The translations under genes were made by a program, and so were the position numbers. Under the pieces are notes generated by a model. It ran no database searches, was not told the DNA's origin, and saw nothing but the letters and a program-made list of their open reading frames with translations. A stretch of DNA of 64,000 nucleotides. It comes from Simmondsia chinensis (taxonomy: Eukaryota; Streptophyta; Magnoliopsida; Caryophyllales; Simmondsiaceae). How positions within the stretch are numbered: the stretch's first letter is position 1; every line of letters begins with the position of its first letter. Positions 1 through 64,000 of this stretch are shown here, piece by piece. The stretch lies in assembly GCA_018398585.1 (NCBI GenBank), contig JAGTTD010000003.1, forward strand, positions 8,192,637 through 8,256,636, written 5' to 3'.

Positions 1-432
1 GGTGAGAATGCAAAACTCCCTCCTCCCAAGGTGCACTACCTTCCCACCAAATAAGAATGATAACTCCTCGGGATTGGGGTTGGCCACCTGGTGGAGAAGG
101 ACAACGTGAATGAGACTATGCCAGAAGCTGACATTGGTCTCACTCAGCCCAAGCAGATGCCCGACATTGTATTGTGAGGCAAGGGCAAGCTGTAATGCAA
201 AACACTTTTAGTTAATATGGGATCATAAATGTCATTGTCAAAAGTCAACATAATTGAAATGGATACAGTGTCAAACCTTGGCTTCGTCGTCCTTCAAGAT
301 TTCCTTTATCTCCGTAACAACCTTGGTTGACAAACCTATTTGGTTGACTTGGAGGAATTTTCAGAAACCCCTTGGGAAAATGTAATCAACCTCAATTGCA
401 GGACGGCTCTTCCTACGTGTGTAAAATGCCAT
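1..432 (-). pseudogene. DUF1985-type transposon gene fragment (two exons, runs off the left edge)
   Basis: Reading leftwards, a possible first exon (432 to 277) starts at an ATG and ends at an AAG|GT donor. A second exon (189 to 1) follows a CAG acceptor in phase 0 and stays open to the window edge for 63 codons. The second exon contains GHLLGL, then a helical stretch, then FGGKVVHLGRREFCILT. That pattern of a GK..H.GR.EF..LT core after a FGH.L motif is typical of the plant DUF1985 domain, which is common in Mutator-like elements that also carry a C48 (Ulp1-like) peptidase. The first exon has an in-frame TGA at codon 24, so this copy is probably dead unless that exon is mis-modelled. The rest of the gene lies outside the window. 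The domain call rests on pattern recognition, not a search. Confidence 0.5.
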
Positions 433-474
433 CTGAAATAAAAGCAATACACCATTAATTACTGAACACAAACA

Positions 475-880
475 GACACACTTTGGTTCAACACCATTGA
501 AACAAATCATACAGAGTGTATGATTGATTATACACCACCACTAATTACTTATAATACACAAACACAAGTTGGTTATACACCATTAAAACCAATCCTACAC
601 ACTGTATGATCAATTATACACCACTAATTACTTAACATAAACAAACACAGGTTGGTTATACACCATTAAACCCAATCAGACACACTGTATGGTTGCTCAT
701 AAACCACTTACTTAAAAAATATATACACAAGTTGATTTTACACCATTAAAACCAATCCTACACACTGTATGGTTGCTCATATGAAACATGTAGAAGTTCA
801 TTATACCACAAAGGTCGATTTTAAGTGAAAAAAAACCACAAAACATGCAGAAGATCATTTTACACAAATAAAAAACACTA
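475..880. repeat. Minor block of palindromic satellite monomers
   Basis: About four to five diverged units of roughly 83-95 bp. Each has a core such as AATCATACAGAGTGTATGATT-like inverted arms, followed by a CACCACTAATTACTT motif and a TTACACCATTAAAACC motif. The same core and spacing occur in the large array downstream, so this is an outlying and more degenerate block of the same family. It is separated from the main array by about 500 bp of unrelated sequence. Confidence 0.75.
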
Positions 881-1382
881 ATCACAAAGCCACTAACACC
901 AAAACCCTAAACCCTAACAAATACTATGCACTATGTTCAGGAAATGGTACGAAACAAACGGATATTATACATTGGAGCACCAAAACCCTAAACCCTACAA
1001 AAATAACTCTTACTCACCTTCGAAAATGGTGATTAAAGGCTGGAGCAGCTATAGATCAAGGATGAAGGTGTGAAAACAGAGGTCAGACCCACGGGAATGA
1101 CAATCGTAGCTGAAGTAGAGGAGAAAGAGGATGAACAAATTCGGAAAGAGGGGAGAGAGAATGAACGGGTGAGAGAAAGAGGAGAGTGACTGGTGGCTTG
1201 TAAAACAAGTTGCTTATGGGGAAGACAGAAAGGCGGGAAGGGGTTTTACAGCTGTAAGTAAATGAGGCGAGAGTAGGGGTACGGATGGGATGGCATTAAA
1301 TGAGGAGAGAGAAAGGGGACGGGTTGGGGGGAGGGGGGGTGAATGGGAGGGCCTTTTTGAAGGAAAATCGTACGGATTACTT
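881..1382. other. Spacer between satellite blocks, leader-like, with purine-rich segment
   Basis: Contains two short telomere-like tracts (AAACCCTAAACCCTA at about 902 and 980). A GAGA/GGGG-rich stretch at 1292-1360 is repeated in direct orientation at 9350-9423, beyond the array. It ends in GGAAAATCGTACGGATT (1362-1378), which matches in inverted orientation the sequence at 9485-9500. No coding potential is apparent. It may be the 5' leader of the minus-strand transposon gene. Confidence 0.5.
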
Positions 1383-4300
1383 TAATTCAAAATGTATATA
1401 TTTTGTTTTCTAAATACACATCCCAAAAATACACAAATACACGCTGATTTTACACAAATATAACCCATCATACACCGTGTATGAAGTGCATCATACACCA
1501 ATAAAACTTGAAATACACGTATATAAACAGATTTCAGACCACTGTACCCATAAATACATGAAAAAACCTGCAAAAGTTGATTTTATGCCAATAAAACCTA
1601 TCATACATTGTGTATGACAAGCTCTTTACTGCTAATTACTTCAAGTATACCTGAATAAGGTCACTTTACACCACTATAACACATCATACCTAGTTTATGA
1701 ATCGATTTCAGACCACTGTACCCCTAATTACTTGAAAAAAAACAGCAAAAGTTGATTTTATGCCATTATAGCCTATCCTACATTGTGTATGATAAGTCAT
1801 TTACCACTAATTGTTTCAATTACACCTGAATAAGTTCATTTTACACCATTAAAACTCATCATACCCAATGTATGATTCGATTTCAGCCCACTGTAACAGT
1901 AATTAGTTGAAAAAACCAGTTAAAGTTGATTTTATGCCATTTAAACCTATCATACATTGTGTATGACAAGTCATTTACCACTAATTTCTTGGAATACACC
2001 TGAATAAGTTCATTTTAAACCACTAAAACGCATCATACCCAGTGTACGATTCGATTTCAGACCACTGTACCCATAAATACATGAAAAAACCTGCAAAAGT
2101 TGATTTTATGCCAATAAAACCTATCATACATTGTGTATGATAAGTCATTTACCACTAATTGTTTTCACTACACCTGAATAAGTTCATTTTACACCATTAA
2201 AACTCATCATACCCAGGGTATGATTCGATTTTAGACACTATACCCCTAATTACTTGAAAAAACCAGTAAAAGTTGATTTTATGCCATTTAAACCTACCAT
2301 ACATTGTGTATGACAAGTCATTTACCACTAATTTCTTGGAATAAGCCTGACTAAGTTTATTTTACACCATTAAAACGCATCATACCCAGTGTATGATTCG
2401 ATTTCAGACCACTTACCCCTAATTACTTGAAAAAAACAGCAAGAGTTGATTTTTTGCCATTATAACCTATCATACATTGTGTATGATAAGTCATTTACCA
2501 CTAATTGTTGAAACTAAATCTGAATAAGTTCATTTTACACCATTAAAACACATCATACCCAGTGTACGATACGATTTCAGACCACTATACCCCTAATTAC
2601 ATAAAAAAATCTGTAAATGTTGATTTCATGCCATTAACACCTATAATAATTTGTGTATGATAGGTCATTTACCACTAATTACTTTAAAAATACCTGAAGA
2701 GGTTCATATTAAACCATTTTAACTCATCATACCCATTGTATGATTCGATTTCAGCCTACTGCAACATCAATTACTTGAAAAAACCAGCAAAATATGATTT
2801 TATCCCATTAAAACCTATCATACATTGTGTATGACAAGTCTTTTACCACTAATTGATTAGAATACACCTGAATAATTCATTTTACACCATTAAAACGCAT
2901 CATACCCAATGTATGATTCGATTTCAGACCACTTACCCCTAATTACTTGAAAAAACAGCAAAAGTTAATTTTTTGCTATTATAACCTATCATACATTGTG
3001 TATGATAAGTCATTTACTACTAATTGTTTCAACTAAACTTGAATAAGTTCAGTTTACACCATTAAAACTCATCATACCCAGTGTATGATACGATTTCAGA
3101 CCACTATACCCCTAATTACATAAAAAAATCTGTAAAAGCTGATTTTATGCCATTAACACCTATAATAATTTGTGTATGATAGGTCATTTACCACTAATTA
3201 CTTGAAACATACCTGAAAAGGTTCATATTAAACCATTTTAACTCATCATACCCATTGTATGATTTCATTTCAGCCCACTGTAACAGTAATTAGTAGAAAA
3301 AATCGGTAAAAGTTGATTTTATGCCATTAAAACCTATCATACATTGTGTATGGCAAGTCTTTTACCACTAATTGCTTATAATACACCAGAATAAGTTCAG
3401 TTTACACCATTAAAACTCATCATACCCAGTGTATAATACGATTTCAGACCACTATACCCCTAATTGCATAAAAAAATCTGTAAAAGTTGATTTCGTGCCA
3501 TTAACACCTATAATAATTTGCGTATGATAGGTCATTTACTACTAATTACTTGAAACATACCTGAAAAGGTTCATATTAAACCATTTTACCTCATCATACC
3601 CATTGTATGATTCGATTTCAGGCCACTGTAACAGTAATTAGTAGAAAAAAACTAGTAAAAGTTGATTTTATGCCATTAAAACCTATCATACATTGTGTAT
3701 GACAAGTCTTTTACCACTAATTGTTTTAACTACCCCTGAAAAGGTTCATTTTAGACCATTTCAACGCATCATACCCATTGTATGATTCGATTTCAGCCCA
3801 CTGTAACAGTAATTACTTGAAAAAACGAGCAAAAGTTGATTTTATACTATTAAAACCTATCATACATTGCGTATGACAAGTCATTTACCACTAATTGCTT
3901 GGAATATACCTAAATAAGTTTATTTCACACCATTAAAATGCATCATACCCAGTGTATGATTCGATTTCAGACCACTTACCCCTAATTACTTGAAAAAACA
4001 GCAAAAGTTAATTTTTTGCCATTATAACCTATCATACATTGTGTATGATAAGTTATTTACCACTAATTATTTAAACTAAACCTGAATAAGTTCAGTTTAC
4101 ACCATTAAAACTCATCATACCCAGTGTATGATACGATTTCAGACCACTATACCCCTAATTACATAAAAAAATCTGAAAAAGTTGATTTTATGCCATTAAC
4201 ACCTATAATAATTTGTGTATGATTGGTTATTTACCACTAATTACTTGAAACATACCTGAAAAGGTTCATATTGAACCATTTTAACTCATCATACCCATTG

Positions 4301-7300
4301 TATGCTTCGATTTCAGCCCACTGTAACAGTAATTAGTAGAAAAAACCAGTAAAAGTTGATTTTATGCCATTAAAACCTATCATATATTGTGTATGACAAG
4401 TCTTTTACCACTAATTGTTTTAACTACACCTGAAAAGGTTCATTTTAGACCATTTCAACGCATCATACCCATTGTATGATTCGATTTCAGCCCACTGTAA
4501 CAGTAATTACTTGAAAAAATGAGCAAAAGTTGATTTTATACCAGTAAAACCTATCATACATTGTGTATGACAAGTCATTTACCACTAATTGCTTGGAATA
4601 TACCTGAATAAGTTCATTTCACACCATTAAAACGTATCATGCCCAGTGTATGATTCGATTTCAGACCACTTACCCCTAATTACTTGAAAAAACAGCAAAA
4701 GTTAATTTTTTGCCATTATAACCTATCATACATTGTGTATGATAAGTCATTTACCACTAATTGTTTAAACTAAACCTGAATAAGTTTAGTTTACACCATT
4801 AAAACTCATCATACCTAGTGTATGATACGATTTCAGACCACTATACCCCTAATTACATAAAAAAAACTGCAACAGGTTATTTTAAGCCATTAAATCCTAT
4901 AATAATTTGTGTATGATAAGTCATTTATCACTAATTACTTGAAACATACATGAAAAGGTTATATTAAATCATTTTAACTCATCATACCTTGTGTATGATA
5001 CGATTTCAGACCACTATACCCCTAATTACATAAAAAAATCTGTAAAAGTTGATTTCATGCCATTAACACCTATAATAATTTGTGTATGATAGGTCATTTA
5101 CCTCTAATTACTTGAAACATACCTTAAAAGGTTCATATTAAACCATTTTAACTCATCATACCCATTGTATGATTCTATTTCAGCCCACTGTAACAGTAAT
5201 TAGTAGAAAAAACCAGTAAAAGTTGATTTTATGCCATTAAAACCTATCATACATTGTGTATGACAAGTCTTTTACCACTAATTGTTTTAACTACACCTGA
5301 AAAGGTTCATTTTAGACCATTTCAACGCATCATACCCATTGTATGATTCGATTTCAGCCCACTGTAACAGTAATTACTTGAAAAAATGAGCAAAAGTTGA
5401 TTTTATACCATTATAACCTATCATACATTGTGTATGACAAGTCATTTACCACTAATTGCTTGGAATATACGTGAATAAGTTCGTTTCACACCATTAAAAC
5501 GCATCATACTCAGTGTATGATTTGATTTCAGACCACTTACCCCTAATTATTTGAAAAAACAGCAAAAGTTAATTTTTTGCCATTATAACCTATCATACAT
5601 TGTGTATGATAAGTCATTTACCACTAATTGTTTAAACTAAACCTGAATAAGTTTAGTTTACACCATTAAAACTCATCATACCCAGTGTATGATACGATTT
5701 CAGACCACTATACCCCTAATTACATAAAAAAAACTGCAAAAGGTTATTTTAAGCCATTGAAACCTATAATAATTTGTGTATGATAAGTCATTTATCACTA
5801 ATTACTTGAAACATACATGAAAAGGTTATATTAAATCATTTTAACTCATCATACCCATTGTACGATTCGATTTCAGCCCACTGTACCCCTAATTACTTGA
5901 AAAAAAACTGCAAAAGTTGATTTCATGCCATTAAAACCAATAATAATTTGTGTATGATAAGTCATTTACCACTAATTGTTTTAACTACACCTGAAAAGGT
6001 TCATTTTAGACCATTTCAATGCATCATACCCATTGTATGATTCGATTTCAGCCCACTGTAACAGTAATTACTTGAAAAAACGAGCAAAAGTTGACTTTAT
6101 ACCAATAAAACCTATCATACATTGTGTATGATAAGTCATTTACCACTAATTGTTTAAACTAAACCTGAATAAGTTCAGTTTACACCATTAAAACTCATCA
6201 TACCCAGTGTATGATACGATTTCAGACCACTATACCCCTAATTACATAAAAAAATATGTAAAAGTTGATTTCATGCCATTAACACCTATAATAATTTGTG
6301 TATGATAGCTCAATTACCACTAATTACTTGAAACATACCTGAAAAGGTTCATATTAAACCATTTTAACTCATCATACCCATTGTATGATTTGATTTCAGC
6401 CCACTGTAACAGTAATTAGTAGAAAAAACCAGTAAAAGTTGATTTTATGCCATTAAAACCTATCATACATTGTGTATGACAAGTCTTTTACCACTAATTG
6501 TTTTAACTACACCTGAAAAGGTTCATTTTAGACCATTTCAACGCATCATACCCATTGTATGATTCGATTTCAGCCCACTGTAACAGTAATTACTTGAAAA
6601 AAAGGGCAAAAGTTGATTTTATACCATTAAAACCTATCATATATTGTGTATGACAAGTCATTTACCACTAATTACTTGGAATATACCTGAATAAGTTCAT
6701 TTCACACCATTAAAAAGCATCATACCCAGTGTATGATTCGATTTCAGACCACTTACCCCTAATTACTTGAAAAAATAGTAAAAGTTAATTTTTTGCCATT
6801 ATAACCTATCATACATTGTGTATGATAGGTCATTTACCACTAATTATTTAAACTAAACCTGAATAAGTTTAGTTTACACCATTAAAATTCATCATACCCA
6901 GTGTATGATATAATTTCAGACCACTATACCCCTAATTACATAAAAAAAACTGCAAAAGGTTATTTTAAGCTATTAAAACCTTTAATAATTTGTGTATGAT
7001 AAGTCATTTATTACTAATTAATTGAAACATGCATGAAAAGGTTATATTAAATCATTTTAACTCATCATACCCATTGTGTGATTCGATTTCAGCCCACTAT
7101 ACCCCTAATTACTTGAAAAAAAACTGCAAAAGTTGATTTCATGCCATTAAAACCAATAATAATTTGTGTATGATAAGTCATTTACCACTAATTGTTTTAA
7201 CTACACCTGAAAAGGTTCATGTTAGACCATTTCAATGCATCATACCCATTGTATGATTCGATTTCAGCCCACTGTAACAGTAATTACTTGAAAAAACGAG

Positions 7301-9190
7301 CAAAAGTTGACTTTATACCAATAAAACCTATCATACATTGTGTATGACAAGTCTTTTACCACTAATTGCTTGGAATACACCTGAATAAGTTTATTTTACA
7401 CTATTAAAACGCATCATACCCACTGTATGATACGATTTCAGACCACTATACCCCGAATTACATAAAAAAATCTGTAAAAGTTGATTTCATGCCATTAACA
7501 CCTATAATAATTTGTGTATGATAGGTCATTTACCACTAATTACTTGAAACATACCTGAAAAGGTTCATATTAAACCATTTTAACTCCTCATACCCATTGT
7601 ATGATTCGATTTCAGCCCACTGCAACAGTAATTAGTAGAAAAAACTAGTAAAAGTTGATTTTATGCCATTAAAACCGATCATACATTGTGTATGATAAGT
7701 CTTTTACCACTAATTGCTTATAATACACCTGAATAAGTTCAATTTACACCATTAAAACTCATCATACCCAGTGTATGATACGATTTCAGACCACTATACC
7801 CCTAATTACATAAAAAAATCTGTAAAAGTTGATTTTATGCCATTAACACCTATAATAATTTGTGTATGATAGGTCATTTACCACTAATTACTTGAAACAT
7901 ACCTGAAAAGGTTCATATTAAACCATTTTAACTAATCATACCCCTTGTATGATTCGATTTCAGCCCACTGTAACATTAATTAGTAGAAAAAACTAGTAAA
8001 AGTTGATTTTATGCCATTAAAACCTATCATACATTGTGTATGACAAGTCTTTTACCACTAATTGTTTTAACTACACCTGAAAAGGTTCATTTTAGACCAT
8101 TTCAATGCATCATACCCATTGTATGATTTGATTTCAGCCCACTATAACAGTAATTACTTGAAAAAAAAGAGCAAAAGGTGATTTTATACCATTAAAACCT
8201 ATCATACATTGTGTATGATAAGTCATTTACCACTAATTGCTTGGAATATACCTGAATAAGTTCATTTCACACCATTAAAACGCATCATACCCAGTGTATG
8301 ATTCGATTTCAGACCACTTACCCCTAATTACTTGAAAAAACAGCAAAAGTTAATTTTTTGCCATTATAACCTATCATACATTGTGTATGATAAGTCATTT
8401 ACCACTAATTGTTTAAACTAAACCTGAATAAGTTTAGTTTACACCATTAAAACTCATCATACCCGGTGTATGATACGATTTCAGACCACTATACCCCTAA
8501 TTACTTGAAAAAAACAGTAAAAGTTAATTTTTTGCCATTATAACCTATCATAAATTGTGTATGATAAGTCATTTACCATTAATTATTTGAAATACTCCTG
8601 AATAAGTTCATTTTCCACTATTAAAAGGCATCATACCCAGTGTATGATTCAATTTCAGACCGCTGCAACAGTAATTACATAAAAAAATCTGCAAAAGTTG
8701 ATTTCATGCCATTAAAACCTATAATAATTTGTGTATGATAGGTCATTTACCACTAATTACTTGAAATATACCTGAAAATGTTCATATTTAACCATTTTAA
8801 CTCGTCATACCCATTGTATGATTCGATTTCAGCCCACTGTAACAGTAATTACTTGAAAAAACTATTAAAAGTTGATTTTATGCCATTCAAACCTATCATA
8901 CATTGTGTATGACAAGTCATTTACCACTAATTGCTTGGAATATACCTGAATAAGTTCATTTCACACCATTAAAACGCATCATACCTAGTGTATGATTTGA
9001 TTTCAGACCACTGTACCCCTTATTACTTGAAAAAACCAGCAAAAGTTAATTTTATGCCATTATAACCTATCATACATTGTGTATGATAAGTCATTTACCA
9101 CTAATTTCTTGTGATACACCTGTATAAGTTCACTTTACAGCATTATAATGCATCATACACAGTGTATGATTTTATTTCAGACACCACTAA
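1383..9190. repeat. Dimeric palindromic satellite array (~174-bp dimer, ~45 copies)
   Basis: Tandem dimers of about 174 bp. Half A (about 90 bp) begins CATCATACCCATTGTATGAT and runs through TCGATTTCAG, CCCACTGTAACAGTAATTAC and AAAAGTTGATTTTATGCC. Half B (about 84 bp) begins CTATCATACATTGTGTATGA and runs through CAAGTC, TTTACCACTAATT, ACACCTGAA and GGTTCATTTTA. The halves align with each other (ATCATAC-5 nt-GTATGA(T), a CCACT(A)AT motif, a TTACTTGAA/ACCTGAA motif, an AGTTNATTTTA motif, CCATT-AAAC), so the dimer arose from one monomer of about 87 bp. Copies differ by substitutions and small indels, with several subtypes recurring in order (higher-order structure). AT-rich with no real genes; the short ORFs inside are by-products. 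Confidence 0.95.
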
Positions 9191-9503
9191 TTACTTGAAA
9201 CACACGTAAACAAGGTCTGTGAGGGAAGAAGAAGAAAGGGCAAATTTGGAAATAACATTTTTTTTTTGGACAAAAAAATTGGAATGGAAAAAAAAATGAA
9301 GAAAAGGAAGAGTGAAAAAGTCAAAAAAGTGTCATTTTGCCTGCCTTGCATTAAATGAGGAGAGAGAAAGGGAGAGAGAGAGAGGACGGATGGGGGGGTT
9401 GAGGTGGGAGGGCATTTTTGTCAAAAAAAGTCTATTTAAGGTTAGAGGGGTCTAAAAAACATTAAGGGGGGGCTGGGGGGGTCCAATCCGTACGATTTCC
9501 CAA
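9191..9503. other. Array-flanking purine-rich segment and candidate element terminus
   Basis: After the last satellite unit comes an A/G-rich stretch. The segment at 9350-9423 repeats the one at 1292-1360 (starting CATTAAATGAGGAGAGAG). The G-rich segment 9465-9482 leads into AATCCGTACGATTTCCC, the candidate outer end of the transposon. No coding potential. Confidence 0.45.
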
Positions 9504-9829
9504 TAATCTTTTGGTGCAAAAAAATTTAAATGTAGTTAAAATAATAATATATAAGAGTATTAAATAGGCTTCTTATTCATTACTAGTGTCAGAATATTAT
9601 AGATTATATATGAGATGAAGGGATTAACGAGGAAATAATGAGTTTATCAGTAATTAAGGATAAGTTTTACACACTTTTAGATCGTTATTTAGACAATGTT
9701 ACTAAATATATGTAGTAATATCTTGTATTTTCTTAGTTATTTATGTATTTTGGTTTTTTTTTTTTTTTTGGTTAGATATGTATTTTGTATTTTAGACTTA
9801 GTATTAGAAGTAAGTGCATGTAACTAGTG
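9504..9829. other. AT-rich intergenic DNA
   Basis: AT-rich unique-looking sequence with a T17-class homopolymer near 9757. I see no gene, repeat boundary or motif that I can support. Confidence 0.5.
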
Positions 9830-10800
9830 TCCGAAAATATGATTAATGAGCAATCAAAACACGAACTAAGATCAACAAAAGGAACCTGAAATGCTTGAAC
9901 CAAGTTTAGGAGAGGAATTTAATGACCTTTATATAGATCCAATATCATTAGGAGTGACTTTCACCTCCCATAGTAGTCAATCTCAAACTTTTACATAACC
10001 ATACTTATACTCCAAAGGAGTTAGAATCGAAATGAACAAGAATGATCCGAGTCTAAACGAGAATGATCCGAGTCTAAAGCAACGCAAGTCTCAAGCTCTG
10101 GTGGGCAAATGAAAGAAACAACAAATGTAATAGAATGAAGGCATAAATAAGGTAATGGGAAAAGAAATGAATCAAACAATGGAATTATTGCACCAAGGAG
10201 TAAACCTCTGCCTTAAGTCATTTATGCCCTAACTATGGTACAAACGGGATCTCTGGCACTCCGACTACTAGGGTTAACACGGCACCCAATGCAGGAGTGT
10301 ACTCTTGGGTGATAAGGTCGAAGCGTGCCTCAACTTGCTCAGTAATGAAATAGCAACAAGAAGAACCAAGAAGATGAATATAGAGAATAAATCAAAGAAG
10401 AAGTATATGTGAGTCAACTCTATGGTTATGCTCTCTCTCAGCCATCCAAAGTGGTCTATTTATAAGCCAAGCACACACCCAACTGAAGTATCAAAATAGT
10501 TATAGTAATGGCAAAAAGCCCACCTTAAAATATGGAAAGAGTGAAAGGTTAAGGAAGGAATGGGCGAATCTTACAAAGTGGAAATTTTGGCCTTTGTTTA
10601 AGGAAAGAACGTGTGTGGACGAGGGAAACAGCTTGACCTTGAGGCAAGACCTTGAGCTCCACCATCTCGAGCTCGAGATCAATCCGGACTGATGACAACA
10701 AGAATGATTCAAGCTTATAGCCTCGAGTTCGGCCAAGGATAAACAACTAGAGCTCAAGCTTGCAGTGTCAAGCTTAGCCAAGAAAGAAACTCACCTCGAG
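9830..10800 (-). repeat. LTR-like sequence, minus orientation (unbounded)
   Basis: On the minus strand there is a GGCTTATAAATAG TATA-type box (10456-10468) with dense CTCGAG/GAGCTCGAG motifs upstream (10650-10800) and a GC-moderate transcribed-like stretch downstream. This composition is usual for a gypsy LTR promoter. I could not find a second copy, a TG..CA pair or a target duplication, so it may be a solo LTR or an unrelated promoter. The short ORFs here have no recognisable domain. Confidence 0.3.
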
Positions 10801-11595
10801 CTCGACTAGAAGTATAATGGTTGCAAAAGTAAAAGCCCGGGTCCGAAAAAGTCCTCACTACACTGCATCGTGGGGGACAACCAAGCAAGGCGAGATGCGC
10901 GCACATGCCACTAATGCTCACTCTAGGCCCACAAGACTTTACGAAATCAAAGGAAAGGGGGTATATGAAGTGATTTATCCACCTCTAAATTTCTATGCGC
11001 GATACATGGGTTTGAACAACTTGAGCAAAATTGAAGCACATTATCACCGAATTCCAACAATTAGGACTAAAAGTAAAGTCTTATTTCCTTTCCTCTTCCT
11101 CTTGCTCATGATCGGCCTGTTGTATCCTAATTGGTTCCAATATTTCTTAGTTCATGCCTTAAATATAATTAAGGCTAAAACTGAGCTTAAAATGAGCTTA
11201 GATAAAATTAGGATTGTTATAGTTACAAAACACAATGCGTGGTCACATAAGAGACTCAAAATGCATCACATTGCAAATATGTGTAAACAGTGGCATATCT
11301 GTATTCCTGAGCAAGTTTGGGGTCATTTCCATTCTACAAGTTGAATTTGGGCGTTTCGATCATTGTCGATTTTTCCCCTGCCCGTGTATACTGTTTACTT
11401 GCTCGTGCCATTGACCGCTGCCAATGCCGTACCGGCTTCTCGTTATTTGCACACCACGTATCCCACATCCGACAATGTTTATCAAAAGGTGGGGTGGATT
11501 CCCGACGTTTGATTTGTGTTTCTTTTGGTGATTTTGGGCCATTGATGCAATGAAGATTAATGATAGGGATTGCCCCACGTAGGCAAGCATAGGGA
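10801..11595. other. Unassigned region with one 175-codon ORF
   Basis: An ATG-initiated frame at 10817-11344 is open for 175 codons and includes one hydrophobic stretch (about residues 88-112). It has no recognisable domain, its composition is unlike a conserved protein, and no promoter or splice context supports it. I treat the region as non-coding. Confidence 0.35.
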
Positions 11596-11599
11596 TTGA

Positions 11600-11990
11600 G
11601 TTTCCTTAGTATATAAGTGGCTGATTTTCTAGGGTTTCGTCATTGTGTTCATTTCTTCCCCATTTCTTCACCGTTTGGTCTTTTTGAAATCTAATCCCCT
11701 TTTCTGAGTGATGCTGTTCGGTTCCCTTTTGTATTGATGGTGATCCAAACCCTAATATGAGCAATCCATGGAGGTTTGAAGAAAGATCCAGTACTATCTT
11801 GTGTATTTAGGGGTCATATATAGGTTTCTACTTTAGAATCCTTCGTTTGAGTCTGTAATTTGTGATTTGTGTTTGTAATTGGTTTGAAATTGTAATAATC
11901 AGTAAAATAGTGAAAGATCTCTCTAAAAATAAGAACTCGAGGATTATGACCATTCTTTTAGGTTCTAAACCTCGTTAAAAATCATGGTGT
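11600..11990 (+). promoter_or_regulatory. Promoter-like stretch with 5'-leader features
   Basis: A TATATAAG box at 11610-11617 is followed about 20 bp later by CTAGGGTTTCG and then a C/T-rich leader (TTCTTCCCC, TTCTTCACC). This arrangement is typical of the 5' end of housekeeping genes in plants. No convincing exon follows before the retrotransposon at 12743, so this could be the 5' remnant of a gene interrupted or decayed by insertions, or chance. Downstream to 12464 I see only AT-rich, intron-like sequence. Confidence 0.25.
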
Positions 11991-12464
11991 ATTGTTCTTT
12001 ATTGTTCTTGTTTGAATTCTTGTGTTTGTAATCGTTTTTTGTTTCCTTCGAGTTGCAAAGATCTTTTAACAAGAGCTATTAAAAAGTAATAACGCCAGCA
12101 ATGGCTCTTACTCTCTCCATGATCATCTATATTTGTTTTATTTCTCTTTACTCACCTGTCTAGGGTAGTAATGTGTTAGGTAGGCTTTTAATATCATTTT
12201 ATACTATACATAGTTGGGTTGTGAATAAGATCAAGTATCCAATTTATTTTTATGTTGTTTTCTGATTTTGTTATCTTTTTATCTTTTTTTCTAAGTTATT
12301 TTTCTACAATACATGTAATTTTAGAACTAAAAAAATTCAATGCATGAAACCTCAAGTTACTTATACATAGTTTTCCTTTTTCTAGAACATAGTACTTGTT
12401 AAGCATCTCCGTTTTCAACAAATTTATTTGTTTTAGATATTGATATAATATTATAGCTGTAGCT

Positions 12465-12650
12465 AAGTGATCTAGCATAAGTTATTCCAGTGTTGTTTTC
12501 AATTTTTGTTCTCTTGACATGCTAACAAGTCCTACATTGAAGGTAAAATATTTGTGTCAATCGTTATAGTTATGTTATTTTGTTTTGTTTAGTGTCTTGT
12601 TCCATATTGCCTTATATTAGTAGCAGCGATCCTAGGCACTTGTGCTATTT
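12465..12650. repeat. Dispersed duplicate, copy A (partner at 39605-40060)
   Basis: Shares ordered blocks with 39605-40060: TGATCTAG/GG-T-TAAGTTATT, GTTGTTTTCA, TGTTCTCTTG/TGTTTTCTTG, then CCTACATTGAAGGTAA versus CCTACATTAAAGGTAA, then TTTTGTTTTGTTTAGTGT and CATATTGCCTTATATTAG versus ATGTTGCCTTATATTAG. The second copy is longer because a TRIM is inserted in it. Both copies have an AAG|GTAA donor-like junction after a short open stretch, so a duplicated exon/intron border is possible. I cannot assign a gene. Confidence 0.6.
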
Positions 12651-12742
12651 CTATACTTAACAATGGCTCACTTTTGAGGAAGTGGAGGAGAGAGAGAGAC
12701 GCGAGTGGTGGGGGTGGAATTTCACTTATCTGCGCACACTTC

Positions 12743-13187
12743 TGATACAAACCTGGGTTCCCAAATGCCGCCAAGTCCTCATAATGCATGACGCCAAGTG
12801 CCGCTCGTTTCTGCCTTTCCGCCAAAAGCTGATTGCGTCTGCTATGCAAATTAGCCTATCCGGGCAACGCATCAGCATATCTAGTTTATTCCTTCTGCCA
12901 GTCTAAATATTTTACTAGATATTTTAGCATAATCGTCTATAAATAGGGGGAGTCAGTTATTTTTAGGCTTCATACAAATGTGATGTGAACTTTCTCTCTC
13001 CCCCTCAAACCCTTTTCTATGTCTTCTCCTCTTTCTCCCTTGTAAATCCTCCATTTTAGAGATTACACTTAGACTAATACATCAATATATACAAAGGGGC
13101 AGCCAATTACTGCCCGTAGGCCTCATTGTGTGTTGATTGATTGTTAGATTGAGCTTTGAATTCACTGTTTGAGCTAGATTGGTATCA
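12743..13187 (+). repeat. 5' LTR of chromovirus
   Basis: 445 bp, starts TGATACAAAC and ends TTGGTATCA. A TATA box (CTATAAATAGGGGG, about 12939) lies in the promoter position. The terminal GTATCA overlaps the TGGTATCAGAG primer-binding site, as shown because both LTRs share GGTATCA and diverge immediately after it. Colinear with the 3' LTR apart from scattered substitutions and small indels. Confidence 0.93.
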
Positions 13188-13190
13188 GAG
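13180..13190 (+). promoter_or_regulatory. Primer-binding site, initiator Met tRNA
   Basis: TGGTATCAGAG is complementary to the 3' end of plant initiator tRNA-Met. It begins eight bases inside the LTR end, so priming sequence and LTR terminus overlap in this family. Confidence 0.8.
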
Positions 13191-13297
13191 GCATTCAATC
13201 CTCGACAACGAAGCTCTACATCCGGTAATCAACACCGCTCACCTCCGATAATCACTGATTCTGTTTTTGCCATTTCTGATAGCCATTCGTCACTGCC

Positions 13298-14609
13298 ATG
13301 GCTGACGGGACTCGATCTCAGACTTCAATGGGGGAAATGGAGGAAGCTAAGTGCCCTGCTTTGTCTCAATCGAGCGCAACATGGATTGCATTAGTGAGGA
13401 GCTCTAACAAGTTGTGGATGCCTTATCGATTTAATACACCAGGCTTGCACAGCTAGTCACCCGTGCACCACTTCATGCAATGCCAACTCCTGAACCGGCA
13501 CCACCACCAGCACGATGCGATGAGGCCCCTGAATTCCAAGCATTGGCATTTGCTCGAGGTAACTACCAAGTCCCCACTCGATTTACTAAAATTGATTTTA
13601 TGAGATTTAGTAGTAAAGGTGTTGATGGTTGGTTACAAAGATGTGAGAGATACTTTGTGCTTGATAGAACTCCGAATGAGTTAAATGTTATGTTAGCCAG
13701 TGTATCAATGGAAGATGATGCACAGAAATGGCATAATTCATTTGAACAATAGTGGCCTCGAGATGTTTATATTCCGTGGGAGGTCTGTGCCCCACAAATT
13801 CGAGCTCGATTTACGAAAACCGCCGATGACCCATTGACCGAATTGATGCAACTTTGCCAATTGGGTAGTGTTGATGAATTTTTGAGTAGGTTGGAAGCAC
13901 TTATGAATAGATGTGGGTTGTGTGAGGAGCAAAAGATTAACATTCTTCTGGGTGGATTGCGCGAAGAGATTTGGGGTCATGTCCTTATGTTTAGACCTCA
14001 TTCTCTACATGACATGGTCACACTTGCTAAGCAATAAGAGCATAATTGTGCTTATTTGGACAGTATAACAAGTAAAAACCCTATGAAAACAACACCATTA
14101 CTTCCATCACCTGGTCCGTCTCGTATGACACCTGCCCTCCCACCAGCCCGCTTCTTACCTGCACCTAGGAATGCACCTAGACCCCATCCTCGGGGTAAAT
14201 TGAGCATGACACCAGTAGAATTGGATGACCTTCGCACTAGCAGCTTATGTTTTTATTGCCGGGAACACTTCACCCCGGGGCATCAGTGTGCCATGCTCAA
14301 TCGTGCCCATGTCTCCTGGCTTGAGGCAGATGATGAGGATTAGGAAGCCGCAAATACATTCCTACCAGATCCTGCTTCGGACCCGATTACTGATCCTCAC
14401 ATCTCTATCCACGCTCTGGAAGGGGCCCCCGCTTGTCAGACAATGCGTGTTCAGGGTCAACATCAGCCCTGCTCCTTGAATATCGTCATTGATAACCGCA
14501 ACACTTATAATATTCTGGATGTAGACTTTTCCAAACTCATTGATTGTCCCATCGATACCACCAATCGGCCCTCAGTCACTGTCGCAAATGTGAAGCCGAT
14601 AGTTTGTGA
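13298..14609 (+). pseudogene. Chromovirus gag and start of protease, broken
   Basis: The likely gag start is the ATG at 13298 (MADGTRSQ..., a usual chromovirus gag opening). A frame change occurs before 13480. From there one reading frame continues to the nested insertion, interrupted only by in-frame stops at 13750, 14035 and 14341. Visible parts are the capsid region (WLQRCERYF, then about 100 residues with EFLSRLEALMNRC), a proline-rich linker and a zinc knuckle CFYCREHFTPGHQC of the form common in chromoviruses. After that a degraded aspartic-protease segment has IDNRNTYNILD where an active-site D(S/T)G would be expected. The frame is cut at 14610 by the Athila-like element; the rest of protease is not found on the other side. 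Confidence 0.8.
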
Positions 14610-16269
14610 TGTGTTTTTCTACGTCTATCAAAATTTAATATAAAACCATATCTATTAAACACACCTAAATTGAGGTGTAGGGGAGGGTGTCAAACCACGG
14701 GGACTAAGAGTGCATGAATTTAATCTATGACCTAAATTGATTTAAGGAAAAGTGATATCATTGTGTTAATTAATCTAGAAAATGACAATTAAACTAAAGT
14801 AATCTACTACTAATCGGGAACGTGTATTAAATTGGAGCCTAGGGTTTCGAATCCATCATTAGCCAATTATTTTTGCGTTAACTCTTAAATTGGGATTATT
14901 GATTGTCACACAGGTAGTGGTTTAGGCTACAAGCTTGAACCTACTAAGATAATGTTGTTAGTATTGCGTATTGACCCTATCTAACTAAAGCATATGAAAA
15001 ATAGGCTCTACCTAACTTATTGACCCTATCTAACTAAAGCATAGGGAAGATAGGCTTTAATTAACAATTCGGTTAATACTATTGCTTGATTAATTAATCC
15101 TAAGGCTACAATTTTTTTGGTAAGTTAGCGAAATATATAGATGAAAGAAAATGAGTACAAGTTACAAGGGCATACCCCAGGACACGGCCGAAGCCTACAA
15201 GTATGAAACAACGTCAAAAAAGTTCAGACAAAGTCCATACAACATGCAACCAAAAAACAACAAAAGGGACAAAAAGAAACTAAGTGTTTATCTGATAATC
15301 ATATCAACAAAGAATTAATTTATAAATATCAATATCAATAATTAAAGGTTACAAACTCAATAATCATATCAATTGAATGAACAATAAAAATTTAATACTT
15401 CAAAGTGTTTATCTGAACCAAGCAATTCATATAAACAATCAAATTAACCAGAATTAAAAGTAAACAAAAGTAAATGCTAAGATTTCATCTAACCCCTGAG
15501 AGCAAGTTAGCTCTCCATCAAGGATGATCCGGTGAAGGAGGAGATGAACGAACTCATGTCGGTCTTCATGCTAATTTCGCTCTCGTTCCAATTTAACGAA
15601 ACAAAAAATAGAAAGAAATTGAGAAGCTGAGAGGAGAGAAAGAAACAGGGGCGGTGGTTCTAGAACACCAAAAACAGAGCCTCAATTCTCCTTTTAAAGT
15701 GACGACCTGCTGTGCCGTCAACCCTAACGTCAGTGGGCCTGAGTTGGAGCGGGCTTGGGTCAGAGCTGGTGCGGGTCGAGGTCAGCAAGTCTAGAGCAGG
15801 TGGTGTTGCTAGGCTGAGCTTGCTAGTTGGGCTACTGGTGTTGGGCCTGAGCGTGAGGAGGTGATGGTCTGAGCAGGAAGTCGAGCAGGGAGTGGGCCAG
15901 AGCTATGTTTGGGCTGCACTATTGCATTGGGCCAGAACAGGACAAAAGAGGCGGGCGATGCGCGTTGGTGGTTGACGGGCTGGAAGACGTCGGTGTGGGT
16001 TGGAAGTTGAAGATGATGTTGGGTGTTGGAGATGATGGGTCGGGTTGGGCCGAGCTTATACGTTCTTGTCCCCAATCTCAATTGACCTGATTTAATTGTT
16101 TGCACATCGAATTTGTCTTATTTGCACTATAATTTGATAATTTTTGGAACTTTAATTTCAAACTTGTTAAATATGAAAATTGTCATAGTGAGTATAAAAC
16201 TATAATTAAACAGGTGCAAAATAATTAAAATTGCAATTAAAAGATGTGTAAATATGAGATGCATTAACA
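14610..16269 (-). repeat. Left LTR (3' LTR) of the Athila-like element
   Basis: On the plus strand it starts TGTGTTTTTC and ends ATTAACA. Next to it, CCTCCACATCT is the complement of a purine-rich tract (minus: AGATGTGGAGG then TGTTAATGC). Length 1660 bp, including a LINE tail of about 195 bp at 15111-15306 that is absent from the other LTR. It retains about 78 bp (around 14848-14925) that the right LTR lacks. Confidence 0.85.
15111..15306 (-). mobile_element. 5'-truncated LINE 3' tail inserted in one LTR
   Basis: On the minus strand it reads GTGTCCTGGGGTATGCCC, then a T/A-rich stretch, then TTACCAAAAAAA, ending at a T-run on the plus strand. The same 3'-tail pattern (CTTGGGGTATACCCC ... TTTACCAAAAA) ends the LINE at 50480-51583, so both are one L1-type family. 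The corresponding site in the right LTR (around 23790) is empty, so insertion followed integration of the Athila-like element. A target duplication is not clear. Confidence 0.7.
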
Positions 16270-17544
16270 CCTCCACATCTAACCTTTGCTAGTCCTCGAG
16301 CAAAGCGTACAATAGACATTACGACTCAGGTGACTAACTACCACAATCATCATCAAGTTTTCCGAGATTAACACATACATTAGAATTCAAGACAAGATTC
16401 AGTCATTTAGAGCATTCTCCAATTCCATGAATTCAGATGATTAAACTTCAAAACTCATTTTAGAATTTTGTTAACCGTGTATCAATTAATAGATGCTACT
16501 GAAGCAATTTAAGCACATAAGTGAACGTGAATAGGATCTCAAATTCTCGTTTCCAACCAAATATATAAAGGTTTTGTGCACCCACGCAATTGAATCACCT
16601 AAACACATGCCTATACATAGAGAAATTTTAAGTTGCATATGAGTGACCACTTTACAACACTCTAACCTCAGTATAGCATAAAAGAAGAACATCTTTATCA
16701 TGTATGTATACCAGTTTTTACTTTTTCTTTTTTCTATTGCCTTTTTCTTTTGGAGGAAACCCCTTTTTTCTTTTTTTTTTTCCTTTTTACTTTTGTTCCC
16801 TCTTTCTTTCCTGTCCATCTTTGGACTTTTTTTTTTTTTTTTTTAATAACATGTACTGCATCATTATAATTGACATTGGCCATTCAGTAATTTTCATTAC
16901 ATCAAGGGCAAGGATTAGGATAAGCCAATAGTGCAGGCTTGCAAAACTCAAGACATATAGGGTTGTTTATTCAAATTCTTTAGATTTTCCACAACACGAT
17001 AGTCCTGTGCATAGTGAATATGTGAGCGGCATGAGTAGAACCCATTAATATCAACAATGATCAACAATACTCATTAACAAGTATGAAGCAGAATCATTTA
17101 ACTTCATGCAGTTAAGAGAACGAAATAAACAACTAATCCCACTGTCATCATAACATAGGCATCGATCAAGGAAAACTTGGTTAAACGGTCTCTAAATGCA
17201 CAAAAGATGCCAAAATTTTAAAAATTTGACCCAAAAAAAAATGAGCACATGCAAATGAGCCTCACCCTCACACCTAAATCATGCATTGTCCTCAATGAGA
17301 CAACATAAATCATTAAAGCACAAGAAATAGGTGAGATAGAGCAATACAACCTGACAAGGCGGCGTGAACATTTATATATGACTTCTTCAACCTAGGACAA
17401 GAACCTGAAACGAGATAAAACAAGTCTCCAAGAAACTAATTAGTTTAAAAACTAAACTAAAAACAAGAATTAACAAAACCTAGGCTGCCTCCTAGGAGCG
17501 CTAAGTTTTACGCCTTCAGCCGGGCGCAATGAATCCAGCAAAGA
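16270..17544 (-). other. Untranslated 3' region of the Athila-like element
   Basis: Lies between integrase and the left LTR. It holds A/T-rich sequence, a T-rich/pyrimidine tract (16715-16845) and a purine tract adjoining the LTR. No envelope-type reading frame is visible, although some Athila elements carry one here. Confidence 0.6.
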
Positions 17545-18962
17545 TCAAGTATAAATCATGGTGTCCACCAAAGGGACAACTTCAATAAGCTGTCGATCAA
17601 CAATCCCATCCAACTCAACTACAGGTTTAAGCCTTTGACCATTTACAGTGAATGCACGACCATCTTTTGGGTGGCATATCTCAATAGCACCCGAGGGGTA
17701 CACCTGCTTAACCACAAAAGGACCATCCCACCTATACCTCAACTTACCAGGAAAAAGACGCAATTTAGGATTAAAAAGGCAAACCTTTTCATCAGGAGCA
17801 AATATTTTCCTCAAAATATGTTTATCATGAAAAGCCTTGGTTTTAGCTTTATAAATCTTTGCATTCTTATAAGCTTCATTTCTCAACTCCTCAAGTTCAC
17901 TCAATTGGAGCTTTCGGTTAGATCCAGCTTGGTCTAAGTCAAAATTCAAAGCCCTAGTGGCCCAATAAGCATGGTGTTCTAACTCAACCGGTAAATGGAA
18001 GGCCTTACCAAAGACTAGCCTATAGGGTGACATATCAAGTGGGGTCTTATGGGTAGTACGGTAAGCCCCAAGAGCATCATTCAACCTAAGGGACCAATCT
18101 TTCCTATCAGGACGAACCGTTTTCTCAAGTATAGACTTGATCTCACGGTTTGAAAGCTCTACTTAACCCCTAGTTTAGGGATGATAGGGGGTGGCAATCT
18201 TATGATGCACTGAGTACTTCCTAAGATGTGTCTCAAATGAACTATAAATGAAATGCCTACCACCATCACTAATGAGTGCTCTAGGGGTACAAAAGCGGTT
18301 AAAAATGTGGTCCTTGACGAATTGCATGACCACTTTGTGGCCATTGGTCCTAGTAGATATAGCCTCAACCATTTTGACACATAATCAACCCCTAAAAGTA
18401 TGTAAACAAACCCAGAAGATGGGGGAAATGGTCCCATAAAGTCAATACCCCAAACCTCAAATATTTCCACAATTAAAATGGGGTTCAAAGGCATCATGTC
18501 TCGAAGCATCATTGCGCCTGTGCGCTGACAACGCTCACATGCAAGACAAAACTTGTGAGCATCCTTGAACAGAGTTGGCCAATAAAAACCACATTGTAGG
18601 ACTTTTGCAGCAGTCCTACGACCTCCAAAATGTCCTCCACATGTATATGAGTGACAAAAAGATAAAATTCTATGATACTCACACTCTGGAACACATCTAC
18701 GAATTACTTGGTCTGCACAATGTTTAAACAAGTTAGGGTCATCCCGGTAAATGTGCTTTACTTGAGAGTAAAACCTATCCTTTTCTTGCTTAGACCAAGT
18801 AGATGGAATCGCACCTGTGGCGAGGAAGTTAACAATATCTGCAAACCAAGGGCCACGTGAATAGGAGACAATAAAAATTTGCTCATCGGGAAAAGAGCTA
18901 TGCATTGAAATAGATGGATCATGATGCTCAAAGAAAATCCTAGAGAGATGGTCAACTACCAC
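17545..18962 (-). pseudogene. Integrase of the Athila-like element
   Basis: The N-terminal zinc finger is visible as H...H...CLACERC. The catalytic core has the first Asp in GIDFMGPF, the second in ISDGGRHF and the third acidic residue in [10 protein letters not shown]. The second Asp is in a shifted frame (18175-18372) relative to the first (18159-18962), and two stops separate the E-containing segment from the C-terminal part (17545-18084). The C-terminal part keeps the [19 protein letters not shown] and [10 protein letters not shown] motifs typical of this clade. The frameshift and stops make it non-functional. Confidence 0.85.
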
Positions 18963-19080
18963 ATTCTCTGCACCTTTCTTATCTCTAATCTCAATGTCAA
19001 ACTCTTGAAGTAGAAGAATCTATCTAATGAGCCTAGGTTTCATTTCTTTCTTTCAGAGCAAATATTATAATGCAGCATGG

Positions 19081-20296
19081 TCAGAATAGATAATGACTTT
19101 TGACCTCAAAAAGATAGGAACGAAATTTGTCAAGAGCAAACACAATAGCTAGTAACTCCTTTTCAGTGGTGGTGTAATGGCGTTGGACATCATTAAGAGT
19201 TTTACTAGCATAGTAAATGACATGAGGCACTTTGTTCACTCTTTGACCTAGGACGGCACCTATAGCAAAATCAGAAGCATCACACATAATTTCAAAAGGG
19301 AGAGAGTAATCAGGTGGCTGCATAATAGGGGCCGACACAAGTAATGATCTAAGCTTTCAGAAAGCTTCTAAGCAAGACTCATCAAACTCAAATGATAGCA
19401 AGCTAGTCAATGGTCTAGCTAACTTCCCAAAGTCCTTAATGAATCTCCTATAGAAACCTGCATGACCTAGAAAGGATCTAACTTGCTTCACGTTTGAGGG
19501 AAGGGGTAAGTTTGCAATCTGATCTACCTTAGCCTTATCAACCTCAATGCCCTTCTTGGACAATCTATGACCAATTATAGTCCCCTCTAGAACTATAAAG
19601 TAACTCTTTTCCCAACTCAAAACAAGATTGGTCTCTTCACATCTTTTTAGCACAAGCCTTAAATTCTGCAAACATTCATCAAACGAAGGTCCAAAAATAG
19701 AGAAATCAGCCATGAAAACCTCAAGAAATTTGTCTACCGTGTCAGAGAAGATAGACATCATGCATCTCTGGAATGTAGCGGGCGCAATAAATAAGCCAAA
19801 TGGCATCCTACGGTAGGCAAATGTGCCAAAGGGGCACGTAAAAGTCGTTTTTTCCTGATCCTCTAGGTAGACTGCTACCTGGTTATATCCTGAATATCCA
19901 TAAAGAAAATAGTAAAAGCTCTGACCGGCTAGCCTCTCTAAAATATGGTCAATGAATGGTAGAGAAAATGGTCCTTCCTAATGGTAGAGTTAAGCTTCCT
20001 ATAATCAATACATACTCTCTAGCCCGTGGTCTCTCTAGTAGGCACTAACTCTCCATCACTACTCCTAACCACAGTAACGCCGACTTCTTTGGGACTACCT
20101 GAATAGGGCTAACCCACCTTCTATCAGAAATTGGGTAAATGATACCTGCATCAAGCAACTTCGCAATCTCTTTCTTTACCACTTCCTTCATGTTAGGGTT
20201 CAACCTCTTTTGCATCTCTTTAGTGGGTCTAGCATTCTCATTAAGAAAAATCCTATGCATACAAATGGAAGGGTCTATACCCTTCAAATTAGCCAC
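19081..20296 (-). pseudogene. Reverse transcriptase and RNase H of the Athila-like element
   Basis: The RT start is seen at 20296-20045 (KEIAKLLDAGIIYPISD.RWVSPIQVVPKKS), then a break, then MPFGL...PATFQRCM at 19806. The catalytic motif reads FMADF, where the family has an FMDDF-type pair, so one catalytic Asp is replaced by Ala. The thumb/connection segment (GHRLSKKGIEVDKAKV, SFLGHAGFYRRFI) is well preserved. RNase H follows (DASDFAIGAVLGQ, TTEKELLAIVFALDKFRSYL) at 19338-19081. Stops and frame changes separate the pieces. Confidence 0.87.
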
Positions 20297-20299
20297 AGA

Positions 20300-21178
20300 C
20301 TACCCAATGGCACTCTTATGAGCACTAAGCACTATCATCAATGCATCCTCCTGTTCCCTAGACAATTGAGAAGAGATAATCATAGGTAAAGTCTCATCGG
20401 GTCCTAAGAAAGCATACTTAAGAGTAGATTGCAACGACTTAAGTTCAAGTTTGGGTGATGAAACTATGGAAGGCAAGGCAGGGGAATCCAAAAGCGTAGG
20501 TAAAGCTTCTACTTTTGAAAACCAATGACAAGTCTCTAAAGGGGTACAGAACTCAAGCAAATCATTCATCTCTCTAATGTCATTTTCAATCTCGAAATCA
20601 TAAGTACAATCATATACTAGTGCTTGCTCAAGGGAATCACTAACTAGGATAGAGAGGAGTGTTTGGTAAAAAAAATCATCAATAACATCCACCCAGAAAC
20701 ACTCCAACTCATCCTCACTAGTGGGTGACAACGAAGCCTTAAAATTGTTCAACCTAATAGTCATGTTTGCAAAACTAATGTCCATTATCCCAGATCTACA
20801 ATTAATGGTAGCATTGGCTGTCGCTAAGAAAGGACGACCTAGAATGATAGGGACATGGTTTTTTGAATGATTAGAAGGTTCCATATCAAGCACGAGGAAA
20901 TCAGCAGGAAATAAGACTCTGTCTACTCTCACTAACACGCCAATTAGCTCACCACGGGGGATCCTAGTTGATCTATCTGCTAACTGTAAGGTCACCGTGG
21001 TGGGTTGCAACTCTCCCAAGCCTAACTTCTCATAAACCGAGTAAGGGATAATGTTGACACTCTCTCCTAAGTCTAATAAAGCTTTATCAATCGGGTAGTC
21101 TCCAAGTGAACAAGAGATGGTTGGGACACTAGGGTCTTTGTACTTAATTGGAGTGTCACACTCCAGAATAAAGCTCAC
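20300..21178 (-). pseudogene. Aspartic protease region of the Athila-like element
   Basis: A 292-codon open stretch. The active-site motif is LDLGESVNIIP, where family members normally have LDLGASVN. PRG.LIGVLVRVD and IILGRPFLATANA match the flap and C-terminal parts of retroviral-type proteases. The remainder is a linker to RT. The open stretch begins after an in-frame stop that separates it from gag. Confidence 0.8.
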
Positions 21179-23083
21179 TTACTCGGCTAAAAATACTTTT
21201 TTAGGCAGATGTGCTCTAGATCGCCTCTTTTGGTTCAATAAGTCCTTAATGAACTTCGCATAGGCCGAGATCTGTTTAATTGCATCAAGAAGGGAAATGT
21301 TTATCTTTACTTGCCTAGAAGTCTCCAAAATGTCTTCCCACTTCTTGTCCTTCCCATTTGGATATGGTGCAACTAAAGCTTGGGGGGAAGGAAACTCTAG
21401 GTACATATGAGGAAGGAAGATTAGAGGTCTTAGGAGTGGAAGAATATGACCTCATCGGTCTCCTTCTCTCTTTCCTCTCTCTTTTCTTCTCCCTCGCCAC
21501 TTATGGGTACTTCACTCTCAGCACTCACCCCATCGTCAACCTCCTTTCCACTTCTTAACATTGTAATAGACATTGCTTGTTCTTGATGGGGAGGGTAATT
21601 TTCTTGTGTCACACAGTTCCTAGGGTTCTCTACGGTTTGGCTAGGGAGTCTTCCCTCGTCTCTCTTACTCAAAGTGTTAGCTAGTTGACCTATTTGGGTT
21701 TCTAACTTTGAGATCGATTGTGTATGAAAGTGGAGGAGTTGGGAATTAACTTCCAAACCTTTCAGCGCACTCAAAACCTTCCCTTCAAAATTCGAATTAG
21801 AGCTCAAATTAGGAGGTTGAGAGTAGTTGGAAGCATACCCTTGCGGTTGAAAACCGAGAGGTCGGGGCATACCAGATTGTTGAGGTCGTGGGTTTGGTTA
21901 TTGTGGCACGAATTGTCCTTCTCCTCCTTGCCTCCAGGAGAAGTTTGGATGGTTTCTCCAGCTCGCATTGCATGTGTTTGAGTACAGATCATTCCTTGAC
22001 AATCCTTAGGCTACATTAACCTGTTCCTCCTACCACTCAAACAAAGGTGAAGCAGAGGGGCAATCTTGTGTAGAATGAGAGACACTGGAGCATGAAGAAT
22101 AGACACTATGCGTGTTTTGAACATTATACACATTAGGCATAGTAGAGGGAGTCAATGTCATCGTAAATAAGGAAGTCAATTGTTCTACAGAAGAGGCAAG
22201 AGAGTCTACTTTCTTATCTAAGATGGAAGTGTGAGCAATTTCATATACTCTTCCTCTATTTAACATAACAGTATTTAAACGTGCATGTGCGGCATTCTGT
22301 TGTGAGTTCTCATTCAAATGTTCAAAAAATTCCCACGCCTCATCCTCATTCTTCCTGAGAAATTGACCACCGCATGAGGCATCAACAGTTTGTTGACCCT
22401 TCTCGTTTAACCCATAATAGAAATTTTGGACTAGTTGCCATTTAGGATAGCATGATGTAGACAAGCTCGTAAGAGTTCCCTAAACCTATCCCAACTCTCG
22501 TGAAACTCGGGCGAAGGTGTTAATGGCTCTCCTATCAGTGTTAGTCTTACTAATGGGATAGAATTTCTAAAGAAATTCTTGTTACAATTGAGTCCAAATA
22601 CTAATCGTCCCACTAGGTAAGGTGCCTAAGTAATACTTAGCCTTTTCTTTCAAAGAGAAAGGAAAAAAGACGAAGTAAGATGGCGTCATCACTAATGTTA
22701 GGAATCTTGATGGTTGAACAAACCTCCATGAAACTGTCCAAGTGTGTGTACAGGTTCTCATTACCTAAGCCATGCAATGAAGGAAGCATTTGTATGGTAG
22801 GTGCCTTAAGCTCGAACTGATAGGCTACCGGTGACAATCTAATGCATGAAGGCGAGGTGTATGTGGTGGGAGTAAAATACTCCATAAGTGGACGTGGTTG
22901 TTGTTTGTCAGCCATTGCGGCTTGTGCTCGGCGTTGGGCTCTAAAGTCTCTTAAAGTCCTTTCAATTTCAAGGTCGAATCTAGTAAGGTCAAGAGACAAA
23001 GAGCGGCGACCGTGCATGAAATAACAATCACAAGAAGCAAATAAAACTAAAACTAAAACTAGCAAAACAAACAAAACAAACAC
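21179..23083 (-). pseudogene. gag region of the Athila-like element
   Basis: The gag probably starts at the Met of MADKQQPRPLMEYF (about 22915). FELKAPTIQMLPSLHGL and HLDSFMEVCSTIKIPNISDD are typical of the Athila/Tat gag. The frame is broken before 22464, where FYYGLNEKGQQTVDASCGGQ continues it, and again near 22030 and 21870. The zinc knuckle seems lost in the degraded stretch near 22040. Upstream codons 22960-23083 are hydrophobic translation of leader sequence and probably not coding. Confidence 0.8.
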
Positions 23084-23327
23084 TTAAAAAGAAAAACAAA
23101 AGAAAAGCAAATAATAAACTATCCTAAGATCAACCTATGCATGAAAATCACATGATAAATAATGCATTAAAAATAAATAAATAAATAAACTTTTTTAAAA
23201 TAAGAAAAGTAAAGAAAATATTTTTTTAAAATTTTTTAAAGAAAGGGACAATAACAATTAAAAACAATTTAAGACAATTGAAAATCAAAGAAAATCACAA
23301 AAATAAAATCACGAACGTTGTCTAGCC

Positions 23328-23350
23328 TCCGGCAACGGCCAAAATCTTGA
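23328..23350 (-). promoter_or_regulatory. Primer-binding site, tRNA-Asp type, decayed
   Basis: On the minus strand next to the right LTR the sequence is TTGGCCGTTGCCGGAGG. The usual Athila-type site is TGGCGCCGTTGCCGG, complementary to tRNA-Asp, so this copy looks like that site with a 2-nt loss. Confidence 0.7.
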
Positions 23351-24432
23351 TGTGTTTTTCTACGTCTATCAAAATTTAATATAAAACCCTATCTATTAAA
23401 CACACCTAAATTGAGGTGTAGGGCAGGAGGGTGTCGAACCATATGGACTAAGAGTGCGTGAATTAAATCTATGACCTAAATTGATTTAAGGAAAAATAAT
23501 ATCTTTGTGTTAATTAATCTAGAAAATAACAATTAAACTAAAGTAATCTACTACTAATCGGGAACGTGTATTAAATTGGAGCCTAGTTTAGGCTACAAGC
23601 TTAAACCTAATAAGATGATGCTGTTAGCATTGCGCATTGACCCCATCTAACTAAAGCATAAGGAAAATAGGCTCTACCTAACGTATTATTAATTATTACG
23701 TATTGACCTTATCTAACAAAAGCATAGGGAAGATAGGTTTTAATTACCAATTCGGTTAATACTATTGCTTGATTAATTAATCCTAAGGCTACAAGCACAA
23801 AGAATTAATTTATAAATATCAATATCAACAATTAAAGGTTACAAACTCAATAATCATATTAATTGAATAAACAATAAAAATATAATACTTCCAAGTATTT
23901 ACCTCAACCAAGCAATTCATGTAAACAATCAAATTAACCCGAATTAAAAGTAAACAGAAGTAAAGGCTAAGATTTTATCTAACCCCAGAGAGCAAGTTAG
24001 CTCTCCATCAAGGATAATCCGGTGAAGGAGGAGATGAACGAACTCATGTCGGTCTTCAGGCTAATTTCACTCTCATTCCAATTTAATGAAACAAAAAATA
24101 GAAAAAGAAATTGAGAAGCTGAGAGGAGAGAAAGAAACAGGGGCGGGGGTTCTAAAACACCAAAAACAGAGCCTCAATTCTCCTTTTAAAGTGATGACCT
24201 GCTATGTCGTCAACCCTAACGTCGGTGGGCCTGAGTGGGAGCGGGCTTGAGTCGGAGCTGGTGCGGGTCGAGGTCAGTAAGTCTGGCATGGGTGATGATG
24301 CTGGGCCGAGCTTTCTGATTGGGCTGCTGGTGTTGGGCCTGAGCGTGAGGAGGTGATGGTTTGGGTAGGAATTCGAGCAGGGAGTGTGCCAGAGCTACGC
24401 CTGGGCTACACTGTTGCGTTGGGCAGGAACAA
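23351..24432 (-). repeat. Right LTR (5' LTR) of the Athila-like element, truncated
   Basis: Matches 14610-15950 from TGTGTTTTTC onward. It lacks the LINE tail, has a deletion of about 78 bp near 23588, and stops at about 24432 inside the LTR. The next bases read as chromovirus RT (RALNKMTIKDKF). Confidence 0.87.
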
Positions 24433-25889
24433 GACGCTCTCTGAGGGCACTCAACAAGATGACCATTAAGGATAAATTCCATCTACCTATCACTGAGGAG
24501 CTCTTTCTTCTCTAAGATAGATCTTAAGTCGGGTTACTGGAAAATCCGGATGTCCGCTGATAATATTCCGAAGAGCACTTTCCGCACCCACTCCGGTCAT
24601 TACGACTTTACAGTGATGCCGTTTGGGCTGTCGAACGCTCTGTCAACTTTGTACTATCTAATGAATGACTTATTCCAACCCCTTCTTCATCAATTCTTCC
24701 TCTTCTTTGTCAGTTCGTCCTCATCTTCTTCGATTATATCCAAGCTTACATCCACCAGTGTTCCGTTTTCCAACACAACAAGTACTACACTTTAGCCCCC
24801 ATTGGTCTTCTCCAACCACTCCTGATCCATACTTCGGTATGGAACAGTATTTCCTTGGACCTTATTGAAGGTTTACCCTTATCAAAGGGTCGATCGGTTA
24901 TTCTTGTCATTGTGGATCGTCTAACTAAGTATGCCCACTTCTTATCACTTGCTCGCCTGTATACTGTGGTTGGCGTCGCCAATCTCTTTTTAAATCACAT
25001 CTATTGTCTTCATGATCTCCCCGAGACTATCATCAATGATCGTGATCCTATCTTCACCAGCATCTTCAAGCGCGAACTTTTTTCTCGGTTGGGCAATTAT
25101 CTCAATCTCTTGTCATCTTACCACCTGTAGTCCAATAGCTAGACCGAGGTACTCAACCGATGTTTGGAAACATACTTACGCTGCATGGTCAGTGAGCATC
25201 CCCTGTTTTGGACTCATTGGTTACCTTTGGCGAAATGGTGGTACAATACTACAATCCAATCCCTTGGCTCAATCCACACCTTATGAGTTGTTCTATGCTA
25301 GCTTTCACCAATTCACTTTCCTTACTTGCTAGGCGAGTCGCCCGTTGATGCCGTTGATCGCACTCTCTTTTCTTGGGAGGAAATAATAGCTCGCCTTCAT
25401 CATCACTTGTTTCGTGCTCAGAACTGCATGAAACAATAGGCTGACCGCCATTGGCAATTATGTCTAACTTAAGCTCTAATCCTACCGACAGCACAGTGGC
25501 GAAGCTCGGCATTTCCACAAACTTGCTACCCTGTTTTACCGGCCTTTCTAGATACTTGATAGAGTTGGGGCCATTGTTTACCACCTAGACTTACCAACTC
25601 ATGCCACCATCCATCACACAGTGCATGTTTCACTCTTGAAGCACTATTTCTCTCTCGCTTCCAGCACTCCCTTACCAAATGTTTGGCCCTTGGCTGCAGC
25701 CCTTGCCCAGCCACTCGCCATCTTGGATCGCCGACTTGTCAAACATCAATGCATTGCCGCCACCCAGGTCTTAATTCAGTGAGTGGGCGAATCCCTCAAT
25801 GACACCACTTTGGAGTTCCTTCATGACTTCCAACTACATTTCCCTCTTTTCAACCTCGAAGACAAGGATCTTGTTCATGGGGGTGGCAT
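24433..25889 (+). pseudogene. Chromovirus RT, integrase and chromodomain fragments
   Basis: RT resumes at RALNKMTIKDKF and reaches VMPFGLSNA and the active-site region, which reads FFDY instead of FFDD. It then jumps directly to integrase (LAPIGLLQPLLI...SLDLIEGLPLSKG, VDRLTKYAHF, INDRDPIFTS, TEVLNR), so connection, RNase H and the integrase zinc finger are deleted. The end (about 25700-25885) encodes LAILDRRLVKH, VLIQ, stop, VGESLNDTTLEF, FPLFNLEDKDLVHGGG, the chromodomain-like tail of chromoviruses. There the usual Trp codon after LIQ is a TGA stop. Several frame changes; non-functional. Confidence 0.82.
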
Positions 25890-26334
25890 TGATACAGACT
25901 CGGGTTCCCAAATGCTGCCAAGTCCTCACAACGCATGATCCCAAGTGCCGCTTGCTTTTTCCTTTCCGCCAAACGTTGCTTGTGTCTACTATGCCGCCTA
26001 TCCGGGTAACGCATCAGCATATCTAGTTTATTCCTTCTGCCATGTCAGCCTAGATATTTTACTAGATATTTTAAAACCATCTTCTATAAATAGGGGGCGT
26101 TAGTTATTTTTAGAATTCATGCAAATGTGATGTGAACTTTCTCTTTCTCCCTCAAACCCTCTTCTATATCTTCTCCCATTTCTCCCTTGTAAATCCTCCA
26201 TTTTGGAGTTTACACTTATACTAATACATCAATATATACAAAGGGCAAGCAATTACTACCTCGTACGCCTAATTGTGTGTTGATTGATTGTTAGATTGAG
26301 CTTTGATTTTGTTGTTTGAGCTAGATTGGTATCA
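25890..26334 (+). repeat. 3' LTR of chromovirus
   Basis: 445 bp, TGATACAGAC to TTGGTATCA, with a TATA box near 26087 (CTATAAATAGGGGG). Followed by ACTTC, matching the base run before the 5' LTR. Confidence 0.93.
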
Positions 26335-26339
26335 ACTTC

Positions 26340-27055
26340 AATTGAGACCATGGTGCTATTGATTGGCACTGTTCGTAAAATATGTTTGTGTATTATTATT
26401 CGATTATAGACATGAAACTTTTAGCCAAAAATACGATTGTCTTATAAAAGTGAAGGATAATGCTTGTTACAATAGTGGTCTGCATAAGTATAATGCGTAG
26501 TAATAATTTTGGTACAATCAATAATTTGAGATTTAAAACGATAAATTTAGCAAAATATAGAATTAAAATATTTAATTAGGTGTAGATATTAATTATTATC
26601 AATTAGTATTTATTTTTGAAATGAAAAAAATATGTACATATTAAGATACATACATTATGCAAATAATTTTAAAACATATATAGATATATATTAATTAAAA
26701 TACATAATATACCTGAGGCCAAAGACATCCATAAGGAGACGGGGAAAAAAGGACAAGCACAAACAATATGCCAAAATAAGACAACAGGAAAGTACAAACG
26801 AAATACAAATAGGGCTAACATACACTAGAAGGCTATAGAAACTGAAAATAAAAGAGGAAGTGCTAGGATCAGGCTATGAGATGAAGCACAATATCAAAAC
26901 CAGGAAGAATGGAAGATACTCAAATAAAAAATTATTTAGTCCATCAATGCAAATTGCTCGATGATGATAGAATTGTCACCATCAAAGCTCAACCAGAGTT
27001 TCTTCCCAATCTCCTACGTACGCTTCCTCACAAGAAGTTTCTGAGCTGTTATAAC
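26340..27055. other. AT-rich region beyond the chromovirus
   Basis: Before insertion this was contiguous with 12742. AT-rich, with no recognised element. A minus-strand open stretch near 26920-27040 may continue the exon-like segment to the right but contains a stop. Confidence 0.4.
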
Positions 27056-27200
27056 CTGTTTGACCCACTTTTCCACCTTTCTCTTTCTTTTTTCATCACT
27101 AGGAGGCTCAGGTATCCGAATTTTTCTAACAAAGCTGATTGGCTCAGCAAGCCAGCAAGCTTCATGAATCCATTCACACGATAAGCAAGTCAGCGCTTGA
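27056..27200 (-). pseudogene. Exon-like segment of unknown gene
   Basis: On the minus strand an open stretch ends at CAG|GTTATAAC, a plausible donor. It encodes CEWIHEACWLAEPISFVRK followed by RIPEPPSDEKRKRKVEKWVK, with a strongly basic KRKRK cluster. Codon use looks coding-like, but I do not recognise the family, and the flanking stretches have stops. It may be a relic exon interrupted by the CACTA and LTR elements around it, or chance. Confidence 0.25.
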
Positions 27201-27826
27201 TTATTCTAAATTGGGCTACCAAATATCTCATCTTGTGTTTATCTTAGGCATTTTTGTGTGGTGAGATTTATCTTTTTCTTATATGAATAATGTTATTGTT
27301 AGGTCAAAAATGTTCGACTAACCTTATATAAATTTATAATCGTTATTTATTATAAGTTAAATCATTGCTCTGGTGAAATAACATTTTTTTCTAGCTTAAG
27401 AACAAAACACCTTTTTTTATAACATAATATTCATGAAGTATTATTGATTTGAACCGATTTTTTTATTTTGATTTGTGTATGATTTGTAGGGAAAATAAGC
27501 GATTTAAGATCAGTATTAAATAAAGAAGCCTTTTCAAATATAGGATAGAAGTTACCATACAGTAGAAGACCAGTGGCTTAAAGTTGAATTTGCCCCAGCT
27601 TTGGCATATGCTGGCTATTTGGCAATCAAACCCCAAAGGTTAAGTCACAACTGAAACTCCTGTGTGCTTGAGGGTTATGGTATGAGAGAGCCTCGATCAA
27701 TTCCCAACAACATAGATGGGGTGAAATCGGTTATGAGAGAGAATAATTTAGAGAGAGTAAATTGGTTCAGTGTTTGATACAAACATTACCCTAAGCCCTA
27801 AACTGTATTCATAAGCACTTAGGGGC
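27201..27826. other. Unassigned DNA left of the CACTA element
   Basis: AT-rich, no gene recognised. The last bases before the element are GGC, repeated after it. Confidence 0.45.
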
Positions 27827-27849
27827 CACTACAAGAAAAACTGTAATTT

Positions 27850-28270
27850 TCAACCTTTTTTACGACCGAATCAATTTCAATCGGAAAAATCCAACCGCTT
27901 TTCCGACCGAAGTTGCTTCGGTCGGACATTTCCAACCATATATAAATAGGTCGGAAATCGGTTGGAAATGTCCGACGGATCTCCGACCGTCATGTTTTCG
28001 GTCGGAAATATCCGACCGCTTTCCTACCGTTAAATTTTGAAAAAAAGTAAAAAAATTAAATTAAATTCGGTCGCAAAATCGGTGGAAAATTTCCAACCGA
28101 TAATGTTGCGGTCGCAAATCTTCGACCGCAACTAAAGCTGTCGGAAAGTTTCGACCGATTTTTAGCCGTTTATTTTATTTTTAAATTTAAAATAAATTAA
28201 ATTAAATATGTTGATTTCGGTCGGAAATTGGTCGGAAATTTCCAACTATTTTTCCGACCACATCCAATTA
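27850..28270. repeat. Left subterminal repeats of the CACTA element
   Basis: More than a dozen copies of CCGACCG or CGGTCGG motifs in both orientations within about 400 bp, separated by 8-30 bp. The opposite end (32050-32455) carries the same motif, supporting a transposase-associated binding array. Confidence 0.85.
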
Positions 28271-28679
28271 ATTTATTTAATATTTAATTATGTTAAATTA
28301 GTCCATATATAATTAAAGTTGTGTCAATTTGATCCTTGGGAGTAAAATTTAAGTTAGGGTTATTTACATACAAAGGTCATGTGCTTTGCCTATTGATGTG
28401 ATTTTAAAAGGTGTTTTAAAACCATGTACTTGTATGTGTACAAGATCGTCGTAACTTCATCGGGTATATGAGTCCTATCCATAGGGAATCAGTTTTAAAT
28501 TGAATCTAGTGATTAATGGCTGGTTGGAATTTTGGGTTTTTGTTGATGAGTTGAGTGGTTTACTAAACTAAAGCAACTCGAGTAGTAAAAAAGGTTGTCA
28601 AATTAAATAAATGTTAGTTCAAGGGATGAATTCAGGATAACTTTACTCATATACTGTCATTATGCTCTATTACAACAAT

Positions 28680-30130
28680 GATCTAGGAGGTTTAGGCTAT
28701 AAGTACTAAGCGTAGGTTATATTTAAAGTAGTTAAGGCCGAGGGCAATGAACTAGTCTAAGGACATAACCTATTATATCATCTTAGGTGTAGCATAGGTT
28801 ATCTCATTAGCACTACTTAATTCCTTTTTTGCTCCTAATTCAATATTAAACTTGAATTAATACTTAAGTTAGGGCTTAGGATAATGAACTAGTTTAAGAG
28901 CATAACCCATTGTATTACCCTAGGTGTAGAATTAATTATCTCAATACTACTAAAAAATTCCTTTAGCACTCATAATGAAGTATTAATTTATACAAAAGAT
29001 TGTGTTCAAAGTTGTGTATAATCTCAACCCTGACCATGCATGAAAAACTAGTTATATTATGGTATATGCTACAAACTCATAGATGAACGCTAATAGTTTG
29101 AAGATCTTATCATGGATACAAGCACACAATTATGTAAGATGCAATTTAATGCATTACAAGTCAATTAATTATCTCAATTAATTCAACTTGAAGTCAAAAG
29201 ATTGGCAATTTTATCAATAATTTAGCATAAATTAACTCTAAATCAACATAATTAATAAAAAAGTTTTCTTTTAATTTTGTAAGAAACAAATTTTTTTATA
29301 AAAAAATTGTGCTAAAATGTAAGTTATTTCAAATTAATCCTCAAGAATGTTTTAATTTTAAGTGGACCTAAAATATCAAAATTTTTTATTTTTTAAATGA
29401 AATGATAATCATTACCAATAAACAGATGTGTTGATAATATTATCTTTGTATTACTAACAGAATCATTACCAATAAGCAAGTCCGTTAGTTTTATCAAGTA
29501 GCTATTACCAACAAGTAAAATCATATTACCAATAAATAAATTGTTAGTATTAAGCCAATTGTAACAGATATATTGACCAACGTATAAATTTGTTACTAAT
29601 ATTATTTTTACAATATTATAAGAATAATCACCGACAAATAAAGTTATTAGTTTTAAATTTAAAAAAAAGAGTACTAAATTTTTTTACTCAAGTTTTATTC
29701 TCCTCTAAATTTAACCTAGGTGTAGTATATGTTATTTCATTAGCACTACTTAATTGGTTTGTTGCTCCTAATTCAATATTAAACATGAATTAATACTTAA
29801 GTTCGAGCATAAACTAGTCTAAAAATATAACCTATTATATCACTGTTGGAGTAGTACGGATTATCTCAGTAGTACTAACGAATTCCTCCATCAGTCATAA
29901 TTAAGTATTGATTTATATAAAAGATTTTGTTTAGAGTTTATACAGCCTCAAACTTGACCACGCATCAAAATTTTGTTATGTTATGGTGCAGACTACAAGC
30001 TCGTAGATGAATGCTAATAATTTGGAGACATTATCATGGCTATAAGCATACAATTATATAAGATAAAATTTAATACATTACAAATCAATTAATTAACTCA
30101 ATTTAACCAATTTAGTATTGTGAAGTAGCT
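28680..30130. repeat. Internal direct duplication in the CACTA element
   Basis: Blocks at about 28790-29190 recur at about 29710-30110 in the same order: GCACTACTTAATT, CTAATTCAATATTAAAC(T/A)TGAATTAATACTTAAG, CTAACGAATTCC-like, GATTTATATAAAAGATT-like, then ACAAACTCATAGATGAA/ACAAGCTCGTAGATGAA. The offset is about 920 bp. The intervening part has short ACCAATAA-type repeats. No coding capacity. Confidence 0.75.
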
Positions 30131-30719
30131 ATTATCAATAGGTAAAATTATATTACCAACAAATAAATTATTATTAATAAGCCAATTCTAATAGAGACAT
30201 TTACCAACATACAAATTTATTACTAATATTAATAATATTAAAAGAAGAATTACTAATAAACAAAATTATTAGTTTTAAATTAAAAAAATAGTACTTAAAT
30301 TTTTATTCAATTTTTTTTTTCCCCCTTAATTTTTATTTCCCTCTTTTTCTTCCAAACTTTCACTTTCCCTCTCAAATTTCATTTTTCCCCCCCTAACACT
30401 TACAATTTTTACCTAAAATTAATATTTATATCCTAATTAAAAATACTAAATTATGTAACCGAGTACCCATCCCACCCAAAGAAACCCCAACTATTCATTC
30501 TCACTGCCCAGCCCTGCACAGCACCGTGCCGCCCCGCCCCGACCCTCATTGTCCCATAACAGCTTTTTTTTGGTACATATTTCAGGTTTGTACTTAATAT
30601 TTTTGTTTACAACTTCCATAATTTATTGTGAAATTAGTTTTTCTATTTTGTTTCAACCCTTACAACTTGTTATATGAAAGATAAATTTTGCTAAAATTTA
30701 TGTTGCTTTGCTAGTTTTT

Positions 30720-31560
30720 GAGTAGTTTTGTGGCGGGAGGTTGTCGGGTTTGGATATTGAGGAGGTTCTATCAATTTTCAGGTTTGGATTGTGGTAGTAC
30801 TTTCAATTTTTCTAATTTTTATCTATTTTTTATACATATTTCAGGTTTATACTCACTACTTTTGTTTATAACTTTCATATTTTAGTGTAAAATTGGTTTT
30901 ATATTGTGTTTCAACTCTTGTTGTATGAGACATTGCTGAAATTTTTGTTGTCGTTGCTAGTTGTTGCGTAGTTTTGTGGTAGGAGGTTGTCGAGTTTGGA
31001 TATTGAGGAGGTTCTATCAATTTCCAGGTTTGGATTGTGGTAGCACTTTCAATTTTTCTAATTTTTATCTATTTTTTATACATATTTCAGGTTTATATTC
31101 ACTACTTTTGTTTACAACTTTCATATTTTAGTGTAAAATTAGTTTTATATTGTGTTTCAACTCTTATACTTGTTGTATGAGACATTGCTAAAATTTTTGT
31201 TGTCGTTGCTAGTTGTTGCGTAGTTTTGTGGTAGGAGGTTGTCAGGTTTGGATATTGAGGAGGTTCTATCAATTTTCAGGTTTGGATTGTGGTAGTACTT
31301 CCAATTTTTCTAATTTTTATCTATTTTTTATATATATATTTCAGGTTTATACTTATTACTTTTGTTTACAACTTTCATATTTTAGTGTAAAATTAGTTTT
31401 ATATTGTGTTTCAACTCTTATACTTGTTGTATGAGACATTGCTGAAATTTTTGTTGTCGTTGCTAATTGTTGTGTAGTTTTGTGGTAGGAGGTTGTTGGG
31501 TTTGGATATTGAGGAGGTTCTATCAACTCTTATATTTGGATTGTTGTAGACTACCTCTAG
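30720..31560 (+). repeat. Tandem repeats of ~240-257 bp in the CACTA element
   Basis: Four successive units start with GTTTTGTGG(C/T)(G/A)GGAGGTTGT at about 30728, 30969, 31221 and 31478. Each includes GGTTTGGATTGTGGTAG and TTTCAGGTTTAT, the latter resembling a splice acceptor. Downstream (31757-31820) lies an acidic Asp/Glu/Gly-coding GATGAAGATGA tract ending in a stop, possibly the degenerate last exon of a former transposon gene. Confidence 0.75.
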
Positions 31561-32049
31561 TTGGCCACCTCTCGTTGTAGTATTTCTGATTTTTCTGATT
31601 TTAGTCTATTTTTTGTACATATTTCAGGTTTGTACTCATTACTTTGGTTTAAAACTTTCATATTTTATTTTTGTTGTAGTGTTTTATATTTTTCTGATTT
31701 TAGTCTGATTTTAGTCTAGTTTTATATTTTCTGATTGTTGTAGTGTTTCAACTCTCATGATGATGAAGATGAAGGTGGTGATGAAGACGAAGATGATGGT
31801 GGAGATGACGATGTGGTGTAGTAAATTTGATAATTGTTTTATTTAACTTTTTAGGTGTAAGCTTAAATTACATTGTGATATTTTTGGTAATTGAAACTTA
31901 TGTTATGTTTTTGGTATTAGCAGTACCATATATGTTATGTTTTTGGCATAATCAGTATCGTATATGTACAAGAAAATTAATTTATAATAGGATTAAACAT
32001 ATTTTTCTACTAAACAGGCATTTAAAAAAATTAAAAATGTTCGACTGAT

Positions 32050-32455
32050 TATTTATCTTGCCGACCAAGTTTCCGACCGAATTTCAGTTGGTAGTTGCCG
32101 ACGGAGAATTCGGTCGGTAATTTCTGACCGATAATTCGGTCGGTAGTTTGCAACTGGTACCTCCGTTGGAAATCTTTGACCAATAAGTCGGTTGGAAGTT
32201 TCCAACTGAAACTCTCAGTCGGTCGGAAATTTTCGATTGAAATTTTAGTCGGAAATCTAGTTGGAAATATCTGACTGAAACACTCAGTGGGAAAGTCGGT
32301 CAAAAATTTCCAACCGAATTTTGCAAGTCGTCGGAGATAGGTTTCCGACCAACATATGTCCGACGTAAATATTCGGTCGGAAATTCGGTTGCAAGTGCAC
32401 ATTTTCGACCGATTTTTCCTAGTTTTCGACCTATGTCGCCGTCGAAAATCGACTA
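32050..32455. repeat. Right subterminal repeats of the CACTA element
   Basis: Same CGGTCGG/CCGACCG motif family as the left end, in both orientations. The 117-codon minus-strand ORF that falls here is made from these repeats and is not a gene. Confidence 0.85.
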
Positions 32456-32531
32456 TTTTTTTGTAGTGGGCGTCAAGATATTAACTATTGGAAGTGTAAC
32501 AGTCTAAGGACTATATGTTGTAATTGGTTAG

Positions 32532-33805
32532 TGTTAAGAATAAAAATAACTAGGTCAGTATTAAAATAGAATAACGAAATAATAAACTTAAGAACACAAA
32601 ATTTCAAATAAATTTAAAAACACAAAATACAAATAAACCTCCCCCCCCCCCCCCCCCTCTTTTCTCTCTCCCGTCACCTGTGAGCTCTCTCTCTCTCCTC
32701 CTTCCAAAATCTCTCACTTTCCTCTCTCCTCATTTACTTTACCTGCCCACCTCCCCCCACGTTTTCTCTCTCCTCTCACCACCCTACTACCGCCTCGTCG
32801 GTACCCGCTTAGACCACCACACCGGCACCGCCGTCTGCCCCACCACGCGCGGTACCGGCGACCTCTGCCCTCTCTCCCATGTTCTCTCTTCTCTCTCTCC
32901 TAAAGCTCGGCCACTCGCCGGTACCACCCTGACCATCGCACCGGTACCGCCCACCACCAGTACCGGCTGCTACCCCCCCCTCTCTCTCCTCTCACCACCA
33001 CGACATCTCTCTTCCCCACACCTCTTTCCTCACCGTTACCTTCCCTCACCTAGTCGGTACTGCCTGACCACCACCGGTACTGCCCAGCCACCACACCGAT
33101 GCCGCCACACCACCACAATACCGCCCCTTGCCACCCCTTCATCCAATCACTATCCACCTCACCACCAGCTCCGCCACCCCTTATCTCCTATAAATACTAA
33201 TCTCTTCCCCCTCATTCAAACCTAACAAGGCCTTCCTTTCTCTCATTTACAACAAATCCCCAATAAGCTCCTCCCTTTTCTCTCTCCTCTCTCCCCTCTC
33301 CGACCACCTCGCCGGTACAGCTTCTGTCACCTTGCTGGCTGGTATCGGCCCTCTTTTATAAATATCAATCTCTCTCCAACTCAACCGAGGACAACCCACA
33401 AGAGGCTTTCTCTACACACCTCATACCCTTTTTCTCCCTCTCAAGCTATGAATTCTATTTAGAGACCTCATGTCTCTCTCTTTCCTAAGGCTCGAGTTTG
33501 CTCCCTCCCCTTAGTGGTTGCCACCTCACGCACCCATACTTATCAGGTATTGTTTATTTTACGCCTACCTATTATTGCTAGCTCTTCTTCTACTGACTTA
33601 GGCATCAGAGTGGTCCCCCGCGATCCAAACCACCGCGGGTCCCTCTAAAGGCTTTGCTTGTTTTGCAGGTATGCTCGGGTTAAACGGGCCAGCAGCTGCT
33701 TTCTCAGTGAGAGCTCGAGCCTTGCTCTCATCCTGAACCTACAAATATTTGTTACTCAGGGCATTTTGTTTTGGTTCACAGATTGAACCAAATTTAACCG
33801 AAACA
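32532..33805 (+). repeat. Left LTR of the LARD
   Basis: Starts TGTTAAG. A C17 tract (32641-32657) is present here but is short and interrupted in the right LTR (CCTCCACCCCACCC). C/T-rich with many GGTACC/CCGGTA motifs and TATAAATA boxes near 33189 and 33357. The 181-codon Pro/Ser-rich ORF at 32680-33225 is an effect of this composition. Confidence 0.88.
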
Positions 33806-33824
33806 GAGGGGCCGTCTGTGGAAA
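33806..33824 (+). promoter_or_regulatory. Primer-binding site of the LARD
   Basis: GAGGGGCCGTCTGTGGAAA directly follows the LTR. It resembles the TGGCGCCGTCTGTGGGAA site found in many plant Tat-clade gypsy elements, with two or three changes at the start. Confidence 0.65.
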
Positions 33825-35440
33825 AGGTAACTTGCTAGCATTTAACCTGGTATCCCGTGTAAAACGCCTAAGATCCTCACAAGGCTGGGGGCTACGGTAA
33901 CCTTCTCAGGTAAATTTTTCAGTAAGCAAAGGTATTTGGGCTAAAGTTTCTTGCAAGGAACTTTGGTGTCCACTTTAAGCCTAATAACGACCCCAAAATA
34001 CCATCCACCAAGTCTTCTTTTAGCCTGAGGCAATAATACCTGAACCTCTTATTTACCGAGGGTTAAAAAGAACGATAATATAAAAAACCCATAAAAAAAT
34101 CCAAAAACATACAAAACAAACACTAAACATATAAAAGCATAAAAATTGTTATTAATACCAAAAAAAAAAAAAAAAAAAAAAAAAAAATCGCAAGATGTTT
34201 AAAAAAACACACACACACACAACAGTAATAAATAAGTAAAATCAGAAACAAATAGCAAACAATTATATATAAATGCATATATGAATAAAGATAAAAGTAG
34301 GATTTGTGAATATAAAGTTAACTTACAAAATTATTTTGGATAAATTATATTGTCTAAACAAAATTATATTAATACTATAAACTTGAGAAACTAAATTCAA
34401 CAAACTAAAATTACTCGACCGGATGCGAAGTTACAAAGTTATTTTGGATAAATTATATAAAATTGTATTAGTACTAATACACTTGAGAAAATAAAGTTCA
34501 ATTCTATTGCTATAAGTTATCATTAAAAAAAAAAAAACCAAATGTAAAAAATATGTGATTTTTATGACGTTCGAACGTGCAATTTATATATGATCTCAAA
34601 AGTATAAAGTTTTTACTGTTTTCCCATTATGATATAGGCTTAATTATTTTTTTATCTTAAATATTAAATGAAAATATAATTACAACATACTTTCTTATAA
34701 ACTCGAACATTGACCCAATGACTAAATTCGTGTAAAGCTTTACCACCAAGCCAATAAGGCCCATTACAGTGCAAGCCTAGTTAGCTTTTATTGAAAAAGG
34801 TAAATAAATAGAAATTAGGCTCCTAGCGAACCTCGAACACGCAACCGGACCTTCTACCGCTAGGCTTACACTCAACGATGTGGGTGCACCGTTTGTATAA
34901 TATAACCAATTTTTATATTTTTTGTACTAATTAATATGTAACTCTAAAGGTCGAGAGGCAAAACTGTAGGGTCTGTGCACCCCGGTACATTAAATGTGCA
35001 TCCGCCACTATCAGGCGCCTTATTAAACGTAAAATTCATCATCTGAAAGTTCAAAAAATAAGCGGGGAAAATTAGTATCAATAAAACAATTAATTGAGGG
35101 TAATACTGGCTAAGTTTGGCAAGGAACTACCTAACATTCATGTTATTATTAACAAAACTATTTAAGAGGGGCATGTAATTCTTTATACAGGCTTACAAGG
35201 CACCTCTTGGCACCTAATAAAGTCTACCAATTTATAATGAAGCACGCGCAAACAACAAGGCGTTCTTATCAACAAACACGTGTAATGGCATTCTTATTAG
35301 CAGTTTTATACACCCAAATAGAATTCCCATTCAGACTACCTCTTGGCAACTACGGAATCTACTGTTTATCAATGACGATTAGTAGCAGTATCCATGTTCA
35401 CCAGTGATGACTGGTGACGAATTTATATTACTTGCCCCTG
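33825..35440. other. Non-coding interior of the LARD
   Basis: A/T-rich with an A-run at about 34161-34187 and a CA microsatellite at 34210. I see no gag, protease or other domain in any frame. Confidence 0.6.
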
Positions 35441-37310
35441 TTACAACCCAGCTGGGTCTGGAGGCTTAACATGTTAATGATTTACGTGAATTACGTGAGT
35501 GTTGTTTTTACGTGATTTATGTTCAACCTTGTCCCTAGCCAAAGGCTGGGGGCTTAACGTTCTCTATGTAATTTATGTTCCCTGGTGTAATTTACATTCT
35601 CAATGTGGTTTACGTTCCTTATGTGATTGACATCCCTTTTGTGATTTATGTTTAACCCAGCCCCAGACCGAAGGCTGGGGGCTGAAGTTGTTATTGGCGG
35701 TAACTTTCGCCAAACATGAGAGCCTGTGTTTGTTTGGGCCCCCATCTAACACCAGGGTCTGGCCGTTGTTTTGCTCCATTTGAAATGGGAGCATGAAGTA
35801 CTCAGGGCGGAAAACTTTCACCTAACGTGAGAGCTCGCGTTTGTTTGGGCCCCCATCTAACACTGGGGGCTGGCTATTGTTTTGCTCCACTTGAAATGAG
35901 AGCACGAAGTACTCGGGGTGGTAACTTTCGCCTAACATGAGAGTACGCATTTGTTTTGGCCCCCATCTAACACTGGGGGTTGGGCGTTGTTTTGCTCCAC
36001 TTGAAATGGGAGCACGAAGTACTCGGGGCGGTAACTTTCACCTAATATGAGAGCCTGCGTTTGTTTGGGTCCCCATCTAACACTGGGGTTGGCCGTTGTT
36101 TTGCTCCACTTGAAATGGGAGCATGAAGTACTCGGGGCGACGACTTTCACCTAACATGGGAGTCCGCGATTTCATTCGGGTCCCCATCTAACACCGGGGG
36201 TTGACCGTTATTTTCGTCCACTTGAAATGGGAGCACGAAGTAATCTGGGAGGTAACTTTCACCTAACGTGAGAGTTTGCGTTTATTTGGGCTCCCATCTA
36301 ACATCAGGGGCTGGTTGTTGTTTTGCTAACCTTGAAATGGGAGCACGAAGTATTCGGGGCGGTAACTTTCACCTAACATGAGAATCCGTGTTTGTTTGTG
36401 TCCCCATCTAACACTGGGAGCTGGCCGTTGTTTTGCTCCACTTGAAATGGGGGCACGAAGCACTCGAGGAGGTAGCTTTCACCTAACGTGGGAGTCCAGG
36501 ATTTCATTTGGGTCCTCATCTAACACTAGGGGCTGGCTGTTGTTTTGCTCCACTTGAAATGGGAGCACAATGTACTAGGGGCGGTAACTTTTGCCTAATG
36601 TGAGAGTCCGCGTTTGTTTGGGCCCCCATCCAATACTGGGAGCTGGCCGTTGTTTTGCTCCACTTGAAACGGGGGCACGAAGTACTCGGGGCGGTAACTT
36701 CCACCTAACTTGGGAGTCCGCGATTTCATTTGGGTCCCCATCTAACACCGGAAGCTGACCGTTGTTTTGCTCCACTTGAAATGGGAGCACAAAGTACTCG
36801 GGGTGATAACTTCCACCTAATGTGAGAGTCCGCCTTTGTTTGGGCCCCCATCTAACACCGGGGGCTGGCCGTTGTTTTGCTCCACTTGAAATGGGAGCAC
36901 AAAGTACTCAGGGCGGTAACTTTCACCTAACATGGGAGTCCGGGATTTCATTCGGGTACCCATCTAACACCGGCGGTTGGCCGTTGTTTTGCTCCACTTG
37001 AAATGGGAGCATGAAGTACTCGGGGCGGTAACTTTCATCGAACATGGGAGTCCGCGATTTCATTTGGGTGGCCATCTAACACGAGGGCTGGCCGTTGTTT
37101 CGCTCCACTTGAAATGGGAGCACGAAGTACTCGGGGCGGTAACTTTTGCCTAATGTGGGAGTCCGCGATTTCATTTGGGTCCCCATCTAACACTGGGGGC
37201 TGGTTGTTGTTTTGCTCCACTTGAAATGGGAGCACGAAGTAATCAGGCGCGTTAACTTTCACCTAACGTAGGAAGTCCGCGATTTGTTTGTGTACCCATT
37301 GGGGGCTCGA
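35440..37310. repeat. 111-bp minisatellite, about 14 units, in the LARD interior
   Basis: Units contain TTGTTTTGCTCCACTTGAAATG, GGAGCACGAAGTACTCGGGG, GGTAACTTTCACCTAAC-TGGGAGTCCGCG and a CCCCATCTAACAC-GGGG motif. The CTTGAAATG mark recurs about every 111 bp from 35779 to 37221. Two unit subtypes alternate irregularly (GTTTGTTTGGGCCCC versus GATTTCATTTGGGT). Shorter CCAAAGGCTGGGGGCT repeats precede it (35450-35690). Minus-strand ORFs over it are repeats of one another, not genes. Confidence 0.9.
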
Positions 37311-38226
37311 CCCTTCATAACCTAGCCAATCACTAAAGACCAAAAACTAACACTTTACAAATCTGTAATATGGAAAGAACTGCGATCTTTAAAAGACTGA
37401 AAATTACAATCTATTATCCACATCACAAGCAGAAACCCAAGCAATATCCATATAAAAAAGCCTCATATTTGGCGATACAAGGTAGCTCATGATCAGCACA
37501 TCTTAACAGTGGCGTTGAACATTACAAGCCAGTTAAAAAGATACTAAAAACGCCTACTAGAGCTATCATTCAAGATATCTATTCCAGAGTTGAACGCTAA
37601 ATACAAAAACCAAAAGTCCAAAAACATCAAAACCAAGTTTTCTTTTCGTACAATAGCTATCATTCAAGATACCTATTTCAAAGTTGAACACTAAATACAA
37701 AAACCAAAAGTCCAAAAAATCAAAAACAAGGATAACACTTGCGCACCACCCCAGCCCATGGCTGAGAGCTGATCAATATGATTCTATGAGGCAAAGGGTC
37801 AAAAAGCACTATACAAAAACTTCAGAAAAGGAACATACAGAGCATACAGGCCAGCCGCCAATACTATGTCAAAAAACATGCATATGTTATGTACTATACA
37901 AAAATCAACATTTGGCCTAGTCAAAAACTTACAACTATTGTCATTCCAAAACAAAAACACCTTCTAAAACAAATAAAAAGACAAAAAGCTATTCTAAATC
38001 AAGCATATTAAAAACTTAGCAAATAAGACTCTAGTCTCCTTCAGAACTGGACCCGCGCTCCTTCTCCAAAAAAGACGTCCTAGGTTCGCCTCCTTAGGCT
38101 TGCACTTGTCTATGCCACACTAGTCTTCGGATGCTATACACTCCACAGTCGAATATGACCAAATTTACATTCACCTCAAGCTGAATATAAACTCGCTCAC
38201 ATTCACCCCTGGAGCGAGGGGCTAAC
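37311..38226. other. Non-coding interior of the LARD, 3' part
   Basis: A-rich sequence with a short internal duplication (the AAAGTTGAACACTAAATACAAAAACC-like block near 37590 and 37680). It ends at the purine-rich tract adjoining the right LTR. No coding region seen. Confidence 0.55.
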
Positions 38227-39486
38227 TGTTAAGAATAAAAAAATAACTAAATTAATATTAAAATAGGATAACAAAATAATAAATTTAAAAACACAAAAGT
38301 GCAAATAAACCTCCACCCCACCCTTTTCTCTCTCCTCTCACCCATGAGCTATCTCTCTCCCCTTCTTCCATTGTCTCTCACTTTCCTCTCTCCTCATTTA
38401 CTTTACCTACCCCGCCCCCCACGTTTTCTCTCTCCTCAATCACACCCCCATCCCTTTCTCTCTCCTCTCTCCACCCTACTACCGCCTCGCCGGTACTGCT
38501 CAGACCACCACGCCGGTACCGTCGCCTCCCCCACCACACCGGTACCAGCGATTTTTGCCCTCTCTCCTATGCTCTGTCTTCTCTCTCTCCTCAAGCCAGG
38601 CCACTCACCGGTACTTCCCTAACCTTCGCACTGGTACCCGCCCACCACCAGTACCACCTGCTGCCCCCCTCTCTCTCCTCTCACCACCACAACATCTCTT
38701 GACCCCACACTTCTTTTCTCACCGGTACCGCCGCTCCCCTAGCTGGTACCGCCTGACCACCACTGGTACTGCCCAGCCACCACACTGGTGCCGCCACACC
38801 ACCACAGTACTACCCTTTGCCACCCCTTCCTCCAATCACCATCCACCTCACCACCAGCTCCACCACCCCTTAGTTCTTATAAATATCAATCTCTTCTCCC
38901 TCATTCAAACCCGACAAGGCCTTCCTTTCTCTCATTTACAACAACTCCCCAATAAGCTCCTCCTTTTTCTCTCTCCTCTCTCCCCTCTCCGGCCACCTAG
39001 CCGGCTAGTATCGCCCCTCTTTTATAAATATCAATCCCTCTCCAACTCAACCAAGGACAACCCACAAGAGGCTCTCTCTACACACCTCATACACTCCTTC
39101 TCCCTCTGAAGCTATGAACTCTCTTTAGAGACCTCATGTCTCTTTCTTTCCTAAGGCCCGGGTTTGCTCCCTTCCCCACCTCACTCACCCATACTTACTA
39201 GGAATTGTTTATTTTACGCCTACCTATTATTGCTACCACTTCTCCTACTGACTTAGGCATCGGAGGGGTCCCCCGCGATCCAAATCATCACGGGTCCCCC
39301 GCGATCCAAACCATCGCAGGTCCCTCTGATGACCTTGCTTGTTTTTCCAGTATGCCTGGGTTAAATGTGCTAGCAGCTGCTTTCTTAGTGAGAGCTCGAG
39401 TTCCGCTCTCATCCAGAACCTACAAATATTTGTTACTCAGGGCATTTGGGTCTGGCTCACACACTGAACCAAATTTAACTGAATCA
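38227..39486 (+). repeat. Right LTR of the LARD
   Basis: Colinear with the left LTR. Differences include loss of the long C-tract, a small deletion near 39000 and a local duplication of about 30 bp (GGGTCCCCCGCGATCCAAA at about 39266 and 39292). Confidence 0.88.
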
Positions 39487-39604
39487 AATAGCGTGTTAGA
39501 TTTCAATTATGATTGCTTTAGGATGCAAACAACTCATCAATATTCAGTGGGGCAATACAATTTAGCATGTAATTTTGAAGCACTTCTAACATGACGCAAT
39601 GTTG

Positions 39605-40060
39605 TAGTTGTAATTAAATGATCTGGTGTAAGTTATTTCGGCGTTGTTTTCAGATGTTTGTTTTCTTGCATGCTCAGATGTCCTACATTAAAGGTAACAT
39701 GTTAGTGCCAATCAGTTTAGATACGTTATTTTTAGAGTTCAAAACCATTTGAGGACATTTTTGCTCATTAGCTTGGTTCCTTAACATGCTATAAATCCTT
39801 GTTGTCCAAGAGGTCACGAATTCAAATCTTTAACATAATTTAAGCACAAGGTATAAGATGGGTCTGCACAATATCTATACTTCAAGCCCAACGGGCATTC
39901 ACGTGTGAGGGTAAGTTAGAGTGTAAAGCCATTCATGGGCTTTTATCCATCATCTTAAACTTTTGAAAAATTTATTTTTCTTGGCAGTTATTTTGTTTTT
40001 TGTTTTGTTTAGTGTATTGTTCTATGTTGCCTTATATTAGGTACTATTGCCCTAATGGCT
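39605..40060. repeat. Dispersed duplicate, copy B, with TRIM inserted
   Basis: Partner of 12465-12650. The two halves of the match are separated by the TRIM at 39730-39986 and its target duplication, so the duplicated segment predates that insertion. The short stretch ATGTTTGTTTTCTTGC... AAAG|GTAAC follows a TTTTCAG, resembling a small exon. Confidence 0.6.
39730..39986 (+). mobile_element. TRIM (terminal-repeat retrotransposon in miniature), copy 1
   Basis: 257 bp flanked by a perfect GTTAT duplication (39725-39729 and 39987-39991). The two short terminal repeats are diverged but follow the family pattern: TTAGAGT-AAA...CTTAAACTTTTG...CTTGGCA or CCTTAACA. The interior has a GGTCACGAATTCAAATC tRNA-like box and AATTTAAGCACAAGGTATAAG, as in the other two copies. 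Confidence 0.8.
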
Positions 40061-40319
40061 TGCGTTGAGAAGATGGTACTTTTCTTTGCAAATTACATTT
40101 GCGACAAGAAAAGCAATTGTGTTAGCATTTGATTCTTCACAATAAGGATCTTTAATAGAGAATATAAACACATTCAAGTGTGCGGCTATCATTTTCTTTC
40201 CATACTCCTATAATTTTACATCATTTTAGACCGATTAGCATTTGCAAATATCATTTATAAGATTATTAAAAAGATTTTAGCCAACACGCTCAAACCAATC
40301 TTCACTAGGGTAATGATGC

Positions 40320-40554
40320 AATCTATTTTGATTGTTTCTAAATTTAGGGAAAAGAAGATGAGAGGAGAAGATTAGTGAGAAATACAAAGAGAAGAGTAGA
40401 AGAGAGTAGGAGATTAGAGATTATGAGAAGAGAAGAACAATAGAAGTTTAGAGTGTATTTCATTAGCTATCAAACTTAATACATCATTCAAGTATTTATA
40501 GAGCAGTCTTGGAACAATCTTGAGATGCTAACAACCTTTTGCTCTAAAACATTT
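40320..40554 (-). repeat. Older LTR-like sequence, left half, split by copia element 1
   Basis: On the minus strand a CTCTATAAATACTTG TATA-type box (about 40490-40505) is followed by a C/T-rich leader, as in LTR promoters. It continues on the far side of copia element 1 at 45644 (about 45644-45760, AATCTAGAATCTA repeats). LTR boundaries are not defined. Region 39992-40319 holds no gene I can see apart from copy B of the duplicate. Confidence 0.4.
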
Positions 40555-40755
40555 TGTGCGGAAAAACTATAACTCTTGGTATGCAATCCAAATCAAATAC
40601 CACGACAATACGAGAAGTAAATGGACTAAAAGAGAAAAGAAACAAATGACACAATTATTTACGTGGAAACTCCTCTACAATCGAGAGGGGAGAAAACCAC
40701 GGGCGGAGATTGAAACTTTTTTATTAATGAATCAAGAAGAGAACAAATACATAAA

Positions 40756-40789
<34 letters not shown>

Positions 40790-41032
40790 GCAAGGATGAT
40801 GGCGACCTCTCTTTATTTGGATACCCAATAGCGAAACCCTCGTGCAGTATTTATAACCCCGTGAAAATTAGGACCCCGATCAATCAGCACCAGCTCTGCA
40901 GCGGCATCTCAGAATTTGACAGAGAGCTCCTCGATCGATCTGTCCTGATACCCGACCGATCGGCTCACACACGGCGTACGGCTCCTAAATAAAACACCAA
41001 TAAATACCCCAAATTTGAGACATACCCTAACA
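40555..41032 (-). repeat. Left LTR of copia element 1
   Basis: Contains the block ATCGAGAGGGGAGAAAACCACGGGCG-like shared with the other two copia LTRs in the window, and a (CT)n tract at 40760-40787. It has fewer GATCGATCGG palindromes than the right LTR, which explains the 46-bp length difference. Confidence 0.9.
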
Positions 41033-41112
41033 AATCTCCACCTTGGCTCAAATTTCATCAACACATAATAGCTTCTCCTTTTCCACAAATGCCCAGCCGG
41101 GGCTAACACAAT

Positions 41113-41850
41113 TCAAACGCAAAGAGCCACCAAATTCAAGCAATGCTCAAATTTGCTCCCTGGTAGTACCTTAGTGAACATGTCAGCTGGATTGTCCTCA
41201 GTCTCAATCTTTTTCAACTCCACCTTCCGCTCATCAATCAGATCTCTAATGAAATGATGCTTCACATCTATATGCTTCGTTCTATCGTGATGTGACATTT
41301 GATCCTTCGCTAGGTGAATGGCAGACTAACTATCACAGTAGACTCTAACAGTGCCATGCTCAGCACTGAATTCACTAATCAAACCTCTCAACCAGACGGC
41401 TTCTTTGAATACTTCTGTGACTGCCATATACTCAGCCTCGGTAGTAGATTGTGTTGTAACAGACTATAGACACGCTCTCCAAATGATAGTTGTGTCACGT
41501 AAACAAAACACATACCCTGATATGGACTTCTTCTTATCGAGGTCTCCACCATAATCAGAATCTGCATACCCAACCAAGCAACACTTACTTTTCCCTTATT
41601 CCAAACAAATATCAAAAGTTCCACGAAGATATCTAAGAATCCACTTCACCGCATGCCAATGCTCTTTATCTGGATTCACCATGTACCTACTGACTCTGCT
41701 CACTACAAAAGCAATATCTGGACGCGTACAAACCATCACGTACATAATACTGCTCACTGCACTAGAATAAAGAATCTAAGACATGTACTTGACATCCTCC
41801 TCAGTCTGAGGCAAATCCAATGCTGAAAGTCTGAAGTGAGCTGCTAAGGG
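41113..41850 (-). pseudogene. RNase H of copia element 1
   Basis: Pieces match copia RNase H, including the segment [12 protein letters not shown] at the C-terminus and, at 41388-41624, a degraded core in the wrong frame. Several frame changes; dead. Confidence 0.75.
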
Positions 41851-41888
41851 CATGCCAACTGGATTAGAATCCTTCATATGAATCCTGT

Positions 41889-42467
41889 CTAACACCTTCT
41901 CAATATACTTCTCCTGAGACACGTATAATTTTTCAAATTTTCGGTCTCTACGATCTCCATGCCTAAGATCTTCTTAACTGCTCCAAGATCTTTCATCTCA
42001 AACTCACTCTTCAACATAGATTTCAAGTCATCAACATCCTTCATGTCTCGTGCTGCAATCAACATATCATCAATGTATAAAAGCAAATAATAAAAGGACC
42101 TTGTATCAGTCTTTCTAAAGTACACACAACTATCGTACTTACTCCTGATGTACCCATGACCTGTCATGAGCTGATCAAATCTCCTATACCACTGCCTAGG
42201 AGACTGCTTCAAACCATACAAAGACTTCTTAAGCAAACATACATGGTCTTCCTTTCCTTCTACAACAAAGCTCTTGGGCTGATGCATATAGATACTCTCT
42301 TCTAGTTCACCATGCAAAAATGCAGTTTTTACATCTAACTGCTCAAGCTCTAAGTCATGCATGGAAACTAAAGATAAAAGCACACGAATCGAAATATGTC
42401 TAACTACAGGTGAAAATATATCAAGAAAATCAATACCCTGTACCTGACTGTAGCCTTTAGCTACCAA
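41889..42467 (-). pseudogene. Reverse transcriptase of copia element 1
   Basis: A 192-codon open stretch: KGYSQVQGIDFLDIFSPVV, LDVKTAFLHGELEESIYM (first catalytic Asp), LYGLKQSPRQWYRRFD and the active site LLYIDDML. A frame change after MEIVE breaks the C-terminus. Upstream sequence to 42560 continues in another frame. Confidence 0.88.
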
Positions 42468-42878
42468 ACGTGCCTTGTATCTTGCATCTTCAACTCCAGG
42501 AATGCCCTCCTTTCTTTTGAAGACTCATTTGCAACCAATCAGTCTTTTCCCTGTTTAAGGTTTCACCAATTCCCATGTCTGGTTCTTATGAAGAGACTGC
42601 ATCTCTTCATTCATAGCAATGAGCCACTTCTCAGCATCTTATCTCGATACAGCCTTTGAATACAAAGTCGGCTCACTGTCATCTAAAGACTAAGCAGTAG
42701 TAAGGGCATAAGCAATCAGCTTGTCATACCCATATCTCTCTGAAGGCTTGATCTGTCGCCTCGGTCTATCACCTGCTATTGTATTATTCTCCACCTACTG
42801 ACCTGTTTCTGCATTATTAATAACAACATCAGAAACCTGTACCTAAGGTGCCGGAATACTCTCTAGCTGAACGACCTA

Positions 42879-43722
42879 CTAATCTGACTGTATATGTGTA
42901 ACATCAGGTATCTCAACCTGAACTGAATCACAATCAACGAAGGATGTGTGTGGAGGATGTAGTAGAGCAGACTCATCAAAGGTGACATCTCTACTAGTCA
43001 AAAACTTCTGAGCACTGGGATCCCACATTCTATATCCCTTCACACTTGACGAATAACCAAGAAATATGCATTTCTTGGCCCTAGGCTCTAGCTTTCCATC
43101 GTTAACATAAGCATATGCAGGACAACCAAATACTTTAATTTGAGAATAATCAGAAGTAGAACAAGACCATACCTCTTCAGGTGTCTTCATCTACAATGAA
43201 GAATGCAATTTCTTGTTCACAAGATAGCAAGCCATGCTAACTGCTTCTGCCCACCATTCTCTTTTCAAGCCTGCATTTGAAAGCATATATCGAGCCTTCT
43301 CAAGTAACATCCTGTTCAATCTTTCAGCCACTCCATTTTGCTGAGGTCGACCTGTACATGTCCTGTGTCTGACTATACCCAGATCTTCACAAAATTGAGT
43401 GAAGTCACCTTCAACAAACTCAAGACCATTATCAGTCCTCAACCTCTTTATTGGCTTCCCTGTCTGTTTTTCAAGAAGAATCTTCCATTTCTTGAAGACA
43501 TCATACACTTCATTTTTCTATCTTCAGAAAATAGACTCAAACTTTATGTGAATAATCATTAGTAAACCTTAGAAGATACCTGAACCCACCTTTAGAAGCC
43601 ACTATAGAAGGTCCCCACAGATCAGAATGTATATAATCTAATGTTCCCTTTGTCTGATGCACTGCTGACTTGAAGCTGACTCTTTTCTGCTTCCCATACA
43701 CACAGTGCTCATAGAAATCCAT
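42879..43722 (-). pseudogene. Integrase of copia element 1
   Basis: The zinc-finger end and core are visible: CVYGKQKRVSFKSAVH, LDYIHSDLWGPS (first Asp), RTDNGLEFVEGDF (second Asp), QQNGVAERLNR (catalytic Glu), then KVFGCPAYAYVNDGKLEPRAKK. A frame change separates the first part (43537-43722) from the second (43191-43508), and a stop separates the third (42879-43190). Confidence 0.87.
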
Positions 43723-43749
43723 CAGTCCTGTTGATTGACCACAAAGCAG

Positions 43750-44208
43750 TCACCTTTTACTCAACTCAGACAATGCCTTATCACCAATGTGACCCAATCT
43801 CATGTGCCACAGTCTCGTGATCTCTGCATCTGTCATAGTATATGTGGAAGCAGCAACTGAACCTATCACGGTAGTACTTGCAAGCTCATACAAAGTACCT
43901 ACCCTTTTCCCTTTCATTACAACTAAAGCACCCTTATTGACCCACATGACTCCACCTTCAGCAGTGTACTTGTACCCACTAGATTCAAAGGTACCTAGAA
44001 AAATCAAGTTTTTCTTCAACTCCGGGACGTGACGTACATCACTTACAGCTCTAATAGCCTGATCAAACATCCTCACACGAATTGTCCCAATCCCCACTAC
44101 CTTACAAGCAGCATTGTTACCCATTAAGACAACTCCACCCTGTATAGACTTATATGTGAAAAACCAGTCTCTATTTAGACTAATGTCATTTGAACAACTC
44201 GAATCCAT
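43750..44208 (-). pseudogene. Protease and pre-integrase region of copia element 1
   Basis: Active site reads MDSSCSNDIS where copia proteases have DSGCS-H, so the Gly is lost. GGVVLMGNNAACKVVGIGT follows, then the pre-integrase LWHMRLGHIGDKALSEL. Reading stops at a TGA before the integrase zinc finger. Confidence 0.82.
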
Positions 44209-44366
44209 GACCCACTTATCCTTGAACCTGGACTGAGAATCAGCAACTAAAAGAAACTCCCCATCACTATCATCCTCTACAACACTAGCCTCAGCGGACT
44301 TAGCTTTGCCTTGGTCACCCCTGTTACCTTCTTTCGATTTATTTTTATATTTTTAACAATTTTTCT

Positions 44367-45083
44367 TTATGTGCCCTTTCTTATGACAGTAATGGCACGA
44401 CAGGTTCTTATGTCTAGATTTAGACCTAGTCTTTTTTCCACCATTGGATCCTCTATGTTCTGAACTACCTCTCCATGTAAACCACTACCTGAGTCATTCA
44501 CCGAGTCAGATAACTCCCTATGTACCCGTTCTTTACTCACAAGGTTTCTTTTCACCTCATTAACAGTAATGGTCGGCCTACCCCCGTATATCATGCTTTC
44601 TACACAGCCCTTGTACGAATGAGAGAGCAAACATAGTAACAACATAGCTTGGTCCTTGTCCTTAGGGACATCATACAATTCCTTTAATTCTTGTATGATA
44701 GAAGTAAACTCGCTAAGATGGTTTTTAAGAGATGTACCTTCTGTCATACGGAAAGTAAATAACCAACGCTTCACTGCGAGTTTGTTGGAGACAGACTTGT
44801 GGCAAAACATGTCTAGAAATTTCTCCCATAACTCCTTTGCGGTTTTCATCTCTAAGACCTCTGTCAAAACATCATCTGCTAAACACATCTGTATCGCCGT
44901 GAGAGCCTAATCATCCAACTCTTCCCACTGTGCCTCGGTCATAGTCTCAGGTTTCTTCTCTTTCCCCTCCAGTGCTTTCTTCAAGCCATTCTGAGTCAAG
45001 AGTCCTTTCACATGGACTTGCCATAAGCTAAAGCTTCCTTGACCTCCGAACTTCTTTACCTCAGTCTTAATACCTGATACCAT
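44367..45083 (-). pseudogene. gag of copia element 1
   Basis: The start is the ATG at 45083-45081, right after the primer-binding site. The frame stays the same to 44367 except for a TAG at about 44910. UBN2-type capsid features: TAKELWEKF, KRWLFTFRMTEGTSLKNHLSEF, LLCLLSHSYKG. A frameshift occurs just before the zinc knuckle, CHYCHKKGHIKKNC, which is readable in a neighbouring frame near 44360-44400. Confidence 0.85.
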
Positions 45084-45096
45084 TGTACCAATTCGA

Positions 45097-45119
45097 ATAA
45101 CCAGGCTCTAATACCAATT
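45097..45119 (-). promoter_or_regulatory. Primer-binding site of copia element 1
   Basis: Minus strand next to the right LTR: AATTGGTATTAGAGCC, one change from the initiator tRNA-Met site TGGTATCAGAGCC. Confidence 0.75.
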
Positions 45120-45643
45120 TGTGCGGAAAAACTATAACTCTCGGTATGCAATCCGAATCATATACTACAATAATACGAGAAATAAATGGACTAAAAAAGA
45201 AAAGAAACAAACGACACAAGTATTTACATGAATCCCCTCTACAATCAAGAGGAGAGAAAATCACGGGCGAAGATTGAGTTTTTTTTTTTATTAATGAATT
45301 AAGAAGAGAACAAATACATAAACTCTTCTGTCTCTCTCTCTCTCTCACGCAAGGATGACGATGACCTCTCTTTATTTGGGTACCCAAAAGCGAAACCCTT
45401 GTGCGGTATTTATAACCCCGTGAAAATTAGGACCCTGATCGATCGGGATGTCCCGATCGATCGCCAACCCGATCGATCATCAGTTCCTGATCGATCGGCG
45501 CCCGCTCTACAGCGGCATCTTAGAATTTGACAGAGAGCTCCCCGATCGATTGGTCCTGATACCCGATCGATCGGCTCACACACGGTGTACGGCCCCTAAA
45601 TAAAACACCAATAAATACCCCAAATTTGAGACATACCCTAACA
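45120..45643 (-). repeat. Right LTR of copia element 1
   Basis: Carries about five CGATCGATCGG-like palindromes between 45437 and 45580, versus two or three in the left LTR, so this cluster changes copy number. Confidence 0.9.
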
Positions 45644-45648
45644 CATTT

Positions 45649-46182
45649 GAATCACATTCTAGAAAAATCTAGAATCTATTGAACAATCTAGAATCTAAAT
45701 TGAAAATAAGGTGGGAAAAGGAAAGAGTGAAAGAGTGTGTAACAGGTGATATCCTCATACCAGGGGCCTTTCTGCCTGTTGGCGCGATCCATGACAACAT
45801 TCTGAGTACTTGTGAAATCTTAAACGCCTTCAATTGCAAATAGAGGTAATGGGTTAGACAACTATCAAGTTGGGTATAAAGAAGGGATACGATAGGAGAG
45901 AATCAAATTATTTGAAATCAATTATGGTTAAGATCGGGTTCTCCACCACTTAGGTAGGTTGGATCATGCTATGAGTCATTTTGGCCACTTCTCGATTCAG
46001 GTTGAGGATGCCCCATGTGGAGATTATTTCGAGAAAGGGTCTAAGGTAAGCGGATTCATTATCGATATAACCATCCGTTTTCTGTATTGATATTTTGGTA
46101 GGACTTCTCTAAAAAAAGCGAACATGTCATACGAAGGCCATAGAATGGCGGAGGGGTGGCAACGAGAGATAGTCTTCTCAGA
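45649..46182. other. Unassigned DNA right of copia element 1
   Basis: The first ~110 bp is the other half of the LTR-like target. The rest has no recognised feature. Confidence 0.45.
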
Positions 46183-46384
46183 GCAGTTACTTTGGGATTC
46201 CGGAATATTGAACTAAAAGGTGAAAGTGAAATAATTATCAAGGCTCTTAAGAGGAATTTGTGTCCCCCTTACAGAACCAGAACATTATCAAAGACATGCG
46301 AAAAATAACTCATGATGGGAATGTAGTCACTTTCAACCATTGCTATAGAGAGGATAATTCGGTAGCTGATTTGGCTGCAAAGTA
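46183..46384 (+). pseudogene. RNase H-like (RVT_3) relic, probably LINE-derived
   Basis: One frame reads VTLGFRNIELKGESEIIIKAL. A neighbouring frame then reads QNIIKDMRKITHDGNVVTF and NHCYREDNSVADLAAK, ending in a stop where LAK..A normally continues. This order is the C-terminal half of the RNase H domain common in plant non-LTR retrotransposon proteins and their captured relatives. The frameshift and lack of upstream domains mark it as a relic. Confidence 0.65.
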
Positions 46385-46890
46385 GGGTTATAATATTCGT
46401 TTGTGTTTGATTTGGTTCCTTAGCCTAGTCTTAATCTAGATGTTATTGTTATGGTTGATATTGGGTCCAAGACTGGCTAACCGAAATCATTTCCTAAACT
46501 TCTTTGATTGGTTATCGTCTCCATACTACGCTCGGAAGAAGAGAAAGAGGCATGCCAAAGAAGAGATGGTTGGAGACGATTCAACATGACCTAACCCAAA
46601 CCTATGGGAGGAGATAACCTTAGATAGAGCTCAGTGGAGGGCTACTATAGAGGAAGCTGATATAATGGCTTAGAATACATAAACATATTCTTGCTAACAC
46701 TAGTGCTCCCAAGCTTACGGCTTCTTTGGTGTACTTGATATGGCTGGAAGTTATTTTATTTGCCTATTTGCATATTATTTGTCTTTCGTTGCTTTATGCT
46801 TTCGTTATGCTTGCCTTGTGCCATGTCTTTGCTCTTATACTTTTATGTTTTTATGCTCTCATGCTTTTATACTTTCATGCTTCTTAGGTT
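46385..46890. other. Unassigned DNA
   Basis: No gene or repeat I can support. Confidence 0.45.
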
Positions 46891-46892
46891 AG

Positions 46893-47038
46893 GGGCCTTC
46901 GGACACAACCTTCCTTTAGGGTCACACACCTCCCCCCCCCTCTCCCCCCCCCCCCCCCCCCCCCCCCCCGCCCCTCCCACGGACCTTGCTTATGCAGGAA
47001 CCATTGAGGCACTGGGTTTGTTGTTGTTATTGTTGTAT
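46893..47038 (+). mobile_element. SINE copy 1 with poly-C tract
   Basis: Contains GGGGCCTTCGGACACAACC, an internal C-tract (C26 at 46944-46969, after C9) and a 3' end ATTGAGGCACTGGG followed by TTGTTGTTGTTATTGTTG. The same 3' end with a TTG tail occurs at 47752, 61340 and, inverted, 63950, which is the layout of TTG-tailed plant SINEs. Confidence 0.6.
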
Positions 47039-47624
47039 AAGTATTAGTTAATTACTCTAGAACTTCCAACAAAACTAGTATCAAAATTGCTCTAAAATAA
47101 CTTCATTTTTACTTAATAGTGAATCATTGAGGATATGACACCTGTATACTCGCTAATAGCAAAAATGAACTCGTATGCCTGTGAGTACCCGGTTTTTAAC
47201 ATACTCTAAAATAAATATCAATGGGCTTATGTATTATTATGCTTCAAACTCAATGTATATGTGCATGATAGAGCATAAAATCATCTTAGGTCTTCGTTAA
47301 TCAGCTTAAACTTTTGAGATAATTAATTTCTCACAGCATTAGCGCCACGGGCCTATGCCCTCACTTTGGATAGGAGAATTTGCTTTTCCGCCTCCCTTCA
47401 CGTTGGCCTCGTTAATTCTTCAGTCAATAATACTCTTAACCCACCGCACATGCATGTTGATTACTACTGGATTAGCGAATCCTTGACTGGAAACTACAAA
47501 AGTTCAGTTCCTAATTATTAGGGTAATCCTTCTTAATTAAATCTTCTCGTTGTTAATCATGTACATTTGTTGCATGTCTTTTAATGTTTTATTTGACTTT
47601 TGTTTCATAAGTACTGTTCTATTT

Positions 47625-47754
47625 AGGGTTGGAAGTCCTTTGGAAACAACTCCTCTATAGGGTAGGAGTAAGGTTGCATATATCTTACCCTTTCCAATCC
47701 TCACCTTGGTGGAAGGCCCTTTGAGGCACTGGGTGGTGGTTGTTGTTGGTAAGA
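47625..47754 (+). mobile_element. SINE copy 2
   Basis: Includes TTTGGAAACAACTCCTCTA, GGGTAGGAGTAAGGTTGCA and ATCTTACCC, then GGCCCTTTGAGGCACTGGG and GGTTGTTGTTG. This is the most complete body of the family in the window. Box A/B promoter boxes at the 5' end are not clear, so it may be 5'-truncated. Confidence 0.65.
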
Positions 47755-48724
47755 GGTTTCAAGATTTGGAAAGGGTTATTTACTCTTCAGTCGCATTTGG
47801 TTGCTAAAGAAATTGAATTCCTACAGGAAATTGTACTTCTCTGGAATTTACTCCCCTTGTGAACTGTTAGAAAAATGATACAAGCTAATATGTTTTGAAA
47901 CCTAAGAAATTTCTACTGTGCCTATCCCACATAGGAAAAGAAGTTGAGGCTCCTTCACTTTATATATGGGAGTGTTTTGAGACTCTTTGAATTAAAATAA
48001 AAGTGAGAGAAAGGTGGGAACCACATGTGTGTGCCTCTCGTTGCGTCGTGCTCGGGTGTGGGTGCGGGTGTGCCTACTGCCCACTCATTTATTGGCTCGT
48101 GAGCTATTCACATGCCCAGATTGTGTTATGTGGCCTTTTCGCCTTATACTAAATAGAGAATTGAATTGAATTAAATAAGGCTGTTAAATGAATCAGATAA
48201 GCCCAAATATTATGAGTGGCCTTTTAAACGAACCTAGCAGCCTAAATAAAAATGATCTTAAACGATCCTAACGAGTTCAGTAAATGAGCTTAACGAGCCT
48301 ATTAAATAAACCCACGAGTTGACGTGTAAATAAGCCCAAAACTCTTGACAAGCTGGCTCACTAAATAATTGAGACTAAATGATGCCAAAACCAAGCACGC
48401 TCGACTTGTTTGTCGAGCCGAGCTGAGCCAGGATGTGCGGCTCAATTCGAGTCACCATACCGAGTTGAGTCGGTCTCATGGAGTAAACGAGCTAAACCAA
48501 GCCAGCTGTGAATCGGCTTGGCCCCGCTCATTTGCAGTCCTAGAAACTCATGTCCGAAAATCTCAACTTATTTAGTGATTTTACCATTGAACTATGGCCT
48601 CGTCATCAGTGTTTCAAAAACCTCCTCTGCTACCATCATTATTCTTTAAGAATGCATTATGGCTACATTAGATATGTTATTGTTGAGGTAATCTGGAACA
48701 AACTTGATATGCTCTGATATCAAT
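47755..48724. other. LTR-like and unassigned DNA
   Basis: At about 47868 a TGTTAGAAAAATGATACAAG start, a TATCCCACATAGGAAA motif and a TTTATATATGGG box resemble the 5' part of a small copia LTR, but no end or partner is found. 48150-48560 is rich in GAGC/CGAG motifs of unknown origin. No gene recognised. Confidence 0.35.
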
Positions 48725-49321
48725 TATTAGGAAAATCTAACCTTGACAATTCTGATATTCACGATACCAATTTGTAATATGGATACTTGATGTGGAAGCG
48801 AAAACCCTAATCATTTGATTCGATTCAAATAATATGACTCGCACCAACGAGAAGTCAACAAAATACGTAAAGCGAAGAACAAACGAAACAACACACAATG
48901 ATTAACGTGGAAACCCCTCTTCAATCGAGAGGAGAGAAAACCACGGGCGGAGATGGAGAATCTTTATTGAGTATGAATAATGGAAGGATTACAACGAGAC
49001 TTTCTCTGAACGAGATCTATGAAGAATTACTGAATCACTCCCTCTAAACTCTCGTGATGCTCTCAAATTGATGACGGTTGTCTCTTAATTGGATTCTGAT
49101 TGGATCACCGAAATACGTAAACCCTAGGCACGTATTTATACTGAACGGAGATAACGACTCCCGATTGATCAGTATTGGCCGATCGATCGGCCCCCTTGCG
49201 GCTGCAAAACTTGAATTTTCTCTATAAATCACCCGATCGATCAGACATCCCCCCGATCGATCGGTGACCCCTCGGCAACCCATAAATCCTAAATACATAA
49301 ATTTGAGGTATATTCCTAACA
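48725..49321 (-). repeat. Copia LTR remnant, related to elements 1 and 2
   Basis: Starts TATTAGGAAAAT (mutated TGTTAGGAAAAT) and ends ATATTCCTAACA, its inverted match. Inside: ACGTGGAAACCCCTCTTCAATC and AAACCACGGGCGGAGAT as in elements 1 and 2, plus several GATCGATCGG palindromes. Immediately left lies GCTCTGATATCAAT, a decayed initiator-Met primer-binding site, so this was the 5' LTR of a minus-strand element whose body is lost. It ends 22 bp before the ethylene-receptor relic. Confidence 0.75.
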
Positions 49322-49343
49322 GTTATTAATAGCTGAAAACACC

Positions 49344-50222
49344 TGCAATGGTATGCAGTGGTTTGTTGATAAACTGCTGGTGACGTACAGAATTGTTCGG
49401 ACTTCTTTATTTCCATTGCATTTTTCTCTATTTCCGCAGGGCTTATTTTTTGACACTATAATCAGCATTAATCCCTAGATGGGTGCTTATGAAATTGAGC
49501 GCATTCATCATTCTCTATGGTGCAGCCCATCTTTGTATACGTGGGAACTACTCGGTATCTGTTGATATTATGACGACCCTTGTGAAAATGGCTGCTGCTA
49601 TTGTCTTGTGTGCGACCACTATGACACTCCTTGAGTTCATTTCTCATTCCTTAAGTGTGGAAGCGAGGCAGTTCGTGGAGAAACATGGCTCAGGATTGGA
49701 GGGCCAGGAATCAAAGAAGTTTTTTTTTTTTTTAATGTCCAACAAATTTTGGTCATCTATTACAATGGAGGGCCAGAATTTGCTCTTCTCACGCTCTCAC
49801 CCTCTCATAAGAATACCACCCTATATATATATATATATATATATATAAGTACCCATGCATAAGGCCATTTGCATAACGAATAGCTCAAAATTCATTATCT
49901 AATGACCTTTATTTGATTCCACGTAGTAATTTCGATTTGTAATGGTGTTCAGAATACCTTGAACATCTTCTTGTACTTAAGAAGAGCTCCTGGCGTTACA
50001 GGTTGTTGATTTGGCAAAACCCATTGCAGCTGTAGAGATGTTATCATTAACCTTAGCATCTTCAATAACTTTCTGAAGACCATCTTAAATGCTGTGGGAT
50101 ATACTATGAAATTCACAATGGAGGTATACATATCATGTTTGCAAGACCAGTTTTTGAGAGATTGGCAAGCTCCTAAATTTTACTGTGTATCAAGTGATTG
50201 CCATTTCTACTTGAAAGTGCAG
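49344..50222 (+). pseudogene. Ethylene-receptor pseudogene (transmembrane and kinase fragments)
   Basis: Ethylene receptors are ER-membrane proteins that bind ethylene through copper held by a Cys and a His in the second helix. The first part (49344-49707) reads, over shifting frames, CNGMQW.VDKLLVTYRIV, then HFSLFP, then WVLMKLSAFIILYGAAHLCI and a third helix region ending SVEARQFVEKHG. That is the N-terminal binding domain with frameshifts and stops. The copper Cys is Tyr (LYGAAH), while the His is kept. The GAF and histidine-phosphotransfer parts are absent. The second part (50002-50222) matches the kinase ATP-binding region: VVDLAKPIAAVEM, a frameshift, then TILNAVGYTMKFT (N-box, usual NAVGN changed), SCLQDQ and SSDCHFYLKVQ ending at a CAG|GT donor. 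The 280 bp between holds a poly-T tract and a TA microsatellite. Clearly dead. Confidence 0.85.
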
Positions 50223-50479
50223 GTCTGGACATTTATATTGGCAATATATGTTTGTCTGTGCCCGTCTATGTGTGTTTTTCTTCTGTTGGAGTGACTATTT
50301 TTGTACCATTCAAAGAGTTGATAGACTTTTGAATTAACTCATTGGAGACCTCAAAAATGGAATGGCAAAAGAAAAGTTTGATTTTCCTACAGTCAAAACC
50401 TTAGCTTCTCTAAAGAAAAAGGTAAAGAGGGCCATTTGAAATTCATGTCATCCAATGCCATTTCGCATTACATATATAT

Positions 50480-51583
50480 ACAGTCAGCCGAGAGGTTCGA
50501 TCTCATGGTCTTGGAGGAGCATTCTTGGTGTTCGATCGCTTTGTGCTGGGGCTTTTCAGCATATCATTGGGGATAGCTGGGACACTGCTTTGTGGTCCGA
50601 TTATTGGCTGCCGTGTGGTCATTTGGAGGGGCCGTTCACTTTCTGCCTCCTCCATTTCACTGGTCATCGTTTGGGCTCTCGAGTTTCTAATGTTATTGAG
50701 GGTGATCAGTGGCGTTTCCCACGGGATATTGATGAGTTGCTTCCTATCTGGAATTCTATTGACTTCAGGCCCCGACCGGGGGTAGCTGACAGTGTACGAT
50801 GGATGAGGGACCCATATGGGGTTTTCACCACTAGATCGGCATGGGAGACGATTCGCAGTCGGAGGGAGGAGGACTCCATCCATCATCTCCTTGGTTTCAG
50901 CTTCACATCCCAAGGCACTCCTTCATTTTGTGGCTTGCCTCATGTGAGCGACTATGGACATTTGATAGACTGCTGAGACATCGAGTGTAGGATGTACGGG
51001 CTACTTACATGTTGTGCGGGTCAGATGTTGAGTCGCATGACCATCTCTTCTTCACCTGCAGCTATTGTGCTACTGTTTGGTCCAGGGTGTCCTCTCGCAC
51101 CTCTTTTGCCTGGCCCATACTTCCATGACTCGAGCTGGTTTAGTGGGCTGCTACCAGGCTCCGTGGCCGCGGGGTGGATCGAATCCTTGCCCGCCTTTGT
51201 TTCTCTACTACGGTTTACATCCTTTGGTATGAGCGTAACCTGAGGATTTATCACTCCCAGTCAAGGCTTTCTGCAGTTATCACTGAGGAGATCATAGGAC
51301 TGGTCCGCAGTCGTCTTATTGCTGCTCCTACGCTTCACAGTGCTCATCGCTACTCGCAACTTCTGCAGGAGTGGGGGATTGAACATTAGCTTTGATTGCT
51401 TTCATTTGCTTGTTCTCTTTGTTTGGTCATGTTGACCGTTGATTCTTCTTGTTTTGTTTCTTTCTTTGATTGATTCTTTGATGTAGGCCTTTTGGCCTTG
51501 GCTTGGGGTATACCCCTCGTAGACTTGTACATATATTTTTGAAAATATATGGTATTTATCACTGATTTACCAAAAACAAAAAT
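50480..51583 (+). mobile_element. 5'-truncated L1-type LINE, ORF2 C-terminus and 3' tail
   Basis: One frame, open to 50974, encodes the post-RT region of plant LINE ORF2: GDSWDTALWSDYWLP, GDQWRFPRDIDELLP, DSVRWMRDPYGVFTTRSAWE. It is the start of a zinc-binding RT-associated domain (zf-RVT) and then loses frame. Conserved bits continue in other frames to about 51389. The 3' end (TTGGCTTGGGGTATACCCC ... TTACCAAAAACAAAAA) abuts the TRIM at 51584. The RT itself is absent (5' truncation). Target duplication not identified. Confidence 0.75.
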
Positions 51584-51754
51584 TGTTAGAGTATAAAAAC
51601 CAATCTTGGGCCTTCAGCCATCACCTTAAGCTTTTGGGAAAGTTGGTTCCTTGACATGGTATCAGAGCCTTGTTTACCGAAAGGTCATTATTTCGAATCC
51701 CAACGGCCCCCACTTTCAATATTAACATAATTTAAGCATGAGGTATAAGGTGGG

Positions 51755-51950
51755 TGTGAGAAAATGCGGAATCTTAAGTACTTAATTTGAATCAAATACT
51801 ATGACCAAAAGAGAAGTAATACGAATAAAAGAGAACGAAAAAACAAGAACACAATTATTTACGTGGAAACCCTTCTTCAATCGAGAGGGGAGAAAACCAC
51901 GGGCGGAGATTGAGACTTTTATTAATTTGAGAATAGAAGAATTACAATTC

Positions 51951-51992
<42 letters not shown>

Positions 51993-52209
51993 GATGACGG
52001 TGGCTCACTTTATTTTGGATATGGAACACGTGAAACCTAGGGTTGTATTTATAGCCCCGTGAAAAATAGACTCCCGATCGATTGGCAGTTCACCTATAGA
52101 TCGGCGGACCCTCTGGATGTGGGATTAGCCTACGTACATTTCCCGATCGATCGGGGTGCTCCCTGCTTGCCTCCAATTAAAACTAAGAATTTGAGGCATA
52201 TTCCTAACA
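51755..52209 (-). repeat. Left LTR of copia element 2
   Basis: Has a (CT)n tract at 51954-51988 and CGATCGATCGG-like palindromes near 52075-52150. Confidence 0.9.
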
Positions 52210-52507
52210 AACCTCCACCTTGACTCAAATTCAACACCGAAATAAAATACCTCCACCTTCTCCACTAACACCCCACAACCGGGGTCAACAGATTGAAACT
52301 GAGACCCCAACCAAGTTTGAGCAATGCTCGAATTTCCTGCTGGGAAGAACTTTAGTAAACATGTCTGCTAAATTATCTTCAGTACCAATCTTCTTCAACT
52401 CTACCATGCACCTCATCTATCAGATCTCGAATAAAATGATGCTTGACATCAATGCGCTTCGTTCTGTCATGATGCGTCATATGATCTTTAGCTAGGTAAA
52501 TTGCAGA

Positions 52508-53677
52508 CTAGCTATCACAGTAGACCCTAACTGTGCCTTGATCAACACTGAGTTCACTAATCAAACCTCTCAACCAAACAATTTCCTTGAATGCTTCTGT
52601 CACTGCCATATACTCGGCCTCTGTAGTTGACTGTGCGGTAACTGACTGTAGACATGCTCTCCAACTAATAGCACTGTCACCCAAACAGAACACATAACCT
52701 GAAGTAGATTTTCTCTTATCGAGGTCTTCACCACAGTCTGAGTCAACATACCCAACTAAACAGCATTTACTCCTCCCAAACTTCAAGCAAACATCTGAAG
52801 TGCCACATAAGTACCTGGGAATCCATTTGACAGTGTGCCAATGCTCCTTTCCTGGATTCGCCATGTATCTACTCACTTTGCTAATAGCATAAGCAATATC
52901 TGGACGAGTACATACCATAGCATACATGACACTACCAACTACACTAGAGTAAGGGACCTGTGACATGTACCTGACATCTTTCTCTGTCTGAGGCGAATCC
53001 AATGCTAAAAGCCTGAAATGAGCTGCCAACGAAGTGCTAACAGGCTTAACATCCTTCATATGAAGTCGATCCAAAACCTTCTCCATATACTTCTCCTGAG
53101 ATAAGTATAACTTTCCTACTTTTCGGTCCCTACTGATTTCCATACCGAGTATCTTCTTGGCTACTCCCAAATCCTTCATCTCAAACTCGTTTTTCAGCAT
53201 TGTTTTCAAGCTATTAACATCAGTCATGTCCATAAGTGAAATCAACATATCGTCAACATATAACAGAAGATAAATGTATGAACCTGAGTCTGTCTTTCTG
53301 AAGTACACGCAACTATCATATTTACTCCTGAAGAACCCATTACTAGTCATGAACTGATCAAACCTTTTGTACCACTGTCTAGGTGACTTCCTCAAACTAT
53401 ATAAAGATCTTTTCAACAAACAAACATGATCTTCCTCACCCTCAACAATGAAGCCTTCAAGCTGATGCATGTAAATACTCTCCTCTAGCTTACCATTCAA
53501 AAATGCAGTTTTCACATCTAACTGCTCAAGCTCTAAATCATGCATAGCTACTAAAGCAAGTATCGCTTGTATGGAACAATGTCTAACGACAGGTGAGAAA
53601 ATATCGTGAAAATCAACACCATGTACCTGACTGTAACCTTTAGCTACTAACCGAGCCTTGTACCTTGCATCTTCCAC
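52508..53677 (-). CDS. Copia element 2 reverse transcriptase and RNase H (open)
   Basis: Copies the element RNA to DNA and degrades the RNA strand. The 389-codon stretch holds KGYSQVHGVDFHDIFSPVV (about residues 13-31), LDVKTAFLNGKLEESIYM (catalytic Asp near 54), the active site LLYVDDML (140-143) and EMKDLGVAKKILGMEI. RNase H follows: VGSVMYAMVCTRPDIAYA, GYVDSDCGEDLDKRKSTSGY and TTEAEYMAVTEA. It ends shortly before the usual C-terminus at a stop (52508). The start here is only the first Met of the open stretch; in the living element this was part of a polyprotein, with upstream sequence in another frame. Whether any protein is made is doubtful because gag and integrase are broken. Confidence 0.75.
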   Translation of the reverse strand: MEDARYKARLVAKGYSQVHGVDFHDIFSPVVRHCSIQAILALVAMHDLELEQLDVKTAFLNGKLEESIYMHQLEGFIVEGEEDHVCLLKRSLYSLRKSPRQWYKRFDQFMTSNGFFRSKYDSCVYFRKTDSGSYIYLLLYVDDMLISLMDMTDVNSLKTMLKNEFEMKDLGVAKKILGMEISRDRKVGKLYLSQEKYMEKVLDRLHMKDVKPVSTSLAAHFRLLALDSPQTEKDVRYMSQVPYSSVVGSVMYAMVCTRPDIAYAISKVSRYMANPGKEHWHTVKWIPRYLCGTSDVCLKFGRSKCCLVGYVDSDCGEDLDKRKSTSGYVFCLGDSAISWRACLQSVTAQSTTEAEYMAVTEAFKEIVWLRGLISELSVDQGTVRVYCDS

Positions 53678-54109
53678 TCCAGAAATGCCTTCTTTTCGTT
53701 TGAAGACCCATTTGCATCCTATAACTCTCTTTCCTGTTTGAGGCTTGACTAGCTGTCAAGTCTGGTTCTTCTATAATGACTCCATTTCTTTATGCATGGC
53801 CATTAGCCACTTCTCTGAGTCAAATCTAAATACAGCCCCTGAATATGTAGATGGATCAGAATCTTCCACTGTTTCAGTTGTAGTAAGGGCATAGGCTATC
53901 ATCTCCTCATACCCATATCTCTGTGGCAGCCTAATCTGTCTTTTCTGCCTTCCACCAGCAATAGTATACTGCTCGACCTGCTGACCTATTTCTGTTTCAT
54001 CATTCTCATCAAAAACTTGTACCGGAGGTACCTGTATACTCTCAATCTGTACTACCTGCTGCTGATCTGAACTATCTGACTATAATTAACTCTCATCAGG
54101 CTTCTGCAC

Positions 54110-55093
54110 CTAACCCGAATCTCGAACTAAGGAGGGCGTCTGTGGCGGATGTAGTAGGGCAGACTCATCAAATGTAACATCCTTACTAGTAAGAAATTTA
54201 TGAGATTTTGGATCCCATAAACAAAATCCCTTCACACCTGATATATAGCTAAGAAAGATATACTTCTTAGCTCTAGGTTCTAGCTTCCCATCATTCATAT
54301 AAGTATAAGCAGGACAACCAAAAATTCTTGAATGAGAGTAATCAACAGGGGATCCAGACCATACCTCTTCTGGTGTCTTCAACTGAAGCGATGAATGAGG
54401 TGATCGGTTCACTAAGTAACATGCCATGTTAACTGCCTCTGCCCACCATTCTCTCCCTAAGCCTACATTGGATAGCATACATTGACCCTTGTCCAGTAAC
54501 ATCCTATTCAGTCTTTTTGCCACTTCGTTCTATTGAGGTCGACCTCTACAAGTCTTGTGTTTGACAATACCTTGGTTCTCACAGAATTTGGAAAAAAAAA
54601 ATTCAAGACCATTATCAGTCCTCAACCTTTTTATCTGCTTCCCTGTCTGTTTTTCAAGCCGTGTCTTCCACTTCTTGAAGACTTCATAAACTTCGTTTTT
54701 TTACTTAAGAAAATAGACCCAAACTTTTCTTGAATAATCATCAGGGAACGTTAGAAAATACCTGGAACCTCCTTTGGAAGCAACTCTGGATGGTCCCCAC
54801 AAATCTAAATGAACATAATCTAGCCTTCCTTTAGTCTGATGCACTGCCTGCTTGAAGCTGACTTTCTTCTGCTTCCCATAGATGCAATGCTCACAGAATT
54901 GCATCAGCCCTGTAGACTGACCACACAATAATCTCTTGCTCAACTCTGTCTGACCCTTATTACCCATATGGCCCAATCTCATGTGCCACATCTTGGTAAT
55001 ATCTGATTCTAACATAGATGTAGAAATAGCCACTAACCCTGTCACGGTAAAACCTACAAGCTCATACAAGGTTCCTACCCTTCTGCCCTTCAT
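54110..55093 (-). pseudogene. Integrase of copia element 2
   Basis: WHMRLGHMGNKGQTELSKR and CEHCIYGKQKKVSFK form the zinc-binding part. LDYVHLDLWGPS holds the first Asp, in one frame at 54701-55093. After a break the rest (MAKRLNRMLLDKGQCMLSN, IFGCPAYTYMNDGKLEPRAKK) reads from 54523 to 54110. The segment with the second Asp (54540-54690) is present but out of frame and includes an A-run. Confidence 0.85.
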
Positions 55094-55385
55094 CGCAATT
55101 AACGCACCCTTATTGACCCCATAACTCCACCTTTAACTGTGTACTTGTACCCATTTGAATCAAGGGTACCTAAAGAGATAAGGTTCTTTTTCAAATTTGG
55201 GACATGTCACACGTCGCTAAGTGTCGTGATAGTACCATCGAACATCTTAACTTTGATTGTTCCTATACCCATAACCTTACAAGCGTCATCATTGCCCATC
55301 AAGACTACTCCTCCCTGAATTGACTTGTATATGGTGAACTAGTCTCTATTTGGACAAACGTGATAAGAACAACCTGAATCCATGA

Positions 55386-56243
55386 TCACTTATCCTTGGA
55401 TCTGGCCTGGGACTCAGTATCACGCTCATCTTCAACTACACTAGTCTCAGCAGACTTATCACCTCTATTATGGTCATACCTGTTATCTTCTTTCTGCTTA
55501 TTCTTAAACTTATAACAGTTTTTCTTTATGTGCCCTTTCTTGTGACAAAAGTTACATGACAAGTTCTTGTGTCTAGACTTAAACCTTGACTTCTTTCCAC
55601 CATCAGACCCTCTATTATTAGTACTACCTCTCACAAACAAACTATTACCAAAGTCATTCACAAAGTCAGACAATTCCTTATCCACTCGTTCTTTACTCAT
55701 TAGGTTTCTCTTAACTTTATCAATTGTAATAGTTGACCTACCACCATATATCATGCTTTCTACAAAGCCTTTATATGAACTTGAGAGTGAACATAATAAC
55801 AACATGGCCTAATCTTCATCTTTAGGGGCATCATCCAATTCTTTCAACTCTTGAATTACAGAGTTAAATTCATTAATATTGTTATTAAGAGATATACCTT
55901 CCGACATACAAAACGTGAATAATCGGCACTTGACTGCGAGTTTATTGGAGACCGATTTGAAGCAAAACATCTCCTGCAACTTCTCCCACAACTTCTTAGC
56001 GGTTTTCACCTCCAAGACTTCTGTCAAAACATCATCTGTAAGACACATCTGAACAGCTGTAAGTGCCTTCTCATCTAACTCCTCCCATTGTGCTTCGGAT
56101 AAACTCTCCGGCTTCTTCTCTTTTCAATCCAGTGCTTTCTTCAAGCCATTCTGCGTCAAGAGACCTTTAACGCGGACTTGCCACAAACTGAAACTCCCTT
56201 GACCACCAAACTTCTCTACTTCAGGTTTAATCGCTGACGTCAT
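55386..56243 (-). pseudogene. gag of copia element 2
   Basis: Starts at the ATG 56243-56241, just inside the primer-binding site. One frame continues to 55386 apart from two in-frame stops (about 56126 and 55806, the latter where an AMLLLCSL-preceding Gln is expected). UBN2-type capsid region and an intact zinc knuckle CNFCHKKGHIKKNC (about 55505-55560). Protease follows at 55385-55100 (MDSGCSYHV in the neighbouring frame), broken by stops. Confidence 0.85.
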
Positions 56244-56257
56244 AGTACCAAAACGAA

Positions 56258-56280
56258 CAACAGGGGCTCTGATACCAATT
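56258..56280 (-). promoter_or_regulatory. Primer-binding site of copia element 2
   Basis: Minus strand: AATTGGTATCAGAGCCCC beside the right LTR, the standard initiator tRNA-Met site. Confidence 0.85.
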
Positions 56281-56477
56281 TGTGAGGAAATGTGGAATCC
56301 CAAGTACTTAATTCGAAATCAAATACTACGACCAAACGAAAAGTAATGCGGATAAAAGAGAACAAAAAAACAAGAACACAATGATTTACGTGGAAACCCC
56401 TCTTTAATCGAGAGGGGAGAAAACTACGAGCGGAGAAGGGGACTTTTATTGATTTGAGAATAAAAGAATTATAATTC

Positions 56478-56511
<34 letters not shown>

Positions 56512-56730
56512 GATGACGGCGGCTCACTTTATTTTGGATACGGAACACGTGAAACCTAGTGATGTATTTATAGCCTCGTGAAAAATAGACTCCCGATCGA
56601 TCGGTGGATCCTCTGGACGCGGGATTCGCCAACGTACATTTACCGATCGAGCGGCCTCTTCTCCCATTCGATTGGGGTGCTCCTTGCTTGCCTTCACTTA
56701 AAACTAAGAATTTGAGTCATATTCCTAACA
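56281..56730 (-). repeat. Right LTR of copia element 2
   Basis: TGTGAGGAAATG to ATTCCTAACA, with a (CT)n tract at 56480-56508 and GATCGATCGG-like palindromes near 56596-56675. Confidence 0.9.
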
Positions 56731-56761
56731 GTGAGCCTATGGAAGAATTGGTTCCTTGACA

Positions 56762-57656
56762 ATACCTAATCCAAAGAATAAAGATTGGTGTCAGAGTTTA
56801 TAGCTTCATTTGCTTTGATAGAAATATCTTCTGCTCGAAAAACTTTTGCCCATAAAATATTGTATTTTTTGGTGATGATCTATTTATGACAAGCTGATTT
56901 GATTTAGAATTTTTGATTATACTGTGCCACAGATACGACAAATGACATCAAAATAGGAAATTAAAAGAGGACAAATGATTTTATAATATAAAGCCAGTAG
57001 TGGTTTTTACTACTTAAAAGAGTTGCATTAACAAGCTTTGTAATGTCATGTTAATTTCATAGGAAAACATGCACAGAAATGTGTTCATTTACATATTTTT
57101 GTTTGAGGGAGATTCAATGGGCCTTGGACTATATGATAGGGCGCCAAGGCAGCCTTGCCTGTTATGTTAACTCCTTCAAGCTCCAAGGACATTTAAAGCC
57201 CATTTGGTCAAGACATTAAAGCAAAAGCAGGAATTAAGTTTTGTTAGACAAAAATACCCCTTCACAACACTTTTACAAAAGCGCTTCTATAAAAATGTTT
57301 ACGAGAAAAAGGAACTTTTTTTACAAGTTGGCCAAATAGACCCTTAGACAAGTGATATTCTAGTCAGAATTGGTGCTTTTGTAGTATGTAATTACTTTGG
57401 CGCCTTTAGTAGCTGAGACTTTGGAAGAAGTAATGAGGCCACAATTATGAGCAACTAGATGAGTTTTAACGAAGTTTGATCACCGTGTCTACTCCTTTTT
57501 CTGGTGCACCTATAATCCCGTCTTTTTCCAATACTAAACAATTGGATGAGGAAAGACTGAATTTGTAATCTGATAAGATTATAACCATTTCACATTTTGG
57601 CCACTTAATAAAAACGTATGTTTATATCTTTTCATTGGCCCCTTATTTGTCCCCCC

Positions 57657-57694
<38 letters not shown>

Positions 57695-59861
57695 ATAGTT
57701 GATAAGATCCATCTCCATTGAATAAAATTCACTTTGTGGTTACTCACTGTGTTGCAAAATTGGGGTACCATGGACTCAACTAGTCATAGCCATTGCATAG
57801 GGGCTTTTAGGAAAAACGTTAAGTTACTTTTAGGCCTTATGTTTATAAAAATTTGAATTCATTAACTTTAGGATTATTTTCATTAAAGGTTCATGTACTT
57901 TCCCCTTGGATCAATTTAGTCCTTTTTGCTTTAATGTCATGTGTCAGTTTATTCTTGTGGTGAAATGAAGTTAATAATGTGACCTTAAAACCTTGATCAT
58001 GTCATATGTAAGTAACCCAATACATCCCAAACCATTGGGTCAATCTCAATTTCAACCCATTTTGACCCAACCATGTAAAATTTCATCACTAGTTCTACTT
58101 TAAGACTAAATTGTACAATGCAAATTGTAGAACGACTAAATTGACATCTATGAAAAGTACAAGGAATAAATTGATTCATGTGGCATAACTAACCCTTTAT
58201 TTAATACCCTTCAACGGACTTTTGGCATGCAAATGGATTTTTTTAGTATATTTTTAACAAATAAAATGCAATATGCATGTACAGAGGTCAATATAAATGT
58301 GAAATTGTATAGAGGTTTGCTCAAAATCCGTTACATAAAGGCAATTATGTTTCTGACGACCTATTCCATCCGATTCCTTGCTGGGTACATTTACCAAGTA
58401 AATTTTGCACAATTCCTTTGGTGCAAAATATTACCTAATAAGCCTGAATCTCTGCAGGAAAGATCTTGGTATAGATTGGAATGAAATTATGACTTTTATT
58501 ATTTCTTGGTTAAGAGACATTTGGGCATTTGATAAATGTGAAATATATTAACGTGAATAAGTGGGTGAAATGTTGGCAGTGGCCTATCTAGTAATTAGAT
58601 TTTGCAAGTGCCATTCAACCCTCAGAGAGCCTTGGTAAGAGGGTGCATATCAGATTGCAAAAGTTTATATTCCCTAGTGCTTTTGTCTGTAAGTAACTTT
58701 GTTTTTGTCCGTTGAATCCTTTGGTGAAATTCATATTCAAAAGTAATCTCAAACATACTCTATCACATGATGAAGTTAAGTTTTGATAAGAAATAACCCC
58801 CACCCCCCCTCGCTCTCTCTCAAAATCTGCACACCTTGTGGATTATAAGATTTCAGGATTTTCATGGATTTTACTAATGTATATTGATGTTTGATGCATG
58901 GTGGTTTACGGTTTCTAGTTGGCTAATTGACAGTTGGATTTATCTTATATAAGAGTTTTTCTTTATATTTTGTTTTTATCTGTTTTCATCTTTTTGTGTT
59001 TAGAGGGATTTTGGGTTTCTCTGTGCAGTCATATATTTGTCTAGTGTGGCATGGCGATGCATAAAAAATACCAATACTGAGATGAATTAGAACAAGGTGA
59101 TAGCCAAAATGGAATTGCTGAATAACTTAGTAGAATTGATATTACTGCTATAGAAGCCCTGTAGTGTTGGGGTCTTTCTAGTTTCTGGTCGTTTTGGTCC
59201 AATTTCACTCCCATGTATTTGTTTGTTTCTGATAATTAGTTGATTTTGAAAACAACAATTATGGAGCTGGTTATCCCCAAAAGTAGGATTTAAGCCTTAA
59301 AACATAATGGAATACATGGTTCAAAATTCTATTAGGATTCAACAGGCAAGAATGAAATAAATTAGTTTGTACGACACATTAATGGCAAATAATAACTGTG
59401 ATGAGGCATGATATTTCTTGAATTTCTCGTGATTTTGGCTGAACAGAAGATGTCGTAAGCATTCAATAATATCTAGAAATCCCATATTCAAATTTGTTCC
59501 TTTAACAATTTGGACCACAAAAAGTAGTTTTAGCTGAGAGAAAACCCCTTGCTTAAATATGTTAGTTAGAAAGAGTGTCGACAACATATCCTTGCACAAC
59601 TGTCCTTTCTTGGGGTGAAAAGAAGCCTAGTTGGAAGTCTTAAGCACAGTAGACATGGTAGTCAAATCACACTTTGTTGTGTCGCAAAGCTGGTTCTCGA
59701 GGACATAATGTAGTATGCCCTAGTAATCTCGTAACCAAAGGGCTAGCGCAAAATTTGTTAGGTGCTTACCTTTATTTATTTTTTGTATGCGCTTAATCAC
59801 CTTCTCACTTAGGCTTCCCCGCGTCTTGATCCGAAATGCAAATGCTTTAGGATACCCTTTC
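56762..59861. other. Unassigned repeat-rich region with C35 homopolymer
   Basis: No gene recognised in any frame. A poly-C tract occupies 57658-57692. Segment 58130-58275 (AAATTGA-GGGACT-type, TTTTGGCATGCAAATGGATTTTTTTAG) has a weaker copy at 63390-63510 (TTTTGACATGCAAATACATTTTTAAG). Segment 57810-57860 (GTTAAGTTACTTTTAGGCCTTATGTTTATAAAAATTTGAAT-like) has a short match at 60545-60580, indicating dispersed unidentified repeats. Confidence 0.45.
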
Positions 59862-60137
59862 TGTTAGAGTATAGAACCAACTTTGGACCTTTACCCATCA
59901 GTTTAAACTTTTGGAAAAGTTAATTCCTTGACATGGTGTAAGAGCCTTATTGACCAAGAGATCACGAGTTTGAATCCCAATGGCCCCATTTCAATATTAA
60001 AATAACTTAAGCACAAAGTATAAGGTAAACCTGTACAATATCTACGCTTCAAGCCTAAAGGACATTTGTATGAGATAGAACCAATCTTGCACCTTTATCC
60101 ATCAGCTTAAGCTTTTGAAAAAGTTGGTACCTTGACA
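59862..60137 (+). mobile_element. TRIM copy 3
   Basis: 276 bp. Terminal repeats of 72 bp (59862-59933, TGTTAGAG...CTTGACA) and 71 bp (60067-60137, TGTATGAG...CTTGACA). TGGTGTAAGAGCC follows the first repeat (a mutated initiator-Met primer site). The interior has GATCACGAGTTTGAATCCC and TTAAGCACAAAGTATAAGG. Flanks CTTTC and CTTCC match at 4 of 5. Confidence 0.85.
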
Positions 60138-61239
60138 CTTCCAATTGAGTTCTTAATGCGCAATGAAAATATACCGTCGCTCATTTTCACCATCCAAATT
60201 TTTATATATGTTGGAGAACATGAGATAGGAAGGACTTATATCTCCCTGCTCATTTGAACTTCGTAGTCTGTTGAAATGTCTTGAAGTCTCTCAGAATGTC
60301 TTCTCTTCGAATCTGCTTCTTTGCTCTTATTGTCATGTATTCTGCTTGCATTATTTTGCATGGAAATAGAAGTAGTTTGTTTGAGCATAGCAGGATTGAT
60401 AGACGGGCATATCTGTGATAGCCGAGTTCCATGTTTTGAGTATTGCGATGAAGATTGTTTGTTGGTAGTTTCACAAAATCGGGACATCATGAACAATACG
60501 TAACAGGTTACAATGATCATGGTGGTGTTCTAAGGGAACATAAGTTACATTAAGCCTTATGTTAGCAAAAATTTGAATGAAGACCAATATAATAATTGAT
60601 TTTTTTTATTGTAAGAAAATTTGATTTTTGTACTGCTCTGATAGTTCTCAACATGTGAATATGTTGTATAAGTACATTTAAATATTGTTTGCATTGCAGA
60701 GCAAGTTATAAAGTACAATTACGCAAAGGCCAACTGCGTAACGCTAGCTCAAAATCCAATAAGTAATGGCCTTTATTTGATTCAATGTTCATGAATACTT
60801 TAGTGTGACTACCCATTCCTCATTACTGCATCTAACTTAAAATGTTTCTGTAGTCTTTACCGTCTTATTAGCCCTTGCATCGAGATCATGTATTCCATTT
60901 CTGATGGCCATTCTTGTTCTTTGGCATTCAAAGCCTGATGAATCATACATTCATCAGATAAATATCAGTTGATGGAAGGACACTTATTGTCTGCTTTGAA
61001 CTCGTTTAAGAGGCCTTATCGGCTCTCTCTACATTATGGAATCAAATAAATGGGGTTAGGTAACGTCATTAAGGCCATTCGACATTAGATGTTGAGTTAA
61101 TTGCTATGTGACTGATCATTACATGACTATGCTTTGTAATTGACGTTATAATGTGTATATATCGTATTTTTATTTATTAAAACATATTTATAAATGGATT
61201 TACATTGTTAAAAAATGTCAAAAGAAGCATAAAAATTAA
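60138..61239. other. Unassigned region with candidate MITE arms
   Basis: A 94-codon minus-strand ORF (60236-60520) has no recognised domain. The sequence near 60722-60783 (AAAGGCCAACTGCGTAACG, TAATGGCCTTTATTTGATTC) resembles 49866-49920. The inverse GGAATCAAATAAATGGGG and AAGGCCATT occur at 61039-61084. This could be a TIR element of about 380 bp. No gene supported. Confidence 0.4.
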
Positions 61240-61240
61240 A

Positions 61241-61358
61241 CAATTGTGAGGGTAGCACCCTGTAGGGGTAAGACCGCGTACATCTTATTCTCCTAGACCC
61301 TGCCTTGACATAAGCCCGTTTGAGGCATTGGGCTCTTATTGTTATTGAGGCTATTCAT
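61241..61358 (+). mobile_element. SINE copy 3
   Basis: GTAGGGGTAAGACCGCGTAC, ATCTTATTCTCCTAGACCCTG, GCCCGTTTGAGGCATTGGG, then CTTATTGTTATTG. Same order as the copy at 47625-47754. It lies about 180 bp upstream of the acceptor of the ethylene-receptor-like exon. Confidence 0.65.
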
Positions 61359-61536
61359 TCTAATATGTGAAAGGGTACTACTATTAGTCATATATCTATC
61401 ACTGAACTGAGCAAAAACTATGTTTAAATCCTGAACTTGTGTACCAATACTCTCAGCTTGTGCTACATGTGCATTCATACATGCGTACGTTTTCATTATA
61501 AATCAACGACTCTTCAACAATGGATTCTAACTTTTC

Positions 61537-61538
61537 AG
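61537..61538 (+). promoter_or_regulatory. Splice acceptor before the ethylene-receptor-like exon
   Basis: TAACTTTTCAG precedes the exon, 21 bp before the ATG. An intron in the 5' leader just before the start codon is usual for plant ethylene-receptor genes, so the first (non-coding) exon should lie further left; I could not locate it. An upstream in-frame ATG at 61437 lies on the intron side and is not preferred. Confidence 0.6.
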
Positions 61539-61559
61539 GTCATGTACCACCTTCAAATA

Positions 61560-62432
61560 ATGGACTCCTGCGACTGCATTGACATATGGTCTGATGACAT
61601 GACTATAATGATATCACAGCGCATATTCGGGTTTGTAACTGCCATAGCATTTTTCTCTGTACCGCTGCAGCTCATTTTTTTCATTCGAAAATCAGCATTT
61701 ATCCCTCACAAGTGGGTCTTCGGTTTCTTTGGTACTTTGTTTTCTCTTTGTGGAGCAACCACCTTGATTCATTCATGGCCAATTACCGTTTATTTAGGCT
61801 CTGCGAGTCCAGTCATAACAGTTGTAAAATTTTCTACTGCTCTTCTGTTATGGTGGGCAATGCTTTTGCTGTTTTACATTATACCAGATCTTCTACAAAC
61901 AAAAGAAAGGGAACAGTTTCTGAAAAAGAGGATTCAAGAGCTAGGTGCAGAGCTGGACCTCGCCATTTGCCAAGAACAAAGTTACGCACAGATTTGTACG
62001 TTGAGTCACGAGATCAGATGCACCCTTGATCGGAGCACCATTCTGAAAACAACTCTTTGTGGGCTAGGACAGGCGCTCAAGCTCGAGGAATGTACATTGT
62101 GGGTTCAATCACGAGTTGAAAGGAAACTGCAACTTTTTTACTCATGGAATGGCTCGACTCCTCTTGGATTGACTGTGTCGATGGACCTTCCGATTGTTGA
62201 AGAAATACTCAACAGTACAGGAGCATTGAAAATAAGGCATGCATGCCCCTTGGTTGCTGCATCCGAGGCTGTTGCTATCCGGGTTCCTCTTATACAGCTG
62301 GAAGATCTTGAGACGAAGGATTGGCACGATAACACCATAGAAAGCTTAGTTATGGTTCTGGGCCTTCCTTCTCATGTTATAAGAAGATTGCATGACTATG
62401 ACTTGGAAATTGTGGAGGCTGTTGCAGACCAG
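61560..62432 (+). CDS. Ethylene-receptor-like protein, first coding exon (291 codons), copper-site residues lost
   Basis: Subfamily-I-type receptor (ETR1/ERS1-like), normally an ER-membrane dimer that binds ethylene via copper and signals through CTR1. The ATG at 61560 gives MDSCDCID, matching the family start, with the two disulfide Cys at 4 and 6. Three hydrophobic helices follow (about 22-43, 53-72, 84-108), then a coiled linker (QTKEREQFLKKRIQELGAEL) and a GAF domain (about 133-288) with HEIRCTLDRSTILKTTL, LEECTLWV and EIVEAVADQ. The exon ends at CAG|GTTTGA exactly where the family has its first coding intron. No stop or frameshift in 291 codons. The second helix reads LCGATTLIHSW: copper Cys is kept (64) but the copper His is Thr (68), with a His at 71. 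ETR1 residues Asp25, Tyr32, Ile35 and Ile62 are Gly, Phe, Val and Phe here; only Pro36 and Cys65 of the key set remain. A receptor that cannot bind ethylene normally, or a decaying copy, is inferred. Kinase exons are not found by 64000. Confidence 0.88.
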
Positions 62433-63944
62433 GTTTGATGTTTGACCTTCTTTCTTTTAGATTGAACACAGTTACTTGTGGCATATGCATAGTTGCAAGA
62501 AACTTTTAAAATGGTAACATTTTCATACTCATAAATGTGATTCGGCGTTTTGAAGTCAGATGTGCATTTCCAACACATATCAAACATGACAGAAATGCAA
62601 TTCAAACAATAATGAAATCATTTTGATAAAAAGACACTTATTATATGATCTATTGGCTAATTATATCACTCGATTTAAAGAATGATTGGATTGTATGGAT
62701 ATATTGAAGTCTATTTTCTTACTCTTATTTATTGGAGTGCTAAATTTTCTTGGTTACTGCTTAACATTGACTTTGTTATAATACTTATGATTTAATGGTT
62801 CAATGAATGACATTTCACTAAACTTTCTTGTACATCTAATATATAGCAATGTAAGTGTTTCCTCTACACTTCCAACCTTAGAAACTTCTATGACTGCTTG
62901 CTCTCCTGTTTTCGCTCTCGCTCCCATTTCCACTTTGTGCAACTCTGGTCATAGGCTTCATTTGGCTAGAGAGAAAAGATATCTTCCCACCAGAAAAAGA
63001 TTTCTCCTAAGCATTTTTTTCTTATGCATCCATATTTGTAGTCTGCATTTTATCTTTGCTGGTACAACTTTTCTGTTACACTTGCCATAGAGGCATTGTA
63101 CAAGAATAGCATGTAGAGCATAGAATCAAATAAAAGTTGTTACATAACGACAATAAGTTTTATACATCAAGCTATTCTCCCTTTTGAATTGTGGGGGTTT
63201 TTTTTTTTCTGACTTATTTTGACATAGTACTCCGTTAGAATTTCTTCACAAACATGACATCAATTTCACACAATTCTTATATTTTTATAGTATTCCGTTG
63301 AAATATTTTTTTGCAAACTTAACATCAATTTCGCACAAGCACTATATTGCTAAAATTTAAGTTGTTTCTATACTAAGTTGACGCAATTAAAATGCAAGGA
63401 CCAAATTGATAAGCAAAGTATAGGGACTTGTAATGTAACTAACTCTATAATTATAATATACATTTGATAGCTTTTGACATGCAAATACATTTTTAAGTAT
63501 GTTTTCACAAATCAAATAAAATAATATATATTTGATACCTTGGCCTAGGTTTTATTTACTATCTGTTTATATTACTGGATCGTTACATCCCCCAATACCT
63601 TGCTCTTAATCACATTCTACTGTATTGAATAGAGAGTCGAAATAACTATGATTCAAACTATATATCTTAGAAGGAGGCTATGGTCCAACGTATAGATTCC
63701 ACGGAAACCTATGCTTCTCGTTCCTGTTCCACGTTTCCTGACATTCCACGTTCCAGGTATTAACTGTTCTGTTTATCTTATTGATTTGGGTTTTCTACAC
63801 AAAACTACCTTCAAAAGTTGTCATTTTTCACTTAACCACTACAATTTTTCAATTTCTTAGAAAACCTCCTTTAAAAGTTCAAAGTTCTCAATCAGTCACC
63901 AAATTTATACCGTTAGTTTTTCATTGAGGCTACATGTGTAAAAA
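62433..63944. other. Presumed intron or downstream DNA
   Basis: The expected next exon (start VAVALSHA, then the histidine motif) is not visible in any plus frame to 63944. The ORFs here have no domain. Repeats with partners at 58130-58275 occupy 63390-63510. 63805-63925 has paired AACCTCCTTTAAAAGTT-type motifs resembling a small MITE end. Either the intron is long because of insertions, or the gene is truncated. Confidence 0.5.
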
Positions 63945-64000
63945 AGCAACATACCCAGTGCCCCAAGGACTCCCATCTAAGCAGGGTCTGCGGGGGGCGG
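63945..64000 (-). mobile_element. SINE copy 4, minus strand, runs off the right edge
   Basis: On the minus strand it reads GCAGACCCTGCTTAGATGGG, then AGTCCTTGGGGCACTGGGT, the 3' body of the TTG-tailed SINE family. Its TTG tail is reduced (ATGTTGC) on the left side. Confidence 0.6.

Follow-up and report, generated by a model that had tools for sequence, protein, structure and literature searches.

As judged from its sequence, a gene of Simmondsia chinensis that we termed ERSx fails as a working ethylene receptor, yet it is not an evident pseudogene. ERSx is an ERS1-type paralogue in which the copper-ligand His is replaced by Thr within an open frame, and its protein is likely unable to sense ethylene. 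The reading that we favour, with somewhat less than even confidence, is that ERSx is an ethylene-blind paralogue of ERS1 that would associate with the normal receptors in the ER membrane and keep CTR1 active.

The window, i.e., the whole 64-kb stretch of DNA analysed, corresponds to C34:8192637-8256636, and the genome searched comprised 831 Mb in 35 contigs. The features of ERSx are as follows (window positions unless a contig is named; residue changes in ETR1 numbering).

61542..61559, + strand: in-frame upstream ATG, read from the sequence; would add six residues (MYHLQI) provided that splicing uses the predicted acceptor at 61538
61560..62432, + strand: ERSx exon 1, with a three-helix ethylene-binding domain, a coiled linker and GAF
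61605..61904, + strand: degenerate ethylene-binding domain, residues 16-115, with D25G, Y32F, I35V, I62F, H69T, S98L, C99W, T101A and A102M
61749..61751, + strand: Cys64 codon, equivalent to ETR1 C65, copper ligand kept
61761..61763, + strand: Thr68 codon, equivalent to ETR1 H69, copper ligand lost
61770..61772, + strand: His71 codon, equivalent to ETR1 position 72, proposed by the initial annotation as a substitute ligand
62433..64000, + strand: first part of predicted intron 1, which has 2269 bases in total and continues past the window
C34 8257338-8257706, 8259535-8259801, 8261326-8261450 and 8263215-8263383, + strand: ERSx exons 2-5, outside the window

The initial annotation had described exon 1 as a 291-codon open exon with an ethylene-receptor start, bordered by introns at 61538 and 62432. 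The 291 codons were indeed open, with a translation that agreed with the annotated one, and the open stretch around them extended to 336 codons; 500 Markov-shuffled versions of the neighbouring 3 kb yielded at most 188. The exon matched Pfam ETR1_N with an E value of 2.5e-14. On reading the sequence, both proposed borders were present: an acceptor CAG ending at 61538, and a donor, CAG followed by GTTTGA, with the break directly after 62432. The annotated GAF domain stood only in part, as its score was below the cut-off for the exon alone (17.2 vs 22.4 bits) and just above it for the spliced protein (23.7 bits). The search for exon 2 inside the 64-kb window found none; this exon begins 702 bases beyond the window end. 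Exons 2-5 were found in order, all open and with GT-AG at each intron, giving a predicted spliced frame of 600 codons, and the kinase exons on which the initial annotation had made its reading depend were among them. No stop, frameshift or broken splice site was found across the five exons, and ERSx accordingly did not classify as a pseudogene in the sequence test. Exons 2, 3 and 4 have 369, 267 and 125 bases in both ERSx and the ERS1 of the same genome (C7), while exons 1 and 5 of ERSx are shorter by 33 and 21 bases, respectively; the length changes thus come in threes. When exon 2 was used as a query against the genome, one match of this form was obtained, followed by ETR1 (39%) and ERS1 (36%).

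Within the 64-kb window, no tRNA and no Rfam match was detected. A scan of viral contigs yielded no relative. The window contains a satellite array at 1530-9182 (174-base unit, 44 copies, 82% match) and tandem arrays at 35696-37299 (110-base unit, 14.5 copies) and 30567-31549 (254-base unit, 3.9 copies). Broken retrotransposon-like frames were seen on the minus strand at 17545-23083, 41889-44888 and 52508-55805, one being Ty3/gypsy-like and two Ty1/copia-like as judged by eye.

According to passages of PMC6586836 and PMC12744750, ethylene binding requires copper, which Cys65 and His69 hold. Passages of PMC8879215 state that mutation of Y32, F61, I62, C65 or H69 in ETR1 diminishes binding, and those of PMC11819568 that a change of D25 or C65 eliminates it; D25, Y32, I35, P36 and I62 are each named as needed in passages of these sources (PMC6586836, PMC11819568, PMC8879215). 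Helix 2 of ERSx reads LCGATTLIHSW. A gap-free stretch of the alignment with the genome's own ERS1 and ETR1 gave D25G, Y32F, I35V, I62F and H69T, which bears out the changes that had been annotated at these positions. F61 was altered too, and positions 98, 99, 101 and 102 carried Leu, Trp, Ala and Met, respectively, while C65, P36, F58, K91 and the two N-terminal dimer cysteines, C4 and C6, were kept. The copper-ligand pair of a functional ethylene receptor is therefore incomplete, with Cys65 retained and His69 replaced by Thr, and P36 is the only one of the other five required residues that remains. Because D25 and four of the five positions listed in the PMC8879215 passages (Y32, F61, I62 and H69) are changed, ERSx would not be expected to bind ethylene.

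The conservation of these positions was determined in 159 plant proteins, which include some near duplicates and consist of 67 plant ethylene receptors from the best 120 of 309 matches and 92 new ones from the best 120 of 3619. Position 69 was His and position 65 was Cys in 157 of the 159 proteins each, the remaining two being gaps. Asp25 was present in 154 (Asn in one, gap in four), Tyr32 and Ile35 each in 155 (gap in four), Ile62 in 157 (gap in two), and Ser98 in 158 (gap in one), whereas ETR1 position 72, the site of His71 in ERSx, was Asn in 139, Ser in 18 and a gap in two. Bacterial proteins with an ethylene-binding domain share the three-helix domain with ERSx but, unlike ERSx, have kept the His in 52/52 loci. 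Tyr32 and Ile35 were each found in 50/50 bacterial loci with a letter there and Asp25 in 43/50; conservation at positions 31-38 and 58-65 is inflated, since the patterns used to find the loci cover these positions, and positions 69 and 25 lie outside them. No natural plant ethylene receptor without this His was reported in the titles and abstract openings of the open-licence papers listed. Exon 1 was modelled with AlphaFold2 on an alignment of 50 rows (mean pLDDT 68, pTM 0.37). The model had three membrane helices, the last of which was prolonged as a long coil, and a GAF-like part with both strands and helices, predicted with moderate confidence; ten-residue blocks of the ethylene domain had pLDDT values of 58-86. 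Hydropathy also peaked at the three helix positions, and a sequence search found no solved structure for the ethylene domain.

We then placed ERSx in the receptor family. An ETR1_N search of the genome, in which all 10 candidates were scored, identified five open loci including ERSx, and one receptor locus with an internal stop (C34:8242077). Exon 1 of ERSx matched the first exons of the four other open loci, C7, C31, C10 and C12, with identities of 48%, 44%, 34% and 33%; the tree assigned C7 to ERS1, C31 to ETR1, and C10 and C12 to subfamily II. Against Arabidopsis sequences, exon 1 had 43% identity with ERS1, approximately 42% with ETR1, and 32% with ETR2 and EIN4. The ERS1 protein of C7 was 86% identical to one database row, and 84%, 81%, 80% and 78% identical to those of Silene, Malania, Carnegiea and Amaranthus, respectively, of which Malania belongs to another order than the other three. 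In a tree of 30 rows, the sister group of this ERS1 contained Silene, Dianthus, Amaranthus and Carnegiea (99/95), so that the sequences themselves point to a host in Caryophyllales.

In a nine-row tree, ERSx grouped with the genome's own and Arabidopsis ERS1 (99/98) and was sister to its own ERS1 (83/85), with a branch length of 1.61 vs 0.077 for the latter. ERSx was the longest branch in both trees. The 30-row tree set it beside a Drosera capensis protein, P0005, and P0002, and nested the genome's ETR1 among ERS1 rows; we read this placement as long-branch trouble, and constraining ERSx to its own ERS1 cost 6.3 log units and was not rejected (p-AU 0.116). The clade and the exon pattern indicate from sequence that ERSx descends from ERS1, its exact sister being unsure. 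Like ERS1, ERSx has five coding exons, the three-helix domain, GAF, the HisKA/HATPase order without a receiver domain, and C4 and C6; it differs in having an exon 1 only 48% identical to that of its own ERS1, changes at five of seven essential ethylene residues, and a lost GLGL motif. Subfamily II receptors of the ETR2/EIN4 type have degenerate kinase motifs, as in ERSx. In contrast to ERSx, the subfamily II members of this genome and those of Arabidopsis (the ETR2/EIN4 type, leaving ERS2 aside) keep the copper-site Cys and His, and their first coding exon spans most of the kinase (open frames 581 and 601), with 33-34% identity to the ERSx exon. Exon 1 by itself gave no match in a protein search confined to proteins of 0.55-1.75 times the query length. 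With the full-length protein, none of the matches listed was more than 47% identical to ERSx (best 120 of 309 matches; the 7997 candidates with the most shared words were scored), and long retention of ERSx thus lacks orthologue support among the matches listed.

The initial annotation had spoken of a loss concentrated in one site. We compared 200 highly conserved positions, defined as those conserved in at least 98% of the 159-protein plant set. ERSx kept 34/64 in the ethylene domain, 42/63 in the linker and GAF, 21/46 in the phosphoacceptor domain and 23/27 in the ATPase domain, whereas the genome's ERS1 kept 64/64, 63/63, 45/46 and 26/27, respectively. Neither the ethylene domain compared with the rest (Fisher p 0.22) nor the seven essential residues compared with the other conserved positions of that domain (5/7 vs 25/57 lost, p 0.24) showed an excess, and concentration was therefore not supported. 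Divergence in the phosphoacceptor domain equals or exceeds that in the ethylene domain, and the ATPase domain is the best kept. Overall, ERSx deviated at 79 of the 200 positions; among the 159 plant proteins, P0061 deviated at the largest number, 29, followed by one at 11. P0061 is from Cajanus cajan and may reflect an error in the gene model, or else a further rapidly evolving paralogue.

Pfam scores were lower in ERSx than in its own ERS1 and the proteins of three other plants: 52.1 vs 107.9-110.1 bits for ETR1_N, 23.7 vs 51.8-57.0 for GAF, 64.5 vs 80.9-87.0 for HATPase_c, and 18.2 for HisKA vs 67.0 in its own ERS1 and 59.7-67.4 in the other three. ETR1_N, GAF and HATPase_c were above the cut-off on the spliced protein, which together with the three helices gives the architecture of a receptor; HisKA was below it (E 0.0026; 18.2 vs 26.9 bits). 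The spliced protein also matched the solved kinase pieces of ETR1 and ERS1, 4pl9 and 4mt8. In the kinase, the phosphoacceptor His is kept, in the changed H-box context HQMTLPT, and G1 (DSGCGI) is kept, whereas the G2 box GLGL has become GISL and the first Asn of the N box is changed, so that the motifs of an active histidine kinase are not complete. On account of the H-box context HQMTLPT, the change of GLGL to GISL and the HisKA score under the cut-off, ERSx is predicted to have little or no kinase activity.

Selection was analysed with a codon model of three genes (ERSx, ERS1 and ETR1; 594 codons), which is blind to stops. With branch dS left free, dN/dS was 0.45 on ERSx and 0.06 on ERS1. 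The test of ERSx against 1 gave a 2dlnL of 4.48, which was reached by 2/60 null simulations, and no domain was significant (2dlnL 1.90 for the ethylene domain, 1.30 for the linker and GAF, and 1.92 for the kinase part). A single split gave rise to the ERSx and ERS1 branches, which had similar dS estimates when these were left free (0.86 and 0.99); dS was also set equal. Under this setting, which assumes a synonymous clock and is subject to saturation on the ETR1 branch, dN/dS was 0.42 on ERSx vs 0.065 on ERS1 (2dlnL 41.3, reached by 0/60 null simulations), and the protein evolution of ERSx was about 6.5 times faster than that of ERS1. By domain, the equal-dS values were 0.40 for the ethylene domain (p 0.03), 0.40 for the linker and GAF (p 3e-4), 0.64 for the phosphoacceptor domain (p 0.13) and 0.30 for the ATPase domain (p 1e-6). 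The comparison with intact paralogues proposed in the initial annotation thus gave ratios of 0.42-0.45, below 1, with evidence against neutrality over the whole gene that is modest when dS is free.

Divergence in all domains, most of all in the phosphoacceptor domain, together with the longest branch in both trees, would also suit a neofunctionalised membrane histidine-kinase-like protein outside the ethylene pathway that would still be produced and under constraint, in which the old sensor would be an anchor and GAF and ATPase would have a new role. The ethylene domain's dN/dS of 0.40, significant with equal but not with free dS, points the same way, the site itself being gone. We consider this rather unlikely, as the architecture, the lengths of exons 2-4 and the N-terminal cysteines are those of ERS1 and Pfam shows no new domain.

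A second ERS1-like copy was found 11 kb upstream of ERSx, corresponding to the locus with the internal stop near 49.4 kb of the window.

49344..49712, + strand: decayed exon 1 fragment of the second ERS1-like copy, with shifting frames and a stop inside; Tyr at the C65 position, D25 and H69 positions kept
50002..50222, + strand: remnant of exon 3 (kinase part) from this copy, likewise decayed; closest to the ERS1 of the genome

By sequence, this copy classifies as a pseudogene. In local alignments, 245/349 and 173/217 of its bases matched the genome's ERS1, compared with 173/257 and 55/80 for ERSx. It was considered as a recent sister of ERSx and rejected, being closer to the genome's ERS1. 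ERSx and ERS1 differ at 719/1782 aligned bases, and ERSx has therefore diverged more from ERS1 than has the decayed copy where the latter could be aligned. The Tyr at the Cys65 position is the same change as in the etr1-1 allele. A 59-base repeat (83% alike), perhaps a small transposon, occurs at 60726-60783, upstream of the ERSx exon, and at 49861-49919, downstream of the decayed exon 1.

The initial annotation had offered either a neofunctionalised receptor or a recent pseudogene. The five open exons agree with an intact receptor-like gene that has lost its site, and on these exons and the stop count a recent pseudogene was rejected as the main reading. Random change of 0.05 per site gave a mean of 2.9 stops, with a probability of 0.04 of none, and changes of 0.4 and 0.86 per site gave 15 and 21 stops; neutrality along the whole ERSx branch is incompatible with the absence of stops and with the equal-dS test. 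The data would be compatible with a loss of function in about the final 5% of the branch, because some 0.05 neutral changes per site leave no stop with a probability of about 0.04. ERSx could accordingly be on its way out, under relaxed constraint and recently unused or not expressed, with a stop not yet acquired. Its dN/dS relative to that of ERS1, the free-dS domain tests compatible with a dN/dS of 1, the lack of an orthologue among the matches listed, the already decayed copy nearby and the TE-rich surroundings would all fit. Such a fate seems improbable to us, given 600 codons and the splice borders of four introns intact, exon length changes in threes, and a branch that was not neutral as a whole.

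That ERSx is still an ethylene receptor with an altered copper/ethylene site, in which His71 or another residue substitutes for H69, is very improbable: C65, P36, F58 and K91, a His at position 72 and three predicted helices are in its favour, but the His, a real residue as annotated, lies seven residues from the Cys rather than four, which we estimate as about 10 angstroms along the helix, making rescue of copper binding a weak proposal, and D25, Y32, I35, F61, I62 and S98 are changed as well.

We now return to the favoured reading of ERSx as an ethylene-blind partner of the normal receptors. The CTR1 docking region of receptors includes their ATPase end, and the phosphoacceptor domain carries dimer contacts. 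ERSx would be transcribed and spliced as modelled, and its product would bind neither copper nor ethylene. It may still dimerise via the two kept N-terminal cysteines and dock CTR1 through the best-kept ATPase end. Located in the ER membrane beside normal receptors, it would hold CTR1 active, so that ethylene responses would be damped, not enhanced. The copper-less etr1-1 receptor remains active and blocks responses, according to passages of PMC12744750. In passages of the same source, the copper-starved normal receptors of ran1 mutants are said not to function and not to be capable of interacting with CTR1, and the sign of the effect could for this reason be the reverse (PMC12744750). Dimerisation and CTR1 docking may also be gone in ERSx, since the phosphoacceptor/dimerisation region has kept 21/46 conserved positions and its dN/dS of 0.64 is not distinguishable from 1.

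An active hormone-blind state is favoured by the best-kept ATPase end and by I62F, which would be the change of the dominant allele etr1-4; a search of open-licence papers for this identity gave none backing it. ERSx resembles the dominant ethylene-insensitive alleles etr1-1 (C65Y) and etr1-4 in having a broken ethylene/copper site, and its I62F would equal the change of etr1-4. Each of these alleles carries one point mutation and is otherwise a normal receptor, whereas ERSx is changed at 30/64 conserved ethylene-domain positions; they are also laboratory alleles, and ERSx occurs naturally as a paralogue in a genome whose ERS1 is intact. As a possible but doubtful extension, we suggest that ERSx may be a fixed natural 'etr1-4', i.e., a full-length, long-kept receptor without a copper site that would poison receptor clusters and hold CTR1 on, thereby damping responses.

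The copper-ligand His was kept in every compared sequence with a letter at this position, from cyanobacteria to flowering plants, and ERSx has lost it with the frame open. ERSx hence makes it possible to ask directly how the receptor body behaves when it has no ligand, and whether sensitivity in plants is tuned by ethylene-blind partners as it is in the dominant laboratory mutants. If ERSx does act as such a partner, it would provide a natural genetic handle on ethylene sensitivity.
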